Positions 1-64,000 of a stretch of DNA of 64,000 nt are shown here, in pieces; the stretch's first letter is position 1, and each line of letters begins with the position of its first letter. Origin of the DNA: Xestospongia bergquistia. Lineage: Eukaryota > Porifera > Demospongiae > Haplosclerida > Petrosiidae. Location: NCBI GenBank assembly GCA_963965975.1, contig CAWYPL010000003.1:1-64000 (forward strand), given 5' to 3'. The notes under the pieces are model-generated. The model saw only the letters and a list, made by a program, of their open reading frames with translations, was not told the DNA's origin and did not search any database. The position numbers were made by a program, and so were the translations under genes.

Positions 1-189
1 GAAATAGCAGTGTAGGTGCATGTGCTATTCAACAGGCTAAGGTGGGAGAGGCAGTTGTAGCAGGTAATATCCAAGATGTATGAGGAAGAGTTATGCAACT
101 TTCCTACAGCAACATAAGGTATGAAAAAATCATGCTGGCTCATGAAAGAAACCCAGACAAACACTCCCTAGTGGCTGTAGGTTTTTTAA

Positions 190-1046
190 AAAAGTGACTG
201 ATGTGGAAGACAAATGTCTTATTCATGAAATTAGTAACTCCCAGTTTAATGATGACCCAGATTATGTATTTAAAAGTTTTCAACCAGTGACACAGATGGT
301 TGTGGAAATGGACCAAGAAGAGCCTGAAAATCCACTACATGGTGAGGAAACATACTTTGATGGGTCACCTTCATGGTGCATCAGCTACAAAACACTGGCC
401 TTGTTTGTATACCACAGTGCCATGTGGGGCATTCTTAAAATAGTGACAGTGGAAGTGAAAACTGAAGCTACATGAGAAATCAGCTTCTTCTGGAAATTGT
501 TGAATGAGGTTTTGAGCCAGATTATGGGTAGAGAAGATTACAAATTCAATCCAAAAGCATAATTGTTGTTGAGAATGATGCAAACTACTGTGGAATTAAA
601 GAAGTGTTTAGTCTTGTTCAAAGTTGTAAGTTGCCAAATGCATTTAAAAAATGATGTCAATAAGGCTTCAGCTAGCTGAATATAATAAACAAAAAGGTGC
701 CTAAATGAAATAGTGAACCTCTTTTGTGATATAGCTAGATGGGTTGCATGGTGGGATGCCAGGAAATATCACATTTTTCAGCATTTAAAAGATTTGATTA
801 CTCAAATATAACACTGAAAGTGGAAACTCCACACTGAAGCACAGAATGCAGTTATGATTGGTGAAAGCTGCATGAGATGATAAATCAACAGTGGTCATAC
901 AAAATGAGGAAATGAAATCATTCCTAGCACAGGGTACTGGTCAATTGGCAAAGGGCCTACATCATGGACACATGACAGAGTTGATAGAGATACACAAATT
1001 TGAGCTGCTAAATCATATGATGCAGAATTGTTAATAAGAATGCCAG
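190..1046 (+). pseudogene. Degenerate transposase-like gene, interrupted by gypsy A
   Basis: A decayed coding region can be followed in shifting frames across this stretch. Segments such as YFDGSPSWCISYKTLALFVYH (about 350-415), FNPKA (about 545) and RWVAWWDARKYHIF (about 735-775) look like a transposase-type core, possibly MULE-like, as found in repeat families of cnidarians. That family assignment is from memory of the pattern and is uncertain. The longest open piece is 93 codons (194-475), and several stops and frameshifts make it a dead copy. The sequence ends at the CCAG target site of gypsy A and may resume after 10,386. A chance or host-derived pseudogene cannot be excluded. Confidence 0.35.
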
Positions 1047-1771
1047 TGAAACAAAACAAACTAGAGCACTTTTTTAGGAGTGAGCCAAATTTAACATTTA
1101 TTACAGTCAGGTATACAATGTAAATACAGCCTGACTAGTGTGGTTGCTTTTGTCACTGTTACTGCCTGGTTACCTCTTCTTTGTCTTCTGGCATTGTTGA
1201 TGTTTCTTCTTGGCTGTCTCCCACCTCCTCTGCTCACTGCTTCAAATGGACCATTATTTATACAGAGACTTTTAATTAAAATTATAACCAATCAATTGAT
1301 ACATTCTAGTGTGCATTCTCATGGTTCATTATTATTGATTAGCCTTCACAGTATAACCCAAATAGTAAATACAGATGGTCATTGAAAAACATCTCTTAAT
1401 ATTTGCATATGGTCTGTAGTAAACAATTGTATTGATACCCCTTACAATACAGAATGGATAAAACATTCAGATGCATTTCTTGGTAAACAATTGTATTGAT
1501 AACCCTTACAATACAGAATGGATACAACATGCAGGTGAAACATCTCTTAATCCTTGCATATGGTCTATAGTAAACAATTGTATTGATAACCCTTACAATA
1601 CAGAATGGATACAACATGCAGGTGGTTAGTAATAGATAACTTTCTAATCAAAAGATAAGATTTTATTTATGTGGTAAATATATTACACAGCAAACACAAA
1701 AGATCTGTGATATCTCTTGACCATGTTGCACATGCCCAAATGATCTGCAATATTTTCTTGATTATGTTACA
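1047..1771 (-). repeat. 3' LTR of gypsy A
   Basis: This repeat matches 9,732-10,386 over its whole length. It is about 70 bp longer because it holds three rather than two copies of an internal tandem unit. On the minus strand it starts TGTAACATAATC and ends GTTTTGTTTCA. A purine run (GAAAGGAG, minus strand, about 1,776-1,783) lies just upstream and is the likely polypurine tract. Open frames seen within it (for example 1,140-1,385) are shadows. Confidence 0.88.
1385..1625. repeat. Tandem repeat inside gypsy A 3' LTR (3 units)
   Basis: The core AACAATTGTATTGATA followed by CCCTTACAATACAGAATGG occurs three times (about 1,421, 1,483 and 1,572). The outer units also share AACATCTCTTAAT and GCATATGGTCT. 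The other LTR has only two units (about 10,070-10,250), so the unit number changed after or during integration. Confidence 0.85.
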
Positions 1772-1779
1772 TGCACTCC

Positions 1780-2402
1780 TTTCAAATGAAATAATGGTAT
1801 ACATTATTTCATAAAAACTAAAACTAATAACATAAGAAGAGTATTGGCACTTGTAATATTCTTTCACAATAGACTTACCAAAGGTTAAAAGCTGATTTTC
1901 AAGTATGTCTACTTTTTCATTTTCACCTGTAAATCTAGTATGATAATTAACTTCTGAACATACACTATTTAGATATTTGTTATGTCTCTGATGTAATAAT
2001 GTAAGGTAATTGCATCTTATTTGATCTTCACCTGAGCAGTTACAAAATGCTACACATTTCATTGTCTGTGAGGGATTGATGTTCCAGTAAAGGACTCCAT
2101 TGGTAGCATAAAGTTTGCCTGGAAAAAATTTAGATTTAAGTCATAGGTACTTTTCTGTCAGATATAGAAATCCAGACCTTGTGTATTGATCTTTGTTCAC
2201 AGTGGTAAATATCTGGCAGGCATCAAGACCATGATCCATGACAATAACCTTGCATGGATGTTGAACAGTTTCTAGTGTCTCCATTCTTTGTTGGTAGTCA
2301 TCTAGCACATAATTTTGGAAGATAAAGTCATTGTCATCAGGATTCTTATAAAGGTGTTCCAGTGGATTTATCAGATCATTTCCATAAAAACTTTGAAACT
2401 CT
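1780..2402 (-). pseudogene. Extra ORF downstream of env in gypsy A
   Basis: Past the env tail a minus-strand frame stays open from about 2,400 to the LTR with a single TGA near 2,138, in the position expected of a decayed CGA codon. It gives about 200 codons. Visible pieces include DDNDFIFQNYVLDDYQQRM (2,285-2,340) and MKCVAFCNCSGEDQIRC (about 2,010-2,062), the latter with a cysteine cluster. I recognise no domain. It lies between env and the 3' LTR, where retroviruses and some env-bearing gypsy elements carry small accessory genes. The start is not defined, since a TAA lies just before 2,400. It could be a frame-shifted env extension. Confidence 0.4.
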
Positions 2403-2561
2403 TATGGATTCATGTTCTACTTTGATTGCTACCTTCTCATAACTAGATAAAGACTGTTCAGACTTTTGTCACAGTGTTGCATCTTCACTACAGTTCTTCA
2501 AAATAACATTGATGCAATATCAACTTGTGAAGTTTAAATAAGTAGTATTATAGCACTACAG

Positions 2562-4760
2562 TTACTTAGTCTCAATGAGGCATAACACAGAATCTAAGAA
2601 GTGGGGTAGAAGATTAATATAATGTGTTGTAAGTGTCAATTTATACCTGTGTTGCACAGGGAATGCCGACTTGGCTTCCACTTCATGGTCCTGCTTTTGC
2701 TTCACACCTGTAAGAACAACTGAATCCTCCTCATGCCGTGTGGAATTATCTTCTTCTATATAGATATCATCTCTGTCCCCAGTATAGACTGGTATAGCAT
2801 TGTACCCAGGTTTCTCCATTGTTTTACCTCTGTTTCTGGCTAGCATGTAAATCTTGGCAGATCTTTTCTTACATTTATAATAGACAGGAATAATTCCCAC
2901 TCCTAAAATAGTTAATGTAGGCATTGTAGTAGCAAGGTATATCCACCTTGTCACAGAAAGTTGACCTGATTTTCTAGATATGTAAGCAGTTAATATTGAA
3001 TGTATCATGGGAATGTCTTTGATGTCTTTCAGTACTGCAGGGCTATCTGTTTTTTGTGAAGTTAGGTATTGTTGAGATGAACCATTTCCAGATTTGGAGG
3101 TTAGACCTATTATAAGATTTAACATTATCAATGAACTGATCATGAATGTTCAGTTTTTTTTTCATTATGATAATAGAGTAATAAGGTTAGATAACTACCT
3201 GTAGCAATACAGGACATGTTTAGTTTGATTATACCTAAGGTAGGTTTACAATCATAGTCTTCTTTTGTTTCTTAGGGCAGACTACAGTGAATGTGAGAGT
3301 GTTCTGAGAAAGTATAAATCACAAACCATCAATGATGTGATATGCTCTAGGTAAAATAGAATTTGGTTCTACTTCAGTCTTACAGTAGTTCTTTACATTC
3401 CCTGTATTTTTCATAAACAGTGCAACTGTACATAACTTACTAGAAGTCATGGGAATATACAGCACTTCTGACATCAAAATAATGCTGTAAAGGGGATGTA
3501 AAGTGTTCCTGTTCTATAGGTGTCAAAAGAACATATTTCATTTGTGCAAGATTAACAGCATTTGAAGAAGTCTCTGATTTATACCCAGCTACCATATGAG
3601 GGAGTTTATCTGTTGGTAGAACAAGGTACTTGACAGGAACTGGCATATTACAGATATTAAAAAGTTCAAAAGTGCTAATGTTGTCCAACAGAGGAATTGA
3701 AACAGTTGCACTCAACTCTGCCTATAATGAAGTCACCTTTAATGAAAAATCAGCTATAATGAAGGAAAACCTCTGCACCAAATATATCCCATTCACCTAT
3801 AAATACATCACCCTTAATGAAAAGCGACCTATAACAAAGCAAAATCTCTGCATATTTTTTTTGTTATAGGTAGAGTTGAGTGTACCAAAAATCTACCCTT
3901 ATCCAAAACTGTGGTACAAGTAAAGAGTCTGATATAACTTCCAAATCTCTCCTTTTGGGTCATAGGGTAATTTTAAATACTGTGGTAAATGATTCTGTAT
4001 TTCTTACAGCAAACCCTTCAAATGTCTCTGGATAATTACTGATTGTGAAAGGTGCCCCAGTGACATGTTCAATTGTAACTATACATGCTCCAAACAATTG
4101 TTTGCTTGCCAAACTGTTCCTCTTATTGCCTGAATAATAGAATCTAATTGTAAATATAATTGTACGAATTAGCCAACTTAAAAGACATATTTTTCCAATG
4201 CTTGTGCAATATTACCTAACTTTACATTCAGATTTGCCAGGGACCCAATTATTTTATTCAAAGCTTGTCTATTTTCTGACATTTCTACTCTAGTTATATT
4301 GATTACTGAGATGTTTTCATCTACAACATGAGATATTTCCTCTTTACTCTTAGCTAATCTACTAACACTTAAGCATGTAGTGTTGAAATTAGATTCTGTA
4401 CAGTTCCAAATAAATAGTTAAGACACTTACCTATTATAGGAAACAGTGACCTTTTCATTTTTGTGTGTATGGCATACAGTTTTGTGTAATTTTCCACCAG
4501 AGTTTGTTGGTCATTTAGCAACGCAACAATCTTACCTTTCAATCCCTTAATTATTCTCCCATAATCTTGCTTAGAAGGAAAATCATAAAATTGCTCAGTA
4601 CTGTGAGCAGTTATTCTTGCCTTTCCTAAATCTTCTGGCAACTTATTTAAGAAGTTTTTATATGACTTTAAGTCAATTATAAATGTAGATAGCTATTTGG
4701 ATCTTGTTAGGGCTGTTTCATTAGCCTTGTGGAATACCACATTCTCATGCATTATTAATG
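2562..4760 (-). pseudogene. env: Envelope-like (F-type) gene of gypsy A, broken
   Basis: Minus-strand pieces follow the order of an errantivirus-type envelope. A hydrophobic leader lies near 4,750-4,800. A basic site followed by a hydrophobic stretch (MKRSLFPIIGKCLNYLFGT, within 4,369-4,641) resembles the cleavage and fusion region. A mid-domain (3,440-3,715, with STFELFNICNMPVPVK) follows. The last 193-codon frame (2,562-3,143) has a membrane segment, IYLATTMPTLTILGVGII, followed by a basic, acidic cytoplasmic tail. The gene is broken by frameshifts, stops and a 174-bp MITE. An envelope of this type would sit in the membrane and drive fusion; here it cannot be made. Identification rests on order and motif style, with no database search. 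Confidence 0.7.
3709..3882. mobile_element. Tigger/pogo-like MITE inserted in env of gypsy A
   Basis: The ends form imperfect terminal inverted repeats: CACTCAACTCTGCCTATAA at the left, and at the right the reverse complement of TTATAGGTAGAGTTGAGTG (one mismatch). The right end is followed by TA and the left end preceded by TG, consistent with a decayed TA target duplication. The interior repeats short motifs such as CCTTTAATGAAAA, as is common in pogo-type MITEs. The env reading frame stops at its edge (3,715). Confidence 0.6.
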
Positions 4761-4876
4761 CTGGTATTAGCCCTGAATACAGTAAACAACACAATGAAAT
4801 GCATCTTCCTACAATTGAAATAGAATATATCATTAATTAGTGATATACACTATTTACATCCTGATGCCTTTGAATG

Positions 4877-6350
4877 CTATAATATGCCTACAATAGCTTG
4901 TAATAAGGTCTTAACCTGTGACTCTTTTGTATGTTCATTAAAAGAGCTCACTTCATTAATAGACTTTTGATCCTCTGCTGAAGTATCATCATTACATAAT
5001 TTGTCAGTTCTGTCCTTTTCTTGGATTCTTTTTGCAAGTTCCATCAAGGGTATATCATCTTCATGTGAAGAGGTTTCTCCTTGTTTTAAGTACTTTTTGA
5101 CAATTTTTGTCAAGGGTTCTTATTTATCTGAGCTTTCAATATCACTTTCATCAGAACTAGACTTTACTGGTACTGCATATGTGACTTCTCATGCAGGCCT
5201 ACCTTTTTTATTCTTTGGTATTTTCCAGTCATCTAGTTGAGCTAGTCACAAATGTTCTACATGAGCCTTTGCAGTAGTACTGTCTAACTGGTTCATAAGG
5301 TGGAATGTGACTTGTGTTGTTTTCTCAATTATTCTATAATAATGATGCCACCTACCTTGTAGCATACTTTTGCACTGCTGCTGTTTAAGATAGGCAGCAT
5401 CACCTACCTGAAATTCTATGTACTGACTGTTCCTGTCTGCATACCTTGCCTGTCTTCTCTTAGACTTCTTTAGCTGTTGATATGTCATTACAAATGAGTT
5501 GTGTTGTTGTTCTAAACTTATCTTATGTGGTTCTTCTAAGTACTTTCTCTTTGGTTTCAAGATATTATCAATAGGTAATACTGGGTCACAGTTATACAGC
5601 AGGTAGAAGGGATAGGATTTGGTTGATTCATTGACATTGAACCTAATAGCAGGTAGTATGAGACTTTCTTTGACATGGTATCATGTAATGTCTGTTGGAA
5701 CTGCTCTACCTTGGAATGACCTTGAGGGAGGGTGATAATAGGAGGGAGTTACATGATTAAATATCATTTCTTGTAATGTGTGTTTCAATACCCTGTTAAT
5801 ATTTTCACTGCCATTATCAGTAACTATTTGCAAAGGTGTACTATACCTTGGTAATATTTCTTCTAGTAGTAAGTGAACTACTGTCTCAGCAGTCTTGTCA
5901 GAGACAGCAAAAGCCTCAGGCCATCCACTGCACCAATCTACAAACCCTATTATGTACTTGTTACCTGATAGAGTCTTAAGATATGGTCCAGAGACATCTA
6001 GTCCTAATTTGCCAAATGGGTAAGGAGGAGACTCTGTTTCCTGTTGAGGAGGTGTTACCTTTCTTAGGTTTCTTGTCTGACAGGTTACACAAGATGTTAC
6101 TTATAGATATAGGTTCTTTTTACATATTTGGCCAGTGGTATTGTGTTTTAATTGCATCACGGGTCTTGTCTATTCCCATGTGGCCATTATTGTCATGATA
6201 TTGTTCAGTTACCTCTTTCCTCAGATGCTAAGGAATGTAGAGCCAAATGACTGGATCTGAGTCAGCCTTTGATAAGTAGTAAAGTGCATTATCAAATAAA
6301 ATGTACTTACTATTGATAGCTTAAGAGGCCTTACCACTTCGTAATTCTTC
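4877..6350 (-). pseudogene. pol: Integrase region of gypsy A pol
   Basis: The C-terminal part is intact over 104 codons (5,246-5,560). It contains the GDAAYLKQQQ and WHHYYRIIEKT segments typical of the post-catalytic integrase domain, ending KAHVEHL. A polar, acidic tail follows (4,877-5,113). Upstream, between about 5,570 and 6,350, integrase-like fragments occur in several frames with many stops, so the zinc-binding and catalytic domains are only partly recognisable. The product would insert the cDNA into the genome. Confidence 0.7.
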
Positions 6351-6500
6351 TTTTATTTTTAATAGTTCTTTATCCTTTGTTCTGTTACCATGTCACAACC
6401 AGACAGGTTCAACTCTTTAGTGCATTGATTGTCTGTTTTCTAATGGTCATATTGAGCAAAAACCTTAGGATTAATATTGCTACTATTAATCATACTGAAT

Positions 6501-7750
6501 TCAAATGTTTTTTTCTGTTATGTCAGGGTCACTAAGTTCATTATCGTCATTTCTGTCTAATGGTCTATGTGGCAAGTGTGACAACATGTCATCGGAGACA
6601 TTCTTCTTACCTTCTATGTATTCAATCTTGCAGTTGTAACTATGGATGTTTGTGGTCCAATGCTCAATCTTTTTGTTCTGTACTGGGAAATTCATGATAT
6701 ACTTGAGAGGTTTGTGATCTGTTCTGATGACATATTCAGAGTAGTGCAAATACTGATCTAGTTTCTGTAGAGCATAAAAGATAGCAAAGGCCCTTTTTCA
6801 ACTGTAGGCCAGTTTTGTGAAGTTGTAAGTTTATGTGACAAGTAGTGAATAGGTTTTTCCTTTGGCTCATTTGATTTCATCCACCCTTGTATATCCTGCT
6901 CTTGGCATAGACCTGCCCCAATGCAATCATCACCAGCATCTGTGTAGAGAATATATGGTTTGCTATTATCTGGGTAGGCTAGAACTGGCACTGTTGTTAA
7001 GCAGTTTTTGAGAAAATCAGAAGCAGCCTGACATTCTTTGCTCCAATCAAATTTTGCAAATTTCTTAGTTAATCTATTGAGAGGTTTTGCAATTGCTGAA
7101 AAATTTGGAATAAACCTATAATAGCTGCACATACCAGTGAAACTTCTTACCTCTCTTACACATGTAGATGGTATCATTTGTCTCATTACCTTTACCCTTC
7201 CAGGGACTGCTATGATGCCATCTTCACTAATTATGAAGCCCAGATACTGTGTTTCTTTCTACATAAACTTACATTTTGACAATTTTAATTTTAAGTTGTG
7301 TTGCCTTAGGCAATCAAAAATTGTTTGAATATGTTGTTTATATACTTCTTCTGATGTACTTAATATCATTATGTCATCCAAGTAAGCCATAGCAAAATTT
7401 CTTAGACCATGCTGGACTATTGATACGAGTTCTTGGAATATTCCAGGGGCATTGGCCAAACCAAAAGGCATGACATTGTTTTGTAGAAACCTCTATGACA
7501 GGTAAAAGCAGTTTTCTCCTTGTCCTCCTCATTTAGTGGAATTTGCCAGTAACCACTTATCAGATCTAAAGTTGTAAAATATTTTGCCTTACTTAGGGCA
7601 ACCATTATGTCATCAATTATGGAAGTGGCCAACTAGACTTCTTTGAGATGTTGTTTAGCTTTCTAAAGTCAGTACAGAATCTTATAGTGTCAATACTCAT
7701 CTTAATTCTATTGGTCTTTCCTAAGTCAGTGTCCTTATCTGCAAAGAGAT
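6501..7750 (-). pseudogene. pol: Reverse transcriptase and RNase H region of gypsy A pol
   Basis: RT fragments on the minus strand include FTTLDLISGYWQIPL (7,417-7,632 frame), MPFGLANAPGIFQ and the catalytic box AYLDDIMILS (7,259-7,471 frame). A connection and RNase H segment follows (RSFTGMCSYYRFIPNFSAIAKP, then YILYTDAGDDCIGAGL, 6,758-7,186). It ends with RTDHKPLKYIMN and the IEYIEGKKNVSDDMLSHLP box (6,501-6,749). The YLDD catalytic residues are retained, but at least three frame changes break the gene. The order is normal for Ty3/gypsy. Confidence 0.88.
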
Positions 7751-8480
7751 CAACATTTTGTTTTACTAAGCTCTCAACTGTTTCTCTATGATCAATGGCT
7801 ACAATTATCTTCTGTAATTTTTGCAATGGTGCTTCCCTTTCACAACAGAATAAGTTTATTAGTATTGTTAATAAGGAACACTGAGAATTTACATGTACCT
7901 TGTTACAAGTTTTTACAATAGAATTGACTGCCAGTATGACTGACTTTTGGCTGACAATACTGTCTTCAATGGGAATAACCTGGTGGAATTTAGAATTCAA
8001 TAATTGTTCATTACCCTTGGCTATACATAGATAAAACTTTCCTGTTTGCAGTCTGATTATTGTATGTGCTCTAAGTATAGCTAATGAAGAGATGTGTATG
8101 TCTTCTTCCATCTTGACATAAGATTTGCTAATTCTTATGCAACCTAAATCATAATACATGTGAACACCAAAATGCTGTAAGCAATCTCTATCCAATATGT
8201 TTCTGTTCATTTCTGGTGCTACAAACAATTCATGTTCTTGATTTTTTTCTGCCAATTTCATATTTCAGTGAATCACACCATCTACATCAATTGAGTCATC
8301 TTTTACTGATCAGAGAAAAGCCCTTTGTTTCTTTAGTTTTGGCTTTTCTTTAAAGAGTTATATACCTATGTATGAAAAAGTGATACTTCAGCTCCAGAAT
8401 CTTATAAAGCATGAAACTTTTGTTTGTTTTTATAAATACATGAATTTGGGTTACCTGCAAGCTCCATTTTAAATGCAGGC
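7617..8480 (-). pseudogene. pol: Aspartic protease region and start of RT, gypsy A
   Basis: The retropepsin motif DSGAEVSLF is visible near 8,360-8,390 and is preceded in frame by a stop. The following 214-codon frame (7,617-8,261) carries the protease C-terminal part (NILDRDCLQHFGVHMYYDLG), a spacer, and the RT fingers box IRFCTDFRKLN. This spans the protease-RT junction of a gypsy polyprotein. Confidence 0.75.
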
Positions 8481-8499
8481 ATATTATTATTCAACTTAC

Positions 8500-9660
8500 T
8501 CTCCCATTGGCCTCTACATGGTTTGAGTGTACTAGTTTCCCTGGTTTTGCTGACCTTGGTAGCCAGTCTTGTCTCTAGTGCATTGTTGATACTGGAATCT
8601 ATGGTTCTTTGGTCAGTTTCTCTTCAAGTGACCCACTTCTCCACATCTCCCACAGTGGACCTCATCTGTTTCTGGTTCCTTTACCTGTGCTGTTGCATTA
8701 ACTGATCTAGACTTACAGGGTTTTGCCAACCTCACCTGTTTCTGGTTTCTTTACCTGTGCTATTGCATTAACTGATCTAGACTTACAGTGTTTGCCAAAT
8801 GTCCCCCTTGCAACATAAGAAACATTTTCTTTGAAGTCTTATGTGATCTATTTCCATTCGTTCCTCAGTTCTGTCTTTTTTGGTTGTCATAGTCATTTGA
8901 CCTTAATTGAAATCTCTTTCACAAATTTTGTTCTGCTGATGCAGATTGTACTGCAGCCTGAAATGTTTTTGGATTTTCTTTCATGACCTTCATGCAGAGA
9001 AAGTCATGGCACAACCCATCAATGCAAAATCCTACCAGTTGTGATTCTACATCTGTTTTATCTACTTTTGCAAATGCATCATTTGCCAAAGCATAAAGCC
9101 TCTCTGCATAAACCTGTACAGACTAATTTTTCATTTGCATTGACTTACATAACATGGTAAAAGCATGATGGGGGTCGTTTACTTCAGGAAATCTCACATT
9201 TAACTCAGATTTTAATTGTTCCTAACTATTTTCTGGGTACTTGGCCACATACCTTTGAATGTAATTACTAACAGCACTCCTGCTGGACTGGTAAGCAAGC
9301 CCTTTTCTTTTGATTGATTGTCATCCCCCTGCTAATAACACATATTTCTAAATTGACTTAATCCAATCCCTAAATTTGGTAGGTTCTCCATCAATGAACC
9401 CACTACCTGGGATACCCCTTGTGCACTTAAACTGTCAATAAACCTGCTAACTGATTTGTAAAACTTTGACCTACATTTTGCAATTCCTTTGTTACATAAT
9501 TTGTTATTTCACCAGCTAAACCCAATGGAAAATCTGCCAAATTCTTCCTGTTCAGCCCTTTTATTTAAAGAGGTAAGTAAAAGCACCTAACCTGTACATA
9601 TTCTGGCCCCCATTCTCACTGAATTTACTTAGTGGAACCTTCTTAATGTGATCTTACCAG
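8500..9660 (-). pseudogene. gag: gag region of gypsy A with decayed zinc knuckles
   Basis: Near 8,600-8,660 the minus strand encodes CGRCGEVGHLKRN followed by TGA exactly where the last cysteine of a CX2CX4HX4C knuckle belongs. A second knuckle remnant (CFLCCKG then, after a frame change, GHLAN) lies near 8,790-8,830. A segment of about 65 bp (8,669-8,731 and 8,737-8,797) is tandemly duplicated between the two knuckles. The capsid part to about 9,500 is present only as fragments in several frames. The first start codon was not identified. Confidence 0.65.
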
Positions 9661-9700
9661 TAGCCAGGTGTGAAGTTTCAGGCAGAGTTTTGGTCCAAAT

Positions 9701-9718
9701 CCTGGTCACATGGCACCA
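9701..9718 (-). promoter_or_regulatory. Probable primer binding site of gypsy A
   Basis: Reading minus from 9,718 gives TGGTGCCATGTGACCAGG, which begins with the TGG expected opposite a tRNA CCA end. It lies 13 nt inside the 5' LTR. This is more than the usual few bases but fits no other feature. A similar but decayed box follows the family-B LTR (22,893). Confidence 0.5.
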
Positions 9719-9731
9719 GAAAAAGTGCTTC

Positions 9732-10386
9732 TGAAACAAAACAAACTAGAACACTTTTTAGTAGTGATCCAAATTTAACATTTTTTACAGTCAAGTATAC
9801 AATGTAAATACAGCCTGACTAGTGTGGTTGCTTTTGCCACTGTTACTTCCTGGTTGCCTCTTCTTTGTCTTCTGGCATTGTTGATGTTTCTTCTTGGCTG
9901 TCTCCCACCTCCTCTGCTCACTGCTTCAAATGGACCATTATTTATACAGAGACTTTTAATTAAAATTATAACCAATCAATTGATACATACTAGTGTGCAT
10001 TCTAATGGTTCATTATTAATTGATTAACCTTAACGGTATAACCCAAATAGTAAATACAGATGGTCATTGAAAAACATCTCTTAATATTTGCATATGGTCT
10101 GTAGTAAACAATTGTATTGATACCCCTTACAATATAGAATGGATACAACATGCAGGTGAAACATCTCTTAATCCTTGCATATGGTCTATAGTAAACAATT
10201 GTATTGATAACCCTTACAATACAGAATGGATACAACATGCAGGTGGTTAGTAATAGATAACTTTCCAATCAAAAGATAGACTTTATTTATGTGGTAAATA
10301 TACAACAAACATGAAAGATCTGTGATACCTCTTGACCATATTATACATGCCCAAATGAGCCATGATATTTTATTGATTATGTTAGA
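9732..10386 (-). repeat. 5' LTR of gypsy A
   Basis: This is the direct copy of 1,047-1,771, with two instead of three internal tandem units (about 10,070-10,250). It would contain the element promoter, but no clear TATA box was assigned. It is followed by CCAG, matching the bases before the other LTR. Confidence 0.88.
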
Positions 10387-10663
10387 CCAGACATGAGGCC
10401 AGAGAGGAGAACAGTAATCATCAGGTGTTTGTACTGGTAGTGATGCACAGCACATGCCTTCAAAGAGGAAGAGTACAGGCTCATTTGTTAGACAAAACAA
10501 AACATAGAAAGGAAGGGAAAGGTACAGAGAAATATTCATGTTGTTTGGGAAGGCAGCCACAAGAGGCAGAATATATTTTGGCAAAAGATGATGATGATAT
10601 ACTCATTGAAAGTTCACCACCATCTGGCCAAGAACTGTGTGCTGAAAATTACATGGAAGTTGT
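10387..10663 (+). other. Flank downstream of gypsy A, possible relic continuation
   Basis: Coding-like but unrecognised sequence between the gypsy A target duplication and PLE-3. An 83-codon frame starts at 10,425. It may be the remainder of the transposase-like relic seen at 190-1,046, since the same reading phase is possible across the 4-bp duplication. I see no domain. Confidence 0.25.
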
Positions 10664-10699
10664 ACTCCAATTGTAGTAGAAATATTCTCCAAACAGAAC

Positions 10700-10770
10700 A
10701 CTTGTCTTGTTGTTGTTGTTGTAGACTAGCTTTCATCCAACTACTGTTGGACTTCATCAGGTCTGGGTAA
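10700..10770 (-). ncRNA. Hammerhead-type ribozyme motif, PLE-3 left end
   Basis: On the minus strand CTGATGA (10,754-10,760) is followed by a stem-loop (TCCAAC, loop AGTA, GTTGGA) and then GAAA (10,731-10,734), the conserved hammerhead core around stem II. A weak stem III with an ACA-rich loop can be drawn, and CAGA/TCTG could begin stem I. The cleavage-site UH is not clear, so activity is uncertain. PLEs are known to carry short type I hammerheads in their terminal repeats. Confidence 0.6.
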
Positions 10771-10810
10771 AACCTAACTTACTACACTATTTCTAAGAGG
10801 TTCTGTGTGC

Positions 10811-10834
10811 ATGCTCTGAGTTCAGAGCATGCCC
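10811..10834. repeat. Perfect 24-bp palindrome in PLE-3 arm
   Basis: The half-site GCATGCTCTGAG is followed by its own reverse complement. A slightly decayed copy lies in the other arm (about 11,308-11,331). It may be a structured element of the PLE terminal region. Confidence 0.7.
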
Positions 10835-11377
10835 AGTAAGACCTAAATGCCTATTGGTTGGAAGAGACTGAGCATGCCCACTAATGTCTGTTCTGTGTGC
10901 ATGCCCATTGGAAGAGTTAATTTTAAGGTAGGGGTGTTAACTGGGACTCTTCCTGATATATGATTAAGATTGTACTTACCAATATTCCTATTAAGTGTGG
11001 GATTGTTGACTCAGTAAATAGACTCCTTTATTGTCTTGACTAGGCCATGGTCCTGCCTCCCTCTGATGTTGAAGTTATCAGGTGTGGTATTTTGTCCAGT
11101 CTGGGTACTGTGCACATGGATGGGAGAGGGTTCCTTCAGGTGCTCCTTATACCTTCTCCCCCAGGGTCCTGGATATTTTCTCTATGTACTCACATGTGAT
11201 GAGTACCCCACCTTAAAATTAACTCTTCCAATGGGCATGCACATAGAACATGCATTAGTGGGCATGTTCAGTCCATTCCAGGAAATAGGTGCTTAGGTCT
11301 TACTGGGCATGCTCTAAATTCAGAGCATGTGCATAGAACCTCTTAGAACCAAGAAATAGCACAGTAAGTTAGGTTTT

Positions 11378-11450
11378 CCTTGGGCCTGATGAAGTCCAAC
11401 AGTAGTTTGAGGAAAGCTAGTTTACAACAGCAACACATGTTCTGTTTGGA
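11378..11450 (+). ncRNA. Hammerhead-type motif, PLE-3 right end (decayed)
   Basis: The inverted counterpart of the left-end motif. CTGATGA (11,386-11,392) and GAAA (11,412-11,415) are kept, but one side of stem II has changed (GTTTGAG), which weakens pairing. It points outward on the plus strand. Confidence 0.5.
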
Positions 11451-11475
11451 GAATATTTCTACTACAATTGGATTA

Positions 11476-11985
11476 CTACAACAGAATGAGAAATCTCCAC
11501 AGAAAGTGTACTATTTTGTGGTCTGGTATAAAGAAATGCCATGGGTGTAAGGAAGAAAATATAAGAAAGAAGTGTCCACCCCTAAAGATTTTGCATTTCA
11601 TATGAAGGTTCTGTGCATTTGGAAAGATCCAAAAACATTGGGATGTTGACAGCATTATGGAAATGTTTACTTCCATTATAAAATTACATGTATACAAAAA
11701 CTCAACAGGGAAATGAAAGATGATAATATTACCTTAGGTAGTGACACCTTTGCTCTTCTCGAGCCAGATCATTTGTGCTTCTCAAGGTTAAAAGGCATCT
11801 TACAGACAATAGTGACCAAACTGAATTGTTGAAAGAGCTCTCTGTGTTCTACATTAGTATGTACCACATTCATGCAATATATATGTTTTTTGCAGTAAAT
11901 TATTGCATTTATTCATTGCCCTATTAACTTTAATACCTAATTACCTAGTTTGTTAGAAAACTATTTGTTTACTTTTCACTGTTTA
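11476..11985. other. Intergenic, nothing recognised
   Basis: AT-rich sequence without a convincing reading frame, repeat or RNA. Short open frames (for example the minus frame at 11,476-11,697) show no recognisable domain. Confidence 0.5.
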
Positions 11986-11987
11986 TC

Positions 11988-13410
11988 TTGGGCCTGCACC
12001 CACTACAGATCCAAATCAATCAGGAAAAAAGTGCAGAACAGACAGCAGTAGTAATAGTGAGAAGAATACTGGTTTCAGCAAATGAAATGGTCAAAGGTTA
12101 TGTGAAGAACAGAAAATGGAGGATGCTGCTACACATTCTGCCCTCTCTGCAAAGGCAGGCAGCATGTTTGTTATACTCCACTGTAGGTTAGTGTTGGTTC
12201 CCTTAAATTACTTGCATTGTGTTTGGCTGTCATGCATGCCTTCATGTCACCTGTTCATATTCAATTCCTTACTTTTTTATAGTAGAATACCTGAAGTAAA
12301 AGGATCTAGGAGGGAATGCAGACAAGACACTTTCTACAGATGTATAGGCATCTTACCAGCAACAACTGCTGACAACAGCTTCCAACAGGTATTACCATTT
12401 CTTATCAATGCTATTTTTTTCATAATTTAAATGCATGTGGTCCTATTTCAAAATTCAGAACAGCAACTCCCTATGGATGTATAGAGGAACCACCTACATG
12501 CCCAAACTGGTAATACATTTTCCTATATTTGCTACATATTCCTAATTTGGAATCTGTTTAATGCTATTTAAAACAATAATGTAGCATTTAATGATGTTAC
12601 TGTAAGCATATATCTGAAATCCCATTGGAATGAAATGCAATCCATACATACTTGTGTTGGTGAAGATCTGATGACATATGTTGTGATTTATTACAGATGG
12701 TCAACTCATGAATAATAATTATACATGGAGCATTACTACTATATGTATGTATTTCTTTTCACACAATGGTGTATGATACTCTCAGAATACATTTGATTAC
12801 GGCCTGCCTACAGTTTATATCATGCAAGGATAGCTGTCCCTATATGGACCTGAAGAGCTGCCAGAAGTGCATCCCCACCAACAAGATGCAGCTGTCAACA
12901 TAAGAATAAAAAAGGATGGATATGTGCTAATAATGACATTAACTGACATTTTACTGAAAGACATTATAAAAAAATGGAGTGATATTCAGAAAGTGCCATG
13001 ATAATGTTGGACATTACATGTATACATTTTTCACTTAGGCTGGAAGAATTAACTTTGCCAATAAATATGCAGAAGAATCTGTGCAATTATGTTTAATTAT
13101 GAGTTCCAGTTTACACACAACTTTATATGAACTTTATATTATGCTGTTTTTCACCACTACCCTGAAAGTGGTATAACATATGCAGGCAGTCTACTGAATT
13201 CTGGTTAAATAGATACTTGTATTGTTAAACTATTTGTTTCCTAGCTGTATTATACATTTCATTCATAATTCATGCACAGCAGTAAGCTATAAATATTTGA
13301 TACTTTATACTGATAGTTTCTTGTTTTCTATGTTTCAATGAAAAATATTTGTATTTATTATTATTAATAGTGTTTTTATGTTTGTTTCAATAAACAACAT
13401 TTCTCTTTAC
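11988..13410 (+). other. Possible spliced locus with small exons and poly(A) signal
   Basis: Several short open segments are bounded by plausible splice sites. One is about 12,000-12,190, ending at a GTTAGT donor. A second is 12,283-12,388, between TTTTTTATAG and GTATTA. A third is 12,459-12,509, between TTCAG and GTAATA, and is exactly 17 codons in the same phase. A further acceptor (TTATTACAG, about 12,700) opens MVNS then stop. An AATAAA signal lies near 13,391 with a T-rich stretch after it. No protein family is recognised. AG/GT sites are common by chance, so this is only a candidate for a small or noncoding host transcript. Confidence 0.25.
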
Positions 13411-15475
13411 ATCTGTATCCTTGTTATTTTTTACATTTTAATGCACATTTTTATGAATCTAGACACTGCTGAAAATTAATTTAGGACTTCCTGTATTGAC
13501 AGGAGCATTACCATTTGATATATGATGTGAATGGCATTCATTAGTCCACTTATGCACATGTTACTATCTGTACTTATCATGTTTATGCATTACTACTACT
13601 TCAAAAGCAAACTGGCAACACATGGGACAAGATAATCACTTAATCTTGTTCATTTATGTTTACTATAGCATGATAGGATGCTTATCAGACATGTCTGGGC
13701 ATCTGACAATTGACTTCTGAAGTCTGAAGCTGAGCAAAAACACACCCTATAAAATGAGTGGTTATATTTTCAGTTTGGGAAAAAATGGTTGTGAAATTCA
13801 GTTTCTTAACTGTTCAACACATTCTGGTCTTGAAATACTTGAATTTCAAATGTGTAGCTAATTCATTGTAAGGCATAAGGGGTGACCATGGGAGGGGCTC
13901 TGCTGCCTCTTTACTCCCTGACAATATCTTGAAGAATGGGTACCTACTTCCTAGACAGCACAAAACCTAAACTTATGCATGACTAGGTAGAAACCTAAAT
14001 AGAAAACTCTTGGTGATCTTCATAGGCCATTAGTATGCACAGATAAGTTGGCATTCAGGTGGGCAGTGCATGGATATGATATTGAGCTGATTGCTGCACT
14101 GGAAGGTGTACTCTTTTGCTGGTGAATGTATCTTTTTCTGAGGAAGGTGTTGCTCTAGGCAGTCCCTTGTCAATAAATGGTCTCATAATGCTTTGTATCC
14201 TTATGTATTCCTTTAAAATGGTCCTGTAATGCTTTGTTAATTTTCTTTTCCTTTGTTTTTATTTTCTTTTTCTAATTCTGGTCACTCTGTTCCTCAGCTG
14301 CACCATGTAACAGTATTAAATAGAAAATGGTGAGGTGACAGCTTAGTTATTTTTCTTTAAAATTCTTTTTATTGATGTGATATATTTAAAAGTTGAAATC
14401 CTTTAGTGCAAGATGCATGTTGTGTCTTGATGTAGTATAGGGAGTGATGAGTATGTAAGAAGGGCAATATCTTATATGTGGGCTTAGCAGCTTGTAATTT
14501 CCAAGCACAGCTTCACCAGAGTGCTGATGGGTTCTGGCATGTGTCACACACATAGAGCAGTATATACATATGCCCTATCCAGAGTAGTTTCCTGCAGCTG
14601 GCAAGCATCAGTTCATGTTTACTTGTCCTAGTTTCAACAGTAAGGCAAGAAACAAAAGTAATGACCTAACTATGTGTATTTTAGTGGATATTTATGAGGA
14701 TATTGTGGAATATTATGTCAAATTAGGATTATTATTTAACAAACAAAGGATACTAATTGTGATGGTGGAAAAAGGACAGTTTAGCCACAATGACTGCATA
14801 TAAACTGGACAATTTAAAACTTAAACATGTTTCATAATATGGATATAATGTGTGATTTGCTGTGACTATATGGCATTTTTTGCCATCAGGTGGAAGTTTT
14901 TGCATCACAAATAGTGTAGAATTGTTGTGTTGTGTCTCAAGAAGCAGTACAAACAGTTTGGAATGATTTGTGACAATTGGAAATGAGATATGCATACTAT
15001 TGGTTTATCTCTGTAGTATTTCTTTCATGTTTTGCCCTACTGTTTGCTAACATGGAGCTGCTCATAGCAGTATGTGTGTTGATAGGGTTTGTTTACTAAG
15101 CCCAGCACACTGGTTTGGGAGAGGCATACATACATGTCTGAAGCTTTATGGTTATGCATGAGTCCACACTCAAATCTGTGTGTCATTATGTGTATGTATG
15201 TGTGTATGTTAGAGAGTTGTGGGTATATCTACAGTTTGAAGTAATAAAATATGTGTGGTTAAGCTACTTTAAAGCTTAAAGGTCAAGAAGAAATTCATTT
15301 AATACATACTATAATAATACAACCTGTGTTTTGACAAGTTTAGTGCAGCTGGTAATTTATGACTGTATGACCCCTGGTAGCCTGGTATTTACTCTAAGCT
15401 GTCACAGCTGTTAACAGTAAAGGTGGGCCACTACATATAATGGAGAAAAATTAAAATGTAAATATATTTTGCACA
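13411..15475. other. Intergenic, nothing recognised
   Basis: Low-CpG, AT-rich sequence with only chance-length frames (for example 14,615-14,803 plus, 14,753-14,995 minus). No repeat shared with the rest of the window was noticed. Confidence 0.5.
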
Positions 15476-15479
15476 TATG

Positions 15480-15541
15480 GGCTTCATATTTCTCCCCTGG
15501 AAGGATTTGAGGTTTCTCCCCCAGGGAAAAATATGAAGCTG
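15480..15541. repeat. Short inverted repeat (hairpin)
   Basis: GCTTCATATTTCTCCCCTGG and, about 20 bp later, its near reverse complement CCAGGGAAAAATATGAAGC can fold into a hairpin of about 19 bp with two mismatches. It may be the remnant of a small MITE. Confidence 0.55.
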
Positions 15542-15854
15542 TAACAGCTAAGGGACTAAGCTAGCACCAAGTCAGGGGCAGGATGGGACATTGACCTCAT
15601 TCCTGCTATTGGTATCTTGCCGGAGCCATAGCCTTGGAGCTTGAGAAACTATTGGGAGGTGGGAACACACATTTACAAGTAAATGGTGCAGTATTTTACC
15701 ATTTCCAGATAAATAAATGGGTTTCATGTGTTGGCATTTCAGGCATAAAAGGATGTAAGAAACATGTGAATTGGATAAAAGGAAGGAAATGCTGACCCAA
15801 AATAGACATATTGACAAAATTAGGGGAAAAAACGTCAAGTCATTGATCCAAAGA

Positions 15855-16100
15855 GTGAGCGATATCATTTTGACGTTCCCACCTCCGGATTGATACACCT
15901 ACTATTGTATGAATAAAAAACGATTACATTGATTTCGTATTTTTAGGTAGTGTCGTGTGATATATTGCGTCAATCAGTAAATGGTAATCTAGGACATTGG
16001 TCAAAGGCTGTGTTTTCATTGGATGTTAGTTTTATGCAAGTGAAGCAAACATTTACACTGGACATCATTCGATGAAAAAAAGTAGTACGCAGAGCATGTT
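15855..16100 (+). promoter_or_regulatory. CpG-retaining promoter-like segment upstream of putative first exon
   Basis: CpG dinucleotides reappear here (CGATATC, TGACGTT, CTCCGGATT, TTTCGTA, GTGTCGTG, TTGCGTC), in contrast to the CpG-poor surroundings. Inverted CCAAT boxes (ATTGG) lie at 15,996-16,000 and about 16,018-16,022. No TATA box is evident. This fits an unmethylated TATA-less promoter just before the 16,101 start, although no transcript evidence is available. Confidence 0.4.
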
Positions 16101-16383
16101 GTGAATATGTGTAATATATCAGAAGATGCTTTCCAGAGACAGGTTGCAGAGATTCACGAAATATCCAATAAACTAAAGGACAATTGGGAGTTTTATTCAG
16201 TGGAAAAGTCAATTTATTTAAGGAAAAAGGAAAATGTGTTGTTGGACTTGAAAAGAGAACCCAACGAAACGTATAGTGAAAAGGGCCAGAGGAATTCGAA
16301 GAAAAAAAAGTTTGTAGGGAGGCAACAACTGTGAAGAAGGAATAGACAGTGCTTGTCTTGTGGAAGATTTATCTATCGACAAG
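16101..16383 (+). CDS. Putative first exon, ATG10-like (E2-like autophagy enzyme)
   Basis: From the ATG at 16,101 the frame encodes EDAFQRQVAEIHEISNKL, then KDNWEFYSVEKSIYLRKKE. This resembles the N-terminal helix and first strand of ATG10, the E2-like enzyme that conjugates ATG12 to ATG5 in autophagosome formation (about 200-220 residues in the family). Only about 50 residues can be compared. The frame stops at 16,334 after an A-rich run (near 16,302-16,309). A second frame (GIDSACLVEDLSIDK) continues to a good donor, AAG/GTTAGT, at 16,383, so a homopolymer error, frameshift or internal splice is possible. No later exon is visible, because 16.7 kb onward is retroelement. The catalytic cysteine would lie in exons not seen. 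Tentative. Confidence 0.35.
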
Positions 16384-16429
16384 GTTAGTACTTTTTTATT
16401 AATAAGTACTCCTTTAATGCTTTAACAAA

Positions 16430-16545
16430 GTATAGGCGATTATTACACAGAGAATGTTTCGCCAGTTCCTTACTGAACAGGCTTCATCAGGTCTATGAGA
16501 AAATGTTATACCTATCAAAAAAAAAAAAAAAAAAAAACTACTTGC
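16430..16545 (-). ncRNA. PLE-type terminal fragment with hammerhead core
   Basis: Minus strand: CTGATGA (16,484-16,490), a strong stem II (GCCTGTTC, loop AGTAAG, GAACTGGC; 7 pairs and one U-U mismatch), then GAAAC (16,456-16,460), ATTC and TCTGTG. The last can pair with CATAGA before the core to make a wobble-containing stem I, placing a UUC cleavage site in register with one bulged base. An A-run of about 21 (16,518-16,538) lies beside it. No PLE coding sequence remains, so this may be a solo end or a retrozyme-like copy. Confidence 0.5.
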
Positions 16546-16705
16546 CATAGATGACGCCAGTTTTTTGTTTGATCCACACTGATACCAAAATTGAGGGAAT
16601 GGAGGTCAATTGACAGTCCCCTGAGGGAGGACCATACTTACCAATATGATGAAAATTGTGTGCCCCTTATGTGTGCTGTAGGGGCTGGCCCGTTGAGAAG
16701 AGTGG
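16546..16705. other. Unassigned spacer before family-B LTR
   Basis: No coding potential or shared repeat was recognised between the A-run and the LTR of element B1. Confidence 0.4.
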
Positions 16706-17375
16706 TGTAAAAGTACAGAATGGTTTGAAGCAGTCCAGGGATAAGGGGTGTATAATCTCTGCTTATGAACCTTGTATGTTGACCCAGGTTCTCCCTCTAT
16801 TGGTGGAGCAGTGATAAGGAATGCCTTTTTGTGGGTTGTATTCTGCTTTATTATATCTTCTAACTGGTTAGGTTGTTATAGCCCTAGTATAGCCTCTTGC
16901 CCTGTTGCCTGCTAGCCTGCCTCCTGGAGGGGTGTCCAGTCCCTTGCTCTGCTGCTGTTCTAAACTTGAGATGTTTGCTGGTTTGCTGAAAGCTTATGCT
17001 AAGGAACCCAGAGAAGTCTAGTTGCTCTGGGCTGAGATGCTCTATGGTTTACCAATAGCTAGGCTAAGGAACCAGAGAAGTCTTAACCTCTTCCTCCTAA
17101 TCCTTCTGAGCTTATGTAGGCTCTTATAGGAAGTATTTTGACTGCATTGCCTGCTGGGATAGCATAGCTTCCCAAGTCTGTGATTGGCTGGCACATAGCT
17201 TGCTGGGATAACATCACTTCTCAAGCCTGTGATTGGCTGTGCAGTCATGTATGGCCTTGTCTATTTGCATCTACCCAAATGTATCTAAAACCCTTAATTG
17301 GATAATTATTCTTATGCAGGACCTAACTAGTTATACCAATTAATTGGACTGGTTAATTGAAATTGCTATTTCTCA
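16706..17375 (-). repeat. 3' LTR of element B1
   Basis: 670 bp, beginning TGAGAAATAGCAATTT and ending TACTTTTACA on the minus strand. It aligns with 22,232-22,891 through landmarks such as TGATTGGCTG boxes, CACCTCTCCAGG-type segments and AACATACAAGG. The purine tract GTGGAGGAG (minus strand) lies directly upstream at 17,376-17,384 and is a good polypurine tract. Confidence 0.85.
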
Positions 17376-17749
17376 CTCCTCCACAGTTTTAGGATGGCTA
17401 GTGGCAGGCAAAAGGCAGAAGATGGCTAAAATAAAGGACCAGGCAATATCATTTCACACAGCAAATATTATATGGAAAATACAATGGTACCTATTTTAAT
17501 AAACAGTAAGTGATTATGGTACAAATAAAACAATTTAACATAGAGAACTAACATGAATTGGCATTACTTGCACAGTTAAATTAGCTGATACAGTAAATTA
17601 AACAATATCTTGAATGCACTACCTGGTTGTTATACTTATCAATGCACCACTCACTATTTGATCTGTATGACCAGAAAAATTGATGGTTATTATATAAAGA
17701 AAAAATATCTAGTGACTTCCAAAAAAAATACATAACTGTTTTATTGAAT

Positions 17750-18150
17750 GACTTATAGAAAAATATTACAATTGCAAATATATGGTACTCATGTTGATAT
17801 ATGCAAAATTAAAGTGGTAGTTAAATATTGTTATCACTACACATGGATATGTACAAAATTGTAGAAGTGAGTATTTAAGAATATTAAAAGTAGAAGTGAC
17901 ATGCATTGTACAAACACTGATATTTACATACACAATTATAGTGGCAATTATTTATTAGCATCATTGTTTAAATTAAAGAGTAACAAATGGATGTTGATAT
18001 ATACAAAATTGTAATGGCCATTATTTAGTAATATCATTCATTTGAAGTTGAAGTAATATTGATATTTATGTATACAAAATTGTGACAGCCATTACTTATT
18101 AATATTATTTCTTTAAAATTAAAGTAAGTAGTTGTTACTGTACACATTGT
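17750..18150. repeat. Degenerate ~80-bp tandem repeats in B1 3' UTR
   Basis: Units containing GATATATACAAAATTGTA, a CCATTA box and TTTAAATTAAAG recur about four or five times between the last ORF and the LTR region. One junction, CACTTCTACTTTTAATATT, is also found in B2 at about 31,470, where the rest of the array has been lost. Confidence 0.65.
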
Positions 18151-18399
18151 TTAGTAATGTTTGGAATATATGTATATTGTCATGCTATCATGGGTATTGA
18201 TATCACCTCTTCTGCCACATCTAATAAGTCTGGTATGTTCTCCAGGATTTCAAGTTCCATAAGGTCCAGGGGAATCTCTACTTGGTCAGGTTGTGGGGTG
18301 GGGTTGCTGGCACTCCTTGATTGGCTGCAGGGGTGGGGTTGCCAGCCTTGGTATCTCATGTATACATAAGTACCCAGAGCTGTCTGGTATCAGCTCCTT

Positions 18400-19340
18400 G
18401 GACCACACTGGATCATCTAGGTCTGTAGTTGGGAGGTGTTCTTTACCCTCAGAGTCCATTTCTGGCATTGGTGGGGGCATCTCATTGAATGTTAGTGCTG
18501 GCAGACCCCTTCACAGAATTGCAGGCTTATGGGTTGTCTGGGAGTGAAGGGAGAGATGGGCATGTATACATGGCCAAATACCGTGTATTTGGCTAGGTTA
18601 TAGGAGGCCTCAGTGGTAAAAACTGAATAGATGCAGGCAGGTGTCATTACTCAAGGTGGGAGTCCATAGTCATTGTCACTCTCATATCCTTCATCATAGT
18701 GATGCATAGCTTTCTCAAATTCTAGGTCCAGGGCAGTCATCATTCTTGTCTAGGCAATTTCATATGGCATATAAATCATTGCCTCAATCTGGTGGGCTGG
18801 TAAAAATGCTGCATGAACTCTCCCAAGGACAGACAGTGCCCTGTACCTTCCAGCTGTGCAGACCCAGTAGTTCATTCTGTATACAGCATTATTCCACTGG
18901 ATGAATAATCTGTCCAGCTGTGGGGTAGATAGAGAATTTTCCATTTCTGAAGATTGTCAAGTTGGTTGCACTCTGGCAGGCAGAGTTGGCATTGTAAATA
19001 AGAATGGGGGAAGATTTTGTCCTTAAATAAGAAGATGAGTGCCACAGTGTTAAGGGGCAATGATTGCTCATTATGGGTGCTTTGAAGATGTAAGTGCAGT
19101 CATTGATACATGTTACCTTTGTAGGGTGTTGCCTGCTACATGTTAAAGCTTTGAAGTTGATCATCTATTTAGGTGGTCAGTCTGTGCTATGGGATCAAAA
19201 GGCTACTGCTTGTCAATTGTTTCCCAATCAGAAAATAGCTGTCATGCACTGGTCGAACCTAAGTTCTTACATCAAGCCATTTGTGCTATTATGTTCCCAG
19301 GCTTGTGGCTTTAGGGGCTAATGATCCATTTGTAGGAACA
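18400..19340 (-). pseudogene. Overlapping extra ORFs downstream of env, element B1
   Basis: Two overlapping minus frames are open. One (18,889-19,164) has VTCINDCTYIFKAP and NLTIFRNGKFSIYP and ends HPVE-stop. The other (18,750-18,944) begins MENSLSTPQLDRLFIQWNN, continues past a stop to EFEKAMHHYDEGYESDND (about 18,660-18,720) and runs on towards 18,480. Both frames and the same TAA recur in B2, so the overlap predates the two insertions. I recognise no domain. The products could be a second envelope-like or accessory protein. Confidence 0.45.
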
Positions 19341-19472
19341 CCTTTTTGCCAAAGCATATTGCTTACAGTGACTCTCTGCCATGCAGCCTCCTATTCAGTG
19401 TGTGGGTCATGATTCTTGTGGGGTCTTCTGGGTTCTTCAACTTTGCTGCACATCTGTAGATGGGTGCTGCCT

Positions 19473-20540
19473 CTATATTATCATCCACTCTGGCATGTTG
19501 CAAAGAGAATGAGGAATAATGAATTGGTGTCTAGGGGTGGCAGGCCTGATCCAGAATCTTTTAAAGTAATAGTCACCTATACATACAGCAAAAATCATAC
19601 CTATAGTCCCTATATATGTCCTAGGATGTGTTAAGATTGTCCATATGAGGGATGGGTCTTCATCATCATCATTGATTGTAAATAAGTGAGTTGGTTCCTT
19701 AGTGTTGATCATACCTCTGTAGAGCTGTGTGACTGGCACTTCAGGAGCATTTGACAATATCTGCAGGTGGAGTCAGGTCCATTGCTGCTAAAATGTTGTC
19801 ATATTCTAAAGTCTAGGGTTGAGATGTTAATTGCATTAATATTGGCAGTTTCAAGAGATACATTTATAATTATAGCATGATCCTTGTAACATGGGAGCAG
19901 GTGAAAATATCTAGATGTAGCTCTGCCATTAGGGGATAACCTTAATATGTGGAAGGGGTGCTGAAGGAGTACTGTGTTGTTGGCCTTATCAGGGAAAATT
20001 ATTGTCACTGCTGATCCTATTATCTGGGGGTTTGAGGGAATAATCCAGAGGTTTGAAGTAACTGCAATAGATATGAATGTATGTGGCTTATGAGATACTA
20101 CCAAAGAACACTGTTCCTTTATTTCTTGGTCATTTTTAGCATATAGGGCTGTAACACATGGTGGTGGGTTTTTGAGTGGTTGGAATGGGGCTTTTATCCT
20201 ACAGAACTGTTTGTTTGCATGCTGGCTTGCTCTGTACTGCTGCTCTGTGATGGCAACTGCATTTGTCTCATCATATGTTACTCCTATGTATTTATGGTTA
20301 ATTTTATGCTGGGCTGATAGGTTACTATGTGGAAGTGGTAAACTGAAAACATCATATATCTGAAGCTGTCTGTTTTGTATGGGCACATCAATGAGAAGCT
20401 GGAACTGTCAATCTGCAGTTAGTACATGTGTGCTGAGATACCTGTGGAAATGAAGGCTGTTATGCCAAAAGATAGGTAGGTACATCATTGAAGGTAGTTC
20501 AGATTCTATGTGTCTAAGCATATTTCTCAGATCTTACACT
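19473..20540 (-). pseudogene. env: Envelope-like gene of element B1, partial
   Basis: The 195-codon frame (19,799-20,386) carries LQIYDVFSLPLPHSNLSAQ and a cysteine-bearing middle part typical of F-type (errantivirus/baculovirus-like) envelopes. The next frame (19,473-19,757) contains a clear membrane anchor, TYIGTIGMIFAVCIGDYY, followed by basic residues. The N-terminal and fusion-peptide part lies at or beyond the gap. A frame change separates the two pieces (about 19,757-19,799). The gene is related to 28,300-30,130 of B2. It is broken and not expected to give a functional protein. Confidence 0.7.
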
Positions 20541-20609
20541 TGGAGTATGTCAGGTGACAATATATTGGTTGTAGCTGCATCTGCATAGTCCATTATGTGT
20601 TATGGCAAC

Positions 20610-20809
20610 NNNNNNNNNNNNNNNNNNNNNNNNNNNNNNNNNNNNNNNNNNNNNNNNNNNNNNNNNNNNNNNNNNNNNNNNNNNNNNNNNNNNNNNNNNN
20701 NNNNNNNNNNNNNNNNNNNNNNNNNNNNNNNNNNNNNNNNNNNNNNNNNNNNNNNNNNNNNNNNNNNNNNNNNNNNNNNNNNNNNNNNNNNNNNNNNNNN
20801 NNNNNNNNN
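20610..20809. other. Assembly gap (200 N)
   Basis: Exactly 200 N, probably a placeholder of unknown true size. It separates the minus-strand B1 envelope from plus-strand element E, so the junction is not directly observed. Confidence 0.99.
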
Positions 20810-22231
20810 GAACCTTCCCCAGATCCTGCCAATCAAATTTTTCATCTTTGAAGATGCAACTTGCCCAGAAACTCTCCAATCTTACTCTGCATGCACAAGA
20901 TTAGGCATCATAGAATTTAAAGTTTCCAGTGAGACACCAGTATCAATCATAGACACCATCACAAGTGCACCTAAAAGAATCACCTTTAGCACACATCTAG
21001 ATGTCTATGCCCCCCAACAGTGGCAACCACACACCAAAACCAGTCATCAAAGCCCCTTTTTAGGATCAGCTGTCATGAGTTGCCCCTTCCAGGACCATTT
21101 AGTAGCCCCCTCACAAGGCCACTTGTGGTGAGTATCCCCTTTCCAGGATCATAAAGTGCACAGTGTAACCTCCTCCCAAGACCATCTCACTACAGCCAAT
21201 GTTTGTGTTATTATCTCATTGAGACACACATTCCCAGCTTCATTTGACACCATGGGAAACATGCTGGGAGCCTATACAATACACCTAGATCCCTTAATAA
21301 CCCCTGTCCAACACACCCACAGGGAAGTCCCAATTGAATGCTCAGAACAAATTGAAAAAGCCCTTCAAAATATGGTGGAGCAAGGAATTATCACACCAGT
21401 CACAGAGCCTGCAGAATGGGTCTCTTCCCTTACATATCCCCATAAACCTGATGGCACCATCTGCACCTGTCTTGATCCCAGTGATGTAAACAAAACAATC
21501 ATTAGTGAACACTACAAAGCTCCACCCTAGATGAGATCTCCCACAGATTAAGCAGCACAACTGCCTTTTTCAAACTTGGTGCTAAGGATGGTTTTTTGGG
21601 AGTATCCACCTAGACACCCCATCATCTTACTTAACAACCTTCAACACACACAAGGAATGCTATCAGGACCTCTGCATACCATTTGGACTCAAGATGCCTC
21701 AGATGTCTTCCAAATGCACATGGATAAAAAACAGTAGACTCCCTGGCATAATATCAATGATGATATCTACATATATGGGAAAACAAGAGAAGAACATGAT
21801 AAACACTTACTCTAACTTATGAAAACAGCTTAAAATTGGTCTGGTATTCAACAGTCACAAATGCAGCATTAGACAACCACAAATCACATTCTACAGAGCA
21901 ATTTTTGCAGCACAAGGCATGAAACCAGACCCAACAAATGTACAAGCTTTACAAGGCCTCCATACACTAGAAAATCATAAGCAACTCATTTTTAGGCCTA
22001 ATTGATTACCTGCAACCATTCCTTCCAGATTTAGCTTCAAAGATCATATTTCTCTGAGAACAAGTATCACACTGGGCTGGAACCCATCTGCAGATGCAAC
22101 TTTTCACTGACTTAAACAATGGATATACAACACATTATTCAAGACCACCCTCACATATTTTGACCACACCAAGCCTGTGGTAATTGGACCAATGCCAGTG
22201 AACATCATTGAAACCAGATATGCCAACATAG
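20810..22231 (+). pseudogene. pol: Element E pol, protease-RT part
   Basis: The frame opening at the gap (to 21,131) has CTRLGIIEFKVSSETPVS, the segment after the protease in gypsy polyproteins, followed by glutamine- and histidine-rich linker repeats (SFQDH-like). The 124-codon frame 21,156-21,530 holds the RT N-terminal boxes (GMITPVTEP-like, then LTYPHKPDGTICTCLDP). Further RT pieces (KDGFLGVST-like, HKECYQDLCIPFGLKM, a YxDD-region relic DDIYIYG near 21,755-21,775) run in shifting frames to 22,200. RNase H begins TTLTYFDHTKPVV at about 22,140 and has an internal deletion. Confidence 0.8.
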
Positions 22232-22891
22232 TGAGATGTAGCAATTTTGATTAACCAGTCTGATTAACTGGTATAACTAGTTAAGCCCTATGTAAGAGTA
22301 ATTACCCAGTTAAGGGTTTTAGATACACTTGGGTCAGCATGAATTAGATAATGCCATGCATGACTGCACAGCCAGTCACAGGCTTGCAAAATGATGCTAT
22401 CCCAGCATGCTATACACCAGCAAATCACAGGCTTGGGAGTGATGCTATGCTATCTGAGCATGCAATGCAGTTAAAACACTCCCTATAAAAGAGTTTGCAG
22501 AAGCTCAGAAAGATGAGGAGGGAGAGGGTAGAGACTTCTCTGGTTTTGGCCTAGAGGTATCAGTAAACCATTGAACATCTCAGCCCAGACCAACTAGAGA
22601 TGTCTCTGGTTCCTTACCATAAGCTTTTGGTAAACCAGTGAACATGTCAAGCTCAAAGCAGCAGCAGAGCAAGAGACTGGACACCCCACCTGGAGTAAGG
22701 CTAGCAGGCAAGAGGCTACACTGTGGCTAGGACAACCTGACCAGTTAGAAGATTTAATGAACAGAATACAACCTACAACAAGTCATCTCCTATCACTGCT
22801 CCACTAACAGAGGGAGAACCTGGGTCAACATACAAGGTGTATAAGCAGTGATCTTAAACCCTTACATACACCAACCATCTATACTTTTACA
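22232..22891 (+). repeat. 5' LTR of element B2
   Basis: 660 bp from TGAGATGTAGCAATTTT to CTATACTTTTACA, homologous to 16,706-17,375 inverted. CTATAAAAGAG near 22,484 is a good TATA box, which would place transcription start around 22,510 inside the LTR. Only the last ~80 bp of the matching 3' LTR survive. Confidence 0.88.
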
Positions 22892-22892
22892 C

Positions 22893-22910
22893 TGATGCCA
22901 TGATGAGAGA
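22893..22910 (+). promoter_or_regulatory. Probable primer binding site of B2 (decayed)
   Basis: TGATGCCATGATGAGAGA begins one base after the LTR end. It resembles the TGGTGCCATGTGACC box of gypsy A with a G-to-A change in the TGG, suggesting the same kind of tRNA primer. Confidence 0.45.
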
Positions 22911-23160
22911 CCTCACAGTGGAACAGTCAAAGATAGCTGCTGGTTAAGAGATCAAGTGCTCACCTATCACCAATTGGATCTCACCTACACCACTTAGCAA
23001 AGCCCCTCACCAGCACAGAAGATTACCAACTCAACATGCTCTGCACAGTCATCATCTGATAAGTGACTTTCACCCAAAATCTCCAACACCACTGCAACAC
23101 TCACATGTCCTGAGACTGCAGACAATCACCCATGAAGGCTGTGCTAAACACCTTTGGAAT

Positions 23161-24560
23161 GTGATGCAAGACACACATCATGCAACAAGATATGGATATC
23201 ATGACACAGAGGACATCCCTGCCACCCAAGGCGCCCTGGATCTTGTGCCACTGGGCCACCCTATGCCAGAGGGAGACAATGAATCATCTGATGAATACTG
23301 TAAAGAAACTGACACTCATTGGCCCTTGGCTGAACTCTTGGAACAGTTCTGGCATTTTAAAGACCAATTCACAAGCTTGAAATCTATCACTCTCCAATCT
23401 ACACTGACAGCAGAACTGATGCAGCTCACAGATAAACTGCAGCACCTCACCATGATGCTCCAACCAGCCCCTCAGCCCAGTGAGGAACCAATGCAGGCAT
23501 GCATGGACACCCTGTGTGTAACACAGAGAGAATGAAACCTCACCACAACCCTGCTCTATGATATCCCCACATTTGCTGGACAGGACTCCCCAAAGCTAGA
23601 GGACTGGTTCATGGACATAAAAACTGCTGCTGACATCCTAACAGAGAACCACACATGCCTGTCTGAGGCCAGATCATGTGGCCTCACCTGCATTCTCATC
23701 TGCAAGGCCACCCAAACAGGAAAGTGCTTGGATGAAATCAAGGGCATCCTTAGATTGAAACTCTCCAATGCAAATGTCAACACTTATACTTCACACATTA
23801 TGGAAATACAACAAAAGGACAATGAAACTCCTGCTGCCTATATCCATAACTTCAAAACAGCAGCTAATTGATGTGCTTTTGACAATGACACTGTGGCAAT
23901 CTGCATCTTTGTTAAAGGACTTAGAAATGCACCCAGCATTGCAACTAAAATATATGTATAGGACCCTCAAACTCTTGCCGAAGTCATCAGACTGGTTGAA
24001 AACTCAATGCAGCACACCAACTAACAGCCATCCTGACACCCTCCATGATCAGCATGATGCCAGGTGATGATAGATAGTGTTACAGCTGTGATGAATTTGG
24101 CCACTTTGCACAGGACTGCCCCAACAAGATTCCTCCCTCAGGCACATCACACCACCAAGACAGATCTCATTCAAGGCATTGATAAACTCAAAGGGACAGA
24201 TCACATTCCACCTATTATGGTCCCAGACATGGAAGACATGTCAGCAGATCACAGTCCTGCCACAATTCCCACCATGACAGAAGCAGCAGTTTTAGAAGGC
24301 ACACCTCACACTCCTCTTCCAGCCACTGCAACAGCTCATGCCACCCTTTGGCCAATGGCTGTCCCTGTCACCACTTATGCTGTGACACTAAGAGGCATAG
24401 TTGCACTCTGTCCCACACTTGCCACTTCTCCTGCAGACATCACTCATGCCACTCCCCAGACCAGAGCCAGTCTCACTTCAGCAACTCCCATTGCACAGCA
24501 CAGGAAACTCAGCCCAGAAAGGTCAAGCAATGCCCATGACCTTCAACCCCCATAAACCCC
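23161..24560 (+). pseudogene. gag: gag of element B2
   Basis: The 124-codon frame from 23,161 has an acidic, polar N-terminal part. After a stop at 23,533 the capsid-like part continues (IPTFAGQDSPKLEDWFMD about 23,560-23,615, then a 86-codon frame to 23,871). A zinc knuckle, CYSCDEFGHFAQDC, lies at about 24,077-24,115, directly after an in-frame TAG. The following Arg/His-poor, Thr/Pro-rich tail (24,120-24,555) is read in another frame. The product would coat genomic RNA in virus-like particles. At least three stops or frameshifts break it. Confidence 0.75.
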
Positions 24561-24649
24561 ACTTTCAAGACTGTCAGCATCCAGGATTCCCCCTCCATTT
24601 CTTCATCAGATTCTGACACTGACTCTGATCCTTTAAATACTAGAGCCCT

Positions 24650-25560
24650 CTCCCAGTAGTGATGAAGATGAATGGGGAGGGCATTTTTCAAACCATTACA
24701 CCATAGGACTCATGTTGGACAGCCCCACAGTCAACAGTGCATGCAGGAAAAAGATTCAAGGCTCTGATTGACTCTGGAGTAGCTCTCTCAGTGGCTTCTA
24801 GTAGTGTATACAATGTGATTGAAGACAGCTCTAAAATCAAACTATTACCTGCAGCAGTACACCTAAAGACAGCTGATGGATCATCAATGTCTTCACCAGG
24901 AAAGGCTACCTTACACCTTTGCATTGCTAATTTCAAGTTTTCCCATACCTTCATCATATGTGACAAGCTATACCAGACACAGATATTTTATTTAGCATAG
25001 ATATACAGAATAAATACTCTTATCATATAGTTTGGATTCAGACAAACAATTATTCATACATAGGGAAGGATCATTTTAACTTACATCAGGAACTGTGAAC
25101 AGCAACATAACATTGCAGTAGTGAAATCTCCCTTAAAAATACCACCTAGGCACAACAGTGTCATCCTAGTAATCATCAAAGGGCACAATTTAAAGGCCCC
25201 AGTGGGATACTTCATCAGTAATCAATACATCAACAGAGACTTGATCCAAGTATCCATGTGATTGATGGAATTTATAACATCAAAGACAGATCAACTGTAC
25301 ATGTACTTATAGCTAATTATACAAACAAACATGTCATGTTACACAAAGAACAGTGCATAGGTTATATAGAACCAGCCATTGACCATATGCTGTAAACCTC
25401 TGTTAATAATCTCACCACACAAAAAAATGTTAGATGAACATGTTCAACCTGGCACTTTCACACCTCCCTTACACACCCTCCCAGGTGATGTGAGGAAATC
25501 ACTCAATCAATTACTGGAGACATTTAAATCTCAGTTTGTACAGGATAAAATAAGTATTTG
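24650..25560 (+). pseudogene. pol: Protease region of element B2
   Basis: The frame at 24,737-25,000 includes FKALIDSGVALSVASSSVY, a retropepsin active-site box with DSG, followed by a flap-like and C-terminal part. The sequence up to 25,560 (including 25,379-25,561) is the linker before RT, in several frames. Confidence 0.7.
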
Positions 25561-25569
25561 AACCACTCA

Positions 25570-26990
25570 TCTCACTAAGATGCAAATTGACATGGGAGAC
25601 TCAGAACCTGCCTCACAGAGGCCATATCCCATCACTATGAAACACTATGACTGGGTAAGAAGTGAAATAAACAAACTTCTTAATACACAAGTTATTGTAG
25701 CAGCCATTCCAGTTGGTCAGCATCTATCATTGTAGTGCCCAAGGGAGATGGTGAAAAATGCCTAGTGATTGATTATAGGGCTTTGAACAAGGTAACATGG
25801 AAATTTGTGTGGTCCATGTCAAAGCTAAATGGTGCTAAGTACTTCTCATCACTAAACCTCCATGCTGGGTACCATCACATACCCCTTGATGAAGACTCTA
25901 GTCCCAAAACAGCTTTTACATCTCCTTTTGGAAAATATGAATATCTAAAAGTTCCTGTTGGATTGGCACAAGCACTGGCATATTTCCAAGAACTGATGAA
26001 TAAAGTACTAAAGGATGTACCCTTCATCATTGCCCATTTTAATGACATTATTATCTATAGCAAAACTGCAGAAGACCACCTGGACCATTTACAGCAAGTT
26101 TTCCATAAACTTCAGTCATACAGAACTGTGAAATTGAGTGTCACTTCTTCACCAATTAAATCCAATATTTGGGTTGTGTCCTCAGCACTACTGGCATCAA
26201 ACCACTACCTTCCAAAACAGCAGCTATTAAGCTAATGAATCCCCCTAGAAATGCTAAACAAGTAAGAGCATTTCTCTGACATGTTGGTTCCTACTGCAAG
26301 TTCATCAAGAATTTTGCTTGGATAGCCAAACCCCTGACAACCCTTACTCATCATGATGCAAAGTTTGCCTGGACATAGAGTCACCACAGCATTCAATACC
26401 CTCAAAAGCACTTCTAGCCCCTATCCTTCACTAATCATATCCTTCAAAATGCTACATAGTGTATACAGATGCCTGAGATGATGCTTGTGGAGCTCAGCTA
26501 TTACAGGAACATGATGGTCAAGAACTTCCAGTTACATTCTCTCCCACATGTTCACAGACACCCACTGGAAACAAAGCACTATGGAACAGGAAGCCTATGG
26601 CATTTTCTATGCAGTAACAAAGTGGAACTACTATGTACAGGGATCTGACATTGTTGTCTACAATGACCACAAGCCTTTACAGAAATTCCTAAATGTTAAA
26701 AATTGCTAACAACAAAGTAAACAGATGGTCTCTGGAACTTGCCACCTATAACATCACATTTGAGTGGATATCAGGTACCCACAACAGGGCAGCTGACTGC
26801 CTCTCACAATTGGTAGATGTCAAGGACACTCCAACAACCCCCACAGCTTCTATTAACATGCTAGTTGCATCTTCCCCAGATGGTCCTGCCACCCAGACCC
26901 ACAGCAAAACATGTAACCCAACTGACACCATACCACCTACAGATGTTACAACTACATCAACTACTAACAAAGTGAATGCACGTCACCTCT
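25570..26990 (+). pseudogene. pol: RT and RNase H of element B2
   Basis: The 166-codon frame 25,735-26,235 shows RT boxes LVIDYRALNKVTW, YFSSLNLHAGYHHIPL and FGKYEYLKVPVGL. The catalytic box reads AHFNDIIIYS, where the family expects Y-x-D-D, so the first catalytic Asp is Asn. The thumb and connection continue in other frames (RNARQVRAFL-like near 26,250). RNase H fragments (VYTDAXDDACGAQLL-like about 26,460-26,510, then NDHKPLQKFL about 26,665) precede the frame 26,693-27,022, which has FEWISGTHNRAADCLSQL. The changed catalytic residue alone would inactivate RT. Confidence 0.8.
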
Positions 26991-27029
26991 CACAGAAGAT
27001 TGAAAGGACAATTTTTAGCTAACGCAGAG

Positions 27030-28253
27030 GATGGATCCTTTCTGCAAATATATTTCCAAGAGACTACTCAGCAGAAAAGCACCCTTGCATGAAGTAGACA
27101 CATCCATGCACATTAAAGGTCTCATTTACAAGCATGTTATGGATTCAAGTCAAAGATTCTTGGCACTAGTCATCCCCAAATCTTGGCATTTCACAGTACT
27201 TGTTGAGGATCATGAGAAATTATGACACCAAGGAGTAAACAGAAGCTATCATCTCATCAAACATCAAAATTACTGGAAAGGCATGAATAAGGAAATCTGC
27301 AAATACATCAATAATTGTGCATTATGTTAGAGGGACAATGCAAGCACATAGGTACATCCCCTACAGATGACAGATATACCTGATAGATGCTTTGGCAAAA
27401 GAGCCATAGACCTGGTCTCAGATCTTAATGTCTCCACATCAGGGAATCAACATATATTGACTACCATTGATTATTTAATGGGATGGCCAGAGGCTTTCAC
27501 CATCCAAACAAGAAATCAGACACTACTGTTCATGTTTTAATCAACAATTACCTACCTATCCACATGTGCCATTGCTTCATACTGTCAGACAATTGAACAG
27601 AATTCAAGAAGAAGCTGATAGACAATGTTCTCCAATAACTTGGTATTGACCACATTTTTTCTGCCCCATATCACCCACAAAGTAATGGAAAACTGGAAGT
27701 TTTCCACAAATACTTAAGAAACTTTGTGAAAAGGATCCAGACAACTGGGACAAATACATCAACCAAGTATTATTAGCCAGCTACCATGTAACACCACACC
27801 TTGCAACTGCTGAAACACCCTTTTTCCTAGTCTGTGGAAGAGATCTTAATTTACCCATCCAATGCAGTGATTCCTGAGTGATCCTGATTTTGGATGTCTA
27901 GACCTTGAATCACACTGCCTTGCACTTGCCATACCTAAGAAGACTTGAATGAAAATAGGTTTCAGCATGCACAAGACAACAAACTATACCCCACCTGATT
28001 TTAAAATAGGTGACATAGTATTCTTTAAAAACAAGCAACCTGGCATATGAGAAAGTTAAAGTGGAGAGCTGGTTACAGGATTGTCTGTATAGAGTTCAAT
28101 AGACACTACCTCCACATAGAAAACCAAGCTAAAGGAAAAACTAGGCCCTGCAATGTGAAGGATGTTGTACACAAACCACCAGTCAAGAGCTGGAAAATTT
28201 ATAAATCATCAAGCAAATCTCCCCACTATCCCCCTAAACACAGCTTAAAATAA
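27030..28253 (+). pseudogene. pol: Integrase of element B2
   Basis: The zinc-binding HHCC part is visible near 27,225-27,330 (SYHLIKHQNYWKGMNKEIC, then NNCALC followed by a stop). Core fragments run from 27,390 (GIDLVSDLN-like, LTTIDYLMGWPEAF at about 27,460-27,500) through an SDNGTEFK-like acidic site near 27,580-27,610. The C-terminal domain (28,047-28,253) has LKWRAGYRIVCIEFNRHYL. Stops interrupt it throughout. Confidence 0.75.
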
Positions 28254-28299
28254 TATTAACTATATATAGAAGAAAACACAAAAAAAAGAAACCTTCTTA

Positions 28300-30140
28300 C
28301 TCATAAAAACCTCCTTTTTTCAGTCTACCCTTCATAGGAATCTTAGCAGGAAGGAAACAGGATACACCATACCATGAGTCTGCATTATTCCATCCAGTTC
28401 TAAAGGCTTACCCTACATGCCACTCATGGATAATCACAGCCCACATATCACTATGTGACTTAAATAGAACAACTATATATGTTCACCTGTCAGAAGACCT
28501 TGGCTTATCAACTACTAGTGAAACCCCAAGACTAATTGCTTGTATCTCAACTTGTACTCAATGCTCTTCTGGATGAATTTTCTAACAGATAGTATCTATG
28601 AATCCTACAAGCCTACCATATGATCAGCAGTGCAGTTACTCAAAACTGATTCAGAAAAACCTGTCTCCACCAGAAAACTCATGATCTAAAAGAAGTCTGT
28701 TACCCTTCTTGAGGGATGCACTAAAATGGCTAACAGGCACAGCTACCATGAGAGATACATGGGAATTAAGCAGCATGTAAACCAATTGATACAGGCACAG
28801 ACCAAACAACAGGAGGCTCAAGTCCATGTCATATCTATCCTAAATGTCACCAGATATGCAGCCCAAGTAAACAGGCAGAAATTAAATGAGTTATAGATGC
28901 TCTTCAAAGATCAAATGAAGATTTAAATAGACTCTTCAACATTACAGAGGTTCTGACACAACATATTAGATACCAAGAAATGTACATCTACATGTGCACC
29001 ATACTAGCCTATTTTAGAGACTCTCTCACTTATATGAGGCAAGTTGCCATACACACGATGGACTATGTGGATGCAACTACCACCAGTATATTGTGACCTG
29101 ACATACTCCCTGTGGAAGACCTGAGAAATATGCTCAGACACATAGAATCTGAACTACCTTCAACCATGCACCTACCTATTTCTTCATATTACACCCTTCA
29201 TTTCTACATGTATCTCAGTGCACATGTACTGATAGCAGATGGACAGTTCCTGCTTCTCATTGATGTGCCCATACATAACAGAGCACAACAGCTCCAGATA
29301 TATGGAGTTTTCAGTTTACCAGTTCCACATAGTAACCTATCAGCCCAGTATAAAATTAACTATGGGAATACATGGGAGTCACATATGATGAGAGAAGGGC
29401 AGTTGCCAGCACAGATCAGCAGTACAGAGCCTGTCAGCATGCAAATTTGCAGAATAAATGCACCATTCCAACTCCTCACAAACCCAGCCATCATTATAAC
29501 AGCCATATATGCTAAAATGACCAAGCAATAAAGGAGCAGTGTTCTGTGGTAATATCTCATGTGCCACATACATTTGTACCTATTGCAGTTACTTCAAACC
29601 TCTGGAGTATTCCCTCAAACCCCCAGACACTAGGATCACCAATGACAATAATTTTCCCTGACAAGGCCACCAGCACAGTACCCATTCAGCAACCCTTCCA
29701 CCTACTAAAGTTATCCCATGCCTGCAGTGCTACACCTAGATGTTTTCACTTGCCCCCATGTTGTGAGGATCACACTATAATAATGACTATCTCTTGATAC
29801 TGCCAATATTAATGCTATCAACCTTTCAACCTTAGACTTAGGATATGGCAACATTTTAGCAGCAATTGGATCCCACCCCACCTGCAGAAATTGGGAAAGG
29901 TTTCTGAAGTGCCAGTGGCACAGCTGTACACAGATATGATCAACACTAGTGAACCAACTCACTCTTTTACAATCAAGGATAATGATGAAGACCCATCCCT
30001 CATATAAACAATCTTAACACATCCCTGGGACATACATAGGGACTATTGGTATGATTTTTGCTGTATGTATAGGTGTCTATTACTTTAAAAGACTCTGGAT
30101 CAGGCCTGCCACCCCCAATGCCAACTGTATTCTCCAGTCT
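28300..30140 (+). pseudogene. env: Envelope-like gene of element B2
   Basis: A leader-like hydrophobic stretch (about 28,315-28,345) is followed by a short surface part. Next come a basic site and hydrophobic segment (KRSLLPFLRDALKWLTGT, about 28,690-28,745), a helical region rich in Gln/Asn heptads (28,780-28,970), and the conserved 139-codon frame 29,112-29,531. The membrane anchor near 30,020-30,075 matches B1. This order is that of F-type envelopes of errantiviruses. It is interrupted by stops (for example at 28,898, 29,096 and 29,531) and is not functional as read. Confidence 0.72.
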
Positions 30141-30149
30141 CTTCATAAC

Positions 30150-31290
30150 ATGTGATATTGGGTGATGATGTAGAGGTAGCACCAATCTACAGATGTGGAG
30201 GCAAGGTTGAAGAACCCAGAACACCCCACAAGAATCAGGACCTGCACATTAAATGGGAAGTTGCATGGCAGGAGAGTCACTGTAAGCAACCTGCTTTTGC
30301 AAAAGGAGTTCCTATTACCAGATCATTGGCCCCTAAAGCCAAAATCCTGGGAATGCAACAGCACAAATGGCTTTTTGTAAGACTTAGCTTCTGACCAGTG
30401 CATGACAGCTATTTTCTTATTGATAAACCATAGCACAGATTGACCACTAAATAGACAATCAACTTCAAAGCTTTAACATGCAGCACATGACACACTTCAA
30501 AGGGGACATGCATCAATGACTGCACTTACATCTTCAAAGCACCCATAATGAGCAATCATTACCCTTTAATGCTGTGGCACTCATCTTCCTATTTAAGGAC
30601 TGAAAATCTCCATCACTCTCACTTACAATGCCTACTCTGACTGCCAGATTACAACCAACATAACAATCTTTAGAAATGGAAAATTCTTTATCTACCCCAT
30701 GTCTAGACAGATTATTCATCCCATGGAATAATGTTGTATACCAAATGAACTACTGGGTCCACCCAGCTGGAAGATACAGAGCAACATCTATCCTTGGAAG
30801 AGTCCATGCAGCATTTTTCAACAGCATCCAAGTCGAGGCAATGATTTATATGCCATATGAAATTATCTTGGCAAGAATGATGACTGCCCTGGAGAGAGAA
30901 TTTGAGAAAGCTATGCACTACTATGAGGAGGCATATGATAGTGACAATGATGATGGACTCCCATCTCAGGTTATGAGGCCTGTCCACACCTATTCAGTTT
31001 TTACCACTGAGGCCTCCTTTAACCCAGCTGAATCAAGGTAACACAATGCACTATCTCCCCTTCACACCCAGAGAACCCAGAAGCCTGTCATTCCATGAAG
31101 GGGTCTGCTGGTGCCTAACATTTGACAAGATGCCCCTGCCAGCACAAGAGGGAGACTTTGAGGATGAAGAGTACCTCCTGACAGTGGGCTAGATGACCCA
31201 GTGTGGTCCAAGGAGCTGGTACCGGACAGCCAAAAGTACTCATGTATACACAAGATACCCAGGTCAGCAACCCAAACCCCACAACGTGAT
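30150..31290 (+). pseudogene. Overlapping extra ORFs downstream of env, element B2
   Basis: The best-kept frame, 30,676-31,041 (121 codons), starts MENSLSTPCLDRLFIPWNN. It includes AGRYRATSILGRVHAAF, MPYEIILARMMTALEREFEKA and an acidic DSDNDDGLPS patch. A second overlapping frame upstream shares NITIFRNGKFFIYP and ends HPME-stop. A third piece (30,195-30,380) has RTCTLNGKLHGRRVTVSN. Counterparts of all three occur in B1 in the same order. No known domain is recognised. The conserved acidic C-terminal patch and the position after env suggest an accessory or regulatory protein (inference). Confidence 0.5.
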
Positions 31291-31507
31291 TGAATAGAGA
31301 TGTCCCTGGACCATGGGACAGTTACTTTTACTCGTAATTTTTAAACAAATGATATTAACAATGCACGTACACAGGTATTTCTCTTACTCCCTAACTTTAA
31401 CCCAATATTCATAAATGATCGCTGTTATAATTGTGTATGTAAATATCAGCATGTGTACAATGTGTGTCACTTCTACTTTTAATATTCATAAATACTCGCA
31501 GCTACAA

Positions 31508-31585
31508 CATACAAGGGGTCAACATACAAGGTGCATAAGCAGTGATCCTATACCTTTCCTAGACCAACTATTCTATACCTTTACA
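31508..31585 (+). repeat. Truncated 3' LTR of element B2
   Basis: This segment aligns with the last ~80 bp of the 5' LTR (GGGTCAACATACAAGGTG, then AAGCAGTGATC and TTTACA). The remainder of the LTR and most of the preceding UTR array are missing, which points to an internal deletion after insertion. Confidence 0.8.
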
Positions 31586-31589
31586 ATAG

Positions 31590-33399
31590 AGCATGAATGC
31601 CTGTCTGTTTGCTTCAGGCTAGAAAAACTTCACACATGTATATAGCAGACACATCACAGTACACAACAATCACAAGCCACTTGAAATACAGAAGAAACCC
31701 ATCCATGCAGCAGCCCCCGTCTACAAAGAATGCTATTATGGCTACTGAAATATGATTATACAATTCAGTATAAGCCAGGAAATCTGCCTCAGCTGATTCC
31801 CATCATGAAGAGAAAACATGCCATTTGAACTACACCAGAACATACACTTCACACCAGACAAATTGAACATAATCAGAGGAGCAGTTGAGAGAGATCCCAT
31901 ACACAGCACCATGTATTGACTGACCCTCAGTGGCTGGCAAGAAAGAGTCCAAGATGTTTCCCACATTGCATGCCATTCTGGAGTATCAGAGATGAGCTGA
32001 CCAAAAACAGTGGTATATAGCAGAAAGGAGACAAAAGTGTGTATACCCCCTGAGCTTTATGACAGAACACTCAGTGACTTCCACTACAAACATAAAGGCA
32101 TAGATAAGATGAGCCATCTGTTCCAAACAAACATCTACTGGCCAAGAATGGATGCAGACATTGCTGATTACATTAATAAATGCAAGATTGGTATCCAACA
32201 TAGCCAAATAAGCAGTCCAGCCAATGCTACCAAGGCGATGTGCCAGACTCCCCTGGCAAGACCTTGCAGCCCACTTTTTCACATACAACAGTAAAGAATA
32301 TCTCCTTGGCAGTGATACCTTCAGTAAGTACCCCCTTGTGTACCAAACCTCTTCAAAAGCAGCAGACCCCATCATAGAAAAGCTGCAAAACCTAATTTCC
32401 CAATATGGCCTTCCAAAAAGACTATCTACCAGCAGTGGACCACAATTTTCCTCATAAGTCTTAGCCAAATTCCTGTCATCTCAATGCATTGACCACATAA
32501 CTTCACCTCCACATTACCCCAAATCCAGTGGTTTCATCAAGAGACAAATCAAAACATACAAAACAGCCTTAAATACAGCCAAAGCTTCACACAGAAGACC
32601 ATCATTGACAACCCCTTACCCAATAGATTTAGAAGAATTTAGAGATTACCTCATCATCCAGAAGACAGTAAAAAAGAAACACCTCCATAACAGACACAAT
32701 GCAAGACCCTTACCAGAGTTCCACCCACACCAACCAGTTTTTTCCATAGCCCCACAGATGTAAACTCCTACATGGAAGGTACCATTACAGGAACAGCTAC
32801 AACACCTAGAAATTATATGATTGAAGCCCAAGGCAGAGTCTACCACTGCACCAGACAACATTTCTGCCCAATAAACATTGATACGCCCAACACCTTTTTC
32901 AAGACCATCCATGCATCAGGATAGTCCCATTACAAGACCCTCCACACAACAAGATACCCCCATAACAGGACCATCCACACATCAAGATAGCCCCATTACA
33001 AGACCATGTTCCAGAGCACAGTCACAAATCAATGATCCTCCACAAAACCTAGCAAAACCATCAAGACAAAGCTACATCCCTACACTACAGCACCCAGCTG
33101 TACCAAGCTGTCATGCAGCAACCCATTGCCCTGCAAACAGGCACCCTCCATCAACAAGTCACATTCCTACTCCACACCATAACCCCTTTCCAAGACCCAT
33201 CAACAGCTCCAGTAACCCATTTTCAAGACCCATTAACCATTCTGCTAGCCCTATTACAAGACCATCAGCATCAACACCTGATGACATCTACCAGTTCCTG
33301 ACTAACCTCACAGCTCTAAATGGCTACCCACCAGTACAACAAGAAGCAGGTGATCCAATACCACAGTCAATGCCTCACTCCTCTGCAGAAGTCCACTAA
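31590..33399 (+). pseudogene. pol: Element E RNase H end, integrase and proline-rich tail
   Basis: RNase H resumes directly after the B2 target duplication and carries the HNHKPLEIQKKP region (about 31,665-31,700) and LLKYDYTIQYKPGN (about 31,740-31,780). The integrase zinc-binding part lies at 32,060-32,200 (IDKMSHLFQTNIYWPRMDAD, CKIGIQH where Cys-x2-Cys is partly lost). Core pieces follow: YLLGSDTFSKYPLVYQTSS (32,290-32,360), SSGPQFSS (32,430-32,455), and a GYPKSSGFIKRQ-like box near 32,515. The C-terminal frame 32,878-33,399 has repeated TRPS/QDSP units. Confidence 0.8.
32895..33010 (+). repeat. Tandem repeats in element E C-terminal coding region
   Basis: Four degenerate copies of a unit of about 27-33 bp (core CCATTACAAGACCATCCA) encode repeated ITRPS-T-QDSP peptides. 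Related ITRPS copies recur near 33,250. This is a low-complexity Pro/Ser/Thr-rich tail. Confidence 0.75.
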
Positions 33400-33649
33400 T
33401 GCCAATCCAGACAATGATAGTGACACAATCTACATCAAGTGAAACTTCTACACAATCTACAGCCAGCAACAGAACACTGAGATGATTTATTCCTTTAAAT
33501 TATGAGGTCCTACTTAAATGACAATATGGCAGACCCCAGAAATGAACACTAAACAACATATCCATACCATTACCAGACTCCAGCAAAGACACAGAAGAAG
33601 ATGCAGATGAAGACACAAATACAAACATCATAACAAAATTATGAACCAT

Positions 33650-34600
33650 ACTCTAACATTGTAAAACCATTAAAGTTAACATTTAAAACTATAATTTAAT
33701 ATTTTCAAGATGTTAAATTCACATTTCAAGACCACTGTATTTCAAAACCATTAAATTTCACATTTTGAACTATAAATTAATAATTTCAGGGCCATTGTAT
33801 TTCAAAACTATCAAAATTCACATTTTAAAACTGCAATGTATTTATTTTTTAACACTGCCATTACAATTATTGTAAGACCATTGTTAAATAACCACTGCAC
33901 ACCTGTGTAAGTTCATCATTCCAGAACCATTTTACATGTACTGTTATTTTGATACTGTTGTAAATCTATAAAATTTCAAGACCTTATAACTTTCAGTAGC
34001 AGATCCAGGGGGGCTTGGGGGCCATGCCCCCTGGCCCCAATTTTTCACCTTTTGCATATGAAATATGTACCAAACAGGTTGGCCCCCTGGCCCCAGACAT
34101 AGGGCCATGACTAACTAACCATTTTGCACCTTGGCCCCCCCATCTCAATCCTGGATCCGCTACTGACTTTTTATTAAGATCACCACATAATGTTTTCAAC
34201 TGCCCAAAACTAAAGTCGACTGCATACTGATAATAATACTGCGAGATAAACATAGCAACCAGTTGACTATGTACCGAACAGTTGACTGACTGACTGCTCC
34301 ACAATTTTGAATTATAAAACCACTAAAATTGCATTATAGGACCATTAATAATTTACTTTGACACCACTGTTAAAATTAAACATTTTGATACCATTTGCGT
34401 ACAAAATAGTTTTTTCTTGTAAATTATGTCACAACCATTTATACTGTTATTGTTAGCCATTACAGGACTGCATTTTCACACTGTTTTATTGTGTTCCAAG
34501 ACCATTCATACTGTATATAAAGATTGCTGTAAATTATTACCATTCCAAGATCGCTTATTGTATCGTTCACATTATACTGTTAATTTCTATATTTTTAGCA
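33650..34600. repeat. AT-rich 3' UTR of element E with short tandem repeats
   Basis: Units built on TTTCAAGACCA(C/T)TGTA and AAAACCATTAAA(G/T)TT recur from 33,655 to about 34,400. No coding potential is seen. The array ends at the PLE-2 insertion, and a 3' LTR was not identified. Confidence 0.6.
33994..34165. mobile_element. 172-bp MITE with CAGTAGCRGATCCAGG ends
   Basis: Terminal inverted repeats CAGTAGCAGATCCAGG and (reverse complement) CAGTAGCGGATCCAGG are flanked by ACTTT at 33,989-33,993 and 34,166-34,170. The interior is G-rich then C-rich. The superfamily is uncertain; the 5-bp duplication could be part of a longer decayed one. Confidence 0.7.
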
Positions 34601-34654
34601 TAGCTAAAAGTGTTCATTTGGAAAGATTCTCTGAAACAGAACTGAATTAGAACT

Positions 34655-34715
34655 CTTTGGTTGACAAGCTTTCGCAGCCAAACATGGCTGCTTCTTCTGG
34701 TCTGTATGGGAAAAT
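34655..34715 (-). ncRNA. Hammerhead-like motif, PLE-2 left arm (decayed core)
   Basis: Minus strand: CAGAAGA (34,693-34,699, where the core needs CUGANGA), a strong stem II (GCAGCC, loop ATGTTT, GGCTGC), then GAAA (34,670-34,673) and a GTC triplet. The U4 position is changed to A, and stem I is not evident. Probably a non-functional derivative. Confidence 0.4.
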
Positions 34716-34899
34716 GTTTTGCCTCAAGATTTCCAAAAAAATATTATTCTTCATAATTTTGATAATTTATATCATGATGATATTTCTTTGTTGCAAGATG
34801 TTATAGAACAATTATAGAACTTATTGTTGTTATTATAAGCAAATGATGTTTATTGCTTATTAGATTGTAACTAAGTCTTTTGATGGTATAAGACTTGTT

Positions 34900-35115
34900 T
34901 TAGATGTTGTTATATGTTATATATGGTGCAGATGTTATTGCACCAATTGGTACATTATGTAGGTTGCACAGATGTTATGTGCATTACTTATGGCACAGAT
35001 GTTATTGTGCATTGCGAATGGCACAGATGTAATTATGCCCATTTCATGTAATATATTACTGCACTGGTGTTATTGTGCATTATTTATGGCCAAGATGTTA
35101 TTGAGCCATTTTTTT
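34900..35115. repeat. Short tandem repeats in PLE-2 left arm
   Basis: Units of about 28-36 bp containing GCACAGATGTTATTGTGCATTA recur about six times. The same array appears inverted at about 36,590-36,815 in the right arm. Confidence 0.75.
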
Positions 35116-35129
35116 TGTTCATTTTGTTG

Positions 35130-36137
35130 AGCCATTACTTCATTTTCAGTTCTGGGATACTGAATAATATATTATCCCAGATGTGTGGGAGATTGTATTT
35201 TCCAATATTCCTATTGAGTGTGGGATTATTCACTCTTATGTACATTGACTCTTTGATTGTTCTGGCCAAGCTGTTGTCTTCTCTTCCAATTATTTTGAAA
35301 TTCTCTATGGATGTTTCATGGCCACTCATGTTCTGATGTTGGAATATTGGTGATGGGGCCTTCAAGTGTTCCTTGTATCTTTCCCCAAATGTTCTCCCTG
35401 ATTCACCAATGTACTCTTCACCACAGTCAATGCTCCACAGGTGTAGCTATATATCACACTGTTCTTACTGGTGATTCTGTCTTTATCTTTAGGTGACACT
35501 AAGATGTTTTTCAGTGTCTGACCTCCCTTGAAGTGTATGTCTACTCCATGTTTCTTGCAGATCTTCTTTAAGCTTTCACCTATGCCTTGGTTATATGGAA
35601 CCACAATATGGCATTTGGCAGGAATCTTGGTTCTAGGGGTCTGCTTCTTCTCTTTGTTTTGATGTTTCTTGGAGATCTTCTTGATAGCCCACTTTGGATA
35701 TTTACATAGTCCAACTACCTGCTCCAGATGCTGTAGTTCTTTCTCAGTTAACTCAGGAGCTGAGCAGATGGTATGAGCTCTGTGTGTAAGTGTACTAATA
35801 ACACTGTACTTGGCAGCTATGTTGTGGTTACTGTCCCATGGGAGGTACAGGTCAGTATGGGTGGGTTTCCTATACATGCCTATTGTGAAGGTTCCATCTA
35901 CCTCTGGTCTAATGATGGTATCCAGGAAGGGTATGGAACCATCTTCTTTTGCCTCCTCTACAGTAAACTGGATGGATGGATCTACTGTATTGATGTGCTG
36001 GAGGAACTCATCCTGATGTGCTTGATGTTGCAGCACAAAGGTATCATCTACATACCTTTTCCATATCCTGGGGGGTGCAGTGCTGTTGTAATGGCCCTGT
36101 TTTCAAAAGCCTCCATGAATATGTTAGCTATACACAA
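35130..36137 (-). pseudogene. PLE-2 RT C-terminal part and GIY-YIG endonuclease
   Basis: The minus frame 35,362-36,036 carries the RT end: it starts just after a YVDD catalytic box (about 36,040-36,055, one frame change in a C-run upstream), then IPFLDTIIRPEVDGTF and GMYRKPTHTDLYLPWDSNHN. A linker leads to VIYSYTCG, the first half of the GIY motif. After a one-frame shift the endonuclease continues EEYIGESGRTFGERYKEHL (about 35,350-35,410) and runs to 35,135. The RT is 5'-truncated at the arm junction. In PLEs this endonuclease nicks the target for priming. Confidence 0.85.
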
Positions 36138-36139
36138 GA

Positions 36140-36590
36140 CATAGGTGAAAGCTTAAAGAAGATCTGCAAGAAACATGGAGTAGACATACACTTCAAGGGA
36201 GGTCAGACACTGAAAAACATCTTAGTGTCACCTAAAGATAAAGACAGAATCACCAGTAAGAACAGTGTGATATATAGCTACACCTGTGGAGCATTGACTG
36301 TGGTGAAGAGTACATTGGTGAATCAGGGAGAACATTTGGGGAAAGATACAAGGAACACTTGAAGGCCCCATCACCAATATTCCAACATCAGAACATGAGT
36401 GGCCATGAAACATCCATAGAGAATTTCAAAATAATTGGAAGAGAAGACAACAGCTTGGCCAGAACAATCAAAGAGTCAATGTACATAAGAGTGAATAATC
36501 CCACACTCAATAGGAATATTGGAAAATACAATCTCCCACACATCTGGGATAATATATTATTCAGTATCCCAGAACTGAAAATGAAGTAAT
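36140..36590 (+). pseudogene. PLE-2 inverted copy of GIY-YIG region
   Basis: The plus frames 36,018-36,362 and 36,359-36,589 repeat the peptides of the left arm exactly as read (for example ICKKHGVDIHFKGGQTLKN, then APSPIFQHQNMSGHETS), including the same frameshift. This is the inverted arm, not a separate gene. Confidence 0.85.
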
Positions 36591-37004
36591 GGCTCAACAA
36601 AATGAACAAAAAAAATGGCTCAATAACATCTTGGCCATAAATAATGCACAATAACACCAGTGCAATAATATATTACATGAAATGGGCATAATTACATCTG
36701 TGCCATTTGCAATGCACAATAACATCTGTGCCATAAGTAATGCACATAACATCTGTGCAACCAACATAATGTACCAATTGGTGCAATAACATCTGCACCA
36801 TATATAACATATAACAACATCTAAAACAAGTCTTATACCATCAAAAGACTTAGTTACAATCTAATAGGCAATTAACATCATTTGCTTATAATAACAACAA
36901 TAAGTTCTGTAATTGTTCTAAAACATCTTGGAACAAAGAAATATCATCATGATATAAATTATCAAAATTATGAAGAATAATATTTTTTTGGAAATCTTGA
37001 GGCA

Positions 37005-37070
37005 AAACATTTTCCCATACAGACCAAAAGAAGCAGCCATGTTTGGCTGCAAAAGCTTGTCAACCAAAGA
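37005..37070 (+). ncRNA. Hammerhead-like motif, PLE-2 right arm (further decayed)
   Basis: The counterpart of the left-arm motif. It reads CAAAAGA, then stem II GCAGCC/GGCTGC, then AAAA in place of GAAA. The G-to-A change is what CpG decay would give (GCGAAAG to GCAAAAG). Confidence 0.4.
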
Positions 37071-37154
37071 GTTTTAATTCAGTTCTGTTTCAGAGAATCT
37101 TTCCAAATCAATTATATAACAGAATGAGATGTTTAATCAAGTTAAAAGTGTTCA

Positions 37155-38180
37155 GCTGTGCTATACCAACTGCAATGTTGTAGATGTACATGTTGTACAC
37201 ATATGCATTGTATATGTTGTACTTGTTGTGGTAAACCATTTGATAAGAGCTCATTATAATATTATAATGAAGACAACAGTGGCATCTGGTGGCAAGATTC
37301 CAGTTCCTAGTTGGTCACCATATGTCCCCCTTGGTGTGGTCATCATGCTGAATTGACCCCCTTGGTAAAAAAAAAAAACAATAATAAGTACTCCCTCAAT
37401 TATGGCATATGTATATCAAAAATAGTGCAGGTTTTGGGGTAAATTGGCTTGAACAGAAAGTAGTCCCTATAATAGGTCACTTTTATTTCTTGGTCTTAAT
37501 TGGTTGCTGGCCACTGAAGTGGTAACATTAAAGACATCAAAACCTTATCTGGTTTGTTCTTCAAAATTTGTGTAATGTGACCAGCAATCAATTAAATTTT
37601 TTAGGTAGAAGTTAAGTCATTCCATGTTAGGGGCAGGCCTGCAGTGCTTGACTGTATGCCATCTGTATGGGGGCTGGAGCAATGCAGCATTCTCTGCCTG
37701 CACTGAAATGGGCCAAGGACCTTTTTTGACTATTTAACTTAGACTTGAAGAGCTCAAATTTAGGAGTTCCTAATGTAGGGGCCCTATGGTGGATGGGGTA
37801 GGGACTATCCTTCAGCTACCAATAGGTGCACCCCCTTTGTTTTCATTTTGAAATTCCATAACAGTGGCAGAATGCCATTAATTCTGTTATGGATAAAAAG
37901 TGAACATGTCACATATCCACCTGTTATATGGCATTTATGGGGGAGACTGAATCAAAATTTAAATGATATATGTCTACCATTCAGTATTTATAACTTGTTA
38001 TCAGCTGTGTGATAAGCCTACTGGCTTTCTTCTTTTAAGACAACTTTTGTAAATAATTGTCATTTTCATAAAATATTTGCTGCAAGAGTTATAATTGTAA
38101 ACCAAAGCTATGTCACCACCCCACTACCCTTAGTTGTTAAATTAAAATTTCCCATAGGCCCAAACTTTCAAAAAAATTGT
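37155..38180. other. Intergenic, nothing recognised
   Basis: No convincing frame or repeat. An A-run (37,366-37,378) and short AT-rich patches only. Confidence 0.45.
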
Positions 38181-38191
38181 AAAAGGAGAGA

Positions 38192-38650
38192 TGTAGCATT
38201 GTAATGAAAACATGCACAACTTGAACACATCTCAACACACAGCTTTGGTATGCACAGATTCAGCCTGAGCATGGACTCATGTGTAACCCTTGCATGACCC
38301 AATCAGCACAGGCTGAAGCTGTAGCAGGAAATCTCAAGTAGGTTTCCAAGCCAATTGAGATGCATATAAGCCACCCTCATTTTCTCACATCAGTCAGTTC
38401 ATCACTTGCACCTGTACAGCACACATCACCTGCACATCTCACTGTAACTGCACTTGGACAATGAACATCTACGATTGAAACCTAAGCTGCCTAAGAGTTA
38501 TCATTTAAAAACCGAAAGCTAAAGCTAAGAGGAACACGCACTAATTACAGTCACAGAGACAAAAACATGTGTCAGTGGATTAAGCTCAAACAGTGTGTCA
38601 TAACTTTCAAGGAATGTTAGATGTCAAAATTTTACTTAAAATGTAGCACC
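38192..38650 (+). promoter_or_regulatory. LTR-like segment with CCAAT and TATA boxes
   Basis: A purine tract (AAAAGGAGAGA, 38,181-38,191) is followed by TGTAGCATTG, as at a 3' LTR start. Inside lie CCAATCAG (about 38,299-38,306), CATATAAG (38,363-38,370) and, 20-30 nt on, an initiator-like TCAGTCAG (about 38,390-38,397). The right border is not defined, and no partner LTR was found in the window. It could be a solo LTR or a host promoter. Confidence 0.4.
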
Positions 38651-38827
38651 GACAGTAGGAAAAATACATCAACAGGACCTACGCTTATTTAGTAGACATC
38701 AATGTGAGTACAAATAAGGTGTAAATGTGGGTGTCAAATTTATAATATAGATCACTATACCTTAATAAGTCATATACATGTCACATAGATGTATCTTAGT
38801 ATAAAAATTAAAGCTTCTCTAACAAAC

Positions 38828-39267
38828 TGTTACGTATGCTTTTCCCAAGTCAGAATCCGCCTCTGCGTGTCAGGCATTTTCATCCAAGTATAAAGTTAAC
38901 TAAGTAAACTAAGTACATCTGTCATAAGGATGACATCTGTCATCCAGGCTAAAGTGGCATGTGTCAAATGAATTTCCTACTAGCATAAGTAGCATTTCCT
39001 ATTAGCTTAAGTAGATTAAGTAAACACCTGCAAACATAATCCTTAACTGCCAATTAAGTCAATAAGGAAACAGACTAGTCCCTTCCTTGATGTACCATAT
39101 AAATACTCTGGTAAAATCTGTAATAATGCATTCAGTGACATGATGTAAAGGATAACCAATAGCTTCAGTAAAGGATCACAGATCACAATGTATATTGGAG
39201 AGTATTAGTTATTATTTCTGCAAAGAACTCTGAAGGACTGGATACACATACAGTGCATTCTGTAACA
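38828..39267 (+). repeat. 5' LTR of gypsy C
   Basis: 440 bp, TGTTACGTATGC to CATTCTGTAACA. A CCATATAAATACTCTGG box near 39,095-39,111 is a likely TATA element. It shares most of its length with 49,489-49,888 and 58,725-59,155. Confidence 0.9.
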
Positions 39268-39285
39268 TGGTGGCAACAAAATGTG
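39268..39285 (+). promoter_or_regulatory. Primer binding site of gypsy C
   Basis: TGGTGGCAACAAAATGTG starts at the base after the LTR end and begins with TGG, as expected opposite a tRNA CCA terminus. The tRNA was not identified. Confidence 0.55.
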
Positions 39286-39604
39286 GATATAAACATATTT
39301 TGGAAACTATGACCTAATAGAAAGTGTCTACAAAATTTTCCAGTCATTTTGAACACATCTGAGCTCAGTTTCAGCAGCCAAATCAAGTTCAGTATATATG
39401 GAATATACAGTGCAGAATCTACATCATAAGTGGGTATTACTGCCCAAAATGACAAATCCAGCTTCAAGGGTCCAGTAAGATACACTTACCCTTGTTTTTC
39501 CTATAGGTTTCATAAGATTTGGTTCAATTTTAGATGTAAATTTGCTGAATTTGCTAAGCTAATCTAACCTGATTCTTGCCAATGAATGGCAGCCATTTTT
39601 TTTG

Positions 39605-39960
39605 TGAAAAGTTAAGGAGAGAAAGGAATTCTGAGTAAAGTCAGAATAATATATATATATATTTTTTCTCAAACTCAACAGATCAAGTTAATTTATACAC
39701 CCTTGGAAAGACAATATTATAAGGAGCAAGAATATATAGCTTTAATCTAATAATTCCCAGTAATCACTGAGAAATCGAAGGTTAAAGATGTGCACAAGGA
39801 ATTCTGGGTACAAGTTAAAATAATATTTTTTAAAACCCTCAACAGATCAAACAATTAATACATCTTCAGAAAGGTTATTTTATAAGAAACACAAATATAC
39901 AAGTTTCATTTAGAAACTCTCAGTATCACCAAGATATCAAAGGTTAAACATTGTGGGTGA
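39605..39960 (+). repeat. ~180-bp tandem duplication in gypsy C leader
   Basis: Two diverged units share GGAATTCTG, AACAGATCAA, TTTATA/AATACA, ATTATAAGGA/TTTATAAGAA and GGTTAAA. They lie in the noncoding leader between primer site and gag. The same part of gypsy D is hidden by the gap. Confidence 0.6.
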
Positions 39961-40564
39961 CCTTGACCTTTTGGTGCCAAAATTGTGAAGTTCAAAATAC
40001 CTAAATATCCCATAATTATCTCATAAACTACTAATCCTAGAGCAAAAGCATTTATATTTTTGGAACCCACATCAAAAATTACATATAACAGTCATTTTTC
40101 AACTCATTCTATGATAAAGTACTATATACTCATAGATAACTTATTATATATAGATAACTTATTATGGTACCCATCTTTATTTGTCACTAAATGTAACAAT
40201 ATATAGTATCTGTATATGCAACATTGTATGCATATGTAATATATATGCATAGCATAGGGAAAACCAAAGGTTCTTTTTCAAATAGATCAGAGGGGTTGAA
40301 TCTAGTTGTGGTTACATGGTGCAAAGCCCTCTAGGAAATTGGTGTTCATGCCAAAAGTACAGAGAGTGTGAGGCAATTCCCTCTAATCTACATTGGGAAA
40401 TCCTTACAGGGTTACTGAAGCCTGCTGAATACTGTGTGTTCATGGTTGAGGTAGTGATCAGTTGTGAAATAGGCTGTCCATAGAAGATAATATATTAAAT
40501 ATCAAGGTATATCACAGTCAGGTGTTAAGAGTACATTTAGCAATAGGATACTGTAATAACCAAT

Positions 40565-41610
40565 ATGAATAAGATAGGTAATCCAGACTTTAACTGGAGT
40601 GAACCATCACTAGAAAATTAATTCATCAGGTTAAAGAGAATGGCCAGAAACAACTTTATAGCACACAAAGCAACAAATAGAGAACAAGAAGGCAGTTTTC
40701 TAAGAGGCTGGATAGGAGACATAGGTGAGCAAAAACTAGAGAGTTTCAACTGGACAGATGATAACTTCTACACCCAAGATGAAATATTGGAAAGACTACA
40801 GCAGGTCATACAACCAAGTACTATAGCTCAAAATAAAAATACAAAAAAGATTTAATTACATATAGGCAGACAACAGAAACCTTTAGTCAATTTTTTGTAG
40901 AACTCAAGAGAAGGTATGATTTGGCCAAAGACAACTCTAAATACTTATGCAGGAAATGCAACAAATGCAAGGAATGTGTGGAAAGGATGAAACAAAAAGA
41001 CTTAATGTCTTATATATACATAGGTGTTAGGGAGCAAAGAGATAGGGAGCTAATGGACCAACTAGCAACAGCAGACCACACCCTAGAGAAGTATAAAAGC
41101 ATGTGAAGGTTGTGACACTACTGGTAATAATGCACAAATTTTTAATAACACAGGTACTGAAGAAGGTGGTGCTACAGGTGGTAATATACATGCTTTCAGA
41201 GGTAGAGGCCAAGGTAAAGACAATAATGTTAACAATAGAACAAAATGTCAAAACTGCAGAAACTTCCACAAAAAGGATGCATGTAGGGCTAAAGACCAAA
41301 AATGTAGTATATGTCATAAAATAGGTCATGTCAACAAAGTATGCCAGAGAAGACAAAAAACTGCAGCACAAGGTCAAACACAGAGAGGATTTATACCAAA
41401 ACAGAAACCCAGCAGATTTGGAGGTAAACAAATACATGAAATTGAAAATGATAATTTGTATATAGTAGATAGTGCAGGCAATCAGATAGGCATCACTGAC
41501 TATGATAGTGTCAACCAGGCCTCCCAGGAACTAAACTATGCAATAATTGATTCAATAGAATTTTCTTTAGATCCAGGTAGAGGCAAGCTAAAATATAATT
41601 CCAAGAATTA
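40565..41610 (+). pseudogene. gag: gag of gypsy C, broken
   Basis: Collinear with the better-kept gag of gypsy D (53,651-54,616). Open pieces begin at 40,640 and 40,921. Breaks relative to D include a stop near 40,618, a frame change near 40,850 and a 2-bp deletion near 41,102. Two zinc-knuckle boxes are recognisable at about 41,245-41,350 (CQNCRNFHKKDAC and CSICHKIGHVNKVC). Where D has TAG at the end of gag, C reads CAG and continues towards protease, showing gag and pol were one frame. Confidence 0.85.
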
Positions 41611-41632
41611 CAATGTTTAAATTAATCAAGTC

Positions 41633-42320
41633 TTGCATGCCAAAACATGGAAAGAAGCAGAGACAACAATCCTGATGTACCCATCTGATGACAAGGGAAA
41701 GATAACAGGAAGACCCAAGGGCATGAGGAGCAAGCTGGACACAGGTGCAGGTGCTAATATAATGTCTTTGAGTACTTACAGGTCTATCAATCCAAGTGAC
41801 TTTGACAAAGATGGTAACCCTACTGGAAATTTCCAAAGAACAAGCACTGGATTGAAATCATTTGGGGGCAGCCAGATACAACAATATGGTATAAAAACCA
41901 TCAAGTGTGTCTGGGACAAGAAACTGTGGTTATTAAATTTTCACATTGTAGATGGAAAAGGACCCATCATGATAGGGTTAGGAACAATGCTGAAGCTAGA
42001 CATGATCCAGTTTCATCCCCAAGTTCACATCTCTTGCATAGACATAAATGCAATCTGAGCCAGCCTGGTTAGAAAGGTTAGAAAGATGCAGAGATTGATC
42101 TTATGTCTAAGACTTATGACACTGATTCTGTTTTAGAATGACTAGAAGATGGCAATGAAGTCATAGACATCACCACAGGGTGGCATGAAGAAAAAGATTA
42201 TACAAAAATGCATAACTCAAATAATGTAAATATATTGTCCATAGCTAAGGTCCCAAGATACATCCACCCAGAGAGTGACCTTCAATCAAGACCATCAACA
42301 GTAAGGCAGATATAAAAGAA
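41633..42320 (+). pseudogene. pol: Protease region of gypsy C
   Basis: The 141-codon frame (41,633-42,058) contains SKLDTGAGANIMSLSTY, the retropepsin active site (DTGA), then IKTIKCVWDKKLWLLNFHIV and an acidic linker. It stops at 42,058 (CTGAGCC). A later TGA (42,139-42,141) followed by CTA is shared with gypsy D. Confidence 0.85.
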
Positions 42321-43020
42321 ATGTATCCTGAATGTTTTGGTGGTGTTGGTATGTTTGAAGATTTTGAGTATGAAATCAAGGTTGATCCAAAGGTGAAACC
42401 AGTGGTCCATGCAGTAAAGAGAGTCCCAATTGCTTTACAACCCAAACTAGAGGCAGCTCTAGATGAGATGGAGATGAAAGGTGTAATATCAAAGGTAGAA
42501 GGGTTTACCCCCTGGACCAACTCACATGTGATCCAGAGAAAGCAAATGGTAAGTTGAGGATTTGTTTAGATCCTAAGGATTTAAACACAGCAATCATAGA
42601 TGATCCCCATCCTATTCCTACCCTAGATGACATAACCCACAAGTTAAATGGTTCAACTTTGTATGGCAAGCTAGATGCAGATTAAGGTTATTGGAATGTA
42701 AAATTAACAAGAGTCATCTATGTTAACATTTAATTCCAATACTAGACTAGGTAAATACAAGTTTGACAGATTACCTTTTGGAGTTTCAGAGAAAGGTTGA
42801 TGAGACATACTATGCATGTAGAGGTGCAGTGGGAATAGCAAATGACATCTTGGTATATGGGACAGAAAGCAATTTTGACCTCCACTTGCATGAAGTTATG
42901 GAAGCCACAAGACAAGCAGGTATAAAATTAAACCATGATAAATGATATCATAAAGACCAAGTCATAGTTTTTCTGGAAATGTTTACACTCCAGCAGGTGT
43001 GAAACCAGACCCAAAATAAG
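42321..43020 (+). pseudogene. pol: Reverse transcriptase of gypsy C
   Basis: The RT start (42,321-42,557) has VDPKVKPVVHAVKRVPIAL, with Arg-Arg altered to Lys-Arg. The fingers part then shifts frame at 42,540. LGKYKFDRLPFGV is kept near 42,750. The catalytic part is IANDILVYG (42,763-42,945 frame), where D has IADDILVYG, so the first catalytic Asp is Asn here. Part of the thumb is deleted relative to D. Confidence 0.85.
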
Positions 43021-43545
43021 GTGGAAGCCATAAAGAAGATGGAAGGTATGGTGACCTATTTAGGTAAATTTGTTCAAAATGTTTCAGATATGACATATAA
43101 CATGAGGAAACTCCTCAAAAAGAATGCTTTATTTCAGTGGACTGAGACCCATGAAGCTGGTTTCCAGAAGCTGAAGGAGATGTTTACCAGTCAAGAGTGT
43201 TTAGCTTACTGTGACCAAAAGAAAGATATCTTTTTGCAGGTTGATGCTTCAATCCAAGGATTAGGTGCAGCCCTGATACAAAAAGATCAGCAAGGTAGAC
43301 TGAAACCAGTTGCATATGCATCAAAGAGTCTCACTGATGCTGAGAAGAGATATTCAAATATTGAGTGTGAATTACTTGCAGTTGTCTTTGGCTGTATTAG
43401 ATTCCATCACTATTTGTATGCTAGAAAATTTGAATGTCATAGTGACGATAAACCTCTAGAAGACATCCATCTGAAACATTAAGTGCATTCCAGGTAAGAA
43501 CGTGGCAATAGCAGATGCCTTATCATGAGTAAACCCTAATGGCAA
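43021..43545 (+). pseudogene. pol: RNase H domain of gypsy C
   Basis: The 153-codon frame to 43,482 includes IFLQVDASIQGLGAALIQKD, KPVAYASKSLTDAEKRYSN and ECHSDDKPLEDI, where D has SDHKPLE (the catalytic His is changed to Asp here). A deletion after 43,480 removes about 60 bp present in D. The end of the domain (GKNVAIADALS) is followed by TGA where CGA is expected. Confidence 0.88.
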
Positions 43546-43559
43546 TATCAAGGTTAAAG

Positions 43560-44985
43560 GGTTGGATGTTACAGTTCATAAAATGAGTCCATGTATTAGT
43601 CATTTGCAGCTGGTGCATATCCAGAGAGCTGCCCAGGAAGACCAGGTGTTACAGGTGTTGATGAGCAAAATGACAGAAGGCTTTCCAGAAAACATCAAGC
43701 AACTTCCTGTTGTATTGAGACCATTTTGGCAAATCAGAGATGATATGTCAATAGAGCACTCCTGTTTGGCATACCAGGGTAGGTATTATATACCAAAACT
43801 ATTAGAGAACAAGCCTTAGCAAGTCTCCATATAGGTCATCCAGGTGTGTTAAAGATGAAGCTTAGGGCACAGCAAAGTAAATACTGGTTAGGTATCAATA
43901 AGGACATTGAGAACCATGTAATGTCATGTGATCCTTGTCAGGTAAATGGTAGAAGTCAGCAGAAGGAACCAATAATACCTTTTGAAGTGCCAAACAGACC
44001 TGGGCAAAGAGTAGGTATAGACCTATTTCACCACAACAAGGGTTGGCATGTTATTGTAACTGATGATACAAGCCCTGCCAGCAACAGCTTCTGAAGATGT
44101 GATCTCTGCCTGGACCAAGGAGTTTAATGTGTGCAAGTCAGTGGGCTATACAAAACCTAAAGTCAGAATGAAAGTGAAGGCACACTACCAGATGAGCCTA
44201 GGTAGGATCCTGGCTATGTGTCAGGCACACTACAAGCCCATCTTGTCTTCACTGCTAGTGAGGTGGAGCTAGAGTGTACACATTGGGACCCAAAAAATGG
44301 TGAACTATGCCTCAGTAGGTTGAGGCCAGGGGAAACCCTGGTGGAGGGCCATAGCAATTCTGACATGCAAATCAATCATCAAACTTGGGTGTAGGGGCAC
44401 AAGTCTTGTTTTGCAGAATATGGAATACCAGAAGATGTTGTAAGTGACAATGGGAGTCAGTTCACTAGCCAGGAGTACCAGTTGTTTGTAGCATCATATG
44501 GTTTCAAGCTGACCACAAGCAGTCCTCATTATCCAAGAGGTCATGGGTTTGTAGAGCAACAGGTGCAAACCATCAAGAAGCTACTTACCAAGTACATCCA
44601 AGATGGATCTGACCCATTCCTAGCACTGCTTCAGCTGAGAACCACACCAATTGATAGCAGAACCCCATCACCAAGTGGGCTGCTACAAAACAGGAAGCTG
44701 TGCACAACACTGCCTGTGAACATCAGGCATCCTCCCAATAGTGAGGCCATCAGAGTATTACTATGAGCCATACAGATGTTTAACCATCATGATGCTCATG
44801 CCAAGGAGATGATAGATCTCATCCCAAGGCAGCCTGTTTGGGTGCAAGACCCACATACCAAAACATGGTATGAAGGTACTATTGTGTCAAAGGCTGAGAC
44901 ACCAAGATCATATATTGTGCAAACAAAATCAAGAATAGTGAGGAGAATAGAATTCACCTCAAAGAAAGAAGGGTACCAGCAGTGA
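43560..44985 (+). pseudogene. pol: Integrase of gypsy C, split by a 28S rRNA patch
   Basis: The zinc-binding HHCC domain lies at about 43,830-43,945 (IGHPGVLKMKLRAQ, ENHVMSCDPCQ). The core begins VGIDLFHHNKGWHVIV (44,010-44,060), then loses about 18 bp and is interrupted at 44,111-44,400 by ribosomal sequence. It resumes with VVSDNGSQFTSQEY (about 44,440-44,480) and HYPRGHGFVEQQVQ (44,530-44,570). The C-terminal domain is PRQPVWVQDPHTKTWYEGTIVSKAE (44,830-44,905, with RRIEFTSKK following). Aside from the insert, this copy keeps residues lost in D. Confidence 0.88.
44111..44400 (+). pseudogene. 28S rRNA gene fragment inserted in integrase
   Basis: About 290 nt match a conserved part of large-subunit rRNA in sense orientation. 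Landmarks are GGACCAAGGAGTTTAATGTG, GGGCTATACAAAACCTAAAG, AATGAAAGTGAAGGC, GGAGCTAGAG, ATGGTGAACTATGCCT, AGGGGAAACCCTGGTGGAG and ATTCTGACATGCAAATCAAT. CpG sites of the functional rRNA appear as TG or CA (for example GACATGCAAATCAATCATC for the CpG-bearing original). Gypsy D has ATT at this point, so three bases are replaced and no target duplication is visible. It is a pseudogene, not an rDNA unit. Confidence 0.88.
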
Positions 44986-45445
44986 AAGATCAGAAAGTAA
45001 TAAGATTACAGGTAAAACCAAAAGAAGTGCCAAAGGTACCAGTTATACAGGAAAGTGTAAATAGGCCTAGCATAGTGAAAGTTCCATTAGTAAAAAGTGA
45101 GTATAAAAGTGTAACCAACAAGGAAAGTGAAAAGGTGGAAGGAAAAATCCCAAGATTTGTACCAAAATGAGAGCAAAAAGAGGAAAAGAAAAGTGAAAGT
45201 GAGGAAGTGATACAAAAAAGTGAAGCCCAGAACCCTAGGGTTGGCCATAATAATGCCACACCCACAGTCTCAGCCTCCCAATCCCCTGACCCAAAACCAA
45301 ATCCTATACCACCAATGAAACCCAAGGAGGTCAGCAAGAGCTCATAAGCCTAACCCAAGGTATATGGACACTATAGTAAAGGAAAAAGGTAATACACTGA
45401 ATTACCTAAGTGGACTTTCTTTCGTGAAAGCAAAGAAAACTGTAA
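44985..45445 (+). pseudogene. pol: Pol C-terminal tail of gypsy C
   Basis: A Lys/Glu/Val-rich frame (44,982-45,170, KPKEVPKVPVIQESVNRPS) is followed by SEEVIQKSEAQNPRVGHNN-like text and ASQSPDPKPNPIPPM, ending near 45,430. The same tail is in gypsy D (58,070-58,533). It resembles the polar extension after integrase in gypsy polyproteins. Confidence 0.7.
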
Positions 45446-45549
45446 ATATAGAACATATATATTATTGTAAATCAGATTAATAAGTGTATATAATATTGCA
45501 TAATTTAATAATTTTAATAATTGTTAAAATTATAATAATTGTAATAATG
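45446..45549 (+). other. AT-rich 3' UTR of gypsy C up to PLE-1
   Basis: Repeats of TAATAATTGTAATAA, continued on the far side of PLE-1 at 49,366-49,480. The last 15 bases (ATAATTGTAATAATG, 45,535-45,549) are the PLE-1 target duplication. Confidence 0.8.
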
Positions 45550-45621
45550 TTTTATTAGATCAAGGGAACTCCCAAACACCGACTTTTCTGGTTTTAATAG
45601 GTCTTTATTAGCTTTATCTCT

Positions 45622-45663
45622 ATAACAAACTAGTTTTGACTTGTAGGTCTTCTTCAGTGTTAT
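45622..45663 (-). ncRNA. Type I hammerhead ribozyme motif at PLE-1 3' end
   Basis: Minus strand in order: ATAACA (stem I), CTGAAGA (core CUGANGA, 45,651-45,657), A, GAC-CTACAA-GTC (stem II, 45,638-45,649), AAAA (45,634-45,637, GAAA expected), CTAGTT (minimal stem III of about 2 bp), then TGTTAT, which pairs perfectly with ATAACA. The cleavage site would be after TT (UUU). Only G12 is changed (to A). Minimal type I hammerheads with a very short stem III are known from PLEs and act best as dimers. This copy is probably inactive. Confidence 0.75.
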
Positions 45664-45806
45664 GAGTGCTTGGTAACACCATTCGTTTTTTATAGAAAAT
45701 TCTAAGTAAATTTGCAGTAGGAAAAGCTAGCCAATATTTTCTAAATTGCAAGTTGATATTTTTAAAACAATGTATCTATGGGGGGTATACATACCCCCCA
45801 GAATGT

Positions 45807-46400
45807 TTATATAGAGTCTATTAGTTTCCATAGGTCTTCATTTTCATCAAGGGTCTCCTCCTCTCTGTCATCTGATTCTAGATTTCTTAGCATTTGATCT
45901 AGTTCATTTAGGGATGCTGATATGGAGTATTCCTGGTTTAGTAGGTGGTCTATTTCCTCTGACAGACTAGATGTAGCAGGTTGTGGTCTTGGGTCTTGTA
46001 AAGGCTCTGTAGCTTCTAGAGGTATAATGATGGGCTCTGGTTGGTGATATGGTCTTGAATGCTTTGTTTGAGTATCTAGTTCATGCAGTATCCAAGGGAA
46101 AATCTCCTTGTTTTTCAGTAATGATTGTTGATATATATAACTGTTAGTGTTCTTAGGATCTGCCTGGTATGCTCTGGTTTCTATGCATGAATTTTTAGAT
46201 CTTGGTATCTTTGGTATGGCTTTAAAATTGGACAAAAGTTTTCTTTGGTGAGTTTTAGTATGCCTTTTTAGGGTATCTTTCCTCAGTGAACTATAATTAC
46301 AATCTAGGCAGTAGTGTTTGTTGTTGTGACTTTTTAAGTGTCTTTTTAGATCTCCATGTTGTTGTACATGTTGCCACGTCTTTCACATAGTAGATTCTCC
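45807..46400 (-). pseudogene. C2H2 zinc-finger ORF downstream of GIY-YIG in PLE-1
   Basis: The 142-codon frame ending at 45,807 extends upstream in frame through YCLDCNYSSLRKDTLKRHTK (about 46,250-46,310), a canonical C2H2 finger (C-x2-C-x12-H-x3-H). Before it, HGDLKRHLKSH looks like the end of another finger, whose Cys codons now read TGA and TGG. The rest is polar with KNKEIFPWILHELD and an acidic C-terminus (SDDREEETLDENEDLWKL). It begins about 250 bp after the GIY-YIG stop. It could be a second PLE ORF (nucleic-acid-binding protein) or captured host sequence. Confidence 0.6.
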
Positions 46401-46649
46401 ATTTCTGTTGTTCTTTATTTAGTCATTGTTGTTGTTTATTTGTTATTATATCCTTTAACCTTTATGCAAGCTGTATGTTTATCGTTGCTATGTTTGATCG
46501 TCTTTTGTTTACTTTTGAGGTGTCATCATGATTTGCTTCACAATCGACCCTTGTCGGTTATCAACCATTGGTGAGTGTGATTAAAAAAGTGCAGTTTCAA
46601 TTCAGATCTTCATTGTGCCATTCCAATTCAGGTTAGGTTTCATATTGGA
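46401..46649 (-). other. Spacer between PLE-1 endonuclease and zinc-finger ORF
   Basis: No conserved frame on the minus strand. The plus frame at 46,356-46,574 is probably chance. Confidence 0.4.
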
Positions 46650-46945
46650 TTACCATCTACCATTGAGGCCTCTTGGCATTAGGGTATTTAGTAGAGTCAT
46701 CCAAGATTCTTCCAATCTCAGCCTTCTGTTTTTATCTTTTTCTTGGTCAACTATTGTGATTGAGTAGTCATCTATGGTGTGATTATATGATCTATAGTGT
46801 ATTGCTACTGGGTGATCCTTATTGGTTCTTATGGAGCTTTCATGGTTTCTACATCTACAGTTCATACTGTTGGAGGTCTTCCCCACATATTGAATATTGC
46901 AGATATTACAGGTCATCACATAAATGATGTCATTTGATTTGCAGT
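46650..46945 (-). pseudogene. GIY-YIG endonuclease domain of PLE-1
   Basis: The frame reads DIIYVMTCNICNIQYVGKT, a GIY-YIG motif (IIY and YVG), followed by CRCRNHESSIR and the HPVAIHYRSYNH box, then EESWMTLLNTLMPRGLN at the end. The preceding linker contains PCLQARCLTC (about 47,015-47,045), the Cys-rich motif usual before PLE endonucleases. A frame change at about 46,946 separates it from the upstream part. It would nick target DNA for priming. Confidence 0.88.
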
Positions 46946-49300
46946 TAAAGTTGCCTCATTGGATATGAGTAATTTTCCCTGCTTGAGACTACATAAGAGG
47001 TGTTCATGTGACTGCATGTTAAGCATCTTGCTTGCAGGCAAGGTTGACTTAAATTGGGTTTGTTGTTGAAATGTATGTTTGATTTAACTAATTTGTCCTT
47101 TAAGTTTGGACTTCTGCTGTAGGTGATTTGTATTTGGTCTGGTGTGATTGCTGATTTCCTTGTCATCAGTAATAGTCCTTCATATTTTTTTAAGATCTGA
47201 TGAAGATTGGGGTTCATAGGGTTGTAGTTGGTGATTAGTCTGATCTTGTTGGTACTTTTCTTTGGGGTTGGTCTTAGGAGGATTAGTCTATCCATTTTTC
47301 TTACTGTTTCCATGGCTTCATCAAGTAGGGTGATTGGGTATCTTCTGAGTTTCAGTTGGTTATATATTTTCTTGGCTTCTTGTTCAAAATGGTGGTCTTC
47401 TGTACATATTCTCTTGCATCTGATTAGAAGTCCATAAGGGACTGAGTTTTTCTGATTTCTTGGGTGAGCAGAGTTGTAATGTATATAGTATTTCTGGTCA
47501 GTTGGCTTGTGGTACATTCTAGTATATATTCTGTTGTTTTTGAGATCTGTACACCATTGTGTCTAGGAATGGGATTTCATTCTGGTCAATATTGTATGTA
47601 AATTTTATTTTGTTGTGATGGTTGTTGAATGCTTTCAAGAATTTGTCTAATTCCATTCTTCCAAATTGCCAGATCATCAATATGTCATCAATAAACCTTA
47701 ACCAGGTTTTTGGTTGTTTAGGGTAGTTTGAGAGGAAGTTTGTTTCCAGGTAGTGCATAAAGATAATGGCATAATTGGGTGCCATTCTGGTTCCCATAGC
47801 TGTCCCTTGGGTTTGTTCATATAGTTGTCCATTGAAGTTGAAGAAGATTTTTGTAAGTACTTGGAGGGCTAGGTTAGAAATGAACATTTTTAGAAGGGTG
47901 TCAGTCCCTGTTTCCTCCATCATTCTATTTATGGCTGCTATGCCTTCATTATGTGAAATGTTTGTATATAGGTAACTGACATCAATGGTTACAAGCAGGT
48001 CTTCAGGGTCTAGTTGAATGTTTTTCATTATGTTGATAAAGTGGGTTGTGTCCATTATATAACTGGGTATTCTGGGTGTATATTGTTTCAAATGGGAGTC
48101 CACAAAGGCTGAGATTTTTTCTGTGATAGATCCTATGCTGTTAACTATTGGTCTTCCTGGATTTCCTGGTTTGTGTATTTTTGGTAGTATATAAAAAGTT
48201 GATGTCCTGGGATTCTTTGTTTGTAGGCTTTCCTTGGTTGTGTCTGTTATGATTCCTAATCTCCAAGCTTGATCAATAAGGTGATGTATGTATTTGTTGT
48301 AATTGGTTGTTGGGTCTGAAGTTAGTGGCTTGTAGTGTTCTGGGTTGAGTAATTGTCTGTGGGCTTCCTGAATATAATCTGCTTTATTCATGATGACTAT
48401 ACTGCCTCCTTTGTCTGCTGGCTTAATAACTATGTTGTTGTTATGTAGGTCCCTCATAGCCTGAACTTGTTTCTGTGGTAAGTTATTCTTTCTTCTAGAT
48501 GTGGTGGGGGTTTCTAGTTCTTTTAAATAGGCTTTTATTATAGAGTGTCTATAAGTATCTAGAAAGGGATCTTGTCCACTAGGTGGGGTCCAGCCTGAAC
48601 TGGGCTGTAGTATCTGATTGTGGTTTGGTTGTTGTGATATTTGGGATTGGTTTCCTATATCTGTAAAATGGTATTTTAATCTGACTCTTCTATCAAAAAG
48701 GAGTATGTCTTGAAGCATTTTTGCTGGGTGGTCTCTTCTGGGGGTTGGTATGAAATGGGAGTCCTTTCGACAAAAGATTGATTTCATCCTTGGATAGGTG
48801 ATGATTACTTAAATTTGTTATTGGGGGGTTGGGCTTCTGATACCTGTGATTATTATGTTTCTTTTTGCTTGGTTGTTGCTGGTTGAGGTGGGAGTGGGTT
48901 GTTTGGACTTCTTCCTTTTGAGTTCCTGTTGTGTTTCTCTTGCTATTTGTGCTAGTATGTCTTCTATTGTATTCCATTGGTCCTGGTTGGTTAGGGTTTT
49001 TAAGTTATGTAGGATGGGGGAGTATTCCTGTTCAAGTCTGCTGGATCTGTCTTTCCAGTAATCTCTGAGCTTTTCTGTAAGGATCAAACCTGCTCTCTGT
49101 AGAGAGTCTTCCCATTCAGTAGTGAATGTTGCTGGAGTATCTGGTATTCTGGGTGTGACCTTAGGTATGAGACCTCTGGGGGGTCTGCTTGAATCTATGG
49201 ATGCTTGGAGCAACTCTGTGTGATGATTGGCTCTTTCTATGCCTCTGGTTAGCTTGAAAAGGGCTTTTAGATGTCCTTGTAAGGAACTGTCCAGTTCCAC
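46945..49300 (-). pseudogene. N-terminal domain and reverse transcriptase of PLE-1
   Basis: The first frame (48,818-49,300, 160 codons from 49,300) is a Ser/Thr/Lys-rich N-terminal domain. The next (48,693-48,977) contains NHHLSKDEINLLSKGL, the usual PLE motif before RT. A frame change near 48,765 leads to the 422-codon frame 47,519-48,787. This has ADKGGSIVIMN, YILPKIHKPGNPGRPIVN, LLVTIDVSYLYTNI, GTAMGTRMAPNYA and the catalytic box RFIDDILMIW, then IPFLDTMVY. A one-base frame change at 47,518 leads to the thumb and linker (46,945-47,517). All RT catalytic aspartates are present. Few lesions suggest recent activity. Confidence 0.9.
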
Positions 49301-49380
49301 TCTGTTTTTGATTATGTGTAAGTTTGGAGTATTAGTTGCTATGGTTTGGTTTATATAATGGCATTATAATTGTAATAATG

Positions 49381-49488
49381 ATAATAATTGTAATAATTGT
49401 AATTGTAATAAGTGCATAATATTGTATAATTATATTATGATGTGATCCTATATCAGTAAATAGGCATTTATTTTTTTTGTGAGGGGGA
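49381..49488 (+). other. Gypsy C 3' UTR end and polypurine tract
   Basis: AT-rich TAATAATTGTAAT repeats resume after PLE-1, then GTGAGGGGGA (49,479-49,488) abuts the LTR. The same tract precedes the gypsy D LTR, so it is the likely plus-strand primer. Confidence 0.75.
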
Positions 49489-49888
49489 TGTTACATATGC
49501 TTTTCCCAAGTCAGATGATATTGCCTGACATGCAGAGGCAGATTCTAAGTATAAAGTTAACTAAGTAAACTAAGTACATCTGTCATAAGGATGACATCTG
49601 TCATCCAGGCTTAAGTGGCATGTGTCAAATCAATTTCCTACTAGCATAAGTAGCATTTCCTATTAGCTTAAGTAGATTAAGTAAACACATGCAAACATAA
49701 TCCTTAACTGCCAATTAAGTCAATAAGGAAACAGACTAGTCCCTTCATTGATGTACCATATGCATTCAGTGACATGATGTAAAGGATAACCAATAGCTTC
49801 AATAAAGGATCACAGATCACAATATATATAGGAGAGTATTAGTTATTATTTCTGCAAAGAACTCTGAAGGACTGGATACACAGTAACA
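49489..49888 (+). repeat. 3' LTR of gypsy C, with a 30-bp micro-inversion
   Basis: It aligns with 38,828-39,267 except that 49,517-49,546 (GATATTGCCTGACATGCAGA and the 10 bases after) is the reverse complement of the corresponding 38,852-38,881. It also lacks the TATA-box part (about 39,093-39,125 of the 5' LTR) and part of the end (CATTCTG). Confidence 0.88.
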
Positions 49889-49893
49889 CAAAC

Positions 49894-50986
49894 AGTTCAG
49901 TTACTTTTAACATTAAAATGGAAAAAAAACCCCTAAAAGCAGCAAACAAAATATGGTCAAGAAATTTGAAATAGAAGTCACATTGGAACTTGAACTCGGA
50001 TGAATATGAGTATCACATAGCTATATATATGTACAAAACTTAGTTTCTTGGACAAATGCTTCTGTTGCGATTGATACAAAGAGAAAAATAAATATAACTG
50101 CCAATTGTTGCGACTTACAAAACCAGACGTATTTGCATATTGTATAAACACACGTGTACAATCTGAAGCAGCTAAGTGGAACATCTCAAGAATTGCAGGG
50201 ATAGAAAACAAAAATAAATCCCAGAAAAACCAAATGATCTTGTATTTGGTACATAAATATGATTACCAAACATGGAATACCCATCGTTTGACAAATTAAT
50301 TGGTGTGCATACTCATGGTACTTGTGTACATGCCTACAAAATGTGAAGCCTGTACAGCAAAAACAAAGGCCTGTAGGACAGATGACAACAAACCATCGCA
50401 TATGCAAAATCAACCGAAAAACAATAGAAAATACACCTGTGTTATTTTTTGGTTTATTAATTTTCAGGGAGCATCTGGATTTTCTGGATCTGGATTGGAA
50501 CTAAAGGCAAAAAAAGACGGTCCAGCAATGATGTCATGATCTTGTATTTGGTACAGATCTACTCCTAATATCGATTAGTTCACTTGGCAAAAAGGTGGGC
50601 ACAATGCGATACAGGTGTCAATTTTAATATATACATTTGCATCTTTGGAAATTCTGAGCTATTCGTTCCAGAAACATTTTGATAAATGCTATCTAAATAG
50701 TAACTAAGTAACTATACTAAAACTTTTACTATAGTAAAACCTATCTTGCTCGGACCTAATTTTGTGCGGAGACCTTGTCATCCATGGATAACTCTCAAAT
50801 GAACTGGAATTTTAAGCAGTTTACCTCCTTTGCACGCACAAACCTGTCCTATGCAGACAATGGACACCTCTCTGCACTGAAGAACTCTTAAAACCAGTTT
50901 TGCAAGGACAAAATTTAAGCAAAATTTACACAGGCAGTGTCATCTCACTTCATAAAAGGCAAATGAAAGTGCACAGAAGTGCATTA
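49894..50986. other. CpG-retaining intergenic segment
   Basis: CpG is clearly more frequent than in surrounding DNA. Frames such as 50,105-50,299 and 50,300-50,539 show no recognisable protein. A segment from about 50,734 (TATAGTAAAACCTATCTTGC) looks like the start of a further pogo-like MITE, but no matching end was found. Confidence 0.45.
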
Positions 50987-51172
50987 CAGGTTGGTCCCGC
51001 TTAAGCCTGATTTTTTGGAGCATGAAAATATGTCCAGCTTAGCAGTAATCCGGCTTAACAGTACTAATTTGCATTAAATTAATTAAATTATACAAATAAT
51101 AAATTATGCATAAAATCCGGGCTAAAGGGGAATCTGGCTTAACCGCTGTACGGCTTAAGGGGGACCCACCTG
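50987..51172. mobile_element. Tigger/pogo-like MITE, copy 1
   Basis: 186 bp with ends CAGGTTGGTCCCGCTTAAGC and, inverted, CAGGTGGGTCCCCCTTAAGC. It is flanked by TA (50,985-50,986 and 51,173-51,174). It is clearly the same family as 57,809-57,995. No coding capacity. Confidence 0.85.
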
Positions 51173-51812
51173 TATTATAATTTTTAGCGATTTCTTTTAT
51201 GTATGTTCCTTGAATTTTAAATTAAGTTAAACATGTAAATGTGTTACCAACGATGCAATATCGTAAAACCTGTGTTGGACGGTCTCCCGCTCATACCTGT
51301 AAAGTTTTTTGTAAAAAGGAAATAAACTGCTGTTTCTAATATTGCAAATTGTTTATTGTTTAGATATTTCTTATATTTACTGGTAATATAAATACAAAAG
51401 ACCTCAATGACTATTTACACAGTATACAGAATATATTCCTAATTACAGAAATTTTTAATTTGAATAGAGTTTGTCATGAAATTTGAGCTATAAATATTTA
51501 CGAAAAATAACGATGAAAGTTTCATCATACATACACACTGTATCATCATAAGCAATGATCTATATCATTTCGCAGGTCAAGCGAATATCCGTTTTATAGT
51601 GGTTTGAGATAGAACACCCTATGCTTTGGCCTCAACACAATACATTAGCCTTAGTACCTAATATCTCATGGATACAATCAAACCTGCATTTTTGTACCTC
51701 TTGCTTAACCACTGAGTAAACCTCCCTCCAAAATGTGGCATCACTACTTTATTGAAACTCGACTTGATAAATCTTTACCTCGAATTTGTTATTAATTTTG
51801 GTTAAGAAATTA
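51173..51812. other. CpG-retaining intergenic segment
   Basis: No coding potential. CGTAAAACCTGTGTTGGACGG (about 51,271) and ACAATCAAACCTGCATTTTT (about 51,675) resemble starts of other pogo-like short elements. Confidence 0.35.
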
Positions 51813-52831
51813 CAGGTCAGGTCCGGTTAGGTCGACTTTCACGGGTAGTAAAGAATTCCGTCGATTTAACCGATCCTCAACACAACTGGCAGGATGCTTG
51901 GTACCTGAGCTAAATACTGCTGGGGCTGAGATTGGTTGGCCAGCTGACGTAATTGTTAAAGCATTTGGATGGGTCGGACAGGATGGACATTCTCCTGGGG
52001 AGGGAACCTCAGGTCAGCTGGCTGACTTAAATCATTAAAGCAGCTGGATGGGTCTGGCCTGATGTTTTCTCAGGGTAGGGGAGCTCATCAGTTGGGTGAC
52101 GTTATTGTTTAAGCAGTTGGATGGGTTGAACAGGCCAGACATTCAGGGAAGGGGAATACAGTTGGCCTCATTCTGGGAAAAAGGGCCAAAGCAGAGCTAT
52201 GCACAGTGCTCACTGGCTGGGCTTGCGCTTTGCTGGCTCAAAATGGAATCCAGCTTGTAGAAAGCTTTTTTTCGGAACAGACGAAAGAGTGGCCTATTCT
52301 CTGGGAAGGCTGATGCTCCGCTGGCCAGGAATGGAATCTAGCTGAAGGTGGCCCCTTCGCGCATGGTCGACATGAAATACAGTATATACAGCATCATCTT
52401 GAAGTCAAAAGTTACACATGCATGACATTACATTTTGTGATGATAAATCTACTGTACTTGTCACAAATGAACTGAAATATACTGTAGTACAATAGTCAAT
52501 TTCGTAAAAGCCATTAAGGCAGAAGCCAATACACCAGATTGATTTTTTTTTCATCTAATGTTGCACAAATATACAGCTCCAGAATTTTACACATCCAGTG
52601 TCTGACAACCATGCTGGGATGTATTGTATGAAATAAGGCTGGTATGTTTTGATAAGGCTCTGTTGATGTTCCCTTAAACAAAATACAGTAAGTTAGTTTA
52701 ACTGGTCCGAATTTCATGAAAATGGGACTTTGGTTTGAATAAGTCGGTTTATCCAATCTACAATACGAAACAATCGGGGAGTAGGAAATTGCATCGGTTT
52801 ATTCTAGCTCGGTTAAACCGGAATCGACCTG
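51813..52831. mobile_element. ~1.0-kb nonautonomous DNA transposon with TA duplication
   Basis: The left end CAGGTCAGGTCCGGTTAGG and the inverted right end CAGGTCGATTCCGGTTTAACC form diverged terminal inverted repeats flanked by TA (51,811-51,812 and 52,832-52,833). The CAGGT start is shared with the MITEs above. No transposase is encoded. Frames inside (52,514-52,756) look like chance. Confidence 0.55.
51925..52165. repeat. Three ~80-bp tandem units inside the 51.8-kb transposon
   Basis: Units share CAGCTGxxTGAC, ATTGTTAAAGCA, TTGGATGGGT and GGGxxGGGGA at about 51,940, 52,015 and 52,090. They are diverged from each other. Confidence 0.65.
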
Positions 52832-52833
52832 TA

Positions 52834-53165
52834 TATTCAAAAGGTATGTATAATCTACAAAATGATTTGAAACAAAAGTGGTCCGCATTCCTCGGTAAGA
52901 ACTCGACACTTTGTGAAGTACACTGATTAGTCTTTCTACACCCAGAAAGTGTCTATCGCAGTTTCATTAGGACGAACGATAGTAACTAATGCTATAAGGG
53001 CTATATTCCATTAGCTGGGTATAATGGAAGACAACAAAATAACTAGTTAAGCGCATACGGCACGATATGACCTAGAGTTACAATACATATCTTTATATGT
53101 CACTAGGGCAAATTAATGTATGTTTCTTATTTTATGTGTGTGTACAATCAAAATATGCCTCCTAC
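52834..53165. other. Intergenic up to the gap
   Basis: CpG-containing unique sequence with no recognised feature. Confidence 0.4.
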
Positions 53166-53365
53166 NNNNNNNNNNNNNNNNNNNNNNNNNNNNNNNNNNN
53201 NNNNNNNNNNNNNNNNNNNNNNNNNNNNNNNNNNNNNNNNNNNNNNNNNNNNNNNNNNNNNNNNNNNNNNNNNNNNNNNNNNNNNNNNNNNNNNNNNNNN
53301 NNNNNNNNNNNNNNNNNNNNNNNNNNNNNNNNNNNNNNNNNNNNNNNNNNNNNNNNNNNNNNNNN
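53166..53365. other. Assembly gap (200 N)
   Basis: Exactly 200 N, probably a placeholder. It replaces the 5' LTR and leader of gypsy D, since the sequence after it corresponds to position 40,279 of gypsy C, about 1.45 kb from that element's left end. Confidence 0.99.
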
Positions 53366-53650
53366 CAAATAGATCAGAGGTGTTGAGTCTAGTTGTGGTT
53401 ACATGGTGCAAAGCCCTTGAGGAAATTGGTGTTCATGCCAAAAGTACAGAGAGTGTGAGGCAATTCCCTCTAATCTACATTTAGAAATCCTTACAGGGTT
53501 ACTGAAGCCCACTGAGTACTGTGTGTTGATGGTTAAGATAGTGATCAGTTGTGTAATAGGCTGTCCACAGTAGATAATATATTAAATATCAAGGTATATC
53601 ACAGTCAGGTGTTAAAGTACACATAGTAATAGGATACTGTAATAGCCAAT
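53366..53650 (+). other. Leader of gypsy D
   Basis: Noncoding leader matching 40,279-40,564 of gypsy C (GTCTAGTTGTGGTTACATGG, AGTGTGAGGCAATTCCCTCT). Confidence 0.8.
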
Positions 53651-54616
53651 ATGAGTAAGATAGGTAATCCAGACTTTAACTGGAGTGCATCATCACTAGA
53701 ACAGGAATTCATCAGGTTCAAGAAAGTGGCCAGAAACAACTTTATAGCACACAAAACAACAAATAGAGAACAACAAGGCAGTTTTCTAAGAGGCTGGATA
53801 GGAGGCATAGGTGAAGAAAAACCAGAGAGTTTCAACTGGACAGATGATAACTTCTACAACCCAGATGAAATATTGGAAAGACTACAGCAGGTAATACAAC
53901 CAAGTACTATACCTCAAAATAATAAATACAAAAAAGATCTAATTACATACAGGCAGACAACAGAAACCTTTAGTCAATTTTTTGTAGAACTCAAGAGAAA
54001 GTATGATTTGGCCAAAGACAACTCCAAATACTTATGCAGGGAACACAACACATGCAAGGAGTGCATAGACAGGATGAAACAAGAAGACCTAATGTCTTAT
54101 ATATACACAGGGGTTAAGAAGCAAAGAGCTAGGGAGCTGATAGACCAACTAGCAACAGCAGACCACACTCTAGAGAAGTATAAAAGCATATGTGAAGGAT
54201 GTGACATCACTGATAATAATGCACAAATTTTTAATAATACAGGTGCAGAAGAAGGTGGTGCTACAGGTGGTAATATATATGCTTTCAGAGGTAAAGGCCA
54301 AGGTAAAAACAATAACTACAACAATAGAACAAAATGTCAAAACTGTGGAAACTTTCACAAAAAGGATCCATGTAGGGCTAAAGACCAAAAATGTAATATT
54401 TGTCATAAAATAGGTCACTTCAGCAAAGTATGCCAGAGAAGACAACAAACTGCAGCACAAGTTCAAGCACAGAGAAGATTTACACCAAAACAGAAACCCG
54501 GCAGATTTGGAGGTAAACAAATACATGAAATTGAAAATGACAATTTGTATATAGTAGATAGTGCAGGCAATCAGATAGGCATAACTGACTATGAAAGTGT
54601 CAACCAGGCCTTCTAG
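53651..54616 (+). CDS. gag: gag of gypsy D, best-preserved copy
   Basis: A 321-codon open frame from ATG 53,651. The first ~185 residues are capsid-like and helical (FIRFKKVARNNFIAHKTTNR, FSQFFVELKRKYDLAK). Gly/Asn-rich linker sequence follows. Then two zinc knuckles lie at about residues 230-275: CQNCGNFHKKDPC and CNICHKIGHFSKVC. A basic Gln/Arg stretch leads to the end. The product would assemble particles and bind element RNA. The TAG at 54,614-54,616 replaces CAG present in gypsy C, so it is a nonsense mutation and the natural frame ran on into protease. Being in a dead element, expression is doubtful. Confidence 0.85.
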   Translation: MSKIGNPDFNWSASSLEQEFIRFKKVARNNFIAHKTTNREQQGSFLRGWIGGIGEEKPESFNWTDDNFYNPDEILERLQQVIQPSTIPQNNKYKKDLITYRQTTETFSQFFVELKRKYDLAKDNSKYLCREHNTCKECIDRMKQEDLMSYIYTGVKKQRARELIDQLATADHTLEKYKSICEGCDITDNNAQIFNNTGAEEGGATGGNIYAFRGKGQGKNNNYNNRTKCQNCGNFHKKDPCRAKDQKCNICHKIGHFSKVCQRRQQTAAQVQAQRRFTPKQKPGRFGGKQIHEIENDNLYIVDSAGNQIGITDYESVNQAF

Positions 54617-55231
54617 GAACTAAACTATGCAATAATTGATTCAATAAAATTTTCTTTAGATCCAGGTACAGGCAAGCTAAATTATAATTCCAAGAATTCC
54701 AATGTTGAAATTAATCAAGTTTTGCATGCCAAAACATGGAAAGAAGCAGAGACAACAATTATGATGTACCCATCTGATGACAAGGGAAAGATCACAGGAA
54801 GACCCAAGGGCATGAGGAGCAAGCTGGACACAGGTGCAGGTGCTAATATAATGTATTTGAGTGCTTACAAGTCTCTCAATCCTAGTGACTTTGACAAAGA
54901 TGGTAACCCTACTGGAATTTTCCAAAGGGCAAGCACTGTATTGAAATCATTTGGGGGCAGGCAGATACAACAATATGGTATAAAAACCATAAAGTGTGCC
55001 TGGGACAAGAAACTGTGGTTATTAAATTTTCACATTGTAGATGCAGAAGGACCCATCCTGATAGGGTTAGGAACAATGCCGAAGTTAGACATGATCCAGT
55101 TTCATCCCCAAGTTCATATCTCTTGCATAGACATAAATGCGATCCAACCCAGCCTGGCCAGGCAAGGTGAGAAAGATGTAGAGATTGATGTTATGTCTAA
55201 GACTAATGACAATAATTCTGTTTCAGAATGA
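54617..55231 (+). pseudogene. pol: Protease region of gypsy D
   Basis: In frame with gag after the TAG. The 169-codon piece from 54,722 contains RSKLDTGAGANIMYLSAYKS (retropepsin DTGA), KTIKCAWDKKLWLLNFHIVD and ILIGLGTMPKLDMIQFHP. It ends with an acidic linker and TGA at 55,229-55,231, followed by CTA. The frame continues open beyond this stop into RT. Confidence 0.88.
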
Positions 55232-56200
55232 CTAGAAGATGACAATGAAGTCATAGACATCACCACAGGGTGGCATGAAGAAATAGATGTAAAAATGTAT
55301 GACTCAAATAATGCAAATATTCTGTCCATACCTAGGGGCCCAAGATACATCCACCCAGACAGTGATCTTCATTCAAGACCAACCATCAACAGTAAAGCAG
55401 ATTTAAAAGAAATGTACCCCAAATGTTTTGGTGGTGTTGGTATGTTCAAGGATTTTGAATATGAAATTAAGGTTGATCCAAAGGTGAAACCAGTGGTCCA
55501 TGCACCAAGGAGAGTCCCAATTGCTTTACAACTCAAACTAGAGGCAGCTCTAGATGAGATGGAGAAGAAAGGTATAATATCAAAGGTAGAAGGGTTTACC
55601 CCCTGGACCAACTCACTTGTGATCTGGGAGAAAGCAAATGGTAAGTTGAGGATTTGTTTAAATCCTAAGGATTTAAATACAGCAATCATAGATGATTACC
55701 ATCCTATTCCTACCCTACATGACATAACCCACAAGTTAAATGGTTCAACTTTGTATGGCAAGCTAGATGTAGATTCAGGTTATTGGAATGTAAAATTAAC
55801 AAAAGAGTCATCTATGTTAACAACATTTAATTTCAATATACTAGACTAGGTAAATATAAGTTTGAAAGATTACCTTTTGGGGTTAAAACCTCTCAGAATA
55901 CATTTCAGAGAAAGGTTGATGAAACATGCTATGCATGCAGAGGTGTGGTGGGAATAGCAGATGACATTTTGGTATATGGGACAGAAAGCAATTTTGACCT
56001 CCACTTGTATGAAGTTATGGAAGCCACAAGACAAGCAGGTATAAAGTTGAACTATGATGAATGTATCATAAAGACCAAGTCCTGTAGTTCTTTTGGAAAT
56101 GTTTACACTCCAGCAGGTGTGAAACCAGACCCAAAGAAGGTGGAAGCCATAAATAAGATGGAATCTCCTATCAACAAGCAACAGTTGCAGAGTTTCCTAG
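55232..56200 (+). pseudogene. pol: Reverse transcriptase of gypsy D
   Basis: The 184-codon frame to 55,849 includes IKVDPKVKPVVHAPRRVPIA, RICLNPKDLNTAI and the box YGKLDVDSGYWNVKL. A 2-bp insertion near 55,845 creates a stop (gypsy C keeps the normal reading there). The second frame from about 55,860 has FERLPFGVKTSQNTFQRKVD, then the catalytic box VGIADDILVYG (55,945 on) and the thumb IKTKSCSSFGNVYTPAGVKPD. Both catalytic aspartates are present. The IADD form is seen in some gypsy lineages (mag-like). Confidence 0.9.
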
Positions 56201-56745
56201 GTATGTTGACCTATTTAGGTCAATCTGTTCAAAATGTTTCAGATATGACATATAATATGAGGAAACTCCTCAAAGAGAATGCTTTATTTCAGTGGACTGA
56301 GACCCATGAAGCTGATTTCCAAAAGCTGAAGGAGGTGTTTACCAGTGAGTGTTTAGCATATTTTGACCAAAAGAGAGGTATCTTTTTGCAGGTTGATGCT
56401 TCAATCCAAGGATTAGGTGCAGCCCTGATGCAAAAAGATCAGCAAGGTAGACTGAAACCAGTTGCATATGCATCAAAGAGTCTCACTGATGTTGAGAAGA
56501 GATATTCAAATATTGAGCATGAATTACTTGCAGTTGTCTTTGACTGTATTAGATTCCATCACTGTTTGTATGCTAGAAAATGTGAATGTCACAGTGACCA
56601 TAAACCTTTAGAAGACATCTATCTGAAACATTTAAGTGATGCCCCTGCAAGGCTACAGAGACTATTGCTGAAACTCCTGCCATGTAATTTAACCATTAAG
56701 TACATTCCAGGTAAGAATGTGGCAGTAACAGATGCCTTCTCATGA
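56201..56745 (+). pseudogene. pol: RNase H of gypsy D
   Basis: Continuous with the RT frame. It includes FLGMLTYLGQSVQNVSDMTY (connection), IFLQVDASIQGLGAALMQKD with the catalytic Asp, PVAYASKSLTDVEKRYSNIE with Glu, and CECHSDHKPLEDIYLKHLS. It ends KYIPGKNVAVTDAFS then TGA, the position where CGA arginine is expected. Gypsy C has the same TGA. Confidence 0.9.
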
Positions 56746-58070
56746 GTAAACCCTAATGGCAACACCAAGGTTAAAGGGTTGGATGTTACAGTTCATGAAA
56801 TGAGTCCATATATTAGTCATTTGCAGCAGGTGCATATCCAGAGAGCCACCCAGGAAGACCAGGTGCTACAGATGTTGATGAGCAAAATGATAGAAGGCTT
56901 TCCAGAACACATCAAGCAACTTCCTGTGGTATTGAGACCATTTTGGCAAATTAGAGATGATTTGTCAATAGAGCACCCCTGTTTGACATACCAAGGTAGG
57001 TATTATATACCTAAAGCTATTAGAGAACAAGCCTCAGCAAGTCTCCATATAGGTCATCCAGGTATATTAAAGAAGAAGCATAGGGCACAGCAAAGTATGT
57101 ACTGGTTAGGTATCAATAAGGACATTGAGAACCATGTAATGTCATGCGATCCTTGTCAGGTAAATGGTAGAAGTCAGCCAAAGGAACCAATAATACCTTT
57201 TGCAGTGCCAAACAGACCTTGCCAATGAGTAGGTACAGATCTATTTCACCACAACAAGGGTTGGTATGTTATTGTAGCTGATTATTACTCCAAATACCCA
57301 TGGATACAAGCCCTGCCAGCAACAGGTTCTAAGGATGTGATCTCTGCCATTAAGTCTTGTTTTGCAGAATATGGCATACCAGAAGATGTCATAAGTGACA
57401 ATGGGAGTCAGTTCACCAGCCAGGAGTACCAGTTGTTCACAGCATCATATGGTTTCAAGCTGACCACAAGCAGTCCCCACTATCCAAGAGGTCATGCTTT
57501 TGTAGAGTGACAGGTGCAAAGCATCAAGAAGCTACTTACCAAGTGCAGCCAAGATGGGTCTGACCCATTACTAGCACTGCTTCAGCTGAGAACCACAACA
57601 ATTGACAGCAGAACCCCATCACCAAGTGAGCTGCTACAAAACAGGAAACTGTGCACAACACTGCCTGTGAACATCAGGCCTCCTCTCAATAGTGAGGCCA
57701 TCACAGCATCATTGCAAGCCATGCAGAGGTTTAGCCATCATGATGCTCATGCCAAGGAGATGATAGATCTCATCCCAAGGCAACCTGTTTCTGTGCAAGA
57801 CCCACATACAGGTGGGTCCCACTTAAGCCGGATTTTTTGGGAGCATGCAAATCTGTCCGGCTTATCAATTATCTGGCTTATCAGTACTAATTTGCATTAA
57901 ATTAATTAAATTATACAAAAATGAAATTATACAAAAAATCCGGGCTAAGCGGGAATCCGGCTTAACCGCTGTATGGCTTAAGCGGGACCCACCTGTACCA
58001 GAACATGGTATGAAGGTGCTACTGTGTCCAAGGCTGAGACCCCAAGATCATATATGGTGCAAACAAAGAT
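56746..58070 (+). pseudogene. pol: Integrase of gypsy D, interrupted by a MITE
   Basis: The 149-codon frame 56,779-57,228 has the zinc-binding HHCC (LHIGHPGILKKKHRAQ, ENHVMSCDPCQ). After a TGA the core continues VGTDLFHHNKGWYVIVADYY (about 57,229-57,290), DVISDNGSQFTSQEYQLF (57,385-57,440) and HYPRGHAFVE, then TGA where C reads CAA. Frame 57,514 on gives the end of the core and PRQPVSVQDPHT. The MITE splits the C-terminal domain at 57,809. After it WYEGATVSKAETPRSY resumes. About 70 bp at the end are deleted relative to C. Confidence 0.9.
57809..57995. mobile_element. Tigger/pogo-like MITE, copy 2, in gypsy D integrase
   Basis: 187 bp with ends CAGGTGGGTCCCACTTAAGC and, inverted, CAGGTGGGTCCCGCTTAAGC. 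It is flanked by TA (57,807-57,808 and 57,996-57,997). Gypsy C has the unoccupied site ACCCACATACCAAAACATGG with a single TA, proving insertion and target duplication. CpG is retained inside, suggesting it is younger than its host. Confidence 0.93.
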
Positions 58071-58540
58071 CAGAAAGTGATAAGGTTGCAGGTAAAGCCA
58101 AAAGAAGTGCCAAAGGTACCAGTTATACAGGAAAGTGTAAATAGGCCTAGTGTAGTGAAAGTTCCATTAGTAAAAAGTGAGAATGATAGTATATTGAAAG
58201 TGAAATGATGGAGGGAAAAACCCCATGGTTTGTGCCAAAATGAGAGCAAAAGAGGAAAAGAAAAGTGAAAGTGAGGAAGTAATACAAAAAAGTGAAGCCC
58301 AAAACCCCAGGGTTGGCCATAATAATGCCACACCCACAGTCTCAGCCTCCCAAGCCCCTGACCCAAAACCAAATCCTATACCACCAATGGAACTGAGGAG
58401 GTCAGCAAGAGCTCATAAGCCTAACCCAAGGTATATGGCCACCATAGTAAAGGAAATAGGTAATACTATGAATTACCCATGTGGACTTTCTTTCATGAAA
58501 GCAAAGAAAACTGTAAATATAGAACATGTATGATATTGTA
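58071..58540 (+). pseudogene. pol: Pol C-terminal tail of gypsy D
   Basis: Matches 44,985-45,445 of gypsy C: VPKVPVIQESVNRPSVV-like text, then the 102-codon frame 58,225-58,533 with SEEVIQKSEAQNPRVGHNN, RRSARAHKPNPRYMATIVKE and CGLSFMKAKKTVNIEHV. Lys/Glu/Pro-rich, no catalytic motif. Confidence 0.7.
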
Positions 58541-58724
58541 AATCAGACTAATAAGTATAATATTATATAATTTTAAAGATTGTTATAATTGTAATAATTA
58601 TAATAATTGTAGTAATGATAATAATTGTAGTAACTGTAATTGTAATAAGTGTATAATATTGTATAATTCTATTATGTGATCCTATATAAGTAAATAGGCA
58701 TTTATTATTTTTTTGTGAGGGGGA
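58541..58724 (+). other. AT-rich 3' UTR and polypurine tract of gypsy D
   Basis: TAATAATTGTAATAA repeats, then GTGAGGGGGA directly before the LTR, as in gypsy C. Confidence 0.75.
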
Positions 58725-59155
58725 TGTTACATATGCTGTTCCTAAGTTAGAATCCACCTCTACGTGTCAGGCAAATTCCATCTAAATGTCATAAGGATGA
58801 CATCTGTCATCCAGGCTAAAGTGGTATGTGTCAAATCAATTTCCTACCAGCATAAGCAGCATTTCCTATTAGCATAAGTAGATTAAGTAAACACATTCAA
58901 ACCTTAAGCCTTAACCTTAATCTTTAACTGTCAATTAAATCAATAAGGAAGCAGACTAATCCCTTCCTGTAATGTACCATATAAATACTCTGGCAAAATT
59001 CAATAATATTCATTCAATGACTTGATGTAAAGGAATAACCAATAGCTTGAATAAAGGATCACAGATCACATGTATATTGGAGAGTATTAGTTATTTATTA
59101 CTCTGCAAAGAACTCTGAAGGACTGGATATACACATACTAGTGCATTCTATAACA
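58725..59155 (+). repeat. 3' LTR of gypsy D
   Basis: 431 bp, TGTTACATATGC to CATTCTATAACA, homologous to both gypsy C LTRs. The CCATATAAATACTCTGG TATA region is kept (about 58,977-58,993). It has the same orientation of the segment that is inverted in the gypsy C 3' LTR, which shows which state is ancestral. Confidence 0.9.
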
Positions 59156-60314
59156 CCGGCATGAATAAAATGCTTATATGGGACCTTGTGGATCTAACTA
59201 CCTATGAAATTTTTTGCAGTTTTTTCTATGGATGTTACCTCATTAATTTTACATACTGTGACATTTTGTATATTTCACAATCAACAACAAACAATAATAT
59301 GGTACAGACATTATTTGTGAAACAAATTGACCTATCCTTTACCTGGCCATGAAATTGTCTTCAGTTTTTGTGATGGATTAATAAGTGTCATCTCATAAAT
59401 GGGGGATCATAGAGTTTTAGTCCAATTAATGGTTCAGCTGATGAATAACTCAAGTCTACTTAAGTGCAGTTTCACTGGTATTTATTGATCAGCAGTAAGT
59501 CTACAAATCATTAATGTACAACTCACAGGTAAAATTAACAATCAATACCTGTTCCATAGATCAGATACTAGCACCTGATTGGTTACTTGATACTCAGACC
59601 ACAAATGTCTCAAAAGTGATCCATCTACTGCCAATAGGGCTTTCTGTAGGTCTCTGTAGCACATGCATGAATACAACACTCATGTCCTCAAGGTATAATA
59701 TTCACTAGAGCCAAATGGTCAAGCCTAGGAGGCAGTCACCTAAGAGTATACATGCTGAAGGCCACATGTGGCCCCCAATTAAGAATGGAATGCTTATTTT
59801 ATTGGTATGTTAATGGTACTGCATACTGCCTTTTATATTTACTTGTATATCATTGGTTGACTCAGTATGTGCATTTAAGACAGGTGACTGCACACTCAAG
59901 GTCAGCTTGAGGGCATACCAATAACTTACAAGATAGGTTTGCAATATTTTATTTGATAAATTCTATATAGTGTAGAAGATAACATGGTAGTAAAACTACT
60001 TGGCATTTATATGTATAATTAAAAGAAATTGAACAAATGATAACTCTAAATGTAAAGTTATTTATTGATCATGGTAAAGTCACAGATATAGAGGTCATGT
60101 TCAAATATTGGTAACAACAATCAGGCAATGTCTTCATCTTCTGAGGTTTCTATTGTGCCTCCTTTTAAGCTGCTTCTGTCCTTTTAATGCCCACATGGGG
60201 CAATTGTGGTCTGGTGCAAATTCCTAGTGGATGCACAGGTCTTCCATTGAGGGGTGAAGGCAGACTATGTCATCTGGGTGTTGAGTGCTCTGGACAAATT
60301 CTACAGGATGCTGG
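59156..60314. other. Intergenic, nothing recognised
   Basis: Low-CpG sequence with only short frames (59,161-59,352, 59,514-59,708) lacking recognisable domains. Confidence 0.45.
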
Positions 60315-60371
<57 letters not shown>

Positions 60372-60372
60372 T
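60315..60372. repeat. (AAT)n microsatellite
   Basis: About 19 uninterrupted AAT units, which serve as the tail of the 5S-derived SINE on the minus strand. Confidence 0.97.
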
Positions 60373-60804
60373 TTAGGTACTTGATATAGTGCACTATAGA
60401 ATACTTGAAGTATTATTGAATGCACTTCACATGTTTTCACTGCTCGGGCCACTTTCCATTCTGTATCATTCAGTTTCTTGAGGGGGAGCCACCCCCTCCC
60501 AGATCAACTCCCTGGGGAGCATACAGGTCAGCCTCTCATGCAAGGCCATACCTCTTTTTTGTTCAGCCCTTCAGCACAGCACTTCGCACATTGACCTGCT
60601 CATAGATAGAAGGACGGTGGTTGGGCATATTCTGATGGACCACACATGTTCTTTTATGTGCACCAGCCACATAGACATGACAGCACACAACCCAGCCTTT
60701 TTATGAGTTAGGTAGCACTCTGTGAACTCTTGTATGCTCATATGACATAAGCCATAGCAGAACACAGCAGGCATCACATCCTGGCAGCTGCCAGTGTAGC
60801 TTAG

Positions 60805-60877
60805 ACGGTCACCCATCCAAGTACTAACTGGGCTTGGAGCTGCTTAACTTCAGTGATCGGACTGTGAATGGTTGCAC
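60805..60877 (-). rRNA. 5S rRNA-like head of the SINE (pseudogene)
   Basis: Minus strand: TCCGATCACTGAAGTTAAGC, then CCAAGCCCAGTTAGTACTTGG and ATGGGTGACCG, all conserved parts of eukaryotic 5S rRNA (about positions 30-90, including the internal control region). The first part and the 3' end of 5S are missing or changed, so it is not a functional 5S gene. Confidence 0.85.
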
Positions 60878-61310
60878 CTTACCAACAAGCTCACTGCTGG
60901 ATGCTGGATGACATGGCAAAGACTAGATATGACCAACAAATGTCAAGGAGCTCTTCAGTGCACTGGATATTCAAATGTTCCAATTTTGTATCATCAGGTT
61001 CACTATGGGCAGGAATCCTCTTGTCTTATGTTGCAGGAACTAGGAACAATTTTGCATTTGTCTTTCTGATAGGGGTGTATTTGCTTGTTGGTGATGCTCC
61101 AGATGAGCACAAGATGGCACAGTAGAACTACTCAATATGTTCTGTAATGAACTTTAAGGTATAATGCATGATGAAGCTATTCACATTTATGATAAGTCTT
61201 GCTGTGTAATAGTTTTGGTATGTGCATGTCACCAGGACCTTTACTCTAGCTTATTTATGTTTCCAATATAAACATGCTAAGGAGTGTTATCTAATGGTAA
61301 CTGTGGCAGA
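60878..61310. other. Intergenic, nothing recognised
   Basis: Overlapping frames at 60,868-61,125 show no recognisable domain. Confidence 0.35.
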
Positions 61311-61313
61311 AAA

Positions 61314-61315
<2 letters not shown>

Positions 61316-61386
<71 letters not shown>
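61316..61386. repeat. (TA)n microsatellite
   Basis: About 35 uninterrupted TA units. Confidence 0.98.
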
Positions 61387-61388
<2 letters not shown>

Positions 61389-62010
61389 TGTCATGTTTAA
61401 AGTAATCTTTTATACATGAAGGTTCAGGATCAAGGTAATTGTTTGTTTGCTGCTTCCAGTGGGAGTTCTTTAGGGAAGCTGACTGAGGTATTTTATTTTT
61501 ACTAACATTATTTTACATATGAAATGGTTTGTCACCAAGAAAAATAGTTATGATTTATTTGTGAGGCTGGTGATTGAATAAAGGGGATGCAAATGTATTG
61601 GCACAAAAAAATGAGAGATCAGAGTGAACTGTCTCTCTCAGAAGTACCCATATGTTAGTTGGCATCATGTTTATAGTTGTAATGTAACCATTTTTATATT
61701 TCTATTTGAAACAATATTTCTACTATTTTTGTATATATTGATCAGAATTGTTGAGGTACTGAGGTAGCTTTATAAGTCAGGACTAACAAGGACTATTCAG
61801 CTTAGTGTAGGGAGTTGTAGTTTTAGTGAGAATTTAATGCAAAGAATGTGATTTACTTGAAGCACTTACATGTGATGGCATTATCCCTCTTTATCATGAA
61901 GGTATTAGAGTTATATACCTATTCTGGAGGTAGTAGCTGCAGTGACCCTATTGCCAATGGGGCATGCCAGTTCCCCTGGTGCCAATGAAGTTGGTTACAT
62001 TTTAAAGACA
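61387..62010. other. Intergenic, nothing recognised
   Basis: No frame or repeat recognised. Confidence 0.45.
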
Positions 62011-62016
62011 CACACA

Positions 62017-62070
<54 letters not shown>
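62010..62070. repeat. (CA)n/(TA)n microsatellite
   Basis: ACACACAC followed by ATATATGTATA and about 22 TA units. Confidence 0.97.
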
Positions 62071-62072
<2 letters not shown>

Positions 62073-63555
62073 GTCTCATTTGAAAACCTTTTTCCTGTGT
62101 CTCCAACCCATGCACATATTTGTTAAACATATGTGGGCACATCTTGGTAGGTTGCCTACCTGACATTGGTTGTTAGGGTCAGAATTGCTGTCTGGTTGCA
62201 TGTACACATGCTTGGGAAGTATATCTCCCTCTGACACATGCACATACTTCCAGATGTGCATCCGGTGTGGGATTTCCTGGTATATCTGTATCCCTTTTTA
62301 GGTTAGTTTGAAGCTGTATATATATCTAATATATGTATGACCACTCTTTGTATTAAATGATTTTTTATATCCTTTTTTGCTGAAAAGATGTTTGGCTGTT
62401 TGAAAAGGTGAAAGTTACTTCTTTTTATCTGTTTTATGGAAACCTGAACAACATGTCCCATTCAGCCATGATATGTGTCGTGAGTTGTATCTTAAATTTT
62501 ACTACTAGATGGGATAAGGATCTGCTATCACTTGTAAAGATATATTGCTGGGTTTGTGACTTTTGTAAAGGAAACCATGGAATATTGTGTAATTCTGTTT
62601 TGTTTTGTAGACTTCCATAGCTGATGGAACTTGTAATTATTGCTTTTATTTATGTTTTTAGCAGGACAAATGGTTGGTTTTTCTGATTTTTCTAGTTTTT
62701 GTCTGGTATTTAAGTTTGAAGTGAAACACTCCTGTTTTAATTTAGTTTTTAAGTAGGGTTGGGTTTCCATCAGTAATGTAGAAAAGATAGGGCATATATA
62801 AAGTGCACTCCTTTCAATGGCCTTGATTATTTGTTAAATTCTGGGGTGGGTATTGTTTTTATGATCAAATTGAATTGCCAAAATTATACAAACTTTCAAT
62901 TGAGGGAAACATGATCATTATAAAATTTATTCATTTATTACTCAATTACTCAAGTGGAGATCTGATGATTGTACATGCCAATACCCAATGTTATTATGCT
63001 ATTAATTGATTAATGGGTATTGGAATTGAAAGCAAAATAAGAAAGGAGATACCTTCAGATCTTTGTGCTAAGGGTCTCACTTACAGTAGTGTGCCATTAG
63101 GGATAACCATTAGAAGCAAAGTATGCTATATCTAAGATCTAATAATTACTGATGTGGACAGTAAGTTAATTTAAGATAGCTAGAATGTTTTATAACTACT
63201 TTCAATGTTCTGTGTAGCAATATGGGTAACTGGCTGGTAGATCTTTTATTGCTTTATTACCTAAGTTTTGACTTTATTGGGGGGAGTATGGGTCATTTAC
63301 TTTTATGGTTAAAGGTGTTAATTATTGAGGGGTTACTTTATGTGGCCACAAATTGCAGGGATGAGAGGGATTCCTTTTGCTTGATTCATTTCATTTCTTA
63401 CTGTTAAAGTAGTGTCAATGTCTGGATGAACATTGGGTAACATGTGCTGAGAGCTATTATTCCTGCATCTTCCTTGTGTTTTCTTTTGATTTTTTCTTTG
63501 AATTTGGGCCAGTGTGGATGTTTTATTAGATTTCATTTGTGCATGGCATCATGCA
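62071..63555. other. Intergenic, nothing recognised
   Basis: AT-rich. Frames at 62,408-62,620 (plus) and 62,528-62,770 (minus) show no recognisable domain. Confidence 0.4.
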
Positions 63556-63559
63556 TGGC

Positions 63560-63980
63560 TCACACTTGCTTGTCAAGGGGGAGGGTCACTTGTAGATCAG
63601 TGAATTTGGGAAGAGGGTGTCTGTATGTACATGGCAACCTCAACTGTGATACATCAGGAATTTGTATGTTCATGTTGTCACAGGAGAATATGAATTTTAT
63701 ATGTGAAATGTTAGCAGATTTTAGGGATCCATCTGGGAATTTCAGAGTAATTTCTCCAGCACTATCTGGTTTTCTATAACGTGTCCAGGTAAAAATTAGC
63801 TTCCCAAGTAGACCATGCCTCATACTTGCAAATTGACTCTTTTTGGCATATTTTGTGAATTGTTTATCCAGTCTTTCTTTCATGAGCTTGGCATTATATG
63901 CAGTGGGGTTCCACATTTCCCTTACTGATGTTATGTAATGCAATGCCTTGCTATCTCCTACATATCACAATTGTGGTTTC
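63560..63980 (-). CDS. Unidentified ORF fragment at the right edge
   Basis: A minus frame is open from about 63,970 (after a TGA) to 63,560, about 135 codons. It includes TSVREMWNPTAYNAKLMKER, RHGLLGKLIFTWTRYRKPD and ITLKFPDGSLKSANISHIKF. It is followed by a stop and a Lys-rich continuation in another frame (63,333-63,536). The composition (charged, well spread) looks like real protein, but I recognise no domain. The 5' part lies beyond the window. It may belong to a further mobile element. Confidence 0.35.
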
Positions 63981-64000
63981 AGCACATTGCATAAGGGTGT

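Follow-up and report, generated by a model that had tools for sequence, protein, structure and literature searches.

A 290-nucleotide piece of large-subunit ribosomal RNA (rRNA) sits seamlessly, and with no target duplication, in the integrase gene of a gypsy-type LTR retrotransposon, and the patch looks older than the integration of the copy that carries it. The reality of the patch is confirmed by comparison with a sister copy, which retains the empty site. An accident of this general kind is already known and its setting, a dead gypsy copy, is unusual; what is new here is the apparent order of the two ages. We give a probability of about 0.4 to an account in which the patch was acquired by template switching in an ancestor of the carrying copy (copy C), lost its CpGs while resident in the genome, and was later mobilised in trans to give copy C.

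If the chimera was mobile, copy C is a datable fossil of rRNA uptake and onward transmission by an LTR element, in which element sequence flanks the insert and the empty site of a sister copy lies nearby. A CpG-loss clock taken from repeats in the window—that is, the first 64,000 bases of an 80,357-bp contig (C18)—allows patching before integration to be tested against patching after it without recourse to a second genome.

Identity and borders of the patch

The preliminary description read the insert as sense-strand large-subunit rRNA, staking this on an alignment to 28S rRNA, and the reading is borne out: the Rfam covariance model for eukaryotic large-subunit rRNA (RF02543) matches the insert in sense orientation at 132.8 bits (E = 1.2e-31), against a gathering score of 50, which places it within the family. 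When the scan is restricted to 43900–44600, the match spans model positions 665 to about 930 of 3401 (129.9 bits). Coordinates of the patch, its host element, and the sister copy (copy D) are collected in Table 1.

Table 1. Features of the patched element and its sister copy, in window positions
Feature	Position	Strand	Basis
Copy C of the gypsy-type LTR element, interrupted by the patch, by a nested Penelope-like element, and by small deletions	38828..49888	+	Self-comparison, LTR borders, gaps
Left target-site duplication CAAAC of C	38823..38827	+	LTR borders
5′ LTR of C	38828..39267	+	LTR borders
Large-subunit rRNA patch, 290 nt, sense to the element, 0 CpG	44111..44400	+	RF02543, borders against D, CpG count
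Penelope-like ORFs nested in C between interior and 3′ LTR	46945..49300	-	ORFs, RVT_1, relatives
3′ LTR of C, with a 27-nt gap relative to the 5′ LTR	49489..49888	+	LTR borders
Right target-site duplication CAAAC of C	49889..49893	+	LTR borders
C-homologous part of the interior of sister copy D, bearing the empty site	53366..58724	+	Self-comparison
Uninterrupted integrase core of D, spanning the empty site	57229..57507	+	Pfam rve PF00665, E = 5.1e-14
ATT of D, the only bases that the patch replaces in C	57349..57351	+	Border comparison of C and D
3′ LTR of D	58725..59155	+	LTR borders

At the borders, copy C reads ...CTCTGCC, the patch, and AAGTCTTG..., whereas copy D reads ...CTCTGCC, ATT, and AAGTCTTG.... 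The patch thus takes the place of exactly the ATT of D (GCC-ATT-AAG), its content is wholly missing from D, and D's integrase is uninterrupted at the site. Alignment to D therefore fixes both borders to the base and upholds the earlier claim that D preserves an empty site at which ATT alone is replaced. The corresponding piece of D matches the Pfam integrase core (rve) at profile positions 25–102 and lies downstream of RNase H (55945–56745); because the core continues across the site, D represents the older state. The net gain in C is 287 nt, which breaks the reading frame, and the frame running in from the integrase meets a stop at 44270, inside the patch.

The left junction reads GCC followed by TGGACC, where the 28S rRNA encoded on contig C9 of the same assembly has ACACGGACC. 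The T at this junction would be the former C of a lost CpG, and microhomology on the left is hence 0 nt. The right junction reads GGGGCA-C-AAG, where the C9 28S has GGGGCGAAAG; CG has become CA, one base is mismatched, and AAG is then common to both. Microhomology on the right is thus at most AAG, separated from the rRNA by one mismatch, and the chance that at least 3 nt are shared at one of two random junctions is 0.10. Inspection for microhomology, as the preliminary description had proposed, therefore turns up AAG on one side and nothing on the other, no better than chance, and so the junctions leave reverse-transcriptase switching and end joining on an equal footing.

No poly(A) stands at the right junction, and the empty-site comparison reveals neither the target-site duplication nor the tail at the insert ends that mark a LINE retropseudogene or a SINE. 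Together with the 3-bp replacement, these absences agree with the earlier statement that the patch is not an rDNA, SINE, or transposon insertion. By this junction anatomy, rDNA, SINE, and LINE insertion were rejected as its origin.

The host element and its sister copy

Copy C possesses the two LTRs around gag-pol and the short target duplication of a gypsy-type LTR retrotransposon, and RNase H domains are present (Pfam). Two LTRs with CAAAC at both outer sides make it a single integration, a 5-bp perfect match being expected by chance about once in 1000; the duplication depends on the 3′ LTR having lost 13 nt close to its end, as the 5′ LTR of C and the LTR end of D suggest.

Compared from 40279 up to the patch, C and D show 19 gaps. 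Bases are missing in C at 14 of these (12 frame-breaking) and in D at 5 (3 frame-breaking). Among 890 compared codons, C has four stops that are all open in D, a count biased against C, as the ORFs of D were picked for being open. C is a dead copy. One of its losses, 65 nt at 43477 (against 56629–56693 in D), is a slippage-type deletion between the short direct repeats CATTTAAGT and CATTAAGT, with the patch about 0.6 kb away. The two LTRs of C also differ in the orientation of a 17-nt stretch (38859–38875 and 49523–49539), which reads GCCTCTGCGTGTCAGGC in one and the near reverse complement in the other. This is a small hairpin-type inversion, and the 3′ LTR of D is oriented like the 5′ LTR of C.

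The element nested in C is read as Penelope-like, the family name being our own assignment; one of its ORFs contains a Pfam reverse transcriptase domain (RVT_1, 47519–48787). A protein search with it returned 2603 relatives, and among the 120 listed, identity reaches 93%, with relatives from molluscs and a turtle at 41%–46%. The gag protein has 22 relatives that are 72%–91% identical over 14%–100% of the query; a gag search of viral contigs gave no match, and one of genome contigs gave 28 pattern matches with no true relative among them.

Age of the patch relative to copy C

No CpG remains in the patch. The aligned Rfam consensus has 16; at 12 of these the patch has TG or CA, and at the other 4, all lower-case (weakly conserved) consensus positions, it has something else. 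The losses counted here number 14: the 12 from the consensus (2 of them weakly conserved) and one at each end from the C9 28S. The clock was calibrated on seven repeat pairs of the window. With the MITE pair left out, CpGs were lost at 78 times the non-CpG rate (95% interval 63–100); with all seven pairs, the ratio is 60 (49–73), and from C and D alone, it is 84 (59–117). The MITE pair retained more CpGs than repeat pairs of similar age.

The LTR pair of C differs at 7 of 363 non-CpG sites outside the rearranged stretch, about 1% per branch, whereas the interiors of C and D differ at 305 of 4734 sites, or 3.2% per branch. At the LTR age of C, the probability that all 14 CpGs would have been lost is 0.0043 (0.0007–0.0073 across the three calibrations), or 0.013 with only 10 CpG sites counted (0.003–0.019); at the split of C and D, it is 0.32 (0.12–0.38). 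Probabilities at the age of C were computed with 357 LTR sites rather than 363, to small effect.

Non-CpG sites independently point the same way. The patch deviates at 5 of the 84 sites at which the Rfam consensus and the C9 28S agree, for which (5 or more) the probability is 0.0043 at the age of C and 0.14 at the C–D split; some of these differences may belong to the donor itself, and if 3 of 84 are counted as mutations, the values become 0.07 and 0.51. Scoring the rearranged LTR stretch as substitutions raises the LTR count to 15 of 387, with which the probabilities at the age of C are 0.068 (14 CpGs), 0.126 (10 CpGs), 0.036 (5 of 84), and 0.24 (3 of 84).

There is thus moderate evidence that the patch sequence predates the integration of C, an age inference that rests on seven LTR differences and on a rate of CpG loss that varies among repeats. 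This leaves three possibilities: that the chimera has moved one or more times, that its donor had decayed beforehand, or that the LTR clock misleads, running low through gene conversion between the LTRs or by chance. The preliminary description had concluded from the decayed CpGs that the patch is old. The decay is complete, but as CpGs are lost about 78 times faster than other sites, by itself it implies only moderate age. APOBEC-like editing of minus-strand cDNA was considered as the cause of the CpG loss and is unsupported (CA against TG, 10 to 4; P = 0.18).

Origin of the patch

Retroviruses and Ty elements package cellular RNA, with non-homologous recombination, and a two-switch "patch" capture of host RNA is what the gypsy insert may have in common with them. 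In the preferred reading, gypsy RNA would have been under reverse transcription in an ancestor of C; the enzyme would have quit that RNA at ...AAGTCTTG, moved on to large-subunit rRNA for about 290 nt, and rejoined the element RNA three bases upstream of its point of departure. The chimeric DNA, its integrase gene broken, would have remained in the genome until its CpGs were gone before being re-copied with the proteins of intact relatives and integrating as C between CAAAC repeats. We infer from these data that the rRNA entered by template switching and that the chimera was mobilised in trans; uptake in an ancestor of C, whether by switching or by break repair in an older copy, followed by retrotransposition, is the simplest account with these ages.

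Comparable fusions exist. PMC13174262 describes 28S pieces fused to LINE-1 at 18 loci (median 269 nt, 83% sense) and suggests RNA ligation or template switching as their source. The patch is like them in being a few hundred nucleotides of 28S, mostly sense in their case, joined to a retroelement; unlike them, it interrupts the pol gene of an LTR element and is flanked by that element at either end, whereas the LINE-1 fusions join rRNA to a non-LTR element in target-primed reverse transcription (PMC13174262). Template switching during replication is also invoked for complex insertions in Triticeae LTR-retrotransposons, as the title of PMC1950507 indicates; that case concerns complex elements sharing an LTR, with no mention of rRNA at the start of its abstract, and differs in this from the patch. 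Across literature on rRNA in LTR elements, rRNA retrocopies, and template switching, drawn mostly from outside subscription journals, no title was recognised as reporting 28S sequence patched into the interior of an LTR retrotransposon.

The chief competitor, for which the odds are appreciable though short of even, is a double-strand break in an integrated gypsy copy (C or its parent), repaired by end joining with rRNA cDNA or rDNA at the cost of 3 bp. Class 2 templated insertions at such breaks bear microdeletions, microhomology, and extra nucleotides (PMC5110952). The patch likewise lacks target-site duplication and poly(A) and has a small deletion, little microhomology, and possibly an RNA-derived donor; because this anatomy is shared, its junctions are not diagnostic of template switching, and the 3-nt deletion, the one mismatched base, and the AAG at most are just as compatible with rRNA cDNA or rDNA having been captured at a break. 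Such donors are also on record in a preprint on wild-type growing yeast, in which rDNA accounts for 2 and Ty elements for 3 of 8 break insertions (PMC10802722). Break repair in C itself from fresh rRNA or rDNA should have left a patch younger than the LTR divergence, as would be expected of class 2 insertions relative to the copy they interrupt, but CpG loss and substitutions suggest an older one, a signal that weakens when the higher LTR count is used. Had the break been mended in a parent copy, the ages predicted would be those of the preferred account. A DNA fragment would, moreover, be expected in antisense as often as in sense. Given the sense orientation and the resemblance to the reported 28S/LINE-1 chimeras, template switching is slightly favoured over break repair. 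The preliminary proposal of template switching by reverse transcriptase is to this extent sustained: the seamless patch without duplication is real, and its sense orientation within the reverse-transcribed interior is as predicted, but the junctions are not diagnostic.

Functional rRNA and rDNA far outnumber any 28S pseudogene. This weighs against the idea that the patch came from a 28S pseudogene, or a transcript of one, in which decay had already set in, entering by switching or break repair at or after the integration of C; such a donor would account for the total CpG loss and the 5 differences in 84 sites without any mobile chimera. Nor did a search of the assembly, most of which is not the putative genome of C18, turn up such a pseudogene, the other 28S matches lying on C9 only. 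We regard a decayed donor as improbable. Still more so is a separate LINE-type retroposition of rRNA into C, as an rRNA retropseudogene or a 28S-derived SINE: 28S pieces are mobilised with LINE-1 in mammals (PMC13174262), but target-site duplication and poly(A) tail are absent, the fragment is internal, and 3 bp are replaced, and an endonuclease-independent version would merge with break repair. An assembly chimera or sequencing artefact is hardly credible; contig C18 itself appears foreign to its assembly, but with all CpGs lost, no modern rRNA read can have been joined in, and C continues on both flanks.

The ages thus favour, without proving, a mobile gypsy–28S chimera. That a gypsy lineage with rRNA in its integrase gene stayed mobile in trans, LTR elements thereby carrying rRNA as cargo, is rather doubtful. 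The patch occurs once in the assembly, where the putative genome of C18 is represented by small contigs only, and no second patched copy was found there. Used as a protein query, the junction-spanning ORF (44060–44269) found no homologue. Searches for exact patterns gave 0 matches for the 3′ junction in IMG/VR and 0 for the empty site in viral contigs, and 1 for the 5′ junction in viral contigs (locus L046). This match is taken as chance; L046 was rejected as a patched relative, as blastn (E up to 1e-3) aligns nothing else of it to the window and Rfam gives no match.

The contig and its assembly

The assembly comprises 146.46 Mb in 21 contigs, 15 large and six small. The large contigs are animal, with Wnt exons on C6, C9, and C13, and the cox1 on C21 is one that we take to be of sponge type. 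Five DNA queries from C18 carried repeat sequence and one carried the patch, in searches that skipped very common words, such that absence is not proof. Outside C18, one repeat query had no match; a second matched 99 bp at 76% on C1, a third C19 and C16 at 67%–84%, a fourth C20 at 81%, and the fifth C17 and C16 at 65%–70%, with further matches on C13 (95 bp, 76%) and C1 (about 210 bp, 68%). The patch query matched 28S at three places, on C9 only, at 78%–79%. Compared with the RNase H piece of D, gypsy proteins of the large contigs do not exceed 40% identity (144 scored of 930 candidates), and among 20 sampled stretches, one per other contig, only that of C19 has nucleotide similarity to the window.

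The C9 28S is excluded as donor of the patch by a compensated helix difference, reading CCAGAGG/CTCTGG where both patch and Rfam consensus read CCAGGGG/CCCTGG. Since matches to the large contigs are weak and the C9 28S was not the donor, C18 most likely comes from a second eukaryote, foreign to an otherwise sponge-like assembly. The window has an observed-to-expected CpG ratio of 0.074; samples of C17 and C20 give 0.068 and 0.031, and those of C16 and C19 give 0.194. This ratio by itself would not mark C18 as foreign, as some large-contig samples are nearly as poor (0.09).

The 18S genes beside the rDNA of C9 (loci L007 and L008, at about 5.66 and 5.84 Mb) do not look like those of an animal. 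This region may be a misjoined piece of another eukaryote, though C9 also has Wnt exons. An odd CpG content was considered for this rDNA and dismissed; without masked letters, it is 0.88–1.15, ordinary for rDNA.

Two further repeats of the window have relatives on other contigs. A 980-bp inverted repeat (34616–35595 and 36129–37108), 98.6% identical between its arms around a 0.5-kb centre, has related pieces on C16 and C17 at 65%–70%. A MITE-like element with inverted ends CAGGTGGGTCCC sits at a TA in copy D (57807–57995), and further copies lie at 50985–51174 in the window and, at 81%, on C20.
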